Below, one piece after another: positions 1 through 64,000 of a stretch of DNA of 64,000 nucleotides. Made by a program: the position numbers and the translations under genes. Source of the DNA: Viola odorata (lineage: Eukaryota > Streptophyta > Magnoliopsida > Malpighiales > Violaceae). Location of the stretch: positions 28,258,579-28,322,578 of the forward strand of contig OY829542.1 in the NCBI GenBank assembly GCA_963691705.1. The letters are read 5' to 3'. Each line of letters starts with the position of its first letter. The first letter of the stretch is position 1. Under the pieces are notes generated by a model. It had not been told where the DNA came from. It searched no databases and worked only from the letters and a program-made list of their open reading frames with translations.

Positions 1-637
1 CCATGGCTTTGGAAAATCATATTGAGTGGTGTGGAGTGAAAAACGTGAGGTGTGTGAGTGAAGAAAAGAATGGGCATGAAAAGAGTGAGCATGCGCCGAG
101 AGGAGTGAAAAACATGAGATGTGTGAGTGAGGAAAAGAACGGGCATGAATACAGTGAGCATGCGCCGAGAGGAGTGAACATGGTGAGTGGTAAGCTTTAA
201 AGGGAGAAAGTTGAGCCTTTGGCCAAGAAAAAAGTAAGCTTATATGCCATAAGGAAGTCGGCGAGTTTGGTTAGCTCTACCCCTAATTCGTGCCACTTGG
301 GCGGATTTAAGGATCCTTTCCTTGATTTCCCTAACACTAACACCTTTTTCTCTAGTCTGCTTTCCTCTCTTTTGCTAGGGTCTAAGCGGCTGCCAAGGGA
401 AACGCAAATGACTCCAGCCATCCAAAAGGCTACTCTTCGCCCATGGGTGAAAATTCTTTGTCTTTTGAAGCCTACGAACTTAGTTTCACCTCATCACTTT
501 GAGTTACCTTTTAGTTATTTTCCACCCCTTTTCCATAGTGCTAATTCATGTCTCTCCTTTGTAGGTACTATGTGTGACATTCGCAAAGGAGTGGAGCATG
601 CAGATTCGAGGATGAATCCATTTGAAGATGGAGGGGA
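1..637 (+). mobile_element. Element D: decayed 3' end of a Ty3/gypsy (chromovirus-like) internal region
   Basis: The segment 590-637 reads on the plus strand as a pol C-terminus with the motif ADSRMNPFEDGGDD. Elements A and C in this window carry the same kind of tail (DSRTN) just before their polypurine tract. A polypurine tract (GAAGATGGAGGGGA, 624-637) follows and abuts an LTR. Bases 1-190 code for a charged repeat-rich stretch resembling the protease-to-RT linker of elements B and C. RT and integrase therefore seem to be missing, which points to an internally deleted copy. Bases 200-540 hold no recognisable domain. The left end lies outside the window. Confidence 0.6.
33..170 (+). repeat. 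69-bp tandem repeat, two copies plus a partial third
   Basis: Two units of 69 bp (33-101 and 102-170) differ at a few positions, and a third begins at 171. The period is 23 codons, so the encoded peptide repeats in frame (core RGVKN..CVSEEKNGHE). It lies in the charged linker-like part of element D. Confidence 0.85.
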
Positions 638-1329
638 TGATACAAGCTCGAGGGCTCTAACTCTTATCCACGTGAAGACTTCACGGGTAGGCCGCGCAAG
701 CCATGAGGAATGTCGCACCAAGGCCTCCCAAGCCATAAAGACATCCGTGCACAAGGCGCGCCAACCCTAGCATCCCATGAAGTCCCCGCGCCTAAGCCAT
801 CCGAGGCCTTGCGCTAGCTCTCCAAGCCCATCTCTTCAAACCCGCGGTCAAGGCCATAAGTGAAGGGTAGTTTAGGGTTGTTCCTTGTAATAAATCCCAA
901 GCTATAAATAGAAGGAGATAGCCTCTTTTATAGCTTGTCTTTGATTTTAAGTGAGTTATCTCCATCAAGACAAATTAGTTGGCGTAAGCCTTAGGGTTCT
1001 TAAAACTGGTTCTTTCCTCTTGTTAATCTCATCGGGTTGATAATTGCATGATTAAGAGATCATTGTAAACGTTTGATTACAAGTTTATATATTGTCTTTC
1101 ATAAATTCCCAACTATAATTCCTTCATATAGTCCGCTGCCTATTACTCCCTTAAACACCTAAATATTCCGTCTATAATCCATTATCAAGAGTTCATCAAT
1201 CTCCCAAATGAGACTAGATCCAATTGCTCCAAGAACATCTCGGGTTCATCCCTTCAAGAGAGGTCGATTGTTATCACCTCGGGATTGCAACGGTTAGGTG
1301 GTCGGTTCGGTAGGGATGCGCCGGTATCA
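638..1329 (+). repeat. 3' LTR of element D
   Basis: This 692-bp segment starts TGATAC directly after a polypurine tract and ends GTATCA, giving perfect 6-bp terminal inverted repeats. A TATA box (TATAAAT, 903-909) sits about 270 bp in, as expected at a U3/R border. Immediately to the right, the sequence reads as pol of element B. D therefore inserted into B, and bases 1330-1334 (GTTAA) are the candidate right copy of its target duplication. The left copy is off-window. Confidence 0.7.
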
Positions 1330-1373
1330 GTTAATCTTTTACTCAATTCCGCGAATGAGGGGAAGACCGTTAG
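1330..1373 (-). mobile_element. Sliver of element B pol between D and A
   Basis: Read on the minus strand, these 44 bases continue the B reading frame that is interrupted at 4044. They correspond to the conserved stretch just before the reverse transcriptase (GLP-x-IRGIE), which is intact in element C near 39.3 kb. One stop codon is present. The piece proves that A and D are separate insertions into B. Confidence 0.75.
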
Positions 1374-2208
1374 CGATACGATCCTAGTTGCGTAGGATAT
1401 GTAGCACGCAATTCTGATCGTTGTTCAAGGATGGAATTCGATGCGGAAATAATTAACTCGACGAGTGCGAACTTAGACCACTCAGCCAACCTATGATAAG
1501 AGCCCTAATCGATTTCAAGCCAAGGAACTTGTCTCGGATTCTTAGATCTAGTCTCGACTAGGTGAGAATCAAACTAAGATAAACGAAACAATGGTTGCAA
1601 TTTCGGAGTTTTACTTATGAGGACTCAAGTTTGCGGACTCGAGAAGGAATAAGGTTCAACGCGTGAACAATGGGCAGAGATTTACAAAGAACAAAGTCTT
1701 GATTTATCAAAATAACAACCAGCTGAATAAGGAAGCCAAGCGACTCCTTATATAGAGTTTTACAAGCAAACCCTAATAGAATAGAAGTAGGAGTTCTAAT
1801 TCCTAAAGTAACTTAATTAACTAATTAACAAATTAACTAATTAAATAATTGAAGTAAGCATAAATATAGTTAAATACATTCCAGAAGCTCCAAGAAGTCT
1901 CTCCATCATCGGGCCAAGGTTTGGGCCGAAACCTCAAGTCGTATGTTGTCTCGCGCATACACTGCGCACTATAATGTTGACTTGGATAACTTTCAAACAA
2001 TTCGGCCAAATGGGCTGAAACCTCTTCCAAACGAAAGGTAACATCCTGACGTTTCCGAAACATAGTCGATTGCATCTTAGAGTCCTTGTCTACGTAGGAC
2101 TCCTATCAACGAAAATGTTGGCTTGATCTTTTGGACGATCCACTCGTCCAAACGTCCTAAAATTTGGACACAATCATAACACATAAAGGTTTCCATCAAG
2201 AAGTATCA
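1374..2208 (-). repeat. Element A LTR, left copy (3' LTR on the minus strand)
   Basis: The 835-bp copy begins CGATACG, where the other copy has TGATACG, and ends GTATCA. It is about 90 bp shorter than its partner because the stretch matching roughly 3956-4036 is missing. A minus-strand TATA box (plus-strand CCTTATATAGAG) lies near 1746-1757. Confidence 0.85.
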
Positions 2209-2669
2209 TTCCCTCCCTCTTTGGAAAGATTCGTCCTCGAATCTTGCTCAGCATAATCTGCCTTCTCTTGTACACTCAAGTCACGCTCAATAGCAAGCGT
2301 TATAGCATTCATATGCTCTTCGGATCCTTGTGTACAAGCCACTTGACTGTCATTCACCGTATCACCCCTTAGGGTTTTGTGCGTTGGATTGTATCTAGGG
2401 CCCGCCTTGGTAACCCTTGACTTACTTGTATGCCATGGTGCTACCACCTCCGTACCTATCCCTCTCTCGGCTAGGTTTTCATGTAGGAACTTCTTGTTAT
2501 CCTCTGGCCGTGACACACCGCCAACAACCCTCTCGATTAGTTCTCTAATGTGCTCATTCGTGGCTTGCTGTAGTTGTAAGAATTCAACACATCTCATGGT
2601 GAGTTCCTGCAATAAGGTGATCATCTCCTTTTGTTCTTCTCCTGAATTTCTTTTAGCCATCTCAATCAC
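2196..2669 (-). CDS. Element A single ORF (157 aa), possible Gag-N/Pol-C fusion
   Basis: This is the only sizeable ORF of element A. The N-terminus (from MAKRNSGEEQKEM, the second methionine after MIEM) is charged and predicted helical, like the start of Ty3/gypsy Gag. There is no zinc knuckle and no enzyme motif. The last residues (AEQDSRTNLSKEGG) match the tail that ends pol in elements C and D and overlap the polypurine tract. I infer that a large internal deletion joined a Gag start to a Pol end. The ORF has no stops, so it may still be translated. An unrelated small protein is the alternative. Confidence 0.55.
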   Translation of the reverse strand: MIEMAKRNSGEEQKEMITLLQELTMRCVEFLQLQQATNEHIRELIERVVGGVSRPEDNKKFLHENLAERGIGTEVVAPWHTSKSRVTKAGPRYNPTHKTLRGDTVNDSQVACTQGSEEHMNAITLAIERDLSVQEKADYAEQDSRTNLSKEGGNDTS

Positions 2670-3101
2670 CTAATCAAACTTAAACACTAGAAAGTGTAAA
2701 ATCTATTTTCGGTGAACACGATTTAGTATTTCGGGTGCAGATTTTGACTCTTATGTCCGAATGACTTGATTCTTTTTTATTCAGATTCCTAGTAGACACA
2801 ACTTTCCAATGGACTCTCTTATACTAAAATCGGACTTCAACAGGTATGTATTAAAATATGATTTCGACACTGACACTTTAGGGGACTATTTTTATGACTG
2901 TTTTTATGACACTTTTTGGGACTTGATTTTGTGACACTTCTTGATAAACAAAAGACACAACTAAACTATAACAACTTTTTTTTTTACTCAAACAAATCGC
3001 TTATAATTTAGCCAATTATTTTTATAACGACTCAAATAAAATGAAATAACAAAATAGAAATTAAAGATAGATTGATATAAATCAAACCTTGAACGCCTAG
3101 A

Positions 3102-3113
3102 GCTCTGCTACCA
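3102..3113 (-). other. Primer binding site of element A
   Basis: On the minus strand the LTR end is followed after two bases by TGGTAGCAGAGC. This differs at one position from the usual plant initiator-tRNA-Met primer site TGGTATCAGAGC. Confidence 0.75.
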
Positions 3114-3115
3114 AC

Positions 3116-4043
3116 TGATACGATCCTAGTTGCGTAGGATACGTAGCACGTAATTCTGATCGTTGTTCAAGGATGGATTTCGATGCGGAAATAATTAACT
3201 CGACGTGTGCGAACTTAGACCACTCAGCCAACCTATGCTAAGAGTCGTAATCGATTTCAAGTCAAGGATCTAGGTGAGAATCAAACTAAGACAAACGAAA
3301 CAATGGTTGCAATTTTGGAGTTTTACTTACGACGACTCAAGCTTGCGGACTCGAGAAGTAATAAGCTTCAACGCGTGAAAAATGGGCAGAGATTTGCAAA
3401 GAACAAAGTCTTGATTTATCAAAATAACAACCAACTGAATAAGGAAGCCAAGCGGCTCCTTATATAGAGTTTTACAAGCAAACCCTAATAGAATAGAAGT
3501 AGGAGTTCTAATTCCTAAAGTAACTTAATTAACTAATTAACTAATTAAAACTAAATATAAATATAGGTAAATAAGTTCCAGAAGCTTCAAGAAGTCTATC
3601 CATCATCGGGCCAAGGTTTAGGCCGAAACCTCAAGTCGTATGTTGTCTCGCGCATACACTGCACACCATAATGTCGAGTTGGATAACTTTCAAACCACTA
3701 GGCCAAATGGGCTGAAACCTCTTCTAAACGAAAGCTAACATCCTAACGTTTCCTAAACGTAGTCGATCGCGTGATTCTGACTTGTACAATGCTGAGTGGG
3801 TTCGGACGAAGTAGCCTGACGCGTCTTAGAGTCCTTGTCTGCGTAGGACTCCTGTCAACGAAAATCTTTGCTTGATCTTTTGGATGATACACTCATCGAA
3901 ATGTCATGAAATTTGGACACAATAAACATAACACATAAAGGTTTCCATCAAGCCTTTGTGATCCCTGATCGGACTCCATCTGCTCCATCATGTCTTGACG
4001 CTTTTGTCTTTGTAGTCGCGTGATACATCTTTGGATCGTATCA
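3116..4043 (-). repeat. Element A LTR, right copy (5' LTR on the minus strand)
   Basis: The 928-bp copy runs from TGATACGATCC to GGATCGTATCA, which are near-perfect inverted ends. A TATA box lies near 3458-3468 on the minus strand. The outermost bases (CGATCCTA...TAGGATACG) can fold into a short hairpin at the U5 end. Confidence 0.87.
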
Positions 4044-4048
4044 GTTAG

Positions 4049-4757
4049 GCATTTCAGACAGGAAGACGTCTTAAAATTCCTGCAAAAAGGAAACAATCGG
4101 ACTTGGTAGGGAATAAGGGGGGTTATCGGTAGTACTCAAGCAGTGCACCTTGTACCGAAGCACATGACACACCTTGTCAGCCAAATACGCTTACCTCACA
4201 CCTTACCCCTCGCCATTACACTCAAGTATTTAGGTTCACCCTCTCTACCATGCTTACTTTTGTCATGGCGTGTGTTCAACTCTGCCTTCCCCTTCTTCTC
4301 TCGGCCACTCTCACTCATCTTACCACGCATGCTTTTGTCATGGTGTATTTTTAACTCACTACTCACATTTTTCACTCCACTATTTTCTCTCATTTTTCTC
4401 ATCAAATAAAATTCTGCACTTGCTTTCTCCATGTGTTTCTGGTCCTCTCAGACTTGTGCGGGCGAAAGAGGTGGAATGTTGAACCTTTTCTCACGGTGAG
4501 TCAAGTGAATTTTGTTTGTGCGACCGTTGTGCACCACATGACGACCAACTTTCCATGGTCGGCCTGTGGCTTACATCCATCGGGACCACATCAAACAACC
4601 TCTCATCTTCATAGCCTCCCATCTTGAAGGCAATTAAAACTTGCTCCTTAACTTTCACTTCACCCTCGTCATTAAACCAATGAAAGGAATATGGTTTCGG
4701 GTGGGGTATGGTTGGCAGATTGAGCTTATATACCAAGAGGTGGCTTGGGACGCCCAC
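4049..4757 (-). pseudogene. Element B protease and protease-RT linker, broken
   Basis: Minus-strand reading gives part of an aspartic-protease region (key words PHPKPYSFHWFNDEG and FKMGGYEDERLFDV), closely matching element C at 39.85-40.1 kb. A Lys/Glu/His-rich linker and the first residues before RT follow. The frame is interrupted by stops, by frame changes near 4490 and finally by the insertion of element A at 4044. RT, RNase H and integrase of B are not in the window except for the 44-bp sliver at 1330-1373. Confidence 0.75.
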
Positions 4758-4820
4758 AACACTTCCATTATCAATGATAAGGGATGCAATCTTACCGTTG
4801 ATGTCGCACCTTCAATAAAA

Positions 4821-6551
4821 TCAGTTCTCTATTTGCTCATCGCATTCGGCTTCGCACTTGGTCTGCACATTCATACTTCTTTGTACTACCAATGTCATAG
4901 CCGATGCTAGGGTTACTTCTTCTTCACTACTCTTGGCTCCCTCGCCCTTTACCTCATTCTCTTCTTCCTCTCCATCACATTCACTTTCAGAGTCATAAAC
5001 TCCTTCCCGGATGATTATCACACGATGATTGGGACATTCAGAGGAAATACTGTGACATTTGTAGCACTCTATGTTGGTGAAATACTTCCTCGGTGGAGGG
5101 TTAGAGCTGGGGTGGTTAACGAGTTTTGGTGGGGGGTTATCGGGGTTAATTTTAGGGTAGGGTGTGTAGGGTTTGTGTAAGGATGGTGTAGGTTTAGGAG
5201 GTGGTGTGTGTGAGAGGTTCCTTGTGTAAGATTGGTCCTTTTGGAATGGTTTGTAAGGCTGGGGAGTCTTCCGGGCATAAGGTTTCCATTTAGAGGCTTC
5301 ATGCACCTCTACCTTCATTGTATAATGAAGCATGGACTGTAGGCTTTCAAAATCCTTCAATTCCAGCTTGAACATTAGCTTCTCATTGAGACCATTTAGA
5401 AATCGTGCTATGGTTATTTCTTCTTCTTCATAGGTGTCGGTTTTGGTGAGGAGGTCCTCCATTTCATTGTAATAGTCTCCGATGGTTTTAGTTCCTACAT
5501 GAGACGTTGCAATTTATTTTGCAAGTCTCGCTTGTAAGTAGAGGGAATAAACCGCTCTCTTATGATGTGTTTCATCTCCTCCCAAGTACGGATGGCACCG
5601 GTATCCCCTCTTTCCTTGCATACTTTATCCTACCAACTAATGGTGTACCCGTCAAATTCCACGGCCGCTAGCCTAACCTTCTTTCTTTCGGAATATTGGC
5701 GACAATTGAATATCCGTTGTATCTTTCCTTCCCATTTGAGGTACTTAGATGGATCAATTGCACCTTCAAATGTAGGAATTTGCACCTTGATGCTACTGAA
5801 GTTGTCATCTATCTGAGGCTTCTGTTGCCCATCAGAAGGTTTAGTAAAATGTTGACCTTGTGCTCGATTTCGCCATCCCAAATTGATGTCCTCATATTCC
5901 TGATTGAAGTCCTCATATCCCTCAAGGTCTTCATGCTCATCGGCGTTGTCATAAAATTCGCGTGCATGGTGAGGTGCGGTGTATGTATGCATGTGAGGAA
6001 TGAGGTTCCGAGGGTTAGGAACACTATCGGTATCCGGTAGACCACGACCCTAAGGTGGCCTAGTGGCGAGACTCATGTGATGACGTTGGTATTGTGCAAT
6101 GATGCCTTTGGCTTGAAGGTGTTGAAGGATGAAGGCATGGATATCGGGAATGACCTGACTTGTGGAGGCCTCTGGCTTTCGGGGCCTAGTGGTGAGAACA
6201 TTCGGAAAGCCTCGACCGGTAGCCCTTTCATGGCTGTTATCATCGGCATTGCTATCGTGACCTTCCTCCTTGGTCTCACAAGTGACTGGCTCCTTGTGAG
6301 GGTCCTCACGGGACTTAAGAGGTAGGCCCGACGGGGGTGGTGGAGGTATCAGAGGTCTTGTTTCCTAAAAGTTCACGGGACCTTAGGGTTTCCTCTAACA
6401 TGGCCTGGCGCGCTTCAGACTTGTCCAAGGCCAGCTTCATTTCAGCCAAGGATGTGAGAATTTGGGTCGGGACATCCTCAGTTCTATTCTCATTAGTTCC
6501 GACTACACTTTTATCCGACATTATGAAACTTGTACTTGCACACTTAAACAA
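4821..6551 (-). pseudogene. Element B gag, decayed
   Basis: Several minus-strand reading pieces line up as a chromovirus Gag. 6315-6551 is the N-terminus (starts MSDKSVVG, like MSDESVVG in element C). 5630-5992 holds the conserved Gag block with IPTFEGAIDPSKYLKWE and VRLAAVEFDGY. 4821-5462 carries the C-terminal half, a proline-rich spacer and a damaged zinc knuckle (CYKCHSISSEC, where the normal Cys-Cys-His-Cys spacing is lost). Stops and frame changes separate the pieces. Gag would form the virus-like particle. This copy cannot make a full protein. Confidence 0.8.
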
Positions 6552-6560
6552 AGGTTTGTA

Positions 6561-7010
6561 AAAATAATTCTCTCCCTCACGTGTTTAAACTCTCGTGTTT
6601 AGCACTCGTAAAAGATATACTCACAATCACTCACTCTCGGTTGCAAGGTGTGCGATTCCTTAGCACACTAGTCTTGCGCTTCAAGTAAACAAATGTGCAA
6701 TTACCTTCACAAACGATCAAGAGCTGATGACGGAAGAGACGAAAGTGGTACCGGTAGTAGGGCAGATGTCGAAAAGGAAATGAAGTATCGGTAGATGAGA
6801 TGGAGGGTTACCAGTATATTCAAGAAGACTCAAGAAAAGTTAACGAAAAAACACCAGTAAGTCAAAAAGGAATAGTACCGGTATACTCAAGAAAACTAAG
6901 GTATACTGAGTCCAGTAACCTTTACCGATACCAGTAAGACTTAGTTTGTTTCTTGAGATGGAAGGATGACTCAAGACTAGACGGGAGGACGACACAAGAC
7001 TCGAGTAAAA
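6561..7010 (-). mobile_element. Element B leader region, 5' LTR not recognised
   Basis: The first part (6570-6620, with CTCTCGTGTTTA) matches the leader upstream of gag in element C at 41.63-41.67 kb. Further right come short repeats of ACCGGTA/ACCAGTA and AAGACTCAAGA. I could not find a primer site or an LTR boundary for B, so its right end is eroded or lost. Confidence 0.45.
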
Positions 7011-7014
7011 TAAC

Positions 7015-7324
7015 TAGATATAGGGATGACAATTGGGCGGGTAAAGCACTATCCATACCCGCACCCACATCTATATGGAGCGGTAAATAAATAATAATTG
7101 TACCCGCAGATACCCGCAAATTTTATTTTCACCGATTTAACAAGGAAATTAAACTTTATAATTTATATTTTGGACCATGTATTTAAATTTTTGTAATAGT
7201 TTGGATTTTAAATTTTGAGCTAGGAAATGATGCAAGTAAAGAATCTAATTAATAATAATGTTAGTGCAATACATTAATATTATAAATAATATTGCTGCAT
7301 CTCTTTACAGCAACAGAGAAGTTT
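7015..7324. other. AT-rich spacer with a hAT/MITE-like GGGCGGGTAAA start
   Basis: The stretch TAGGGATGACAATTGGGCGGGTAAAG followed by repeated ACCCGC resembles the terminal sequence of many short plant DNA transposons. A comparable GGGTCGGGTCGG block occurs at 62.93-63.08 kb. No terminal inverted repeat pair or duplication was found here. The rest is AT-rich with no coding signal, ending where the tandem array starts. Confidence 0.3.
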
Positions 7325-7866
7325 GCGCACGCCGTGCGCACTCGGGCTGGTGCAGGCGCGGCTTGCGATACGAGGATCGTATCATCCCCTCCCTCTTATC
7401 AAAGATTCGCCCTCAAATCTCATTCTGCATAGAGGTTGTATCGCAATCCCTCTCAGCTTCAAGCCTTGCTTCTGCCATCTTTATTCACCTAAATCAAACT
7501 TAACACAAGAAAGTGTAAATCTATTTTCGGCGAACATAGTTTAGTAAATTAAGCACAGATTTTGACTCCGACGTCCAAATGACCTGATTCTTCTTGATTC
7601 AGATTCCACACAGATAGGGCTTTCCAACGAACTAAGACTCGTAGAAATCGGACTCCAGTAGGTATGTATTGAAATACGAATTTGACACTGAGACTTTGGT
7701 GGACTGTTTTTGTGACTCTTTTGTGACTCTTCTCTTGACTTAAATAAAAGACTCAAAATAGAAAAGTAATGACACTTTGGTGGACTGTTTTTGTGACTCT
7801 AATTGACACAACGATAAAAGTAAAGGATAGTTACCAAACTTGAACGCCTGAAGCTCCGCTACCAAC
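7325..7866 (-). repeat. Array unit 0: LTR1 fragment + internal 1
   Basis: Only the last 60 bp or so of LTR1 (to 7384) survive, joined to AT-rich DNA near 7325. Internal 1 is 7385-7866 (482 bp), with polypurine tract at its left and primer-site-like sequence at its right. On the minus strand it can encode a peptide starting MAEARLEAERDCDT that stops before the polypurine tract. Confidence 0.85.
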
Positions 7867-8933
7867 TGATGCGATCCTAGGTGGCTAGGATGCGCAACAA
7901 TGACTGTGTGATCTAGTTCAAAGCTTGTATTTCGAATGCGGAATCATAACTCATGAAAACATGTGAATCTCTAAGGTAAGGTGTCCTTGGCACTCCACAC
8001 AGAGTTCATGAGGTTCTTGAAACAAACCCTTGAATCTCCAAGTCGGCAATGTTTGGCACTCTAAGGAACGAATGCTTCAATGGATAGCAACTTAGGGCTT
8101 TACTTGTGGCTACTCTCAGCTTGCTAAACTAGGAATAGAACATGGTTTCATAGGAACGGTTTATGAGGACGCACCTCTCAAAGACAGTCTCATTCTTTTT
8201 CCAAAAATATCATATATCATTTTATTCATACGACTTGGCCTTTAAATAGGCTAGGAAAATACAAACTTAGAAATAAATAATTCCTATATAAATAATTGCA
8301 AAATGAATAATATCTCATTTAGGTAGTTCCTTATCCGAGCGTTCCTTTGCCAAACCCTAGCCACCTTAGGGTTCTTGGAATTTTGTTCCTTGCGTAGGCC
8401 GTCGGCACTAAGGCTGGTGTAGGCACGGCTTGCGATACGAGGATCGTATCATCCCCTCCCTCTTATCAAAGATTCGCCCTCAAATCACATTCTGCATAGG
8501 GTTTGTATCGCAATCCCTCTCAGCTTCAAGCCTTGCTTCTAGCATCTTTATTCACCTAAATCAAACTTAACACAAGAAAATGTAAATCTATTTTCGGCGA
8601 ACATAGTTTAGTAAATTAAGCACAGATTTTGACTCTGATGCCCGAATGACCTGATTCTACTTGATTCAGATTCCTCACAGATAGGGCTTTCCAACGAACT
8701 AAGACTCATAGAAATCAGGCTCGAATAGGCATGTATTGAAATATAAGTTCGACACTGACAATTTGGTGGACTATTTTTGTGACTCATTCGTGACTCTTCT
8801 CTTGACTTAAATAAAAGACTCAAAACACAAAAGTAATGACACTTTGGTGGACAATTTTTGTGACTCTAATTGACACAACGATAAAAGTAATGGATTGTTA
8901 CCAAACTTGAACGCCTGAAGCTCCGCTACCAAC
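7867..8933 (-). repeat. Array unit 1: LTR2 + internal 2
   Basis: LTR2 is 7867-8451 (585 bp) and internal 2 is 8452-8933 (482 bp). Minus-strand TATA-like CTATTTAAAGG is present in the LTR. This unit is more diverged from the others than units 2-9 are from each other. Confidence 0.88.
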
Positions 8934-9986
8934 TGATGCGATCCAAGGTGGAAGGATGCGCAACGATGACTGTGTGATCTAGTTCAAAGCTTGTATTTCG
9001 AATGCGGAATCATAACTCACGAAAATATGTGAATCTCCAAGGTAAGGTGTCCTTGGCACTCCACACAGAGTTCATGAGGATCTTGAGACAAACCCTTGAA
9101 TCTCCAAGCTGGCAATGCTTGGCACTCTAAGGAACGAATGCTTCAATGGATAGCAACTTCGGGCTTTACTTGTGGCTACTCTCAGCTTGCTAAACTAGGA
9201 ATAGAACAAGGTTCCATAGGAACGGTTTATGAGGACGGACCTCTCAAAGACAAAGTCTCATTCTTATTCCAAAAATATCATGTATCATTTTATTCATACG
9301 GCTTGGCCTTTAAATAGGCTAGGAAAATACAAACTTAGAAATAAATAATTGCAAAATGAATAATATCTCATTTAGGTAGTTCCTTATCCGAGCGTTCCAT
9401 TGCCAAACCCTAACCACCTTAGGGTTCTTGGAATTTTGCTCCTTGCGCTGGCCATGCTCACTCAGGTTGGTGCAGGCGCGGCTTGCGATACGAGGATCGT
9501 ATCATCCCCTCCCTCTTATCAAAGATTCGCCCTCGAATCTCGTTCTGCATAGGGTTTGTATCGCAATCCCTCTCAGCTTCAAGCCTTGCTTCTGGCATCT
9601 TTATTCACCTAAATCAAACTTAACACAAGAAAGTGTAAATCTATTTTTGGCGATTATAGTTTAGTAAATTAAGCACAGATTTTGACTCCGATGTCCGAAT
9701 GACCTGATTCTTCTTGATTCAGATTCCTTATAGATAGGGCTTTCCAAAGACCTAAGACTCATAGAAATTAGTCTCCAATAGGTATGTATTGAATTATAAG
9801 TTCGACACTGACACTTTGGTGGACTATTTTTGTGACTCTTTTGTGACTCTTCTCTTGACTTAAATAAAAGACTCAAAACAGAAAAGTAATGACCCTTTGG
9901 TGGACTATTTTTGTGACTCTAATTGACACAACAATAAAAGTAAAGGGTAGTTACCAAACTTGAACAACTGAAGCTCTGCTACCAAC
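8934..9986 (-). repeat. Array unit 2: LTR3 + internal 3
   Basis: LTR3 is 8934-9504 (571 bp) and internal 3 is 9505-9986 (482 bp). It is the first half of a 2041-bp dimer that recurs at 10975. Confidence 0.9.
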
Positions 9987-10974
9987 AGATGCGATCCTAG
10001 GTGGCTAGGATGCGCAACAATGACTGTGTGATCTAGTTCAAAGCTTGTATTTCGAATGCGGAATCATAACTCACAAAAACATGTGAATCTCCAAGGTAAG
10101 GTGTCCTTGGCACTCTACACAGAGTTCATGAGGTTCTTGAAACAAACCCTTGAATCTCCAAGCCGGCAATGCTTGGCACTCTAAGGAATGAATGCTTCAA
10201 TGGATAGCAACTTCGGGCTTTACTTGTGGCTACTCTCAGCTTGCTAAACCAGGAATAGAAAAAGGTTCCATAGGAACGGTTTATAAGGATGCACCTCTCA
10301 AAGACAAAGTCTCATTCTTTTTCCAAAAATATCATATATCATTTTATTCATACAGCTTAGCCTTTAAATAGGCTAGGAAAATACAAACTTAGAAATAAAT
10401 AATTCATAAATAAATAATTGCAAAATGAATAAAATCTCATTTAGGTAGTTCCTTATCCGAGCGTTCCATTGCCAAACCCTAACCACCTTAGGGTTCTTGG
10501 AATTTTGCTCCTTGCGCTGGCCATGCTCACTCAGGTTGGTGCAGGCGCGGCTTGCGATACGAGGATCGTATCATCCCCTCCCTCTTATCAAAGATTCGCC
10601 CTCGAATCTCGTTCTGCATAGGGTTTGTATCGCAATCCCTCTCAGCTTCAAGCCTTGCTTCTGGCATCTTTATTCACCTAAATCAAACTTAACACAAGAA
10701 AGTGTAAATCTATTTTTGGCGATTATAGTTTAGTAAATTAAGCACAGATTTTGACTCCGATGTCCGAATGACCTGATTCTTCTTGATTCAGATTCCTTAT
10801 AGATAGGGCTTTCCAACGACCTAAGACTCATAGAAATCAGACTCCAACAGGTATGTATTGAAATATAAGTTCGACACTGACACTTTAGTGGACTGTTTTT
10901 GTGACTCTAATTGACACAACAATAAAATTAAAGGATAGTTACCAAACTTGAACGCCTGAAGCTCCGCTACCAAC
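9987..10974 (-). repeat. Array unit 3: LTR4 + internal 4 (short form)
   Basis: LTR4 is 9987-10573 (587 bp) and begins AG instead of TG. Internal 4 is 10574-10974 and is the 401-bp form, lacking 81 bp. It is the second half of the first 2041-bp dimer. Confidence 0.9.
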
Positions 10975-12027
10975 TGATGCGATCCAAGGTGGAAGGATGC
11001 GCAACGATGACTGTGTGATCTAGTTCAAAGCTTGTATTTCGAATGCGGAATCATAACTCACGAAAATATGTGAATCTCCAAGGTAAGGTGTCCTTGGCAC
11101 TCCACACAGAGTTCATGAGGATCTTGAGACAAACCCTTGAATCTCCAAGCTGGCAATGCTTGGCACTCTAAGGAACGAATGCTTCAATGGATAGCAACTT
11201 CGGGCTTTACTTGTGGCTACTCTCAGCTTGCTAAACTAGGAATAGAACAAGGTTCCATAGGAACGGTTTATGAGGACGGACCTCTCAAAGACAAAGTCTC
11301 ATTCTTATTCCAAAAATATCATGTATCATTTTATTCATACGGCTTGGCCTTTAAATAGGCTAGGAAAATACAAACTTAGAAATAAATAATTGCAAAATGA
11401 ATAATATCTCATTTAGGTAGTTCCTTATCCGAGCGTTCCATTGCCAAACCCTAACCACCTTAGGGTTCTTGGAATTTTGCTCCTTGCGCTGGCCATGCTC
11501 ACTCAGGTTGGTGCAGGCGCGGCTTGCGATACGAGGATCGTATCATCCCCTCCCTCTTATCAAAGATTCGCCCTCGAATCTCGTTCTGCATAGGGTTTGT
11601 ATCGCAATCCCTCTCAGCTTCAAGCCTTGCTTCTGGCATCTTTATTCACCTAAATCAAACTTAACACAAGAAAGTGTAAATCTATTTTTGGCGATTATAG
11701 TTTAGTAAATTAAGCACAGATTTTGACTCCGATGTCCGAATGACCTGATTCTTCTTGATTCAGATTCCTTATAGATAGGGCTTTCCAAAGACCTAAGACT
11801 CATAGAAATTAGTCTCCAATAGGTATGTATTGAATTATAAGTTCGACACTGACACTTTGGTGGACTATTTTTGTGACTCTTTTGTGACTCTTCTCTTGAC
11901 TTAAATAAAAGACTCAAAACAGAAAAGTAATGACCCTTTGGTGGACTATTTTTGTGACTCTAATTGACACAACAATAAAAGTAAAGGGTAGTTACCAAAC
12001 TTGAACAACTGAAGCTCTGCTACCAAC
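10975..12027 (-). repeat. Array unit 4: LTR5 + internal 5
   Basis: LTR5 is 10975-11545 and internal 5 is 11546-12027. By eye it is a copy of unit 2 at an offset of exactly 2041 bp. Confidence 0.9.
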
Positions 12028-13015
12028 AGATGCGATCCTAGGTGGCTAGGATGCGCAACAATGACTGTGTGATCTAGTTCAAAGCTTGTATTTCGAATGC
12101 GGAATCATAACTCACAAAAAAATGTGAATCTCCAAGGTAAGGTGTCCTTGGCACTCTACACAGAGTTCATGAGGTTCTTGAAACAAACCCTTGAATCTCC
12201 AAGCCGGCAATGCTTGGCACTCTAAGGAATGAATGCTTCAATGGATAGCAACTTCGGGCTTTACTTGTGGCTACTCTCAGCTTGCTAAACCAGGAATAGA
12301 AAAAGGTTCCATAGGAACGGTTTATAAGGATGCACCTCTCAAAGACAAAGTCTCATTCTTTTTCCAAAAATATCATATATCATTTTATTCATACAGCTTA
12401 GCCTTTAAATAGGCTAGGAAAATACAAACTTAGAAATAAATAATTCATAAATAAATAATTGCAAAATGAATAAAATCTCATTTAGGTAGTTCCTTATCCG
12501 AGCGTTCCATTGCCAAACCCTAACCACCTTAGGGTTCTTGGAATTTTGCTCCTTGCGCTGGCCATGCTCACTCAGGTTGGTGCAGGCGCGGCTTGCGATA
12601 CGAGGATCGTATCATCCCCTCCCTCTTATCAAAGATTCGCCCTCGAATCTCGTTCTGCATAGGGTTTGTATCGCAATCCCTCTCAGCTTCAAGCCTTGCT
12701 TCTGGCATCTTTATTCACCTAAATCAAACTTAACACAAGAAAGTGTAAATCTATTTTTGGCGATTATAGTTTAGTAAATTAAGCACAGATTTTGACTCCG
12801 ATGTCCGAATGACCTGATTCTTCTTGATTCAGATTCCTTATAGATAGGGCTTTCCAACGACCTAAGACTCATAGAAATCAGACTCCAACAGGTATGTATT
12901 GAAATATAAGTTCGACACTGACACTTTAGTGGACTGTTTTTGTGACTCTAATTGACACAACAATAAAATTAAAGGATAGTTACCAAACTTGAACGCCTGA
13001 AGCTCCGCTACCAAC
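12028..13015 (-). repeat. Array unit 5: LTR6 + internal 6 (short form)
   Basis: LTR6 is 12028-12614, also starting AG, and internal 6 is 12615-13015 (401 bp). By eye it is a copy of unit 3. I noticed one difference, C at 10080 against A at 12121. Confidence 0.9.
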
Positions 13016-13987
13016 TGATGCGATCCAAGGTGGAAGGATGCGCAACGATGACTGTGTGATCTAGTTCAAAGCTTGTATTTCGAATGCGGAATCATAACTC
13101 ACGAAAATATGTGAATCTCCAAGGTAAGGTGTCCTTGGCACTCCACACAGAGTTCATGAGGATCTTGAGACAAACCCTTGAATCTCCAAGCTGGCAATGC
13201 TTGGCACTCTAAGGAACGAATGCTTCAATGGATAGCAACTTCGGGCTTTACTTGTGGCTACTCTCAGCTTGCTAAACTAGGAATAGAACAAGGTTCCATA
13301 GGAACGGTTTATGAGGACGGACCTCTCAAAGACAAAGTCTCATTCTTATTCCAAAAATATCATGTATCATTTTATTCATACGGCTTGGCCTTTAAATAGG
13401 CTAGGAAAATACAAACTTAGAAATAAATAATTGCAAAATGAATAATATCTCATTTAGGTAGTTCCTTATCCGAGCGTTCCATTGCCAAACCCTAACCACC
13501 TTAGGGTTCTTGGAATTTTGCTCCTTGCGCTGGCCATGCTCACTCAGGTTGGTGCAGGCGCGGCTTGCGATACGAGGATCGTATCATCCCCTCCCTCTTA
13601 TCAAAGATTCGCCCTCGAATCTCGTTCTGCATAGGGTTTGTATCGCAATCCCTCTCAGCTTCAAGCCTTGCTTCTGGCATCTTTATTCACCTAAATCAAA
13701 CTTAACACAAGAAAGTGTAAATCTATTTTCGGCGATCATAGTTTAGTAAATTAAGTACAGATTTTGACTCCGATGTCCGAATGACCTGATTCTTCTTGAT
13801 TCAGAGTCCTCACAGATAGGGCTTTCCAACGACCTAAGACTCATAGAAATCAGACTCCAACAGGTATGTATTGAAATATAAGTTCGACACTGACACTTTA
13901 GTGGACTGTTTTTGTGACTCTAATTGACACAACAATAAAATTAAAGGATAGTTACCAAACTTGAACGCCTGAAGCTCCGCTACCAAC
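13016..13987 (-). repeat. Array unit 6: LTR7 + internal 7 (short form)
   Basis: LTR7 is 13016-13586 (571 bp), like LTR3 and LTR5. Internal 7 is 13587-13987 (401 bp). The unit looks like a junction between the dimer block and the 962-bp block. Confidence 0.9.
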
Positions 13988-14949
13988 TGATGCGATCCTA
14001 GGTGACTAGGATGCGCAACAATGACTGTGTGATCTAGTTCAAAGCTTGTATTTCGAATGCGGAATCATAACTCACGAAAATATGTGAATCTCCAAGGTAA
14101 GGTGTCCTTGGCACTCCACACAGAGTTCATGAGGATCTTAAAAGAAACCCTTGAATCTCCAAGCCGGCAATGCTTGGCACTCTAAGGAACGAATGCTTCA
14201 ATGGATAGCAACTTCGGGCTTTACTTGTGGCTACTCTCAGCTCGCTAAACTAGGAATAGAACAAGGTTCCATAGGAACGGTTTATGAGGACGGACCTCTC
14301 AAAGACAAAGTCTCATTCTTATTCCAAAAATATCATGTATCATTTTATCCATACGGCTAGGCCTTTAAAGAGGCTAGGAAAATACAAACTTAGAAATAAA
14401 TAATTGCAAGATGAATAATATCTCATTTAGGTAGTTCCTTATCCGAGCGTTCCTTTGCCAAACCCTAGCCACCTTAGGGTTCTTGGAATTTTGCTCCTTG
14501 CGCACTCGGGCTGGTGCAGGCGCGGCTTACGATACGAGGATGGTATCATCCCCTCCTTCTTATCAAAGATTCATCCTCGAATCTCGTTCTGCATAGGGGT
14601 TGTATCGCAATCCCTCTCACCTTCAAGCCTTGCTTCTGTCATCTTTATTCACCTAAATCAAACTTAAGACAAGAAAGTGTAAACCTATTTTCGGCGAACA
14701 TAGTTTAGTAAATTAAGCACAGATTTTGACTCCGATGTCCGAATAACCGGATTCTTCTTGATTCAGATTCCTCAGAGATAGGGCTTTCCAACGAACTAAG
14801 ACTCACGGAAATCGGACTCCAATAGGTATGTATTGAAATACGATTTCGACACTGACACTTTGGTGGACTGTTTTTGTGACTCTAATTGACACAACAATAA
14901 AATTAAAGGATAGTTACCAAACTTGAACGCCTGAAGCTCCGCTACCAAC
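13988..14949 (-). repeat. Array unit 7: LTR8 + internal 8 (962-bp type)
   Basis: LTR8 is 13988-14548 (561 bp) and internal 8 is 14549-14949 (401 bp). The TATA-like core is changed (plus strand TTTAAATAG to TTTAAAGAG at 14361-14378). Confidence 0.9.
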
Positions 14950-15911
14950 TGATGCGATCCTAGGTGACTAGGATGCGCAACAATGACTGTGTGATCTAGT
15001 TCAAAGCTTGTATTTCGAATGCGGAATCATAACTCACGAAAATATGTGAATCTCCAAGGTAAGGTGTCCTTGGCACTCCACACAGAGTTCATGAGGATCT
15101 TAAAAGAAACCCTTGAATCTCCAAGCCGGCAATGCTTGGCACTCTAAGGAACGAATGCTTCAATGGATAGCAACTTCGGGCTTTACTTGTGGCTACTCTC
15201 AGCTCGCTAAACTAGGAATAGAACAAGGTTCCATAGGAACGGTTTATGAGGACGGACCTCTCAAAGACAAAGTCTCATTCTTATTCCAAAAATATCATGT
15301 ATCATTTTATCCATACGGCTAGGCCTTTAAAGAGGCTAGGAAAATACAAACTTAGAAATAAATAATTGCAAGATGAATAATATCTCATTTAGGTAGTTCC
15401 TTATCCGAGCGTTCCTTTGCCAAACCCTAGCCACCTTAGGGTTCTTGGAATTTTGCTCCTTGCGCACTCGGGCTGGTGCAGGCGCGGCTTACGATACGAG
15501 GATGGTATCATCCCCTCCTTCTTATCAAAGATTCATCCTCGAATCTCGTTCTGCATAGGGGTTGTATCGCAATCCCTCTCACCTTCAAGCCTTGCTTCTG
15601 TCATCTTTATTCACCTAAATCAAACTTAAGACAAGAAAGTGTAAACCTATTTTCGGCGAACATAGTTTAGTAAATTAAGCACAGATTTTGACTCCGATGT
15701 CCGAATAACCGGATTCTTCTTGATTCAGATTCCTCAGAGATAGGGCTTTCCAACGAACTAAGACTCACGGAAATCGGACTCCAATAGGTATGTATTGAAA
15801 TACGATTTCGACACTGACACTTTGGTGGACTGTTTTTGTGACTCTAATTGACACAACAATAAAATTAAAGGATAGTTACCAAACTTGAACGCCTGAAGCT
15901 CCGCTACCAAC
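14950..15911 (-). repeat. Array unit 8: LTR9 + internal 9 (962-bp type)
   Basis: LTR9 is 14950-15510 and internal 9 is 15511-15911. It appears identical to unit 7 by eye, including the altered TATA-like core at 15323-15340. Confidence 0.9.
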
Positions 15912-16954
15912 TGATGCGATCCTAGGTGACTAGGATGCGCAACAATGACTGTGTGATCTAGTTCAAAGCTTGTATTTCGAATGCGGAATCATAACTCACG
16001 AAAATATGTGAATCTCCAAGGTAAGGTGTCCTTGGCACTCCACACAGAGTTCATGAGGATCTTAAAAGAAACCCTTGAATCTCCAAGCCGGCAATGCTTG
16101 GCACTCTAAGGAACGAATGCTTCAATGGATAGCAACTTCGGGCTTTACTTGTGGCTACTCTCAGCTCGCTAAACTAGGAATAGAACAAGGTTCCATAGGA
16201 ACGGTTTATGAGGACGGACCTCTCAAAGACAAAGTCTCATTCTTATTCCAAAAATATCATGTATCATTTTATCCATACGGCTAGGCCTTTAAAGAGGCTA
16301 GGAAAATACAAACTTAGAAATAAATAATTGCAAGATGAATAATATCTCATTTAGGTAGTTCCTTATCCGAGCGTTCCTTTGCCAAACCCTAGCCACCTTA
16401 GGGTTCTTGGAATTTTGCTCCTTGCGCACTCGGGCTGGTGCAGGCGCGGCTTACGATACGAGGATGGTATCATCCCCTCCTTCTTATCAAAGATTCATCC
16501 TCGAATCTCGTTCTGCATAGGGGTTGTATCGCAATCCCTCTCACCTTCAAGCCTTGCTTCTGTCATCTTTATTCACCTAAATCAAACTTAAGACAAGAAA
16601 GTGTAAACCTATTTTCGGCGAACATAGTTTAGTAAATTAAGCACAGATTTTGACTCCGATGTCCGAATAACCGGATTCTTCTTGATTCAGATTCCTCAGA
16701 GATAGGGCTTTCCAACGAACTAAGACTCACGGAAATCGGACTCCAATAGGTATGTATTGAAATACGATTTCGACACTGACACTTTGGTGGACTGTTTTTG
16801 TGACTCTTTTGTGACTCTTCTCTTGACTTAAATAAAAGACTCAAAACAGAAAAGTAATGACACTTTGGTGGACTGTTTTTGTTACTCTAATTGACACAAC
16901 GATAAAAGTAAAGGATAGTTACCAAACTTGAATGCCTGAAGCTCCGCTACCAAC
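15912..16954 (-). repeat. Array unit 9: LTR10 + internal 10 (long form)
   Basis: LTR10 is 15912-16472 (561 bp, same altered TATA-like core at 16285-16302) and internal 10 is 16473-16954 (482 bp). It equals units 7 and 8 except that the 81-bp segment is retained, so this may be the parent of the 962-bp units. Confidence 0.9.
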
Positions 16955-18009
16955 TGATGCGATCCTAGGTGGCTAGGATGCGCAACAATGACTGTGTGAT
17001 CTAGTCCAAAGCTTGTATTTCGAATGTGAAATTATAATTCTCGAAAACATGTGAATCTCCAAGGTAAGCTATCCTTGGCACTCCACACAGAGTTCATGAG
17101 GTTCTTGAAACAAACCCTTGAATCTCCAAGCCTGCAATGCTTGGCACTCTAAGTAACGAATGCTCCAATGGATAGCAACTTCGGGCTTTACTTGTGGCTT
17201 CTCTCAGCTTGCTAAACTAGGAATAGAACAAGGTTCCATAGGAACGGTTTATGAGGACGCACCTCTCAAAGACAGTCTCATTCTTTTTCCAAAAATATGA
17301 TATATCATTTTATTCATACGGCTTGACTTTTAAATAGGCTAAGAAAATACAAACTTAGAAATAAATAATTCCTAAATAAATAATTCCAAAATGAATAATA
17401 TGTCATTTAGGTAGTTCCTTATCCGAGCGCTCCTTTGCCAAACCGTAGCCGCCTTAGGGTTCTTGGAATTTTGCTCCTTGCGCACGTCGTGCGCACTCGG
17501 GCTGGTGCAGGCCCGGTTTGCGATACAACGACCGTATCATCCCCTCCCTCTTATCAAAGATTCACCCTCGAATCTCGTTCTGCATAGGGGCTGTATCGCA
17601 ATCCCTCTCAGCTTCAAGCCTTGCTTCTGCCATCTTTATTCACCTAAATCAAACTTAACACAAGAAAGTGTAAATCTATTTTCGGCGTACATAGTTTAGT
17701 AAATTAAGCACAAATTTTGACTCTGATGTCCGAATGACCTGATTCTTCTTGATTCAGATTCCTCACAGATAGGGCTTTCCAACGAACTAATACTAATAGA
17801 AATCGGACTCCAATAGTATGTATTGAACTACGATTTCGACAGTGACACTTTGGTGGACTGTTTTTGTGACTCTTCTCTTGACTTAAATAAAAGACTCAAA
17901 ACAGAAAAGTAATGACACATTGGTGGACTGTTTTTGTGAGTCTAATTGACACAACAATGAAAGTAAAGGATAGTTACCAAACTTGAATGCCTGAAGCTCC
18001 GCTACCAAC
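16955..18009 (-). repeat. Array unit 10: LTR11 + internal 11
   Basis: LTR11 is 16955-17539 (585 bp), ending ACCGTATCA, and internal 11 is 17540-18009 (470 bp). It is visibly more diverged than units 7-9. Confidence 0.88.
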
Positions 18010-18643
18010 TGATGCGATCCTAGGTGGCTAGGATGCGCAACAATAACTATGTGATCTAGTTCAAAGCTTGTATTTCGAATGCGGAATCATAACTCACGAA
18101 AACATGTGAATCTCCATGGTAAGGTGTCGTTGGCACTCCATACAAAGTTCATGAGGTTCTTGAAACAAACCCTTGAATCTCCAAGCCGGCAATGCTTGGC
18201 ACTCTAAGGAACAAATGCTTCAATGGATAGCAACTTCAGGCTTTACTTGTGGGTAATGTCAGCTTGCTAAACTAGGAATAGAACAAGGTTCCATAGGAAC
18301 GGTTTATGAGGATGGACCTCTCAAAGACAAAGTCTCATTCGTTTTCCAAAAATATCATATATCATTTTATTGATACGGCTTGGCCTTAAAATAGGCTAGG
18401 AAAATACAAACTTAGAAATAAATAATTCCTAAATAAATAATTCCAAAATGATTAATATCTCATTTAGGTAGTTCCTTATCCGAGCGCTCCTTTTCCAAAC
18501 CCTAGCCGCCTTAGGGTTCTTGGAATTTTGCTCCTTGCGCACTCCGTGTGCACTCGGGCTGGTGCAGGCGCGGCTTGCGATACGAGGATCGTATCATCCC
18601 CTCCCTCTTATCAAAGATTCTCCCTCGAATCTTGTTCTGCATA
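18010..18643 (-). repeat. Array unit 11: LTR12 + truncated internal 12
   Basis: LTR12 is 18010-18596 (587 bp). Only 47 bp of internal 12 (polypurine tract and first bases, to GTTCTGCATA) remain before Athila pol sequence starts abruptly. Confidence 0.88.
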
Positions 18644-18649
18644 CGTTCG

Positions 18650-19290
18650 CGATGTGTGATCTTTTCTAGGGCACGTCGGTTTCTACAAACGATTCATTAA
18701 GGACTTCTCCAAAATTGCTCAACCTATGTGCTGACTGCTCCAGAAGGAAGTCGCCTTTGATTTCGATGAGCATTGTAAAGTAGCCTTTGAACTTCTCAAA
18801 AATAAGCTTATCTCAGCTCCGATCATTCGAGCCCCGACTGGTCTCTTCCTTTCGAGGTCATGTGCGATGTCAGCAATCAAGCCCTAGGTGCCGTTTTAGG
18901 TCAAAAGAAGGAGAAGGAAACTTATGTGATCTACTATGCTTCCAAGCTATTAGACCCAGCCCAGCAGAACTACACAGCAACAGAAAAAGAACTCTTAGCC
19001 GTGGTTTACGCCCTCGACAAGTTCAGGCAGTACCTCCTAGGTACCAATGTGCTCGTGTACTCGGATCATTCCGCCCTCAGATGTTTGTTGACAAAGGCTG
19101 ATGCCAAGCCTCGACTCATTCGTTGGATCTTGTTGCTACAGGAATTCAATATCTTGATCAAAGACAAGGATGGAAAAGAAAATCTGGTAGCCGACCATCT
19201 AAGCAGACTTCCAGCCCATGAAGACAATTCACTTGTGCAGATCTGCGATACTTTTCCAAATGAACAATTGTGTCTAGCCCATGCTGTCTA
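18650..19290 (+). pseudogene. Athila copy 1 RT end and RNase H
   Basis: Starts in the RT connection region (RSFLGH-FYKRFIKDFSKIAQ in broken frames). It then has an open stretch 18860-19290 with the RNase H signatures ALGAVLGQKK, TATEKELLAVVYALDKFRQYLLG and VYSDHSALRCLL, followed by the ENLVADHLSRLP end block. RNase H removes RNA from the RNA:DNA hybrid during reverse transcription. Stops and a frame change before 18860 make it non-functional. Confidence 0.85.
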
Positions 19291-19299
19291 GTTTCCATG

Positions 19300-20570
19300 G
19301 TTTTCAGACATAGCGAATTTTTGTGCCACTAGTACCTACCCCGCGGATGCTTCCCCATCAAAATGCACAAGAATCAGAAGGCAAGCCAAATATTACATTT
19401 GGGATAGCCCATACTTATGGAAGCACTGCTCGGACCAGATCATATGTCGTTGTGTAACCATGGACGAGGTGCCCTCGATCCTTAAATTCTGCCATTCTGA
19501 AGGAGGACATTTCGCGGCCAGGAAAACTTCCCTCAAGGTGTTAGAAGTAGGTCTATATTAGGGACAGGGATAGCTATATGTATTGTCTGTCGTGCCCTCG
19601 ATGCCAAGCCATGGATAATATTGGGGCCAGGAATCAGATGCCTCTGACCGGTATCATTGTTTGTGAAATTTTTGATATCTAGGGTATAGATTTCATAGGC
19701 CCATTTCCCAATTCCTTCGGCAATATCTACATCCTTCTGGCCATCGATTATGTTTCCAAAGCCATCGATTATGTTTCCAAATGGGTCAAGGCCAAGTCAA
19801 CTCGAACAAACGACTCCAAGGTGGTAGTAAACTTTCTACGCACCAATATTTTCAATAGGTTTGGCATACCTCGAGCCCTCATAAGTGATCGGGGTACCCA
19901 TTTTTGCAACCGCGTCGTGGCCTCGCTTCTGACCAAGTGTGGAGTCCACCACAGGACATCTACTGCCTATGATCCTCAGACCAACGGCCAAGACGAAGTG
20001 TCAAACTGTGAAGTTAAGTCCATTCTGGAGAAAACGGTGAACCATTCCCGAAAAGATTGGAGTCTGAAGTTGGATGACGCCCTCTAGGCATATCAGGATA
20101 GCTTTCAAGACCCCAATCGGTATGACACCCTACAGACTCGTCTATGGCAAGTCGTGTCATCTCCCAGTTGAGATAGAGCACAAGGCTTTCTGGGACATCA
20201 GGAAAGTAAACACGGATCTCGAAAAGGCTGGCTAGAGCAGACGCTTACAGATCCAAGAGCTGGAAGAGTTGAGAGACAATGCTTATGAGAATGGCTTGCT
20301 CTATAAGGGCAAGACCAAGACATACCATGACAGGAACCTTCGTCCCAAACCTTTTTCGATCAGACAGAAAGTATTGTTGTATAACTCACGTTTGTGACTG
20401 TTTGCAGGAAAGCTCAAGTCTAAATGGTCAGGACCTTTCGTGGTCACGATAGTTTTTGACTATGGGGCAATTGAGATCCAGAATCCGACAACAAGAACAA
20501 TCTTCAAAGTCAATGGCCACAGGCTGAAACCCTTTTACGAGGGATTCAAGCCCTCGACTGTTGAGGACAC
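19300..20570 (+). pseudogene. Athila copy 1 integrase
   Basis: Pieces in several frames match integrase: the HHCC-like N-terminal zinc region near 19.48-19.62 kb (CHSEGGHFAARKT), the catalytic core 19821-20087 ([27 protein letters not shown]), and the C-terminal region to 20570. Stops occur at 19559, 19681 and 20086 among others. A 20-bp direct repeat (CCATCGATTATGTTTCCAAA) at about 19740-19780 disrupts the core. The protein would insert cDNA into the genome but cannot be made from this copy. Confidence 0.82.
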
Positions 20571-21146
20571 GATGGTGGAACTTCCACCTGTCGAGATCTA
20601 GATTTCTGAAACACGTCGAGGCCTCGACGAGTAAACAAGCCATACTGGAGGCATTCCAAATGTCGTCCCATTCCTTTCTAACTCTATCTCTTTTATTTTG
20701 TTATTTAAATTCAGAATTTTTCCTTTTTATTTCCTGCTATTTTATTTTCCTTTATTAGTTAAGATTTCTTTTCCTTATTTTTATCCCCTGGTTTCTCTCT
20801 TTTTCCTTTTCCCAAACGATTTTATTTGTCTGCAAATATTATCTTTCCACTTATTCTTTCCTTTTGTCCTTATCTTCCCTAACTACTCTCTTTTTGAATT
20901 TTGAAAAGGCAGGCGGTTGGGATCCGAGGGTCATCTAAAGGGGATAAAAAAGTGGCCCTCATTAATTCCCTATCAGACGCAGCAGCTTTGGCAGCACGCT
21001 CCCCCTCGTCTTTTCTCCTTCCCTCTTCCAGCTATCACCCACGTCTCCCTCACCAACAACCAAAGCACTTCGCTCCACTGACCCATCACCATCACCAAAT
21101 CAACTCTCTCTCTCTCTCTCAAATCACCATCTTCTACCCTACCACC
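20571..21146 (+). other. Spacer between Athila copy 1 integrase and the env-position ORF
   Basis: The spacer is strongly T/C-rich from 20670 to 20900. It then has AG|GCGGTTGGGATCC at 20911-20925, and the same AG|GCGGTTGAGAT occurs at the matching place in copy 2. This looks like a 3' splice site for a spliced RNA carrying the downstream ORF. A (CT)n run at 21107-21120 precedes the start codon. Confidence 0.4.
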
Positions 21147-23092
21147 ATGCCTCGAGTAAAACAAGTAGCCCATAAGCTCACTACCTCAGACCCTGAATGT
21201 TCCTCCTACTCTCACAAATCTCTTAGCCTCGGCCTGGACGAGGAGCAACCACCTTCTCTGATCATCCCTCCTACCACCGAGCTAAACCCAACCTCCACCG
21301 CCGCTCACAAGTCGGATGGTGAGCTAGCAATCACCGGTGCGATTCCAGTGACCTCCACAATGACGAGATCCGGTCGGGTTTCCAGAAAACTACCCACATC
21401 CACCACCACGCCCAGGAAACCAAAGGTTGAGAAAGCCTCCCCTGCGGCCAAAAATGAGCTCACGGTCGAATAGGTCCTGCAAGACATCTTGGTGTCCGAA
21501 TCTGAGCATGAAGAGGAGCCGGAGCTGAGGAAAAAGAGGTCGAACAGACAGCCACTGGCGCCGACGATGAAGAAGGTTCCGACGAGAATGAAGTCGGGGA
21601 CGAGGAAGAATATGAAGATGCTGAGAAGGAGAAAGCTGCGAACGAGGCAGCTGAGAAAGCTGAGAAAGAAGCAGCTCTCAAAGCAGAGGCCGCGAAAAAG
21701 GCCAAGGAGAAAGAGACCAGAGCAAAGAAAATGGCTGCAAAAAGCAAGGCTAAGACTCCGGCCAGAGCAGATCCGCCACCAGAACCTGAAACGCTAGTGG
21801 ATAGGAAGAGGAAGGTCACATCTTCCTTAAAGGCCCCAGTCAAGCAGGTCCCGACAAAGAAAGTGCGACCTGACCAAGACGACGATTCTGATGTCGAGGG
21901 CCCGATGCAAGCTCCTGCATCTACCCCGCGAGTGTCTTCAATCCAGGTTGTTTCTGACCTCTATAATCCCCATGAATGGTTGTCTTTTGATGATAAACCT
22001 TCCTTAGATAAGTTGCATGCTATGAACTCCAGAGGTGTTAGCCCATGTGCGCGCCTAGATCTGGAATTTTTGAGAAAAATGGGACAGGACACTCGAGTCC
22101 GAGAGCTCATTGGTAACATCGGTTGGGATTCTTTTTTCTTTTTGGAGCATCCAACCTATGTCGAGCCCTCGGTGGAGTTGTTCACCACCTTTTGGGTTGG
22201 TTCGGACTATTTCAAGCCTAAGGGCAAGCATGGACCGAACCCTTCGACCCCTGAACTGATTAATTTTCGCTTAGCGAACAAATGGCTTAAACTGTCTCTC
22301 AATGAGTTCAATTGTGCACTTAATTTTGTCACGCCTGATGATTTAAAATCCAGTGCTTATAAGAATACTTTGACTTTGATTCCCCATATTTTTTATGCTG
22401 ATGTGGCCATTCGTGAGTTATCTGAGAATCCTAATGTTGTTTTCAACCCCAAATCCTCTAAAGCGTATGAAATTATGGACCTTGCCCTTAGAATTTTGCA
22501 TCGTTTTCTTGCTCGTACTTTTGCTGCTAGATTTTTTTTTTCAGGGCAGTTAACCATGCAAGAGCTATTTCTTCTTTGGTGCATGAAAAATAAGCGTAGG
22601 GTGAATTTAGAATTTTGGGTTGCATGTGCTTTTATTCATGTTCAGAATGGCTCTCGAGGCCCCATTTTAGGATCTTTGATTGCTTTGCTTTTTGTGAATT
22701 TGAGCAATATTGATTTGACCTCTGCTGGCCTTAGTGAGCCCATTGCTTTCAAGGATTTAGACCCCCATACACTTGATGTTATGGGCCATTTATGCATCTT
22801 ACATGGTATTTTGAGGTTTTCCATAGGTACCACACCATCGGGAGAGAAGGTCTTCGCCACGAAGCATGGAGGAGATTTTTCCTACCCCAACCTTTCAAGG
22901 CCTCAAGCCCTTGTTGCCCCTCGTGCCCCCGAAGGAAACTCCGATCGCGCCCCCGAAAGCAATCAAGCAAGCAAGCCATCCGATCCGTCACCCCAGAAGC
23001 TCCTCAGAATCAAGCGTCTGCTCCAAGCAGTCCTCGCAGAGCTTCAAGGCCTAGCAACTGAAGTGGCCAGGAGCAAGCTACCACCCTCTTGA
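21147..23092 (+). pseudogene. Athila copy 1 extra ORF (env-position, plant transposon protein type)
   Basis: The start ATG at 21147 opens a protein beginning MPRVKQVAHK. It has a Ser/Thr/Pro-rich N-terminus, a Lys/Ala/Glu-rich middle and a conserved C-terminal region open from 21731 to 23092. Key words there are YVEPSVELFTTFWVG, RLANKWLKLSLNEFN, ELFLLWCMKNKRRVN and LDVMGHLC. These match the extra ORF after pol in Athila-type elements. A stop at 21471 and a frame change in 21550-21740 break it. The role is unproven. An envelope-like function has been proposed for the position, but I see no clear signal peptide or membrane anchor. Confidence 0.7.
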
Positions 23093-23095
23093 TCT

Positions 23096-23108
23096 CCCCC
23101 CCCCCCCC
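23096..23108 (+). repeat. C13 tract after the Athila copy 1 extra ORF
   Basis: A run of 13 C begins five bases after the TGA stop. Copy 2 has C22 at the equivalent place. Confidence 0.9.
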
Positions 23109-23247
23109 AAACAATTCATCTTTCCTGCCCTCGAGGAGAGCCAAAAACATTTTTACCTGCTCTTTATTTTATTTTGTCATGTACTTATTTTAATTTTCGT
23201 TGAACTTCTTGTGTGTTCCTTTCCCGCATTGAGGACAATGCGCAGCC

Positions 23248-23259
23248 TAAGTGTGGGGA
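23248..23259 (+). other. TAAGTGTGGGGA motif, candidate polypurine tract of Athila copy 1
   Basis: The purine-rich motif GTGTGGGGAGGGA follows ATTGAGGACAATGCGCAGCC. Athila-type elements carry a similar motif before the 3' LTR. Related copies are at 32137, 32728 and 33199. Confidence 0.45.
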
Positions 23260-23589
23260 GGGATTTATCTATGTGTTTGTTGTATTTTTAAATTCTGTTT
23301 GTTGCTTGATTACATGTTTTTCTCGGATTTTTGTTTTCTCGAATTTTTCAAACAATTTCAGATTTTTAGGACTTTGCTAAATTTTTCTAAAAATCTGCCA
23401 CTGTCCAGTTTTTTTTCAAAAACCTTGTGAATGGACACACTTTTGATCACATTTTGCACAAGTATGAGCCACCAGCACCTTGTCTAGACCTATCTATTCC
23501 CATTTTTGCCTGCTGAACCTTATATCCATATCTAGGCCCCGACATCGGATGTATTTAAGCTTTGCAGCTAAGGATCTAGCTCTAGTTAT

Positions 23590-24137
23590 CAATTAAACCC
23601 AAGAGGTTTGCAAAACAGAAATGATGAACAGTCGTGGAAATTGAAGTCGAAATATGCAGTAGAATAATATGATGAAGATGAACAAGGAAGCGGAACAACA
23701 AGATGAAAATTGCAGTGGATAATTAATTCAAAAATAATCGATTAACAATAAAAATTCCAATCACACTTGCTCATAAACAAACCAAATACAAAAATCCAAG
23801 TTATTGATCGATTACAAGTATCCAAAAAATTCAAAAGGAACCAACACTCAAACAGTAAATTAACAGGTTGAAGACAGTGGATCTTTTACTTGCAATGAGT
23901 CAACTCGTCTTCTGGACTTGATCCTAACAAGGTGAGTTTCTGGTGTTCAGAGGGCGGAGTATTCTCTACGCAAGCAATAAACACTTTACACAAAAACTGA
24001 ATAAAATGAGAGAAGAGCTGGCTATTTATACTAGTAAAGTACAGCTGGTTCCACCAGTCTCCTGATAGGTCTTCCCGGTAGCTGGTCCATTTATTTCTCG
24101 ATAGATCTTACTAGTAGTCTTCCTGAAGGGTTATCGG
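23590..24137 (-). repeat. Partial chromovirus-type LTR resembling the LTR of element C
   Basis: The stretch around 23915-24035 (CTTGATCCTAACAAGGTGAG, GGTGTTCAGAGGGCGGAG, GCAATAAACACTTTACAC, AGCTGGCTATTTATA) parallels the LTR of element C at 36218-36335 in the same order. A minus-strand TATA box (plus strand CTATTTATAC) lies near 24024-24033. Neither end nor a duplication is clear, so this is a fragment. Confidence 0.55.
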
Positions 24138-26215
24138 TCATTTTGGCGTCATCTCCAGCTCTTCAAGCGTTACAATAGTCATGATCGCATCACATGGTGG
24201 ATATTGTACTTCCCAGATGAAGTCTACCTTTAGGAGTTTGGCCACCTCCTTCTCGATCGCATCCGCCTTTTCCCAGGAAAATTCCCAACACTTCTGCTGG
24301 ATCAGTTTGACTTCCGGATCAATATTCAAGTGCTCGACTACTTCTCTAGGGATACTGGGCATGTCTGATGATATCTAGGCAAATTCTCCAGCGTATTTGA
24401 TCAACAATCGAACCAACTGCTCAAGCTCTTCTTGGTTCAACTTCTCACTCACCAAGAAGTTATCGGCTTCTACTCCCTCTATCGGAACTGGAACCATCTT
24501 TTCCAATGGTTGGGTCTGTCTTTCATCCTCCTACTCAAAGGGGTTAGCGGCCACGCAGATGTATCGGTCACTGTTCCCATCAGTCATGACGAGATAACAC
24601 TCAACTGCTAGCTTCTAATCTCCCCTGACGATGATGACACCATCCCAAGAGGGATAATTTAGCTTTAAATGCCGTTGTGAGATAACGACTCCAAAGATGT
24701 TCAAAAAGGGTTGTCCTAGGATGAAGTTGTATGGTAAGTTTAGGTCTACTACTATGAACAATTATTGTTCGGTCCTCTTCCCATCATCTTCCAGGAAAAA
24801 GATTGGTAAAAAGGTGACTCCGACTATTGGAATGGGTACATCATCCACTCCGATAATCGGCTTCTCACACGAAATCAACTCCGACTCCAGTCGGTTCATC
24901 GTATTGTACACCTTGAGAGACAACAGGTTGACGGCACTGCCATTGTCTACCAGGGTCCTCCTGACCCTATGGTTTCCGATAACCGTCGTCAATACTAACG
25001 AGTCATTCTGGGGGTACACCACCCTCTGCTCATCTTCTTCTGAGAAAGAAATAGCCATTCGGTCAAGCACACTGAATCTGACTTCTTCTCGCAAAAGCTC
25101 GTCCTGCTTCCTCTTTCCACTAGTTGAGGGTCCCTCCACATTCTGGGTCCCTCCTGCAATCAGGTGGATCACGGGGAATTCATCAAGGGATGCTACCAGA
25201 ATCTCCTTCCCCTTTTCCCTTCGCACATTCATAACGAGGATCGTGGAAGATCCAGCTTTCACAGCATCCTTGTGATTGTTGTTCAATCTATTCTTGGGGG
25301 CTCGTGCTCTGGCCTGAGCGGTATACTCACCCAAGTATCCATCCTCGATCAGCCGTTCAATGGCCGCCTTCAGCATCCTGCATCCTTCCATATCATGACC
25401 TTTTACCTTATGGAAACGATAAAATAAATCTCTACGCTCACCCATGTAGGCACCCGGCTTATTAGTAGGATACCGGATTGGCAACCTTTTACTCTCGACT
25501 ACCGATAGGATTTCCGCCCTGGGGATCAGTAACAGGGTGGTCTTGAAATCGAAATCCGTTTGTCTTCCCTGTCGAAAATCTATCCTCCTCTTTGTGGGTC
25601 TTCATGGTCCATACTCTCTCTGATTTCTTTGTGGGGGATCAACCTCCGGTGTTAGCTTCCATGGAGGCGGTGTATACTCTCTCTGATTCCTCCGCTGGAA
25701 GTCTGCTTCCTCCATCTTGGCATAGTTATGGGCATTGATGCGCAAGAGATCCAAGGTCTGTGGGGGATCTGTCAGCAACGTATCTTCTAGCTTATCGTAC
25801 CCACAATTCCTCTTCAATGCTTCCATTGGAAAGTCTATGGTGACATTTTGTGTCATGAGCATTTAAGTGTTAAACCGGCCCAGGTAGGCCTTGAGAGACT
25901 CCCCTAGTTTCCGTTGGATGTCAAACAGGGATGCGGATGACTTTTTCAATGGAATGGAGGTGCTAAATCTGCTCCAAAATCACTCCTTCAATTGTGCAAA
26001 ACTGTCTACGGAACCCGATGGTAGTCCTTGAAACCATGTACTAGCCATTCTGGGTAAGGTCAGTATAAAAATATGACACAGTGCCTCATCCCTCCTTGTC
26101 TGGAACTTAATATAGTTTTTTACCCAAGTTAAATGGGTGATGGGATTCGTGGCACCAATGTAAACATCCATCGGAAGCTTTATCCGTCTACTCGTTTCTG
26201 GCCACAACCCGAGCA
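24138..26215 (-). mobile_element. Tat-lineage Ty3/gypsy fragment: gag, protease and RT start
   Basis: Read right to left on the minus strand. 25980-26216 is Gag (IKLPMDVYIGATNPITHL, WFQGLPSGSVDSFAQL). 24762-25484 holds the Gag C-terminus with YCRFH-like FYRFHKVKGHDMEGC and an aspartic protease (VRRTLVDNGSAVNLL). 24138-24362 is the region before RT (MPSIPREVVEHLNI, WEKADAIEKEVAKLLK). The patterns match the Tat lineage rather than the chromoviruses or Athila nearby. RT proper, RNase H and integrase are missing, and both ends are abrupt. Confidence 0.75.
24762..25484 (-). pseudogene. Tat-lineage Gag C-terminus and aspartic protease
   Basis: This is the longest open piece of the fragment (240 codons). 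Residues about 20-55 match the Gag C-terminal block with His/Cys residues (FHKVKGHDMEGC, LIEDGYLGEY). Residues about 105-110 carry the INTIAGG-like IHLIAGG. Residues about 185-200 carry the protease active-site loop VDNGSAVN, where retroviral-type proteases have Asp-Ser/Thr-Gly, so Asn replaces the middle residue. It would process the Gag-Pol polyprotein. As a fragment it is not expected to function. Confidence 0.72.
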
Positions 26216-27565
26216 AAGATTGATGTTCATGATGCCACCATCTCTCTAGAGTTTGATGGGGAGATCATCAAATTCAACATGCTAGAAGCCATGCGATACC
26301 CCTCTGAATTCTCTAGTGTGAATTATATTGATATTGTTGACCCCATTATAGGGGAGATTGATGAAATATATTCTACTGGCCCCTTGCAGTCTGCCCTTGA
26401 CAGGAGTCTGACACCCGCTCTTCTAGATGTCGTAGCCTCGACACTTCCCATTCCACCTGAATTACACTCTGTCGTCGTTGCCCTAGAAGAATGCGCTATT
26501 ACTCAGCATGAGTCTCTGAAGCAGTCTCCTGAATGTCCGGACCGTGTTAAGTTATTTCCCTCTATTGATCAGGCTCCAGCCCTCGATCTGAAGCCATTGC
26601 CTTCCCATTTGAAGTATGCTTATCTAGGCCCCGATAACTCTTTGCCCGTCATTATCTCCAACAAGCTCAAAAACCCCGAGGAATCTGAGCTAGTTTCCTT
26701 GCTGAAGAACTTCAGACAAGCTATAGGATGGACCATTGCGGACATCAAGGGCTTATCCCTAGCGTTATGCACTCATCACATTCACCTCGAAGACGCGAGC
26801 AAGACCATCCGCCAGCCCCAGCGTCGACTGAATCCGCCAATGATGGAAGTGGTAAAGAAAGAGATTCTCAAGTTGCTAGATGCAGGAGTTATCTACCCCA
26901 TCTCAGATAGTCCATGGGTCAGCCCTATCCAGGTCGTGCCCAAGAAAATAGGCATAACCATCACCACCGGTCAAGATGGCGAATCCATTCCTACCCGGAT
27001 CCAGAATGGGTGGAGAGTGTATATTGACTACCGCCGATTGAATGTCGCTACCAGGAAAGATCATTTTCCCCTGCCCTTCATCGATCGGATGCTAGAACGT
27101 CTCGCTGGCAAGACCCACTATTGTTGTCTAGACGGTTACTCCGGTTTCCATCAAATCCCAGTTGCTCCTGAAGACCAGGAAAAAACCATCTTTACCTACC
27201 CTTTCGGGACCTTAGCGTATAGACGCATGCCCTTCGGCCTGTATAACGCCCCTGCCACTTTTCAACGTTGCATGGTCAGCATTTTCTCTGAGCTAGTTGA
27301 GGATGGAATCGAGGTCTTCATGGACGACTTCACTGTCTATGGGAATTGTTTTGAGGAATGCATGGACAATCTGAAGAGATGCCTAGAGCGCTGCATAGAG
27401 ACAAATCTTGTTCTGAATTTTGAAAAATGTCACTTCATGGTGGATCGAGCCCTGGTACTTAGTCATGTCATCTCGGCCAAGGGAATTGAGGTTGACAAAG
27501 CGAAGATCGAAGTGATAGAATCCTTGCCCATCCATCCTGTGTTCGAGATGTGCGGTCTTTTCTAG
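26216..27565 (+). pseudogene. Athila copy 2 protease tail and reverse transcriptase
   Basis: The open part 26279-27565 begins in the tail of the protease (DATISLEFDGEIIKFNMLEA precedes it). It runs through RT with the RT words WVSPIQVVPKK, WRVYIDYRRLN, HFPLPFIDRMLERLAG and CLDGYSGFHQIPV. The catalytic FMDD box lies near 27314-27331. RT copies element RNA into cDNA. The frame is lost at about 27550 just after KAKIEVIESLP, where the sequence continues in another frame as RSFLGHAAFYRRFIKDFS. Apart from this break the RT region is remarkably open. Confidence 0.88.
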
Positions 27566-28335
27566 GCCACGCCGCTTTCTACCGACGGTTTATTAAGGAT
27601 TTTTCCAAGATTGCCCAATCAATGTGTCACTTGCTCCAGAAGGACGTGCCCTTTGATATCAACGAGGCCTGTAAAACCGCTTTTGAACTCCTCAAGAACA
27701 GACTTACCTCAGCCCCAATTATTCGTACCCCCGATTGGACATTACCTTTCGAGGTCATGTATGATGCCAGTAATCAGGCCTTGGGTGCCGTTTTGGGTCA
27801 GAAGAAGGATAAAGAGACCCGTGTTATCTACTATGCTTCCAAGCTACTAGACCTGGCCCAGTAGAACTACACAACCACAGAGAAAGAACTCCTGGCCGTA
27901 GTCTATGCCCTTGACAAATTCAGGCAATATCTCCTAGGCACTCATGTGCTCGTCTACTCGGACCATTCTGCCCTTCGGTATTTGTTGACCAAAGCTGATG
28001 CCAAACCACAACTTATTCGTTGGATCCTGCTCCTACAAGAATTTGATATCGATATCAAAGATAAGGCAGGAAGAGAAAATCTTGTGGCAGATCACTTGAG
28101 CAGACTTCCAACCCAGGAAGACAATTCGCTTGAGCCAATCCGAGATACTTTTCTAGACGAGCAATTATGTCTAGCCCAGGTTGTTTATTCCCCATGGTTT
28201 TCTGATATTGCAAACTTTTGTGCTACTGGCACTTACCCAGCCGATGCCTCCCTTTCTGAATGCAACAAAATCAGATGGCAAGCCAAATACTACATTTGGG
28301 ACAGCCCCTACCTGTGGAAGCACTGTTCGGATTAG
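27550..28335 (+). pseudogene. Athila copy 2 RNase H
   Basis: Two open pieces (27550-27864 and 27946-28335) give the RNase H words VMYDASNQALGAVLGQKK, TEKELLAVVYALDKFRQYLLG and VYSDHSALRYLL, ending with ENLVADHLSRLP. A TAG at 27862-27864 interrupts it inside the second conserved block. The linker to integrase (IRWQAKYYIWDSPYLWKHC) is followed by a TAG at 28333. Confidence 0.86.
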
Positions 28336-28356
28336 ATAATTCGTAGATGTGTAACC

Positions 28357-29443
28357 ATGGATGAGGTGCCCTCGATCCTTAGATTCTGCCATTCAGAAGG
28401 AGGACATTTCGCGGCCAAGAAAACTGCCCTGAAGGTCCTGGAAGCTGGTCTGTACTGGCCCACCATTTTCAAGGATAGTTACATGTATTACGCTTCGTGC
28501 CCCCGATGTCAAGTGACTGGAAATATCGGTGCCAGGAATCAGATGCCCTTGACAAACATTATCACCTGTGAGATTTTTGATATCTAGGGTATAGATTTCA
28601 TGGGCCCCTTTCCCAACTCCTTTGGCAACGTCTACATCCTTCTGGCTGTCGATTATGTTTCCAAATGGGTTGAGACCAAGGCAATGTCAACATCCTTCTG
28701 GCCGTCGATTACATCCTTCTGACAGATGACTCCAAGGTGGTCATGAATTTTCGCCGCACTAATATCTTCAACCGATTTGGTACACCTAGAGCACTCATCA
28801 GCGACAAGGGTACCCATTTCTGCAACCGTGTCGTGGCCTCGCTCTTGACAAAGTATAGAGTCCACCATAGAACATCCACCGCCTATCACCCTCAAACTAA
28901 TGGCCAAGCTGAAGTCTCAAACCGTGAGATTAAGTCCATCCTTGAGAAGACCGTTAACCAGTCCCGGAAAGATTGGAGTCTAAAATTGGATGATGCACTC
29001 TGGGCCTATCATCAGCTTTCAAGACCCCAATCGGAATGACTCCCTACAGACTTGTCTATGGCAAGCCGTGCCATCTTCCAGTGGAGATAGAGCACAAGGC
29101 TTTTTGGGCCATCAGGAAAGTGAATACAGATCTAGGCCTCGCCAATCAACACAGGCGTTTGCAAATCCAAGAGCTAGAAGAATTGAGGGACAATGCCATG
29201 CTCTACAAGGGCAAGACAAAAGCTTACCATGACAGGTACCTTCGTCCCAAAACCTTTTCAGTCGGACAACAAGTCTTATTGTACAACTCACGCTTGCGAC
29301 TCTTTGCTGGAAAGCTGAAGTCTAAATGGTCAGGACCTTTCATGGTCACGATAGTTTACAACCATGGGGCGGTCGAGATTCAGAACCCGATCACAGGAAT
29401 CATCTTCAAGGTCAATGGCCAAAGACTAAAATCCTTTTATTAA
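28357..29443 (+). pseudogene. Athila copy 2 integrase
   Basis: 28357-28587 carries the zinc-binding N-terminus (FCHSEGGHFAAKKTALKVLEAG, CPRCQVTGNIGARNQMP). A TAG at 28585 precedes the first catalytic Asp ([13 protein letters not shown]). 28737-29039 has the second Asp ([12 protein letters not shown]) and the Glu region ([18 protein letters not shown]). The C-terminal part is open at 29036-29443 ([39 protein letters not shown]). A partial repeat of ACATCCTTCTGGC(C/T)GTCGATTA near 28630-28720 adds a frame change. Confidence 0.87.
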
Positions 29444-30036
29444 GGATTCCAGCCCTTGATAGTTGAGGAAGCCATGGTGGATGTCCCACCTATCCAGACC
29501 TAGAATGGCACTGCACATCGAGGTCCCGACGAGTAAACAGACCACACTGGAGGCATTTGATATGTCGTCCACATCCTTTCTCTCTCCCTTACCTTTTTCA
29601 TATCTTTTTGGATTCTCTGATTTTATTTTTATTTTCTCTCCGATTTTATTTCCATGTTTTATTCCTTCTTTATATCCTTGACCCTTCCTTTTCTCATGTG
29701 ATTTCATTCCTTTTATTTGGTAATTATTTACCTTTATTCTCTCTTTTTGTCCATAAATTAATTAACCAACTGCCTTTTTGAAAATTGAAAGTTGTTCTCC
29801 TTTTTAGGCGGTTGAGATACGCGTGGGGCATCGTGCTCCAAGCCCAAGGCGCCACGTGGTCTGACAGGTAGCAAAAAAGCAGCCCTCATTAATGAAAAAA
29901 CTGCGTCATTTAATGCCAGCGGCATCTACGTCCCTCTCTCCCACACTCCTATTTCATCTTCACTCACATCACAACTCAAACACATCACTTTCATCTATCA
30001 CAACTCCACCATTGTTCTCTTCCATCCCTATTAGCC
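29444..30036 (+). other. Spacer between Athila copy 2 integrase and the env-position ORF
   Basis: It includes a T-rich stretch and then CTCCTTTTTAG|GCGGTTGAGAT at 29807-29828, a good-looking 3' splice acceptor shared with copy 1. No other coding signal is seen. Confidence 0.42.
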
Positions 30037-31976
30037 ATGGCAAGAACAAAGAAACTTGTCCGCAAGAACGCTTTAGGGCCTAACCCAGTGAACAATCCTG
30101 ACATTCCTACTCCTTCATGGTCCAGATCCCAATCTTCCACCCCTGGCTCATACAAAACGGCCACACCACCCTCTGTCCAGCCGATCCCCATTCCCTCTCC
30201 CTCAGCGGTCTCACCAACATCCGCGGAGCAGCAAAGAGAGTTTACCCCGGTCGAAGACGACCTCGAAATCACTGGTTCCGCCCCTCCTACCACAACCACA
30301 ACTAGGGGTGGCCGGGTGGTGAAGCTCCCACCAAGGTCCTCCACTGCCAAATCCACAGCAAAGTCCAAGTCTAAAAAGCCCTCTCCAACCGCCCGAAAGC
30401 TCCCCATTGACGCAGCCGTCGATCGCTTTTTAGCCCCCGAGCCAGCCCTAACCGTGGAGGAAGTCCTCAAAGACATCCTCATACCCAATGAGGAGGAAGA
30501 AGTGGAGCATGGCACCGCTGGCAACGATGAAGGGTCTGGCGAGAATGATGCCTAGGAGGAAGAAGATGTAGAGACCGATGCTGAAAGAGAGAAGGTAGAG
30601 AAGGAAGCTGCGGCCCAGAAAGAAGCAGCCGCGAGATCTGCAGCCAAGAAAGGCAAAGCCAAGACTCTGGCCAGAGTAGAGCAGCCTGCCGAGGCAGAGA
30701 CACCAGTAGGACAAAAGAGGAAGCAGCCTCCATCAACTAAGCTCAAGGCCTCGACATCCAAGAAGTCTCGAGGCCCCGAAGAGCCTTCGGATGACGAGAC
30801 CACGACATCAGCCCCTCCTTCTGCCTCTCGAGCGACCTCTACCCAAGTGACTTCTGACCTTTCTGTGTTGCATGAGTGGCTTGGTTTTAATGATAAACCA
30901 TCAATTGACAAATTGCACCAGTTGAACCATAAAAGCGTTAGCCCCTGTGCGCGCCTGGACATGAATTTCTTGACCATGATGGGCATAGCCTCTCGAGTCT
31001 GAGAGTTAGTAGCCAATTTTGGCTGGGAAGCCCTGTTCTTTCTAGAACATCCCACCTTTGTTGAACTCTCCCTAGAGTTCTTCACTACCTTTTGGGTTTC
31101 TTCTGAAAATTTCAAGCCCAAGGGTAAATTTGGTACCCCTCTATCTACCCCTAGTCTGATTAATTTTAGGCTAGCGAACAAATGGATTCCTCTATCCCTT
31201 AATGAGTTCAATTGCTTTCTTGGTTTTGTTAAGCCTGATAAGATTAATGTTGTTGCCTATAAGAATGCTTTGACTATTATACCTCGTGTTTTTTATGCTT
31301 CTGTTGCTTTTCGTGAATTTAGCAATAAACCTGATGCTGGAGTAAAGCCTATGAAATTGTTGATCCTGCCTTGCGTATTGTGCATAGATATCTAGCCCTC
31401 ACTTTCTCGGGTCGATTTGGATCCTCGGGTCAGTTATCTGTGCAAGAACTTTTCTTTTTATGGTGCATGACACATAAGCGTAGGGTTAATCTTGGTTTTT
31501 GGGTTGCTTCGGGTGTCCTGCATGTTTTGAATTGCAACCGTGGTCCTATTTTTGGTTCCCTTATCTCTTTGCTCGCTGTGAAATTGCGTAAGATAGACCT
31601 GTATGGCAGCAACCTTTCTGAGCCCCTAGCATTTAAAGATCTTGATGTTCGTACTTTAGATGTCATGGGCCACTTATGTGTTTCACATAATTTGCTGAGT
31701 TTTTCCACAGGATGTACCCAGCCAGGAGATAAAGTTTTCGGGACCCGAATTGGCGGACGCTTCGAGTATCCAGACCCTTCCAGACCTCGATCCTCATCCA
31801 TCCCCCCTGGCCAAGCCGAGCCATTTCGTCAAGCCCAGAGCACATCAGCAGCAGTCCAGCCCCCGACTCCCACCCTGGTTTATGACCCTACGCAGACGAG
31901 ACTCTTCCAGGCCATCCTCTGGGAACTTCAGGCTTTGACGGCTGAAGTTGCCCGGTACAATCTTCCACCCCAGTGA
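30037..31976 (+). pseudogene. Athila copy 2 extra ORF (env-position)
   Basis: The start ATG at 30037 gives MARTKKLVRKNA, a beginning typical of Athila proteins. A Pro/Ser/Thr-rich N-terminus, an acidic/Lys-Ala middle and the conserved C-terminal region follow. The last part is open at 31371-31976 (ELFFLWCMTHKRRVNLGFWVA, LDVRTLDVMGHLC). TAG at 30553, TGA near 31000 and a frame change near 31340 break the frame. Its layout is collinear with copy 1, though the sequences are clearly diverged, so the two are separate old insertions. Confidence 0.7.
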
Positions 31977-31979
31977 CCT

Positions 31980-32001
31980 CCCCCCCCCCCCCCCCCCCCC
32001 C
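31980..32001 (+). repeat. C22 tract after the Athila copy 2 extra ORF
   Basis: Twenty-two consecutive C follow the TGA stop within four bases. The position matches the C13 tract of copy 1. Confidence 0.9.
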
Positions 32002-33198
32002 GAACAATTCCTTTTTTCTAGCCCTCGAGGAGGGCCCTGAACAATTTTAAATGCTTTCTTTTATTTCGGTTGTACTGTACTTATTTTCTTGAACTCCTTT
32101 TGTGTGCCCTTCCCACATTAGGCACAATGCGCTGCCTAAGTGTGGGAGGGATTTATTTATGCGCTTTGCTTGCATGTTTGCATGTTTATTTTCACGTTTG
32201 TTGCATGATTGTATGTTTTTTCGGATTTTATTTTTAGCTTTGCTAGGAAATTTTCCCACTGCCAATTTTCAAACCCTCATTTTTGGGATGCATTTTTAAC
32301 TTTTGATGCATAGGAGAAACATGGCATGCATCGCATCTACACCTGAGCATGCATTTTTTTAGACCTGTTAGCCCTTATTTCCGATCTTGCCCTAGACACC
32401 AGTAGTCAGAATTTGATCCCGTGAGCACTTTAAGCTTCTTGCCCTTTATTCATGTGTGATAATGCTTGACTAGGCACAGTCTAGGTTTGTATAATATCCC
32501 TGAGTATAGTCACTGTTAGACATGGGAAAGCTTAGATATGATAGAAAACTTCGCATCAATGTCTTTTTCTTTCTCTTCTCTTCTCTTTTCGAGCCCCCGA
32601 CATCCCCCTTCTTTTCATATTCTTTCCTGACCATTTGTATTTCCTTGATCTTTTTCCTTGGTAGGTGAGGTAGCAGTTATTGAGGGTAACGCCGAGGGCT
32701 AGACACCCGAAGAACATGCAGACAAGCTTAAGTGTGGGGAAGCAAACTGATAACAATACCCCTAACAATAAGGGCATTCTCGTCTTATANNNNNNNNNNN
32801 NNNNNNNNNNNNNNNNNNNNNNNNNNNNNNNNNNNNNNNNNNNNNNNNNNNNNNNNNNNNNNNNNNNNNNNNNNNNNNNNNNNNNNNNNNNNNNNNNNNN
32901 NNNNNNNNNNNNNNNNNNNNNNNNNNNNNNNNNNNNNNNNNNNNNNNNNNNNNNNNNNNNNNNNNNNNNNNNNNNNNNNNNNNNNNNNNGTGCAGGTACA
33001 TCGGACATCATGGACAGTCGACCTCAAGGCTCATAATCCTCTACAATCCTACAGCAAACAGATCGAATCTTATCACAAACGAAAGTAAAAGACTTCAGAG
33101 CAGAAAGCAAAAAAGTAGAGATCTGGGGCAAGAAAAACCAAAAGCTCGAAAGAGTTTCTAGCCCTAGATCATTCAAAGCAATCGAGCCCCTAGAAAAG
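32002..33198 (+). other. Athila copy 2 non-coding 3' region with N gap
   Basis: No ORF of note was found. It contains TAAGTGTGGGA at 32137-32147 (after CACATTAGGCACAATGCGCTGCC, the counterpart of 23227-23259) and TTAAGTGTGGGGA at 32728-32740. The run of 200 N at 32790-32989 hides part of it, so the real length is unknown. Confidence 0.6.
32790..32989. other. Assembly gap (200 N)
   Basis: Exactly 200 consecutive N, a typical scaffold placeholder. Any open frame crossing it is meaningless. Confidence 0.99.
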
Positions 33199-35590
33199 TT
33201 TAAGTGTGGGGAAGCCGAAGAAGTCACCATCGATGCTGGAAGCAGATCAAGGGCAAGCACCGAACGAAAAAATCAAGAGTTTCATGCCCTGGAAGAATCA
33301 AGATTTTGTAGCTGGTTCATGTCCCCTCTCCGGTTTCCTCTAAAAAAAAAAATTTTAAAAAAGGGGGCATTAAGCAAGCAAAAAGAATATCCGCATCCGA
33401 AGCCTCAACAGGAACGCTTCCCTGCCCTCGAAAGAAGACCTCTTTCTAGCCCCTGAATCATCTTCATGCCCTCGATAAAAGCTGCCTTGCCACTTGGCCT
33501 TTTTCCTACGCCAAGGAATCCATCCAGGTTTTATCTGGTCCTTTCTTATCTTTCCTTCTTTTCTCCCTCATTTCTCTTCTGTTCATCTCCTGCTCCTCTC
33601 TTCCACATTTCTAACTCATTGTTCCCTTTTCTTTCTCTTTGTTGATGCGTTATTTTTCCATTGTTGATTGCCCATGCTTGTGTTCTACAGTACTCGGATT
33701 GACGTGCAAACTCTGCCTGTGCTGTTTTATTTGCATTCTTGAGTGATAGCCTAAACACATGTTTTATTCTGAGTTTGAGTGCAAACACATATCTAGGTGA
33801 GGACTACTGGTGAATAGGCTTGGTCTGGGAAAGTTTGGTTGGTAGGGTCATTATTCTATCAGCCAGATGCAGGTGTTTTTCTAGGTCTAGATTTGTTCTG
33901 GTTGGGTATAGCTTCTCGGATGTCATGTCTATTCTATGTATTGGGGATTGAGGATGTATGTTATTTAATGAGGTGGTTTTCTAATTTTGTTAATGCTCGA
34001 GGGCGAGCGTTGGGGCATTGTGTGGATGTTTGATAGCGTGTTTCATGACCTCGATTTTACCTTCTTTTCTAGCCCTTTCGGGGGCTTGATTTTGCTATTT
34101 GACCCTTATTCCAATCTTATTTGCAGATTCGCATCAAAAGAGGGAAAAGATCAAAAGGAAGCAATTTTGGAGCATTTCTAAGGATTTCCAGTTTCAAGGC
34201 CTAGAAGACCAGATCATTGTCAAGACCTCGACGCGAACCAAACCAATGCGTTGTCTCTCGGCCTCGACAACTCTACGTCTTCTCTTAATCGAAACCAAAG
34301 AGAAGCATCTTCAAAGATCCACACGGGATTCCATGCGTTTCTAGAAGCTGTCAGGCACGCCAGGATCCCAGAATATTCCCTCGAAAGGACATGTGCTGTC
34401 ACGCCCTCATTGCTCCTCCTTCCTCTTAGTTGTTTTGTCTCCTAGCTAGGTTTAGGCTATATAAGCTTAGCTTTAGGGTTTTTGTAAAGGGCGGCTGTCT
34501 TAGGATATTTTCAGACATCAATTTCAGCTCTTATTTTCTGGGGATCTTCTCCTCTTGTCATCAAGAACAGCCTTTGTTTCAGAGCAAGCTTTCTCCTTGA
34601 TTATTAATTAATCTATCAGTTTCCTCTACTGCCTTTTTATTCTCTTTGTTATTGCATGAGTATTAATATCCACTGTTTATATTATAGTATGAGTAGCTAA
34701 ACACCTCCTTCTTAGTCAAGGGTGTTTCACGGGTTGTAGGGGTCGGCTAAGAGGTCTAATGCATACTTAATATACTCTCTTGTGACACATGATTGTTTAC
34801 CGTTTTAATTCCATGCTTGTTTAGAAATGTTAATAGCTTGATCAACTGTTAATATTCCTGCATGAGTAATGTCATTCCCAGGGTTATACCTGACGCGAAG
34901 CCCTGGGATAGTAGTAGACACCTAGTGGAGGCAGCGCGAGAGGCCTCTATCTAGGGGTAAACAGTTATCTAGGGTATGTGATACAAGTCTGACAAGCTGA
35001 GCTATCGCGCCCTAGATCTGTCTTACCTCCCCTTCATGGGCGTTCTGAGTTTGGCCTCCCCGCATCCGTGCCTGGGAGGATGGCGGAACGTCAAGGTCAC
35101 CTCATATGTGGAAACGGGGGGTGACTTTTATTTAAGAAGGTGAGCAGGGGACGCGGCGTGGAAACGCGATCCCTATAGCAGGTTTGTACCTGAGTCTGGA
35201 ATATCTCTGTGCCGATGACTAGCCAACCTAGAAAACAATCCGAATGAACACCCTTTGCTAAGATCTCTTCCTATCTGGTTAATATCTCCTTTATTACTTT
35301 TCTAGCCCTCGATCTGTTTATATATTTCTTGCCCTGGATTATATCTCACTTTCGTGCCCTAGATAGTTACTTTACAATTCTGTCTTGTTAGCTCCCATAC
35401 TCTGCGTTGATTAATTTATTAATCAACATAAACCCCCCCCCCCCCCCCCCCCCTCCCCTAGTGTTACTTGGTTTTGATCTGTTGCATATTACCTTGTCAT
35501 ACATCTTTATTAACATTTTATTCCTTTAATCTCTGTGGTTCGACCCTGTCTTGCCCTGTACACATTAATCTGTGCATCTAGGCACCAGGA
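33199..35590 (+). repeat. Probable 3' LTR of Athila copy 2
   Basis: It begins after a TTTAAGTGTGGGGA motif (33199-33212), although the exact first base is not certain. A promoter-like GGCTATATAAGCTT (34455-34468) is followed by AGCTTTAGGGTTTTTGTAAAGGG. The far end has CTCTGTGGTTCGACCCTG (35533-35550), typical of the end of plant Athila LTRs. A C21 tract lies at 35433-35453. No primer site follows, consistent with a 3' rather than a 5' LTR. Confidence 0.5.
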
Positions 35591-35834
35591 AAATATTAGT
35601 ATATTTGAGTGACGATCAATCTACGCATACCACATGGCCCACACATTACCGGTAATTACTTGCCTATTATCTGTAATACGGGTACAGCTGGTAGATATAG
35701 TCTTGGCCACCAAGAATAGTAGATACTGGACATAACAAGAATTGAGACCCCCGTAGATGATGATAAGTATCACTAGACCTTGTGACACTATTGCATATGT
35801 TATACACATACCGGGATAGTTACCGGTATGGTAC
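35591..35834. other. Spacer left of element C with ACCGGTA repeats
   Basis: Contains scattered TACCGGTA/ACCGGGATA motifs, also seen to the right of element C (44077-44230) and near 6750-6940. No gene was found. The last five bases (GGTAC, 35830-35834) are the left target duplication of element C. Confidence 0.55.
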
Positions 35835-36507
35835 TGATACGATCCGGGCTCGTTTTAATGAGTTGGATCGTGTCAATAGATCTAGCTTGAGTTGCACGAC
35901 AAAACCCGATCAAAATTGAACAAGAAAACACAAGAAAAATGAAGAATCGGAGTTGGAAAAGATGGGGAAAATGCAGCAGGATTTGGATGAAATTTCTGGG
36001 TAATTTTAGGAATGATTTGTGGGTAAAATTCAATTAGAAAAAATCAATCAACAAGAGAAAAATCAATTCAAATTATATTAATCATCCTCCAGGTGTGAAT
36101 CCAAGACATTCAAGCAATCAAATATTTCAAATATTCATTCAATTCGATACATAATGAAATTAAAGGAATAGAGATTAAAAGTAGTTTTACTTGTAAGGGA
36201 TCAAGAAATCTCCAAGGCTTGATCCTCACAAGTTGAGTTCTTGGTGTTTAGAGGGAGGAGCGCTCTCAAACTCAGCAATAAACACGTAGGCAAAAACTGA
36301 AGAAAGAAAGAAACTTGGCAGCTATTTATAGGCTGCGGCGCTAGCGGTATACCGGTAGAGGTCTGGCGGTATGCCGCTAGCTTTGTTGAGACAATTCGGG
36401 AAAAAGCTCAGGAAAAAAAAGGCCAAGTCCGAAAGTTGCCGGTATGCCGCTAAGGGTCTAACGGCATACCATTAGCTTCAGTATTTAATTTCCAAAAATG
36501 TGTATTT
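35835..36507 (-). repeat. Element C 3' LTR, shortened
   Basis: It matches the other LTR from 35887 to 36507 (43176-43792 there). The roughly 285 bp next to the internal region, including the polypurine tract, are missing. TATA box: plus strand GCTATTTATAGG at 36321-36332. Repeats of GGTATNCCG form imperfect palindromes at 36341-36382. Confidence 0.8.
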
Positions 36508-38119
36508 GAAAGGATTCGTCCTCGAATCCATTCCTTCAATGGTCTCGTCTCCTGCATCACAAATGGTTAAGTCATTAATATAAAATGAATTTCTTATGGA
36601 TCCATAATTGAGCGAAAAAGCAAGAATATAAGCGTTATCATTGATCGGTTGAAGAATTTAAAAAGGTCCGTCTCCACAGGGGTTTACTTTTCCTTGTCGT
36701 TGTTGAGGGAACCTCTCCTTACACCAATGCAACCAAACCCATTGTCTGGGCTCAAAAGATGTAGGCGATTTACCCTTATTTTACTTGTTGGTCACTCTTT
36801 CGTTCATGGATTCAATATTTGTTCGCACTTGCTTGTGTAACTTCTTGATTTCGTCCACCTTGATTTTTCCATCTACACACTCAAGTGTACTCAAAGGCAA
36901 AGGTAAGAGATCAAGAGGGGTTAGGGGTTGGAACCCATATACCACCTCGAATGGGGAGAACCCAATAGTGTAGTGATGTGCATGATTATATGCAAATTCA
37001 ATGTAAGCAAGGTTATCTTCCCATTTAGTGCCACGAGTGACAATTATCACCCGTAGTAAAGACCATAAAGTCTAATTTACTACTTCCATTTGCCCATCTG
37101 TTTGTGGGTGACATGTAGTAGAAAATAGGAGTCTAGTGCCTAGTTGAGACAATAAGGTGCGCCAAAAATGACTCAAGAACTTAGTATCAGACAATAGTGG
37201 AGTGATGTGCATGATTATATGAAAATTCAATGTAAGCAAGGTTATCTTCCCATTTAGTGCCACGAGTGTCAATTATCACCCGTAGTAAAGACCCTAAAGT
37301 CTGATTTACTATTTCTGTTCACCCATCCGTTTGTGGGTGACATGTAGTAGAAAATATGAGTCTAGTGCCTATTTGAGACAACAAGGTGCGCCAAAAATGA
37401 CTCAAGAACTTAGTATCGCAATCACTAACAATGGTCCTAGGCATGCCATGCAAGCGAACTACATGTTGAAAGAATAGGTGAGAAATGCGTACGGCATCAT
37501 GTGTTTGCGCACATGGAATGAAATGAGCCATTTTAGAAAAATGGTCTACAACAATGAAAATAGAGTCATTACCATGCTTAGACCTTCGCAACCCCAAGAT
37601 AAAATCCATTGATAAATCAACCCAATGATGGCTAGCTATGGGTAATGGCATGTAAGATGCATGATTCATGGATGTCGATTTGGCCCTTTTGCATACAAGA
37701 CACCGAGCGATTATTTTGGACACATCAACTTTCATTTTCGGCCAAAAGAAATGCACCTTCAATGCATGTAATGTTTTTATAACACCAAAATGACCATTTA
37801 ATCCACCCCCATGGGCTTCCAACACAAGCAACTCACGAATACTAGACTTAGGAATGCAAAGACGCTTATGCTTAAATAAGAATTTATCATGCTTCACAAA
37901 GTGCAAATATGGTCCTTTATCACATGCCACATAAATGTCACGTAGTTGCTCATCATGCTCATAAAGATCCACTAAATGGGCAAACCCAAAAATCTTAGCA
38001 TAAAGAGAACAGATTAACATGTACCTACTTTGAGAGTGCATCCGCGACCACATTTTCTTTACCCTTCTTGTACTTGATAGTGTAAGGGAAGGCTTCAATG
38101 AACTCCATCCACCTTGCAT
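36508..38119 (-). pseudogene. Element C integrase, with internal tandem duplication
   Basis: 37319-38119 reads as the N-terminal zinc region (GLNGHFGVIKTLHALK, CLVCKRAKS) and catalytic core ([47 protein letters not shown]). 36781-37050 continues with the [13 protein letters not shown] block. The GPY/F-like GDGPF and the terminal DSRTNPF follow down to 36510 with stops. A 229-bp segment is duplicated in tandem (36972-37200 and 37201-37429) and is not a multiple of three, so the core is repeated out of frame. Confidence 0.87.
36972..37429 (-). repeat. 229-bp tandem duplication inside the integrase
   Basis: Both copies begin AGTGATGTGCATGATTATAT and end near CTTAGTATC. They differ at scattered bases, so the duplication is not very recent. 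Confidence 0.88.
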
Positions 38120-39593
38120 GACTCTTGTTGAGATTTGCTTGTCCTTGGAGAAACTTGAGGCTCAAGTTGTCGGTGTGGATGGCAAATTGACTTGGAAGAA
38201 GGTAGTGTTCCCACACCATCAAAGACCTTACAAGTGCGCACAACTCACGATCATAGGTAGAGTAATTGAGTTGTGCACCATTGAACGTCTCACTAAAGTA
38301 TGCGATGGGGCGTCCTTCTTGGGTGAATACAACCCCGATGCCAATGTCGCTAGCATCACACTCAAGCTCAAAAGTGTTGTTGAAATCGGGAAGTGCAAGA
38401 ATGGGACTATACATGAGGCATTCCTTGAGCTCTTGGAAGGCCCCCTCTTGTCTTGAACCCCACACAAAAGGTACATTCTGCTTGGTTAGCTCATTGAGGG
38501 GTGCGACGATGGTGGAGAAGTTGGCCACGAAACGTCGGTAGAAACTAGCTAAGCCATGAAAGGACATAACCTCGCTAGCATTCTTTGCTTGTGGCCACTC
38601 CTTGATGGCCTTCACCTTCTCTTCATCCACTTGTACGACACCTACACTTACCACAAATCCAAGAAAATACACTCTATCTAAATAAAATTCACACGTAGCT
38701 AATTTCGCATACAATTTATGAAGTCTAAGTGTGTGAAGTACGGAGCGCAAGTGAGTAACATGTGCATCAATTAACGAACTATAGATAAGTATATCATCAA
38801 AGTATACTACAACAAAATACCCAATAAATTCACGCAACACATGATTCATTAAACGCATGAATGTACTAAGTGCATTAGAGAGACCGAATGACATTACCAT
38901 CCATTCGTACAAACCGTATTTGGTTTTGAATGCGGTCTTCCATTCATCTCCCTCATGCATACGAATTTGGTGGTATCCACTCATCAAATCTATCTTAGAA
39001 TATACTTGGCTACCACTCAACTCATCCAACATATCATCAAGGCGAGGAATAGGATGACGATACCTCACGGTGATCTTGTTAACGTCCCTACAATCCACAT
39101 ACATACGCCACGTTCCATCCTTCTTTGGCACCAATAGCACGGGAACGGCGCATGGTGACATACTCTCCTGAATGTGACCTTTGTTCATGAGGTCATCAAC
39201 TTGTCGTTGGAGCTCCTTGGTTTCCTTCGGATTACACTTATACGTAGGTCGGTTGGGTAATGCCGAACCCGGAATGAGGTCGATCTTGTGCTCAATGCCT
39301 CGGATTGGAGGTAATCCTTGTGGCATTTCCTTTGGGAACACATCATCAAACTCCTGTAAAAGTGAGACAATTGGACTAGGTAGAGAAGAAATGTTAGTGT
39401 CAACATTTAAGCAATGTGCTTTATACCTAAGTACAAGACACATTTTGTTGGAGTGCAATGCATGCCTCACATCCCTCCCTTTTGCAAGCACACTCCATGA
39501 TTTGGTGTTTTCCTCACTACCATGCTTGCTCTTTTTATGGGGTGTATTTTGCTCACTTCCTCTCTTTTTCTCTCCACTCTTTTCCCCTCGCAA
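38025..39593 (-). pseudogene. Element C reverse transcriptase and RNase H (522-codon open frame)
   Basis: One uninterrupted frame contains the linker and pre-RT block ([26 protein letters not shown]), then RT ([29 protein letters not shown] and the active-site YFDDILIYS near 38790-38807). It continues with the connection region ([16 protein letters not shown]) and RNase H ([44 protein letters not shown]). Together these make cDNA from element RNA. The usual Asn-Ala-Pro after RT motif C reads NALST. The piece could still give a folded RT, but it is cut off from intact integrase. Confidence 0.9.
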
Positions 39594-39599
39594 TCGCTC

Positions 39600-41590
39600 T
39601 TACTCACCACCAATACCATGCTTACTTTTTTCATTATGTGTTTTGAGCTCTGTACTTACTTTCTTCTCTCCAATCTTATCTCTCAAACTTCTCACTATAT
39701 GAAATTCGGCGCTAGCCATTTCCATTTGTCTTTGATCCTCACAGACTTGAGATGGAGGAAGAGGTGGGATAATAAATTTCTTACCATGGTGGGTGAGTTG
39801 AATTTTGTTGGTGTGCCCATCATGGATCACCTTTCTATCAAATTGTCATGGGCGCTCTAAAAGAATATGACTCACATCCATTAGCACCACGTCACATAAA
39901 TGCTCATCCTCATAACCTCTCATCTTAAAGCTCACAAGTACTTGTTCATTAACCTTAACCTCTCCATCATTAAACCAATGGAGCGAATAAGGCTTGGGAT
40001 GGGGTGTAGTCGACAATCCCAACTTTCTCACCAAAATGTGACTTGCAGCATCAACAACGCTACCATTATCCACAATCATGGAGACAATCTTACCATGTAT
40101 CTTACATCTAGAATGGAAGAGGTTCTCACTTTGCTCAACACATGCATACTCCAACTTGGTATGTGCACTCAAACTTATCCTCACAACCAAGGTCATGGCC
40201 GAAGCTGGATTAATCTCCTCCCCTTCACTACTCATTTCCTCTTCCTCTTCCCTACAAACCTCCTCATTAAGGACCTCATCTCCTTCACTATCTGTTTCAT
40301 ACACTCCCTCCCTAATGACAATAACTCTCCGATTTGGGCATTCGGAAGAGATGTTCCCTCTCTCACGACACTTGAAACATTTAATGTTGGAAGAGTGTTT
40401 TCTAGGTGGTGCATTGGAACTGTTTAGGTTGTTTGGTGTTATAGTCGGCGGAGGTTTGGTGTAAGGTGTGTAAGGCTTTGGTGTTGGGTAATTTGGCTTG
40501 GTATATGATGGGTTTTTGGGTTGGTCTTTTTGGTACGGTTTCCATGGTGTCTTGGAAAGATTTGAGTAGGTGTTGGTAGTGTTGGTGTTTCGGTTAGGGA
40601 AATTCTTCTTTTTGGTGGCCTCATGTGCTTCTACCTTTAGTGCATAGTATAACATAGGTTGCAAATTCACAAAATCACGCAATTCAAGTTTATATCTAAT
40701 TTTCTCATGCACAACATTCAAAAAGCGAGACATGGTTACCTCTTCATCTTCATACATGTTGGTTTCGGTGAGGAGAGCCTCAAGCTCGTTGTAGTAGTCG
40801 CCTACGGACTTAGTTCCTTGCTTGAGTCCTTGCAACCGGTTTTGCAAGTCCTTTTTGTAGAAGAATGGCACAAATCTCTCCCTCATGACTTGTTTCATCT
40901 CCTCCTATGAACTCGGGGTTCTTGAAACCTCCCTTTCCTCACTCTATTCATTCGCGCTCTCTCCTCATAATCATCAACATAATCATTTTCTTCTTCATGG
41001 AATTCCTCATAAAATTTCCTATCATGATGAGGAGTAGTATGACCTTGTAGGTGAGGAACCACGACTTAGTCATTGGCGGCGGAGGTACCTAGGCCTTGGT
41101 GAGGTATTCGTTGACCCATCGAATGTGGCATACTAGGCATTGTTGAAGGTTTGCCACTTGTGTTCGGATGGTTGAAGTGTGGGGAATTGTGGTTGTATTG
41201 ATCTTTATGGCTTTGATCTTGGAGATCCTTAAGCACAAAGTATGTGCCTCGGCATTGACAAGGCCTCTTCCCCGGGGACCCGTAGTAAGTGTGTGTGGAA
41301 AGCCTCGATTGGCATCCCCCATGCTCCCCTCATACTCATCATCACTCTCATGTCCCTCCGGCTCCGTTTCACATGTGACCTTCTCCTTGTTTGGTTCCCC
41401 CCGAGATGTAGCTTGCACGGTTCTAGGAGGTTCGATGGGTTTCCCTTATGTCAACATGAAAGATTTGAACATCTCCCTCAACTCATCTTGCCCCCACTCC
41501 ATAGCTTCAAGCCTAGCCGACCAAGAAGGATTGGTCTCATTGGATTTGATGTCATTGTTTCCCACGACACTTTCATCGGACATAATGAAT
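39600..41590 (-). pseudogene. Element C gag and protease
   Basis: The N-terminus starts MSDESVVGNNDIK (ATG near 41583) and breaks at about 41420. 39846-40898 is open for 350 codons. It holds the Gag C-terminal half (RFVPFFYKKDLQNRLQGLKQG, SVGDYYNELEALL), a Pro/Thr-rich stretch, a zinc knuckle whose His is replaced (CFKCRERGNISSEC has Asn in that place) and the protease loop (MIVDNGSVVDAASH). The charged linker toward RT follows below 39850. Gag coats the RNA and the protease matures the polyprotein. Confidence 0.84.
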
Positions 41591-42436
41591 ACTTGGTACC
41601 TACACAAATAACAAGCATTAGTGAAAAACACTCTCCTTCACGTGTTTGCTCTCGTGTTTAAACACTCGAAAAAATTGTTCTCACAAAATCTCTCACTCCT
41701 TGTTCCCGAATTGGAGCTACAAGTTAAGAGCTTGAGGTTGTGTGAATTGAAAATTCACTTATCAATCAATCCTTTCGCCTTGAACAATCACCACAAGACT
41801 TGACAAGAAAAACACACAATTATGAGACTCAAAGAGGCAAAAGAAGGAAAATCGAATGCAAATGAAACTCGAGAATTGAAAGGCTAGTTTTGTGTTTTAA
41901 CAAGTGACAACATTCAACTCACCTTCCTCTATTTTCCTTTATTTATTTATTTATTTATTTAATCTTCAACAAGGAATTTGTTTCTTTTCTTTTCCCTTTT
42001 GTTTTTTTTAAATTGTAAAATTCAACTTGCTTTGCAAGTCATAGTTGTAGAAAAATTGCTAGAAAAATTGATTTTGATGTAAGTGAATGAATGAGTGAAT
42101 GTAAAGGAAGAGAGGAAAATTAATGGATGCTGATTTTAAACTAAAACTACAAGAATTTTGATGTCAAGAATGGATCAAACATAAGTTTTCTTCAACTTGC
42201 TCAAGAACACTTGATGGTGTTCTCGGTGGGAAAAATTTAATTTTGGTTTCCGGAGTGGAAAAACAAGTACTAAATCCACTATGATTGACTCTAAACACTT
42301 TGTATAACTCAGCACAACAAGATTCAACTAAGAAAGAAGAAGAAATTTGGTTGAATTTACAAAGAAAATTTGACAGCTATGAACATGAAGAACACCAAAA
42401 GCTGGAAAATGGTAGTTCTCAAATTTGTTGATCAAA

Positions 42437-42740
42437 GGCAAAAAAGGGTTAGAGGACCCTGGACTTTAATGTTTTATTTAATGGAAACCCTCAACTATTT
42501 TTTTGTTTAATCACCCCTTTAAACTATTTCATTTTGTTTAATCACAACCCTACCGTCACATTTTGCTGACATGGCACTGTTATGTGCCACGTCATGTACT
42601 CACTCGATGCCACGTCAATAAGACATGTCAGTAACTTGCCACATCATCCCAGCCACATCAAGAAGCAAGCCACGTCATCAAACCAGGGGGGTAATTAAAT
42701 AAAAATATTAAAGTTCAGGGTTGTTTTATGTCTTTTTGCC
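42437..42740. mobile_element. MITE-like element with terminal inverted repeats
   Basis: It starts GGCAAAAAAGGGTTAGAGGA and ends with the inverted counterpart (TTGTTTTATGTCTTTTTGCC). Inside both ends the phrase CTGGACTTTAATGTTTTATTTAAT recurs in inverted form with mismatches. The 304-bp centre is rich in CCACGTCA words and has no ORF. No clear target duplication was seen, so the superfamily stays open. Confidence 0.65.
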
Positions 42741-43094
42741 ATATTTATTTTATTATACTTTCTGTTTTTGTTTCTTTTTTATTTTTCCTTCTTCAATTCA
42801 TTCTTGCTGGATGGATTTTTTTTCAGGAAATTTTAACGAATGAGAATTTTCTAGATTCTCTCCACCTTCTTTGCCTTTCTATTAATAATCATAATTAATC
42901 AGATTAATCATAATTACCTCTAATTGTTAAGTTATTTTGTAGGCAACCTTATTTCAGATTAATCATAATTACCTCTAATTCTAGCAATGAAGCATAATTC
43001 CAATTTTACTTTTATTATTATTATTATTATTATCATTATACTATTGTATATAAAAAAGAAAGGAAAAGAGAAATTTAGGTTATTGATTAAATTA

Positions 43095-43149
43095 GGGAAA
43101 ATTACGTAAAATAACCTTGAACTTTAATGTTTTGATTTAATGGGGTTTA
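43095..43149. mobile_element. Fragment of the same MITE family
   Basis: GGGAAAATTACGTAAAATAACC followed by TTGAACTTTAATGTTTTGATTTAAT parallels the left end of the element at 42437. Only one end is present, and it lies exactly where the inner edge of the element C 5' LTR and its primer site should be. Confidence 0.45.
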
Positions 43150-44076
43150 TCATTCTTGTGTTTTCTTATTCGACTTTGAGTTGCCCGACAAAACCCGATC
43201 AAAGTCGAACAAGAAAACACAAAAAAAATGAAGAATCAGAGTTGGAAAAGATGGGAAAAATGTAGCGGAATTTGGATGAAATTTCTGGGTAATTTTAGGA
43301 ATGATTTGTGGGTAAAATTCAATTAGAAACAATCAATCAACAAGAGAACAATCAATTCAACTTATATTAATCATCCTCCAAGTGAGAATCCAAGACATTC
43401 AAGCAATCAAATATTCTCAATATTCTCAATATTCATTCAATTCGATACAAAATGAAATTAAAGGAATAGAGATTAAAAGGAGTTTTACTTTTAAGGGATC
43501 AAGAAATCTCCAAGGCTTGATCCTCATAAGTTGAGTTCTTGGTGTTTAGAGGGAGGAGTGCTCTCAAACTCAGCAATAAACACTTAGGCAAAAACTTAAG
43601 AAAGAAAGAAACTTTGCGGCTATTTATATGCTGCGGCGCTGGAGGTATACCGCTAGATGCCTGGCGGTATGCCACTAGCTTCGCTGAGACAATTCGCGAA
43701 AAAAAGGCCAAGTCTGAAAGCTGGCGGTATGCCACTAAGGGCCTAACGACATACCGTTAGCTTTGGCATTTAATTTCTAGAAATGTGTATTTTTGTCTGG
43801 AATTTAACCATCTCAAAGCCCGAGCCTAGTGGTCTGGCGCTAGGGGTCTGGCGGTATACCGCCAGGGCTAAAGTCGGGAGATTGGTTCTTCGTTGCTCCG
43901 CTTCGGCTCCGATGTGATGGGCGACCATTATTAAGGTTCGGCCTTCTTCTTGAAGCACATCCTTGCTCATCTTGGTCTCAATCCATATGGTGATCTTCTT
44001 GGTCATGCTCCTTGTGATTGGCCCTCTTGGAGTCATGCCTTATTCTTCAGGCTTTAACGTATCCTTGATCGCATCA
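43150..44076 (-). repeat. Element C 5' LTR
   Basis: Homology to the left LTR is clear from 43176. The outer end is GATCGCATCA followed by GGTAC. TATA box: plus strand GCTATTTATATG near 43618-43629. U3 holds a perfect 18-bp palindrome CTGGCGGTATACCGCCAG at 43848-43865 and several relatives between 43640 and 43760. Confidence 0.8.
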
Positions 44077-44081
44077 GGTAC

Positions 44082-44799
44082 ACTCTTACCGATAACCCTT
44101 TGGCCCCTCTGGAACTAGGTTACTGGGTCGTTGATGTTACAAAAATACCCCTGGCACATTACTTGTATATTGTCGGTGATGAGTAGCCAGTAATGTACCC
44201 CTGAGGGACTCTGTCGGTATCTTTACTAAGTCACTCCACGTGGCCTAAGTTGTCGGAACCAAGTCAACGGACCCGTGTGTGACTATAATACCCTTAGCAT
44301 TTCCTCATGTATTATCACCGCCCAATCGGAGGATGGAGATCACACCCCTAAAAAAATCTCATCCGTCCGCTAAAATCAGAGACTCCACTCAAACCAGCTA
44401 GAAAGGAAGAGGATGATTTCCTGACTTTTGAGAGCTCTAAAATCTTCTTCCATCAAAAATCATCAGAGAGTCTCCCTCAGCTGAAAATCCCGGTGTGCCA
44501 AGAATCCTTCGAAGAGGACGAAGAAGAAGGATTCCGATAGCGAGAAAATGGCGAGTGACCCGACCATTCTAGCTACAAAGCCGGTTGATGAACCCACTGT
44601 TGAACCATCCCCACAACAAAAGGTTCAGGTCATCTAGAGTGTAGATAACTCCAACAAAGAGACGCTGGTCGGCAAGCTGCAAAAGAGAGAATTTGGGGCA
44701 GCCCATTGATGCAAGGTTAGAAAGAAGGGCAAAAGGGATGAAGCTTGATTCCTTTACAGCAATCCATAAGGGAATCAGGGTTCAATATTTTTAAATTTC
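44082..44799. other. Spacer right of element C, unassigned
   Basis: Holds more TACCGATAA/GTCGGTAT words, then sequence with a short open stretch from ATG at 44548 (MASDPTILATKPVDEP) that stops within 30 codons. This could be the start of an old gag but I cannot name it. Confidence 0.3.
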
Positions 44800-45090
44800 T
44801 AACTTACAAATTTCAACTGTCGAAATTCTTTGTGATTTATTGAAAACAAATATTCCAACTTCAAAAGAATTTCGACGGATGAATGTTCGGACGCTAAAGG
44901 GCGAATGCGGTCAAAATTGAAATTCAAAAACATTTCGCGACTGAATACTCAGTCGAAATTGAACGATGTGTTGTCGAAAAGTAGTATCAAGTCAACCTAT
45001 AATTTTCGACGAAATGTCTGATTTCCGACAGAAAATCAGTATTTTTCGACCGACTCTGTCGTTGTAATCAGACAGTTTTTTTTTGTAGTG
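44800..45090 (-). mobile_element. Terminus of a CACTA (En/Spm-type) transposon
   Basis: The plus strand ends TTTTTTTTTGTAGTG at 45090. Read on the minus strand, this is the CACTACAAAAA end of CACTA elements. The adjacent 250 bp hold many TTTCGAC/GTCGAAAT words in both orientations, the subterminal repeat pattern bound by CACTA transposases. The other end was not found and there is no transposase ORF, so this is a remnant or a short non-autonomous copy. Confidence 0.7.
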
Positions 45091-46190
45091 ATTATAATAA
45101 TTAATAGCTAAAAAAAACTAACCTTAAATCATGTTCCTTTTCTCCTTTCCTCTCCCTAGCTTCGGTCACCATAAAAAATGACAAGAAGAATTGCTTCAAT
45201 TACCAACACCAAGCTGAAATGGAGGAGAGAAAGAGGAAAGTGAAGGACAACTCTACACTTACGTTCCTTTATGTAGTTCTCACACCATTTGACACTGCTA
45301 GATACAGCAAAGTGTTAGGTTTTAGTTTAAGTGGAAAGATGGCTGGCCAGTCGCCTCTGTTTGTCTAACTGTACGAATTTTAATCCACGAGTTATTTTAC
45401 TTTAATTTTTTGCTCCTTCATACTATCACAATTCAAACAATTGACTCGAGCTATTAGCATAAAAACTAGTATTTCTGTTGTTTAATAGTAGTTTAATTAT
45501 ACTAACTAACTAGGTAAACTGGGAATACTACAGTGTAAACCATTTAAAATTTGATATATCAATCAAGTATAAATATAGATGAAATTTAAATATATTACTA
45601 CTTTACTCTTTCATTCTTATTTTATGAAAACAAATACGGTTGATAATGTATATATGTCAATACTATACTTTTAAATCTAAATAAAATAAAATGAAATTGA
45701 ATAACAGTCATTATAAAATAATAATTAAAGGTGAGTGAACGATTTTTTTTATTTTTAGTGAAATTATGATACTTAATAGTTAAAATAGGCATTATACCTT
45801 GGTTAACATGGCACTTGACATTTGAGTTAAAATAAAATATCTCTTTCAAATATTTATTGATTTTCATTTTTATATTTAATGATTTATATATGCTAAAATA
45901 ATACCAAATTTTACACTTTAGATATGTTTTGAAATTGACAATAAAGTGAATTATTCTACAGTATATATATATATCCTACATGCTAAATATTTCTTTCCAA
46001 TCATTCAAATAAATATGTTGTAAACACTCAAAATAAATAACCTTATTCTAAAAAAAACAAAAAATAAATAACCTTCATATCTTCTGTTGTGGTAAGTTAT
46101 CCTTTGAATTTTCACCCTTTGAATTTTTTGTTTTTGTTTTGTCATGGATGCATTTATTTTGGTATGAAATCTAAATTCAAAAAATCACAT

Positions 46191-46224
<34 letters not shown>

Positions 46225-46932
46225 TGTGATTTAATTTAGAGAAAAATAATATAAGATTTTTTATTTATTTTTAAGAATATTATTTCTTTTTCATTTCCAA
46301 GAATTATATTTACAAAGAGATAGAGATGACGCTTTGGAACATGGATAAAATAGATAGGTGGTACTTTTATTAAATATTATAATTGCATAAATGTATTATT
46401 AAATTTTATATGTGTGCATGCATCACCAAATAGCTTGTTTTTACATGTTATCACCTAAATATATCACATTCTCTAAGCCTGCGCTTCATATTATTATTTT
46501 TTAGATAGAATGGGGAGATTGTATTTTAGGTCTTTACCAATTTACACTTTATACTATTTAAATAAAAAAAGTAATTGCTAGGCTAGTTTATTCTCTCGCT
46601 CTCTTTTTTTAAGAGAAAAAAACTCTATTTAAATAATAAAATAATTTTCACCCATATATAAAATAACCAGATCGACCCATGTAAATAAAAATATATCAGT
46701 GAGTAATTTCTCACTATAAGAACTATTAAGCATTATTAGTTAATTATATTTAACTAGAAGCTACTATACCTACCTAAAGAAGAAAAAAAACTAGAAGCTA
46801 ATAGCATATTTTTATATAGGCGAAAGGGAGAAACCCAAATTTATGTCGGTATTTTGTGATAGAAGAATATATAGCTCATTGGTGGCTCCCCATTTGTTTG
46901 TAATTATCATGTTGCCCAGCATTTGAATTGAA
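45091..46932. other. AT-rich intergenic region
   Basis: No ORF or RNA gene seen. An (AT)n microsatellite lies at about 46192-46221. The part next to 46933 is the likely 3' UTR of the methylesterase gene. Confidence 0.6.
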
Positions 46933-47975
46933 TCAGTGGTCGTCCTTAGCAATTCTCATGAGACGAGCCCAAAGTAGTTTTGGCTTTGACATCATGACCA
47001 TATGATCAGATCCGAGTATTTGCTGAATTTGGTTGGGTGGGTTTTGTTGGATCATATACTCTAGAAAATCCTTAGCAAAGGATAAGTCCTTCTCCCCAAT
47101 GATAAAAATCCTTTTAACTGACCCGTACTTCTCTCTCGTTAGCACAAATTCCTTTGACATGTCAACTATGCTGAAGAGCGGCACTGGCCTCATCAATGTC
47201 ATTGCCAAGGTCCAGTCCTAACCGGAAAAAGAAATTGTTTAGGCAAAAAGAGAAAAATACTATGGTAAGAGTGGAATTTAATACCTGAAGCGGGCTGAGC
47301 TGATAAATCTTAGTTAACACAACGTTTGGGCCGAACTTGAGTGCGGTGGGAGGCTTGTTAGGTCCATTGCCGTAGTAAAACTGGGTGTCTTGCTCAGGAG
47401 TTTCGGTGTTAAAGAACTTCAACCATGACAATTGACAAGGAAATAAATAAATCAAAAAATAAATTAAATAGGAAAGAAAGGGAAGATAGAATGATAGATA
47501 CCTTTTGAAAGAAGAGAGTAACATTGGCTGGTCCAGGCATGACGGCACCGACGAAAACTGCGGCAGAAATCTTTTGAGGAAAAGCTTGCATGGCATGAGA
47601 AATAGCTAAGCCGCCATAGCTATGTCCAACAAGGATGACTCTTTGTTGAAGGGGGAGGGACGCCATAAAATCAGTCAACGGCTGAAAATAGTCAGACATG
47701 GATCTAAGATCGGTTACCTGCCGTTCATCAATCCCGGAAGCCGCTAGATCGAGAGCTGTAACATTGTGACCGGAGGATCTTAGTAGCGGTATCAGTTTGT
47801 ACCAAACAAAAGCACCAAGGCAGGCTCCATGGACCAGCACAAACTGCTTCTTCTTGCTGTTACCCTCTTCGGATGTTGATAACCCTTTCCCTTTGTGTAC
47901 TATTACTAATAATAACACCAAAAACACCATTTTTACATTTAGTTGCATCTTATTAATGTTACGTCCTATGTTCAT
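46933..47975 (-). CDS. Methylesterase (MES) family alpha/beta hydrolase, three exons
   Basis: Exons 47502-47975, 47285-47416 and 46933-47217, joined at GT-AG sites in phase 0, give 296 residues. Residues 10-31 (or from the second Met at 47948) are a hydrophobic signal-like stretch, longer than the usual 255-265-aa family members. Landmarks are LVHGACLGAFVWYKL (47-61), the nucleophile elbow GHSYGG with Ser119, Asp246 (GEKDL) and His274 (SDHMVMMSKP). The spacing fits the known Ser-Asp-His triad of the tobacco salicylate-binding protein 2 family. Such enzymes hydrolyse methyl esters of hormones (salicylate, jasmonate, auxin) or alkaloid precursors. The substrate here is unknown. It appears intact. 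Confidence 0.88.
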
Positions 47976-49005
47976 TTGCTACAAAAACTTTGCATTCAGA
48001 ATTAATCTCTCTGTGTATATATATTTATTTATTTATTTATTTATTTTTATTTTCTTTTTATTTTTCTTTTTATATTCGGATATTCTTTTTGGTTTTTTAA
48101 ATAAGAAATATTTTCGTTTCATTATTTTGAAATCTCGACGATATGATTTTATTTAAATTCGAAACATGAATTAAGGGTGTATATTCCTCTTATCATTAGC
48201 ACCTCAACGCAGCCACCTTTGTTGAATAGAGTTTGTTTGCAATAACTGTTTGGTCACATCAAACTTTGATCAATTATTGACGCCCACAGCTGTTATTGTT
48301 GACTATGAAATAACTAAAAAAAAGTTCAAATTCATTCCACATATATTGAGTTGCTTTCAATTTAATCTATATTTTATTAAAGTTAACACTATAACTTTTA
48401 TATATTTTTTTTATATTGATTTAATCCTACCATTATTATTAACTCACATTTAAATTTCTCATGATTAGGTAATTCAATTGGCTCCATAAATAATGGTCAA
48501 ACGTCATCTTTATTCAAGAGCAAGAATATACTTCTCTTTTAATCTTTCTTCATATTTTCTTTCTTCAATTATTTTCTTATATTTTATTATTATTATTTCT
48601 AATAATAAAATAATACTACTAAATTATGACAATTATTTAAAAATGACGCCAATCACGTGTAAATTGGGTCACTCAATCATATGAAATTTAACAGAATATA
48701 ATAGGACCAAATTAGTACAAATAAAACACGTTAAGGATTATAAATTAACTTTGATACCAAGAGGTCTAAATTAAGAGCAACTCCAAACCTATAGAACTTT
48801 TCCCTAAAACTAAAGCGTTGAATGACAACTAAACTAGAGAAAGTAAAGCGTGTTGAATGTTGATGATAAAGTTATTAAAAAAAAATAAGGGAAGTGAAAT
48901 GGCAAAGTTTTTTTATAAAAAAAAAAGATAACTGTATTTTTCTTCTCATGTACGGCAACACTTTTTAAGGAATTGCCATATTAGTGAAATTGAATTCGGG
49001 ATAAG
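47976..49005. other. AT-rich spacer upstream of the methylesterase gene
   Basis: Presumed promoter and intergenic DNA. It has a (TTTA)n run near 48022-48048. No further gene was recognised. Confidence 0.5.
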
Positions 49006-49609
49006 TTGACAATCAATCGTTGGCACATTCACCCTGCACTCTGGGAAGATGTCGTGACCCTGATAATTGGCCAACAGGCATTAAAGCGAATTCGGAACAA
49101 GTTGAATTCCGGCATGGTCTCTACACTTGAACAAACTCCAGAAGAGAATGCTACATCATGGCGGCCAAAACATATGCCAATTGGTTTTGCGACTAGTCCC
49201 ATACCACAGTACACGGGTTCTTCCATCACAACTACCATATGTATTCTAGTTGTTCAATACAGATGCACATGCTCACAGTACAATTATCACAACCAAGAAA
49301 ATCTTCATGACCATCCCCATAACTTGATCATTTGTAAGAAGAAAATTAAAGGTCGGCATGAGCTATAGAAGCAATTCGAATGGTTTTTCAAACTTTCCCT
49401 ATGAAGATTTCTTCTATAATGGTAGAACTAATTTTCCATTTGCACCATCAAACACAACTGACCTAAACTGGGCACCTCGAGCAGCTCTCGGCCAACAGAT
49501 TCACATTGCAGTATATTGCCACTACAATCCCAAGCTGCATAATGGTATCTTTCGCTCAAACATGGAATGCAAGCAACTCTAAACGTTTGCCGCAAACAAT
49601 CAAAGATGC
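49006..49609 (+). other. Unassigned region with two short plus-strand ORFs
   Basis: Open stretches at 49006-49368 (120 codons) and 49358-49582 have more balanced base composition than the flanks, but show no family motif. They overlap the expected 3' UTR side of the auxilin-related gene. They could be a captured gene fragment or chance ORFs. Confidence 0.25.
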
Positions 49610-52600
49610 TCAAGAGAGTTCTTGTTTCTGAAACTTGTTGTAAGCCTCCTGTTCAGCGACAAACAAAATAGCAAATGAAATCAGAATCAGTGCAAACGCA
49701 AACACCTCTCTCATTTCCCAACCACCCAGTTGAAAATAAATATCCAACTACAAGCAATAATCCAAAGCTGGAAAAAGCACTGACACTTGAAAGGCAATCA
49801 TAACTGCTAATTCTAAAATTCCGGAATCTCTCAATTACAAAGATTCTACCACTTGGATAAGTGAGAAGTCAGTCCAGTGTGGATGAAGTCTGGGTTCATG
49901 GTCTTGAAATGATTCAATGTCTTGAAAGCTTTTTTTGGTTTATCATGTGCATTCTATTCTCTACACCCTTTTTAATGTGAGACTAATCTTTTTTCACGCA
50001 ACAGTCTAGAATTCAAACCTTGATTTACCTCCTAGTATTTAACCATAACTTACCATCCGACCACTCCCTTGTGGGCTCAGTGCCTCACTAAACATACTAG
50101 ATACACAGACTTTGCGGTTAATCATTACCCTTTCATCCTCTTAAACAACCAATCCTCAAAAGTAGCTGGTAAAAGTCTCCACAAAAAAATGATGTACAGG
50201 TGAAGCGGACAAATAAAAAACACCAAGTTCAAAACTTTTGTGTCACTGCTTTAAGCTGAATATATATATATAATAAGTAGAAAAGAAGAGGCAGGTTAAG
50301 AAAACCTCAAGAACGCCAAATAAGTGTAAGTGGAAGTGGTTAACTGATACTTCACTTCCAAGAAAAAGACAATCTTGGTTACTTGAAAAACAAACCAGAA
50401 GACCTCAGTGTTCCTTTAATGCAGAGTTTGAACAACCATAGGCTCAGTTTAACAATTTTGTTCAAGCAAGTACCAACAATGATGATTCATGCAAAAATCA
50501 AGGTTTGAAAAAGATGTCAGTCCACGAAATGAAACAATTTTAAATGAAGAGTGAAATATTATGTTGTAACCACTACAAAGAGTTCTATTCAAGCAAAATT
50601 ACGGGCAACAAATTTGCAAGAACGCTAAATTTGGTACCTTGAGAATATCAAAAACCTTCTCTGCAGTATATTTCTGTTGAAGAGTGGCACGCTTTTGTTG
50701 AACCTTATCAGGATGGATGCATAAATTTGCCTTTCTGTAAACTTTTTTCACAGAGGTAGAGGTAATCAAATCGGTCAATGAAACAGGCTCCCAACCACTT
50801 TCACGCCAAAGCACCTACATCAAGCAATATAAGGGAGGTTTGTCGGTACATATATGCTTAGAAACCATGCTAACAATCTATTCATCTGAATGCTCAGTCT
50901 ACTTTCAAATGCAAAAATGATGCATTCCCCGAAGGAATTCAAACCGTTAAAGTAAAATGAAAACAGTACGGATAAAAAACGCACGCATTGCAAAGATGAT
51001 AACAATGCAAATGAAAACAGTACGGATAAAAAACGCACGCATTGCAAAGATGATAACAATGCACGCAAGTTGCCTTCTCTGCCAGCAGCCCAGCGTTTTA
51101 TCTCAATATCTACACTGTCGGAAATCCTCTGCAATTAGAATGAAATGTCATTAGCAAACCAAGAGAACTCAAGAACCAATGTTGTAAGAAAAATTTAGAG
51201 TGCATGGAAACATGCATGAACAGTGACAAACCATCCTTTAAACCAGATCCAATGCCTAAGGGTTAATTGCAACATGCTGAAACAGGCAATGAAGTAGGTC
51301 CAAAAACATGCTCATACGTATTTCCTAGCACAAAAAAGTTGGGATACTGCTGAATCCATTGCTTTTCCTAGCAATGGAAATTTTCTAGTCAAGTCAAGAT
51401 GTAATAGAGAATCCAACTTTACATTAATCTAAGCCACTGAAATGAAGCTTGAGAAGAACTATTGGAGAATCAAATTACTTCCCTTATGGTTACATATTTA
51501 AGCACAAAACCCAAGTACTAACAGTACCAACAAAAATAAAGCTAATCCCATCTGATTATTTTTTTAGGATAGAGATTTGCAGACTGAAGTTATTTTAATA
51601 ATATTATCATTTAGTTAAATCAATTTGATAATATTGTGCTCGTCCACATAGCAAATATACATTAGGCAAAACCCATATTGTAGCCCGCGTTTGTTTAAGA
51701 TAGGCAATAGCCCCTGCATGAAGAAAAAAAAAAGTGCAAATTGCGCCTTGTGTTTTCCAGATCACCCCAACTGATGAATTTAATTCCAACTGAAATAAAA
51801 AAAAATACCAAGTAAATGTGCAAATGTGCTCTTGCACTGTGGTTTTTGTTCTTTTTTTCAACTGGAACCAAAATCATCCATGGTGGCAAATTGATGTAAT
51901 TGGATAAACAAGGCGAGCAATTTGCACGGTTTTTTACACAAGGGCTAAATTACATATTTTGGACAAACACCGGGCAAAATATAAGTTTTACCTATTCTTT
52001 AACAATGAAATGAAACTTCACATAGCATACAAGACTATTTTCTGTAGTATATATTGTCAATGCATGTCCTTTGCTGAGGTTGAATGATCTGAACTGATAT
52101 TGCTTATGACTTGACCACGAGTTAGCCCGTAAATTGAGATGCCTATGCAAAAAAAACCCACTTTATATTGCATTAATCATTGCATAAAAACGTCTTTATC
52201 ATGTTATTTGGTTTGTAGTGTTATAATCTAATCTCCACATGAAATGCACAAAGTTACATTAAAATTCATTCCAAAAAGAAATAAAATGTCACAAGAACAC
52301 TTGTAATAAAACAATATAGTCGGCACGCAAGGTACATGATCATGCAGACACATGTATATGCAAATTAATACTCTCTAGCCAAATAAAACCATTATAACTA
52401 AAACATTCATGTGAATATATCATAAGCCAACAAACAAACACGAATAATCAAAAACCCAAAGACAACTGAACAGGTTATAGTTCAAACACTAATCACTTAC
52501 ACGCCTCTCTTCTTGCTCATGCATGTTCTGAATCCCACGCTGAGTCATATCATTTACTGCTTTTACCTGCACAGACAGACAATATCCAAGACAGTTGAAA

Positions 52601-55388
52601 TCATATACCATAAAAGCAAATACAAATATGATCTAAAATTAAAAAAGAGAAGAAAACTATCTGATTTAGTAACTTAACAAATAGCAAAGACACACATAGA
52701 TCAACAATTAAGAGATGCAGCTACCAAATGTAAAAGATCCAACATGCAAAACACTAAATCAACGGACGAAGCAGTCACAAGCCAGTGACGCTTCTTTTTC
52801 TTTTATTTGTATCAAAAGAATATGACCTCGCAGCCAGCTTAAACTACACCAATCCTTAATACCAACAAAAAAGCTACACCAATCCTTTGCCGCAGGCTCA
52901 CCACCAGAGGTGAAGGTAGACTGCCATTATTATTCTGTAACTTAAATCAAATATGCAGAAGGTGAAGCTAGTACTAACAGTACCAACAAAAATAAAGCTA
53001 ATCCCATTTAGTTCATTTATTATATTCATATGTTCCTACATGTCATTTGTCTACATATCTTTCATACAATTAAAAAACAGAATGAAATTCCTGCATCCAA
53101 GAGCATAGATAACTAAATATAGGAAAAAGGGGTGGTTAAAAACGATAATATGGCACATACCACTCGATCCTGGGTCCTCCTATAGCGCTCAAACCTGAGT
53201 TTTCGTCTTTCTTCACTATCCCCTTCGACTTCCTCAAATTCTCCAAACGATGAGAGATCTTTTGAAAGAAGAACAATTAGGAAGATGGAAAGGTAAAAAA
53301 AAAGACAATTTGCCCAGCTAGAAGTGAAACAGAAAAATTCAGTAACAAGTTACCACCAAACATCAAAGATATGTCAACCACATTTGTCGCAGAGGATGAC
53401 TTCTTTATGCCAGATGATGCGTGAACAGACTCCATACCAAATACTGGATCCTAGAAAGTGCAGAAGGAATCAAATAAACAATTTTGGCAAATACGCAGTG
53501 AGAAACCGTTCACTTTTATACTAGTAATTATAACAGGACTAGAGGCCTCACCTTTGGTATGCTGCTGGAGTGAGAACTCATACCAAAGAAGGAGTCCAGA
53601 TCATCTGCACTCTTTGGCTGAGTCATCCACGCAGGACCATCAGCTTCTCTATATTTGCTAACTCTATCACTTCCTCTCTCCTTTACTTCCCTATTAGGAA
53701 GATGATTCAAGTGTCCATTAATCTTTTGCACTCTGCCCATGGCAAATTTCTCCAGTTCATCAATGCTAGAGATATCTGAAATTTTAGCTGCATCATGAAG
53801 CATCATACAGCTATTAGGTAAGAGGCAGTAGACAGAAAAAATTATATTGACCTATCATTTCTCAAAGAACCAAAATTACATTTATCTGTCTTCAAAACTT
53901 GCCCTGGTTTAGGAGGAGGCCTCAATGGTTGCAGAATATTTAATGAACTGCCGGAACTTTTACTTCCATTATTGAAATGGCTCATATCTTCCGGTGGATG
54001 TAGGAATTTTGAAGTTGATACAGATCCTAATACGACAAAAGGGTCGTCTACTGACTTAAATGTTCCCTTATTTTCTCTGTGGCAAGGATAAGGGCATTAA
54101 ATGAATCGTATCTAGAAGCATTACAGCAAGCCAAAACTGGGAAAAAATCATATACAGAACTTTATAAAGAAGATCAGAGAACAAAAAACTAACTCATCAA
54201 TTATATAGCTAAATTAATAGAGCAAAGAATAATCTTCTGATATATTATTACAAGATCACTTTAAGCAAGTCTCAAAAGTTTATGCCTTGCTAACCATACT
54301 ATTACATCATAGTATCAAAAGTGGGACAGAATACAGGAGTTATCATGGAGAATATCAGTGTGTCATAAGCATTTGACTAATCAAAGACAACTATCACTTC
54401 AAGGTTAATTTGGCAGTGTCCAGGCTTGGGCCATCAAAATTACCTTCTCCTATGTTTTTTTCTTTTTGGTGAATGCTTGGCAGTAAAACCACAACATTGC
54501 TAAGAACCAAATAATGGGAGACGAAAAATGATGCAGATGAACTTTTCATGTTCTGTATGATAAAACTCGCAATTTGATATTGCAAACCTCGAGTTGAAGA
54601 AAGAAAGCTTTTGTGTCAGATGAGTGGTGGGCAGCTAAAAACTACAGTTGATTGTGAGGAAAATAACCTTCACCAAGCATATATGATTTGATGAATGCAA
54701 CCGAACAATCATTATCACAACAACTCCGAAGCCTTAATTGACTTACTAAATAAACTAATCGCATAGTAGATTGATCTAAACTAGGTAACAAATGAAATCT
54801 TGTTACAACAAAAGCATACCCTTTCCTTGAACCGAAGCCAGGTATCAAATCGTCGGTGCCAATTGACCCGTTCCAGCTTGTACTCTTCGTTTTTGAACTG
54901 AAGTTCCCCAACAAGTCATCAACTGGTTCACTGTTCTTAGGTTTTGAAGCAGGAAAGGGACCAAAAATATCATCACCGTTGTTATAAACCGAACTGGAAC
55001 TACTTTTTAGCCCACCAAAGATGTCATCATCGAATGAGGATTTCGCTTCTGGAGCGGTCTCCTTCGAAAACAGAGAATCATAATCGAAACCAAACCCATT
55101 GGTTTTAGAACTAATAGAATTCTTGTTAAAACCACCAAAAAAGTCAAAATCATCACCAAAGTTTGGGGACTTTGGATTGCTAAACGGAAATCCGTGATCA
55201 TCCAGGAAAGAGCCATTGAAGGAGTTGGGATTTGAGCTGGGTTTCGGGTTGAGAGATGAATTGGATCCAAGATTTGGGGTCGCTTGAGAATTGACGGTGG
55301 TAGTGGGAAGCTTTGAAGCGGCCATGGGAGTGGACTTGCCTTGAGGCTTCAACCCAAAACACTCCGTTAAAACACCAAACTCGTCCAT
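49610..55388 (-). CDS. Auxilin-related J-domain protein, nine exons
   Basis: Exons: 54820-55388, 53880-54076, 53552-53787, 53354-53450, 53161-53258, 52501-52566, 51039-51128, 50638-50814, 49610-49648. All junctions are GT-AG and phases agree, giving about 522 residues. The start MDEFGVLTE is the conserved family N-terminus. The first half is Ser/Asn/Phe/Gly-rich with repeated DDIFG/DDLLG words. The C-terminus has [20 protein letters not shown] and a J-domain with helix SVKKVYRKA and the catalytic HPD (485-487), ending [12 protein letters not shown]. Auxilins recruit Hsc70 to strip clathrin from vesicles. A 54-bp duplication covers the exon 7 donor. Confidence 0.88.
50955..51062 (-). repeat. 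54-bp tandem duplication covering the exon 7 splice donor
   Basis: Two near-perfect units (50955-51008, 51009-51062) each contain the end of exon 7 and the donor TGC|GTGCGT. The unit is 18 codons, and the reading frame stays open through both copies. Use of the inner donor would add 18 residues between the linker and the J-domain. Confidence 0.9.
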
Positions 55389-56082
55389 TGGAGAAATGTT
55401 GAAAAGCTTGCGTGTTGCGGGTGTAACTATGGTTGTTTGATGAGTTGATGAGATGGGTATCGTTGATATATTATTAGGAATGAGGTCTGGATGGAAATGA
55501 GGAGAAGAGAAACAAGGGATCTGAAACAAGGGATGAGTTTGAGAGATGAGAAAAAAAGGACAAAGGAAGATAAGGATGGGGCAGACAAATAGGCGGGAAT
55601 CGGATGATGAAGAAAAACAGAAGGACAGAAATGTTTCGGGGGATTTGATTTTGATTTCCTTCTCCGCTTCTGTAGTGTGCCTGTGTGAATTGTGAAGCGG
55701 TGGGTAAACGTGGAAGCAAGGCAGCTTTTTTCCAGATGTTGAAATTGAAACGCAACCATGTGGACAGTCGGACACCAACTGCCAAGCAATTCATTACAAA
55801 AATAAAATAATTGCAATTTATGATTGAGGAACAAAAGGTAAAATAATATATTTGACTGATTTGGCACCTCTTTTATTTTTTGCATTTAAAAGGTACCCAT
55901 ATAAAAATAAAATGTCATATTTGGTACCTCCACCTAACACCGTCCACTTTTCACCGTTAAGTGTCCTATGTGGCACGCCACGTCGGATGCTACGTAGGTA
56001 ACGGATGATGTGGCGTACCACGTCATCAAACCTGACCCGACTCTTTGCCCACGGGGCGGGTAAAGGGTTTTCCAACCCGGTC
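55389..56082. other. Auxilin gene 5' UTR/promoter and MITE-like sequence
   Basis: 55389-55800 is the likely 5' UTR and promoter. The frame is open upstream of the start to 55778, but that part looks like pyrimidine-rich leader. 55830-56050 has TTTGGTACCTC, CACCGTTAAGTGTCC and CCACGTCGG/CCACGTCATC words, typical of non-coding ends of small plant DNA transposons or MULEs. Confidence 0.45.
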
Positions 56083-56180
56083 AAAAACGACGTCGTTTTT
56101 GGCCGTTTCCTATTGATATGAATGACGCGTCATTCAGAATTAAAATGAACGGCGCGTCGTTCAATTAAGCGAGAGACGCG
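56083..56180. promoter_or_regulatory. Cluster of ACGT/ACGCGT palindromes upstream of the GRF gene
   Basis: Perfect 18-bp palindromes AAAAACGACGTCGTTTTT (56083-56100) and TGAATGACGCGTCATTCA (56119-56136) are followed by a near-palindrome GAACGGCGCGTCGTTC (56147-56162) and GACGCGTC near 56174-56181. ACGT cores are bZIP-type sites and ACGCGT is an MCB-type core. The location is just before the first GRF exon and about 700 bp upstream of the auxilin start. Confidence 0.5.
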
Positions 56181-56209
56181 TCATTTTGTTTAATTCCTAA
56201 ACGACTCTC

Positions 56210-56392
56210 ATGTCTCAATCTTTCCCATCGTTCTCAATCCTTTTCTCCTCCCAAACCCTAACAACTCCATTTCAATCTCAATCTCACGAATCGCTATCCC
56301 TCTCGACATCTTTGATTCAGACACAAACCCAATATTCAAATCTAGACGACGTGCGTGAAGAACTGGCGGTCGTGGAGGTTCGTCTCGCGTGA
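56210..56392 (+). other. Candidate first exon of the GRF zinc-finger gene
   Basis: ATG at 56210 opens a Ser/Thr/Gln-rich frame. Donors at GAC|GTGCGT or GAG|GTTCGT in phase 0 could join the acceptor TTTTGCAG|CATCGG at 57767/57768, which continues in frame through HRRTTVV into the conserved start. If the ATG at 57790 is used instead, this is 5' UTR. The intron would be about 1.4 kb and shows no other gene. Confidence 0.4.
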
Positions 56393-57789
56393 AGTGAATA
56401 CATTGACAGGTTCGTTTGTTTTTTAATTTCAAGTGATGTTTATATGGGAAATTGATTACAGTGGGGGATGGGTGATGGGTGATGATGAAGTCGTTGATGA
56501 GGTGTTTATTTGGGTTGGCTAATAATGATGGTTAGAGTAGATTCAACTTTGTGCTAGTTGATATATTATTGTTAGAGTAGATTCAACTTTCCTTCTTGCA
56601 TTCGTAAATGTGCAGATTCTTCCCATTAGATGTTGTTCATTTCTCAGTGCATTCTATATTCTTCACATTTTAGTTAGGAATTCGTATTGGTAGTACTCGT
56701 TGGAGCATAGTATTAGTTAAGTCGTGGCTTAATCCTGTTGCAGTGAGAGACTCTGCACCTCTTTCTACAGTTGTTCTGGATTTGGTTTACTTTGTGCCCC
56801 AATGATTGTGTATGCTGATCTTGTTCATACGAGGTTCAATTTTGATACAAGTCGTATAGAAACCAATAACATAAATTTTACAATGTTATCAGTTTCTCTG
56901 TAAAATATCATCTATATATTTGTGCATCCCTGCTAGCAAAGAGTTTGGTTGTGCCTTCTTTTGTCACGGCAGTATATCTGTTCATCGTATCTGCCCTCTC
57001 ATTTTTCATAGCATGTCAGTAAAGAAGCCTTAACTGCATCAAGGTTCAGTTCAGTTCAACTCAGTTTATGTGCCATTTAAGATGTGTCGGATCAAGAATT
57101 ATATGGTCATAACATGAACTTCATGGTAAAACAATGAATTAGTTAACAATGAAACCCCAGTATTCCCTGACTAATCTTTTTTCCTTTGGAATTTATTTAT
57201 TAAATAGCTCCTGCATAGTTGTGGACACGATGAAAGAGTGAATTGCAGAGTTCCATTGCAATAAATTGGATGAGTTAAGCAGGCTACATTTTGTTCATGT
57301 AAGATTAACTCTGAATGAGATGATCACACTTGGCAGCACTAAGCTGTGTACTACTAGTCTTAACCTTTTGTACTTTTTACCACATTTATTGGCTAAAGTT
57401 TGTTAATTATTGTTTTATATGCATGACCTGAAGGTATTGTCTTTTGAAATTTTAGCAATTTTCCCCCACTGTATTCAATTTCCCACCAATATGTTTCTCT
57501 ACTAATCATTGAGGTTCTTAAACGTCTGATATGGCAATGATTGTTGCAAACACGTGATGAGGTTTAAATTTTTAGTGTTGAGATGGCTCATGATTGCGAC
57601 TTAACTTAATCGATAAGAACGATGAAAGATATCCATTTTTTTTAACAACTAGTTATTCTTGATTTTACTACATTTTGGTCTAAATGATACACGAATCGGA
57701 CAACTTTTATTTTCTATTTCTGGTGTGCTAACTGCATCACTAAGTGTTTTTTGTGTAACTTTTTGCAGCATCGGCGCACGACGGTTGTA

Positions 57790-58248
57790 ATGGTGAAGAC
57801 AGAAGACGGGGTTGAGAAGTTTAGTTGCATGGTGAAGCAGAAGCCTAATTACGATTACAAGCCTAGTATTTACTGTCGGTGCGGGCAAAAGGCACCTAGA
57901 TGGATTTCATGGACGAAGAAGAATCTTGGACTTCGATTCAACAAATGTAAGCGTAGCGTTGAAGAGGGTGGATGTGGTTTTTATCTGTTCGTTGATGATC
58001 CTTTCCTAGACAGAGCTAACGCAATTATTAGAGGTTTGTGTGAAAGTGAGAAGGAACAAGCGGAGGAGATTAATAATTCGGTGGCTGAAAATAAAGAATT
58101 GAAGAGTCGGCATATGGTTTTTAATGGCATGGTGGACGAGTTGCTTAGTTTGAAGGATGAAAATCACTGCTTGACGAAAAGGCTTAATAAATTTATGTTT
58201 ATGTTAGGCTTTTTTTTATTTGTTGTGGTTTGTAATTGGATTTCTTAG
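57790..58248 (+). CDS. GRF-type zinc-finger, coiled-coil, membrane-anchored small protein
   Basis: The 152 residues counted from ATG 57790 carry a GRF-like zinc finger at about 27-70. It has Cys29, Cys31 (YCRCGQKAPRW), Cys53 (LRFNKCK) and Cys62 followed by GFYLFVDDPF. A charged coiled-coil (82-133) and a C-terminal hydrophobic segment (about 134-150, MFMLGFFLFVVVCNW) follow. This finger/coil/tail layout is common in plant genomes, and its function is unknown. The finger is expected to bind nucleic acid. It converges on the MULE transposase gene with about 670 bp between stops, so it may belong to that transposon. Confidence 0.75.
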   Translation: MVKTEDGVEKFSCMVKQKPNYDYKPSIYCRCGQKAPRWISWTKKNLGLRFNKCKRSVEEGGCGFYLFVDDPFLDRANAIIRGLCESEKEQAEEINNSVAENKELKSRHMVFNGMVDELLSLKDENHCLTKRLNKFMFMLGFFLFVVVCNWIS

Positions 58249-58916
58249 TTATTTCAATTAATGAAAAAAGTGGTGATGTTCGTCATGTTGAGATGGTTTG
58301 AAGACGGTGGTATATGCATGAAAATCAAGGAAAATTTTCACTACTTTTTTGTTCTCAAATATGTAAAATAAGACAATTTGTTTAAGATATAATATGTCAA
58401 ATAATATGAAAAATAATTTAAGATACAATGTCTTGTAGTATGAAAAACAATTTAAGATATAATGTCAAATAGAAAATTTGTATTATCTTGTGTCTAATGT
58501 CAGTGAGAACTTGTAGGAAATGACACTTCTTACATAAACATTTACATAAACGATACATAAACGATCGTATCTCAATCTCATCCAAACCATTAACATTTAC
58601 ATAAACACACAAAAATCTGTCCAGAAAAGCATGATATACATCATATAATTAATATGGATTCAAATCTCAAGCTACATAATTGTTCCAATCAAAACTAAGT
58701 ATCTCCAAGAAAAAGTACATCAAGCTGCATAATTGTTCCAGACATAATCAACAAGCTAGTACATAATATGGTCTAGTACATCCAAACAAAAGTATCTTAA
58801 GCTGTATAATTGTTCTAGACATAATCAACGAGCTAGTACATAATATGGTCTAATACAATACCACACAAAATCAACGACCTATTACATAATATGGTCTAGT
58901 ACCAGCTTTATAATTC
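58249..58916. repeat. AT-rich spacer with imperfect repeats
   Basis: ATAATATGAAAAA(T/C)AATTTAAGATA recurs near 58400-58460. ACATAATATGGTCTA(G/A)TAC recurs at about 58762, 58839 and 58883 within a 77-bp-like period. No coding signal. Confidence 0.6.
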
Positions 58917-61900
58917 CTACTTTCTTGAAGTACTAGCTCCATTAGACCCTTGACTGGCAAAAATATCATGCTCAGCTCTCACTCTTGCAAGGTGGTCTGC
59001 TAGGATTGAACCTCTTCCATCCCCATCCTGTGAGTGTGTCTTTCTTCTATCTGGGACATCAATAACGCTTTGTCGTTGTGTTTTAGGTTGCGAAGTAAGA
59101 CAGAAACAACCATAAAGCATTGGATTACCATCTATGTCTAGTTAAAAAAGCATGTTCTATACTACACACAATCACATGTTCTATAAACTCACATCATAGC
59201 ACGTCCACCCATATTCATCAACAAAACAACCATAGCCTCTCGGTAATTTACCCTTATTTTTTGCAGACTTCTTTTTTCTCCCTTTGGTAGGTGGGGCTGT
59301 TCCACATGATTGTCTCAGTTCTTGCAAAAGTACCTGGCTTCTGTCAGACAATTGGGAGGTTTGAACTTGCGAGTGTTGCATTTCTGAAGCAGACACATGA
59401 GAAGCTTGTGTTTGCACTTGTGAGTTTGCTGGATTTGCAAAATGTCGCCACAGGAAAAAAATGGTACCAATCTTAAAAATTGTATTTCATATTACCCTAA
59501 AAATACAATTAGTGATAGGTTGGATCAACTAACCCTGCTGGCAGGGTTTAAGACACATACGTCTCTCCTATGGCCCTCTATTTTGCAAAATGAACATAAT
59601 GTCTTCCTTTGCTTCCTAGTAGTGACTTCATCTGAACCAGCAACCTGTCCTTGTTCTGGAACAGCAACATTTTCTTCTCGTGTTTCATCAATCTGCATTT
59701 TTACAATTACCAAATTATCAAAAATATTTTAACCAGAATTACAAAGTTAAATAAAAGTACAATTTATATTATAACCAGCCCAGTATAAGTGGCACCTGAT
59801 TTTTTGGATTGTCTGGGCAAGTGTTGGAATAGTGTCCAGGCTTCTTGCAGAATGTGCATGACATCTTCCTTCCTTTATGACTCAATTTTGTCCCAAACTG
59901 TGCTGGCTCCCAACCTTCCCTCCTCCTCATCTTCTTTGGTCTCCCAGGAAATTCAACAAATGAAGGTGGCTTAATTGAAGTGATTGCCACTCTTGTCCAA
60001 AACTTCTTAGAATGCACAGGCAAGATTGGGAACTTGTAGGCCAATTCAAACATTTCCCGACTACACCACTTCGACACATAACATCTAACATCTAAGTTGT
60101 GACTCTCATTTCTAATGACACACATTGCATGTGCATAAGGTATACCGGTTAATTCCCACATCCTACATGTACAACTAGATTTCTCCAAGCTCACCACCCA
60201 GCTAGTGTCCTCATCTAGGTGTACTTCAAATCCATCATCTCCATTGCTATCCACGTAAAGTCTCCTACTCTCTTCCATGTTGTGATTAATCTTTTTCTAA
60301 ATGTTTGGACCAAAACCATCTTTAAACTTGTTCAAAAAGCTTTTTCTCTCTTTAAACCTCTTGAACACTACTTTACGAATGGTTTCAAATAATTTAACAA
60401 TGGATTTGTATCTAGACTCTATAATCATGCTGTTAAAAGTCTCACTCATATTGTTATCTACCACATCAGAACAACATGAAGTATTTTGGAATGCTTTGCA
60501 CCAGTAATTTGGAGGAACTTCCAAAAAATCAGACATTGCTGTGGTGGACATACCTCCTTAAATCTCAAGTTCATCAAGAAATTCTGGTGTAGTTGGTGCT
60601 TTGCAAGCTATCCAAAACTGCTTGTGCAACTCCTCACTGTAGTGTGCTTTTCTCCATTTAGCAAAGATGTGCCTGCCACATCTTCTAGTAACAACTGAAG
60701 GCATCAATTCATTAACGGCAGAAAGTAATCCCTACACATTCATTTTTAAGATTTTAGTTAAATCTATTCATTAGTTTAATAAATGTAAAAGTAGGTGTTA
60801 AGAAACTTGAGGTATGTACCTTTTGTTGATCAGACATGAATGTGAATCCTTCCCCTCTTGCAATGACAGAAGCACCATCAGAAGCATAGACAAAGTTGCC
60901 TCTAGCAACGTCCAAATCCAACATGAGCAATTCTAAGAACCATTTCCATGATTCTTTGCACTCATAACCCACAGTTGCCCACGCAATTGGGTAAATTTGG
61001 TCGTTTGGATCCCTACCAACTGCTGCAAGAATTTCACCCTTGAAAGGACCTTTAAGGAAACAACCGTCTAGCCCAATTATCTTCCTGCACGCAGAATTGA
61101 ACCCTCTCCTAACACCATCAAAACACACGTACATTCTTTTGAAAACTCCATCTGGTGCCTTCAACATAACCGTACTACTAGGATTACTACTTCTAAGCTC
61201 CTCAGCATAGTCTTCCAACTTGGCAAATTCCTTCAAAGGGTTACCAATGTAATGCTCAACCATTTGCTGCTTGGCATGTCTACACTGCCCTCGAGACACC
61301 CTTATCCTAGTTTGCCCATTGAAATTCTCTTTCATTTCTGCTACAGTAAGCTTCAATGTAACTTTCCTAAGATCATTCATAAACCACTCCGCAAGATTTC
61401 TAAAACTAAGATAAGAAATGTGGAATTATTTTTGACACGAGTGGTGACTTACAAACGTTTTAATCATCCATTGCCCATTCCTCCCATCGATTGAGCAAAG
61501 AATCTTCCACTCACAATTACTACCCTTACATTCAACCCTACACCTTTTTTTTCATCTTGCACATAACCTCACATCTCTCCTATTGAATATGGCATGTTTC
61601 ACCACAGCTTTCTTGAACTCTGTCTTGTTTGGAAAAACCATACCAAGATGAAAATGGGGATTATGCTCACCTGCTAAGAATCGAGGCCTTCTAGATGGAA
61701 TTCTCTTGCCATGATCTGCATCGCTGGCACTGCTGGAGGTCAAGTAACTTGCCTCGGAGTCACTATTAAAATGGACCTCATTTTCATCCTCAATAGCTGC
61801 ATTTCTTGTAATGTTGGCCTTTTCTCTTCTGTTTATTTCCCACCTTATTTCGTCCACTAAATCTTCCTCATTCCCGCCAAAATTGATTTTAACCCTTGCA

Positions 61901-62642
61901 TTTCCCTCCCTTTCATTCCCCCCACCAGGACCACTAACCCCACTTGGTCCCTTCATACTTTCTCTCACCTCCCTTTTTTTGTTCTTTTTTTATTTTTTCT
62001 CACCCCTTCTCTTGAATCTTTCTCTCTTTTCCTGAGTCATCCTCAACTCCTCATCCTCGTCAGCAGACAAATAAGGACAATCCACGCAATATTCTTCTAC
62101 TGTAGGCTCATACTCTTAGTCCCCACCATCATCACATTTATACTCACTTTCCCTTTGCTCAGTCTCATACCCATCAAATTCATTGTCATGAGAGTCATCA
62201 TCAAAAACACATTTACCCTTACTGGACCCACCAACAACCCTATGTCCATGTTCTAAAATTCCCAACTTTTTACACATGGTAATGGGGTTTAGGTCATCAA
62301 AATAAGGATGCATATCATCACCATGCTCTACATATAAATTGACAGCCTTATTCTCAAGTGCATAATTGATAAATACACCAAATGTACTGTCACCATCAAG
62401 AACTTTTAAATTTTTCATCAACCCCAGCCCTGCCAGTATGTGTCATACCATAACTTGCTAATATTCTTGTATCCTAATTCACCACACTTATCTAAAATGG
62501 TAAAAAATGATACTTCATCAACATCAACTGTTTCTTTAATAATAGTCCCACCAGCATATAACCACCCACCCTCCACTGTAATCAATTTCCCACCAATATA
62601 AAATGTAAAGGTTGTCATTTTCCCTGGCCACACCAACATCAA
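58917..62642 (-). pseudogene. MuDR-type (MULE) transposase gene, degenerate
   Basis: Right to left: a PB1-like N-terminal domain (TFTFYIGGKLITVEGGW, LYVEHGDD; 62320-62620), an acidic stretch, and the MuDR DNA-binding region (FHLGMVFPNKTEFKKAV; about 61.6 kb). Next come the MULE transposase core 60754-61380 (IGLDGCFLKGPFKG, FMSDQQK), a SWIM finger (CTCRMWELTGIPYAHA) and two zinc knuckles (CTFCKKPGHYSNTC, CSFCKIEGHRRDVC). A true intron (QQK|GTACAT to TGTAG|GG) splits the core at about 60.72-60.82 kb. A one-base frame change at 62418 and stops near 62116, 62010, 61552 and 60556 disable it. The SWIM finger has Tyr for its third Cys. Confidence 0.85.
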
Positions 62643-62924
62643 TATAAAATAAAGTCAATGAGGAGTAAAGAAAACGCGTTAAACAAACTCTACATACAAA
62701 TAGACAAAACCAGAAATGAATAAAGGTTGTCATCGAATCTCTGCACTACATACATACAGACAAAAACATTTTAATTTAATATTTAAATGGGTCCAAGACA
62801 ACAAATTCTGTTCAGTCCAGGTACCATTTAAAGACAACAGTTAAACAAACCCTCAAAATTTCATTATAAAAGGCTGGAACACAATCACACACACATCAAC
62901 GACTGCATCATTACTAGTAGGGTT
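62643..62924. other. AT-rich flank of the MULE gene
   Basis: No ORF. Expected to hold the transposase promoter and, further right, the terminal inverted repeat, but I could not pair it with the left side. Confidence 0.4.
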
Positions 62925-63090
62925 GTACACGGGTCGGGTCGGGTCGGTTATAGGCCTGACCCGCCACCGACCCGCCCAGTAGTTAGCGGGTCGGTTCGGG
63001 TCGGTTATAAGTATATATAACCGCGGGTTGGCGGGTGTAGCGGGTCGGGTCGGTTATCCGCGGGTTGGCGGGTTGATTCTGGGCCTAACC
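62925..63090. repeat. GGGTCGGGTCGG-rich block
   Basis: TAGGGTTGTACACGGGTCGGGTCGG starts a roughly 165-bp G/C-rich segment with many direct and inverted GGGTCGG/CCGACCC and CGCGGGTTGGCGGG words. This type occurs near ends of short plant DNA transposons. The surrounding DNA is AT-rich. Confidence 0.5.
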
Positions 63091-63174
63091 TATTGGGCCG
63101 GGCTTAACAAAAAAAAAAAATACCTAAAAAAAAAGACAACCATCTGCTATCAAAAATCAAAATCCATCCATGAA

Positions 63175-63469
63175 CAACCATTTAGCAACTGTCAAATTTC
63201 ATCTGTGGCAACAAGCCCATCAACATTTTAGCTGCACAAGATGTGAACAAAACCAACCATTCAAAAAGCTGAGGAGCACAAAAATATCAGTATAGCTGCT
63301 ATCACTTTCAGCATCAACTAACAACCATTTAGCAACTATCAAATTTCATCCGTGAGCAACAAGCCCATCAACATTTTAGCTGCACAAGATGTGAACAGAA
63401 CCAACCATTCAAAAAGCTGAGGAACACGAAAATATCAGTATAGCTGCTATCACTATCAGCATCAACTAA
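63175..63469. repeat. 147-bp tandem duplication
   Basis: Units 63175-63321 and 63322-63469 both begin CAACCATTTAGCAACT and share AGCTGCACAAGATGTGAACA and CAAAAAGCTGAGGA. A third copy starts but breaks after a few bases. Beyond, 63480-64000 is AT-rich with no gene recognised. Confidence 0.8.
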
Positions 63470-64000
63470 CAACCAACAGCTAGCTGCTATCAAAATCCAT
63501 CCATGACCAATAAATAGCAGCAATAACTAACCAACAAACAGTAGCAACAATTAACCAAAAAAATAGCAGTAACAATTAACCAAAATACGTAACTGCTTCT
63601 TCCATTTCCTATCAAGCTTTGTTAAATACCCTCCTCAATCTCTCTTTCACGCTAAACACTGTTAACAATAAAAATGCAAAGAAATTATGCAATGAATGCA
63701 AGCTTAAAGAACAAAAGACCAAATGTATGAAAATTGAAAAATACGAAAAAACCAACCATGCTCTTAAGTCTTAAGCAACAGCCTCTTCATCCTCCTCCAA
63801 ACTTTTATACATGCATTAATAATAGATAAAAAAATCAGCAAAAAGTCTCAACCATAATGATGAAAAAAAAAATTAAAAGTCAATAAATATACTCTTCATC
63901 AACATCAAGATCCAAAGTCACTTTTGACGCAAATTCTGCAAAATCAGAAAACGTGATCAGAATTCATTAATATTCAAAGAATCATAAACTTTTGCAATAA

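Follow-up and report, generated by a model that had tools for sequence, protein, structure and literature searches.

The window analysed here, a 64,000-nucleotide stretch of Viola odorata contig OY829542.1, contains a minus-strand array in which 11 complete LTRs and a partial one alternate with 11 short noncoding internal domains and a partial one (Table 1). The LTRs are 561-587 bp long and the complete internals 401, 470, or 482 bp. In a repeat search, 300-nt pieces recur as families of 8-12 in-register copies between 7.2 and 18.7 kb, usually at spacings of 962-1069 bp; the search found no inverted pair of 60 nt or longer in 6000-20000. These in-register repeats confirm the 11-kb head-to-tail array given in a preliminary description of this DNA, and its coordinates, 7325-18643 (about C6:28265900-28277250 in the assembly), are correct. 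Its count of twelve LTRs holds for 11 complete copies; only the last 60 bp of the twelfth remain, as do 47 bp of a further internal. With up to two mismatches allowed, the complement of a polypurine tract (PPT) directly follows 12 of 12 LTR ends, and the complement of a primer-binding site (PBS) directly precedes 11 of 11 LTR starts. The PPT and primer-site-like sequence previously described at each junction are therefore in register at all 23 junctions, with the minus strand as a correction to be added. All 12 LTR ends have the PPT, AAGAGGGAGGGGA, in the equivalent position, one base of it being variant at L7-L9, and the PBS reads TGGTAGCGGAGC in nine of 11 copies and TGGTAGCAGAGC in the other two. 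The only open reading frame of at least 80 aa that overlaps the array is an 81-aa frame entering from the left flank, in keeping with the earlier statement that Gag and enzymes are absent. Neither outer end carries an intact LTR, and the right edge (I11) adjoins a Ty3-type RT/RNase H fragment. As assembled, the 11 units comprise nine distinct sequences (U3 = U5 and U7 = U8), and among eight unit types, which have six lengths, pairwise differences amount to 2.4-8.0%.

Table 1. Features of the tandem array, in window positions.
Feature	Position	Strand	Basis
Entire array (11 complete LTR+internal periods, with partial units at the ends)	7325..18643	-	Repeat search, terminus anchoring
Partial LTR L0 (60 bp), left edge, starts at GCGCACGCCGTGCGC palindrome	7325..7384	-	
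Internal I0 (482 bp)	7385..7866	-	
LTR L1 (585 bp)	7867..8451	-	
Internal I1 (482 bp)	8452..8933	-	
PPT AAGAGGGAGGGGA adjoining LTR (example)	8452..8464	-	
PBS TGGTAGCGGAGC, 2 bp beyond LTR (example)	8920..8933	-	
LTR L2 (571 bp), same sequence as L4 and L6	8934..9504	-	
2,041-bp dimer I2-L3-I3-L4, first copy, one mismatch vs second	9505..11545	-	
2,041-bp dimer I4-L5-I5-L6, second copy	11546..13586	-	
Short-form internal I6 (401 bp), right-hand parent of hybrid internals	13587..13987	-	
LTR L7 (561 bp), same sequence as L8 and L9	13988..14548	-	
Hybrid internal I7, left I9 type, right I6 type; exchange ~14862-14878	14549..14949	-	
LTR L8	14950..15510	-	
Hybrid internal I8, identical to I7	15511..15911	-	
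LTR L9	15912..16472	-	
Long-form internal I9 (482 bp), left-hand parent of hybrids	16473..16954	-	
LTR L10 (585 bp), most diverged	16955..17539	-	
Internal I10 (470 bp)	17540..18009	-	
LTR L11 (587 bp)	18010..18596	-	
Partial internal I11 (47 bp), right edge	18597..18643	-	

The element has the two LTRs, PBS, PPT, and lack of coding capacity of a TRIM, and it has two-LTR relatives flanked by 5-bp target duplications. TRIM LTRs are typically ~100-250 bp long. Those in the window are above this size, and a two-LTR copy measures ~1.6 kb; we therefore call the element TRIM-like. The alternation of LTRs and internals in one orientation, with no target duplication between units, identifies a shared-LTR tandem array and supports the earlier description of a TRIM-like element that shares its LTRs. 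Cassandra was rejected as an identity, as the array carries no 5S rRNA sequence and Rfam gave no match at E ≤ 1 across 6800-19200. CRM elements have LTR termini TGATG...T/CATCA and a tRNA-Met-type PBS (PMC3059260). The window LTRs begin TGATAC in 12 of 12 cases, a single base away from TGATG, and nine of 11 have the end GCATCA. Their PBS matches TGGTATCAGAGC, the sequence quoted for Cassandra, at 10-11 of 12 positions (TGGTAGCGGAGC with two differences, TGGTAGCAGAGC with one). These termini suggest that the array most likely derives from a TRIM-like element of the CRM (centromeric Ty3) lineage. A search for an autonomous partner gave lineage-level similarity only. A CRM-type partner would be expected to have a homologous LTR and leader, a reading frame that continues into the 3' LTR, and no chromodomain. 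One element, L030, has matches to gag, RT, RNase H, and integrase, with no chromodomain at E ≤ 0.001, and its open reading frame extends about 240 bp past the PPT. The leader that it has in common with the TRIM-like element, 51 bp at 85% and 104 bp at 72%, is too short for L030 to be named as that partner.

The family is found elsewhere in the genome at several sizes; membership of the array in this size series is not visible from the window alone. Genome-wide, 4,443 matches were counted for the PBS-LTR junction pattern, which other, longer element families share, and 2,096 for the PPT-LTR pattern; the reversed-pattern control gave 0 for each. The solo and two-LTR copies for which a genome search had been proposed were both found, with 5-bp target duplications (TATGG, ACGGG, and CTAAT for solo LTRs; ATAGC and CCGCC for two-LTR copies). 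A three-LTR copy (L022) and a four-LTR copy (L017) each lie within one 5-bp target duplication, TCCTG and CTTAC, respectively. Only 2 sites separate the first two LTRs of L022, and its two internals show 0 differences in 565 positions, whereas 14 sites and a 15-bp indel separate the outer LTR from the first. In L017, no change distinguishes the two inner LTRs and one change distinguishes the last two internals, whereas the outer LTRs have 10 and 5 private changes. Judged from these differences, the duplications at both loci are younger than the insertion. The middle LTR of L022 follows the first from column 39 on, which would restrict a single LTR-LTR crossover to the first 38 bp; conversion would fit equally. 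Separate family arrays occur at C8, C10, and C4. The C4 cluster has truncated ends without target duplications, like the window array, and C10 carries a second array of 11 complete 1,254-bp units.

A sister variant forms a mid-chromosome block on C10, from ~27.54 to beyond 30.4 Mb, or about 2-2.9 Mb, and as a long array of similar 1,139-bp monomers this relative is satellite DNA. Its LTR/PPT junction has 1,956 exact copies genome-wide, nearly all on C10 as judged from listing order and sampling. The satellite LTR ends in GTATGA at 36 of 37 PPT junctions, and the PBS lacks ACCA in 27 of 39 copies and keeps it in 12. Because LTR end and PBS are mostly mutated, the satellite probably grew as DNA.

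Stepwise duplications are recorded within the window array. At a shift of 2,041 bp, the tract 8897-11688 repeats with one mismatch, and at a shift of 962 bp, the tract 13901-15845 repeats with none. Among all parent pairs tried, U7 and U8 are the only units that pass as hybrids: 68 of 68 diagnostic sites fit one breakpoint, whereas no single parent accounts for more than 45. Since U7 and U8 are identical, they are counted as one hybrid event. The long form, I9, contains a ~30-bp repeat twice, 81 bp apart, and the short forms contain it once. An independent 81-bp deletion in I7/I8 was dropped as an explanation, as one exchange between the I6 and I9 types covers both the deletion and the flanking sites. 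The exchange point lies in a 16-column tract inside the internal domain and outside the LTR. It is the only junction that can be placed; that of the 2,041-bp dimer could fall anywhere within a 751-bp tract that includes an LTR. The repeated unequal crossing-over between LTRs proposed in the preliminary description is therefore upheld as local growth by unequal exchange, but not as exchange solely between LTRs. In a tree of 70 LTR pieces, a partial sample of the family, a branch with support 97/85 sets the 11 LTRs of the window apart from all others, and the LTRs of the 1,254-bp C10 array and of the C10 satellite group with support 99/92 and 100/100. The eight groups with multiple rows together require 8 changes versus a shuffled mean of 32.0, and 0 of 200 shuffles were as low; L017 and L023 are not single groups (3 and 2 changes). 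In a tree of internal domains, one copy from outside (L019) is placed between units of the window, so the window internals are not cleanly one group. The LTR grouping supports the view that the window array grew locally.

We consider it highly probable that a single insertion, followed by gain and loss of units through unequal exchange, produced the shared-LTR array, and that the same process produced the C10 satellite. A nonautonomous CRM-type TRIM-like element would have inserted once near the window locus as a two-LTR copy, with RT and integrase presumably supplied by a CRM-type partner. As an intact outer LTR and a target duplication are both lacking in the window array, this single founder is borrowed by analogy from the sister loci. 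The two LTRs, and later all of the ~1-kb units, would be direct repeats and hence substrates for unequal homologous exchange. Sister-chromatid exchange, which we infer to be the process, or copy-gain repair resembling nonallelic gene conversion, would add or remove whole units. At least one exchange point lies in the internal domain and others may lie in LTRs, and the outcome is a shared-LTR array of mosaic units. In the C10 sister lineage, the process would have continued to a chromosome-specific satellite whose ends mostly lack the sequences for retrotransposition. Sequence alone does not separate crossing-over from gene conversion. For CRM1TR, published work favors conversion, crossing-over being suppressed near centromeres (PMC3648361).

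Alternatively, the array could have been inserted already multimeric, its cDNA having been concatenated by template switching, in-particle recombination, or read-through of a one-LTR circle and integrated in one step. The outer-only target duplications of the three- and four-LTR loci fit this route too. Rice tandems also lie inside one target duplication, with the two routes left undecided by the authors (PMC11899658), and template switching is among the routes proposed by Kalendar et al. (PMC7215508). However, such an insertion implies LTRs identical at the start, whereas the inner units of L022 and L017 are far younger than the outer-LTR divergence, and in the window L7, L8, and L9 are identical, against as many as 48 differences in 585 positions between other LTR pairs. 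DNA-level growth would be needed later anyway, which makes multimeric insertion a first step at most and, overall, a distinctly unlikely account. A rolling-circle route via extrachromosomal circles is also unlikely. It would give head-to-tail shared-LTR units whose truncated ends lack target duplications, as is the case for the window array and the C4 cluster, and it could help account for the large C10 block, but it predicts units that are uniform at the start, in contrast to the eight divergent types here, and the hybrids arose between the window array's own members.

If the assembler had joined one or two true units over and over, exact copies such as U3 = U5 and U7 = U8 could result, and the copy number is the assembly's. 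Mis-joining cannot invent eight types of six lengths, though; the array contains no N (the only run in the window is at 32790-32989, outside it), and same-family arrays occur separately at C8, C10, and C4. An artefact is thus very improbable. Nested or serial independent insertion has in its favor the abundance of the family and its relatives, evident in the PBS-LTR matches. The units nevertheless share one orientation, and the window LTRs form one group. No extra bases occur at 23 of 23 junctions, so there are no target duplications between units; their presence was to have counted against the preliminary description. Ordinary nested insertion, which that description had also discounted, was rejected as having a negligible chance of being correct.

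Shared-LTR TRIM arrays and CRM-derived satellites are already published, and the point of interest is the graded series within one genome. The earlier remark that arrays this long are unusual does not stand, as Cassandra arrays are published with up to 12 repeats (Kalendar et al. 2020, PMC7215508) and this genome also has the 11-unit and megabase C10 arrays. In the part of that report available, Cassandra resembles the window array as a coding-free TRIM with LTRs alternating with internals, truncated end units in some arrays, and unequal exchange proposed. It differs in units described as almost identical, whereas those here are mosaics, and in having no megabase stage described, as well as in the 5S rRNA sequence of its LTR. 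Among 89 intact Wukong elements of maize, eight have three LTRs and five have four, and two further elements have six and seven; unequal crossing-over was proposed for this different family, whose arrays are shorter (PMC4528315). Tandem LTR-retrotransposons of rice and other plants share internal LTRs inside one target duplication, as here, but those selected carry coding domains and are mostly Gypsy, and the two loci described each have two internals and three LTRs (PMC11899658).

Maize CRM1TR and CRM4TR are satellite-like, locally homogenised arrays in or near centromeres derived from CRM LTR and UTR. Their monomer is an LTR-UTR piece, in contrast to the complete TRIM-like unit with PBS and PPT here, and the CRM1TR loci span ~213 and ~115 kb, compared with about 2.9 Mb for the C10 block (PMC3648361). 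The potato centromere satellites and Sobo, as cited there, have long monomers that are partly retrotransposon sequence but are not described as whole LTR-internal units. Coffee has coding-free and gag-only CRM forms (TRIM, LARD, and TR-GAG), as seemingly here; no tandem repeats were observed in its CRM-rich putative centromere, a difference from the arrays described here (PMC5818461). In Lathyrus sativus, satellites arose within LTR-retrotransposons and were amplified chiefly at primary constrictions, but they grew from short tandem repeats within elements rather than whole LTR-internal units (PMC7004042). Among the matches listed in searches of open-licence literature, mostly at abstract level, there was no TRIM-derived megabase satellite. 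The birth of satellites and centromere repeats is mostly inferred from finished arrays. In this lineage and single assembly, solo-LTR, two-, three-, four-, and ~twelve-LTR forms coexist with one of roughly two thousand units. With target duplications around the small copies and hybrid junctions in the larger array, the succession of steps and some of the exchange points can be followed directly. The stages from single insertion to satellite are thereby readable in one genome and testable across related accessions.

The C10 block is tentatively viewed as a putative functional, chromosome-specific centromere founded by a coding-free CRM-type TRIM. One dead insertion may have expanded by exchange between complete LTR-internal units, and the three- and four-LTR copies and the window array would then represent earlier stages of this route; we regard this as possible rather than probable. 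CRM-like exact patterns were used in an attempt to place centromeres. A 157-base pattern has 19 copies in all contigs, four of them on C10 at 27.01, 30.61, 40.15, and 40.18 Mb; two lie near the satellite edges and two do not. A second exact pattern, with 219 copies genome-wide, was followed on C1 to C4. A 41-base pattern has 403 copies genome-wide and was followed on C1 and C2. Among the matches listed, 17 of 51 on C1 fall in 40-46 Mb and 8 in 50-52 Mb, and 23 of 49 on C2 fall in 24-30 Mb.

The array is built from a non-autonomous TRIM-like LTR element. As the preliminary description had it, LTRs (L0-L11) alternate with short internals (I0-I11; 401, 470 or 482 bp), and every junction carries a PPT and a PBS-like sequence. 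The LTRs start with TGATAC (12 of 12) and end with GCATCA in nine of 11, L3 and L5 ending with GCATCT. The PBS, two bases beyond the LTR, is TGGTAGCGGAGC in nine of 11 and TGGTAGCAGAGC in two, the PPT is AAGAGGGAGGGGA or a one-base variant, and all 23 junctions within the array are seamless. The claim that no Gag or enzyme is encoded also held: the sole ORF of at least 80 aa overlapping the array (81 aa) enters from the left flank. No Rfam family matches within the array at E ≤ 1. The left edge lies 60 bp before an LTR end, at a short palindrome, and the right edge 47 bp into an internal, abutting an RT/RNase H-like fragment. Because both edges fall inside an LTR or internal, outer target duplications are not readable here.

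Coordinates and ends of the window array, related copies and neighbouring features (L009-L032 and L076, genomic regions fetched; C1-C26, contigs)
Feature	Location	Strand	Details
Tandem array	window 7325-18643	minus	11 complete LTRs and end of a 12th; 11 complete internals and start of a 12th
Diverged relative of element	window 2203-3190	minus	77-80% to internal; own PBS-LTR copy at 3118
RT/RNase H fragments	window 18645-19197 and 27541-28094		~80% alike; first cut inside RT gene at array edge
N run	window 32790-32989		200 bases; probably scaffold gap
Two-LTR copy	L020		5-bp target duplication ATAGC
Two-LTR copy	L021		5-bp target duplication CCGCC
Three-LTR copy	L022		5-bp target duplication TCCTG
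Four-LTR copy	L017		5-bp target duplication CTTAC
LTR-internal-LTR plus further abutting LTR	L023		5-bp target duplication CCTTG
LTR end and LTR start 4 bases apart	L023 3495-3500		like two-LTR circle junction
Solo LTR	L025		5-bp target duplication TATGG
Solo LTR	L026		5-bp target duplication ACGGG
Solo LTR	in L032		5-bp target duplication CTAAT
C10 array	C10 26.98-27.00 Mb		11 complete 1,254-bp units
Short C10-satellite-variant cluster (L076)	C4:47131500-47138500		1,138/1,154-bp units alternating; both ends truncated
Longer related units (L009-L013)	C1:30.15, 24.31, 22.81 Mb		4,269 (x4), 4,538 (x3), ~1,450 (x4)
Three CRM-like PPT-LTR junctions	C1:51098084, 51104156, 51110229	same strand	~6,072 bp apart

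The window LTRs differ pairwise at 0 to 48 of ~585 positions; L2, L4 and L6 are identical, as are L7, L8 and L9, and a 2,041-bp dimer (I2-L3-I3-L4) is present twice with one mismatch between copies. The 11 units (U, LTR plus internal) comprise nine distinct sequences, or, with a near-identical pair merged, eight types of six lengths differing pairwise by 2.4-8.0%. At 1.3e-8 per site and year, a rate taken from an excerpt of PMC5818461, the widest LTR pair would date to ~3 million years and the dimer duplication to ~20,000 years, both rough figures that unit exchange makes unsafe. U7 and U8 follow U9 at all diagnostic sites to column 395 and U6 at all from column 411; a U9/U6 hybrid explains 68/68 diagnostic sites and the better single parent 45/68, and no other window unit passed this test. 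Judged from sequence, the pattern is the trace expected of unequal exchange between two internals, which would account for the short form of I7 and I8 (without 81 bp). The proposal of repeated unequal crossing-over between LTRs is supported as to unequal exchange but only partly as to place: the breakpoint located in U7/U8 lies in the internal, and others may have fallen in LTRs. The exchange tract falls in a ~30-bp direct repeat within the internal (repeat family D18), and the left edge of the satellite on C10 is at unit position 394, within the matching repeat (392-420). These are two cases only, but breakage may favor this repeat.

The assembly comprises 699 Mb in 26 contigs, with the window at C6:28258579-28322578. 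Twenty regions were fetched (19 picked from sequence matches, plus the window's left neighbor), then four further C10 regions; the family structures come from this selection and do not cover every copy in the genome. Solo and two-LTR copies, which the preliminary description had suggested seeking, both occur with 5-bp target duplications. Another solo LTR (L027) has a target duplication with one mismatch, that in L029 has none, and at L016, L018, L019 and L024 one or both outer ends are missing. The circle-like LTR/LTR junction of L023 sits within one outer target duplication. In the C10 array, nine units compared in full differ at 2 to 30 positions, and the nearest relative of several lies two to five units off. 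On C1, 13 of 82 listed one-mismatch PBS-LTR junctions fall into four clusters, each with 2 to 4 junctions on the same strand at 1.4-4.5 kb spacing; with one such junction per simple element, roughly a sixth of those listed would seem to be in tandem. The clusters represent several related families with longer units. Frames from three of the four were compared with Pfam: L009 and L013 gave retrotransposon gag matches, L011 none.

A PPT-LTR junction pattern (2,096 matches genome-wide) pointed to a 1,139-bp-spaced run on C10, which was sampled at 40 places, 1.3-1.5 kb each. Between 27.65 and 30.4 Mb, 21 of 25 samples are satellite, one is partly so and three are not (27.95, 28.0 and 28.07 Mb); the satellite is absent from all 15 C10 samples outside the block (26.8-27.532 and 30.6-34 Mb), and no C10 sample contains N bases. 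Longer samples at 27.54, 27.59 and 27.63 Mb are all satellite, the left edge falling within the first, and samples bracket the right edge between 30.4 and 30.6 Mb. At the sampled places, the strand is plus to 27.85 Mb, minus at 28.15-28.6, plus at 28.7-30.2 and minus at 30.4 Mb. Genome-wide there are 1,956 exact matches to a 30-base junction sequence. The first 100 places, in contig order, pass from five on C4 to C10, so none lies on C1-C3 or C5-C9; judging by the C10 samples, the remainder are on C10 rather than C11-C26. At 1,139 bp per junction, this amounts to ~2.2 Mb. Nine complete units (1,137-1,155 bp) are 95.6-99.7% alike (mean 97.8%); the internal is mostly 87-89% like I1, and the LTR ~81-83% like the window LTR over a comparable 414 bp. 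The LTR ends with GTATGA in 36 of 37 junctions, and the PBS lacks ACCA in 27 of 39 and keeps it in 12. Units with ends so altered would not be expected to retrotranspose, so DNA-level copying is their most likely origin.

In an LTR tree of 70 pieces (57 different; pieces <360 bp and the C4 cluster excluded, 19 of 24 satellite loci included), the window array, C10 array and C10 satellite each form a single group, and the support for these is starred. Each of L020, L021 and L022 is a single group as well; L017 requires three changes and L023 two. The internal tree places an outside copy, L019, among the window units. The trees sample part of the family, and closer outside relatives of the window array may exist.

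In-place growth by unequal homologous exchange or non-allelic conversion, processes alike in sequence, fits these data; the authors describing CRM1TR favor conversion near centromeres (PMC3648361). At L022 and L017, inner units are near-identical whereas the outer LTRs have diverged, which indicates that units were gained after insertion. A ready-made multimer inserted in one step is possible as a first step, but these two copies contradict it for later units. Rolling circles possibly lie behind the leap to the C10 satellite. Assembly artefact is an unlikely source of the window array, and possibly affects the detail of its exact copies, or the C10 block size, as assembled. We consider it quite probable that a CRM-type TRIM-like insertion gained units in place and that a sister lineage gave rise to the C10 satellite.

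The window array had been described as unusually long. That view does not stand: shared-LTR TRIM arrays of up to 12 repeats are published (PMC7215508, PMC4528315, PMC11899658), and the C10 array has 11 units. Satellites built from CRM LTR-UTR pieces are likewise published (PMC3648361). What appears new is the growth of a complete TRIM-like unit into megabases of repeats, together with intermediate stages, within one genome; no report of this was seen among the open-licence papers listed in the literature searches.

CRM elements, according to Neumann et al. (PMC3059260), have LTR ends TGATG and T/CATCA and a tRNA-Met PBS; those of group A have a coding region that extends into the 3' LTR. The LTR ends of our element are near these, the 5' end being one base off. 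An element beside the C10 array (L030) matches gag, RT, RNase H and integrase but no chromodomain; its ORF extends ~240 bp past the PPT, its PBS is the same as the element's and its leader is similar. Coffee CRM elements include TRIM, LARD and TR-GAG forms (PMC5818461, excerpt). We infer a CRM-type TRIM-like element whose autonomous partner is putative only. The junction spacing on C1 hints that tandems with shared LTRs may exist for full-length CRM-like elements too.
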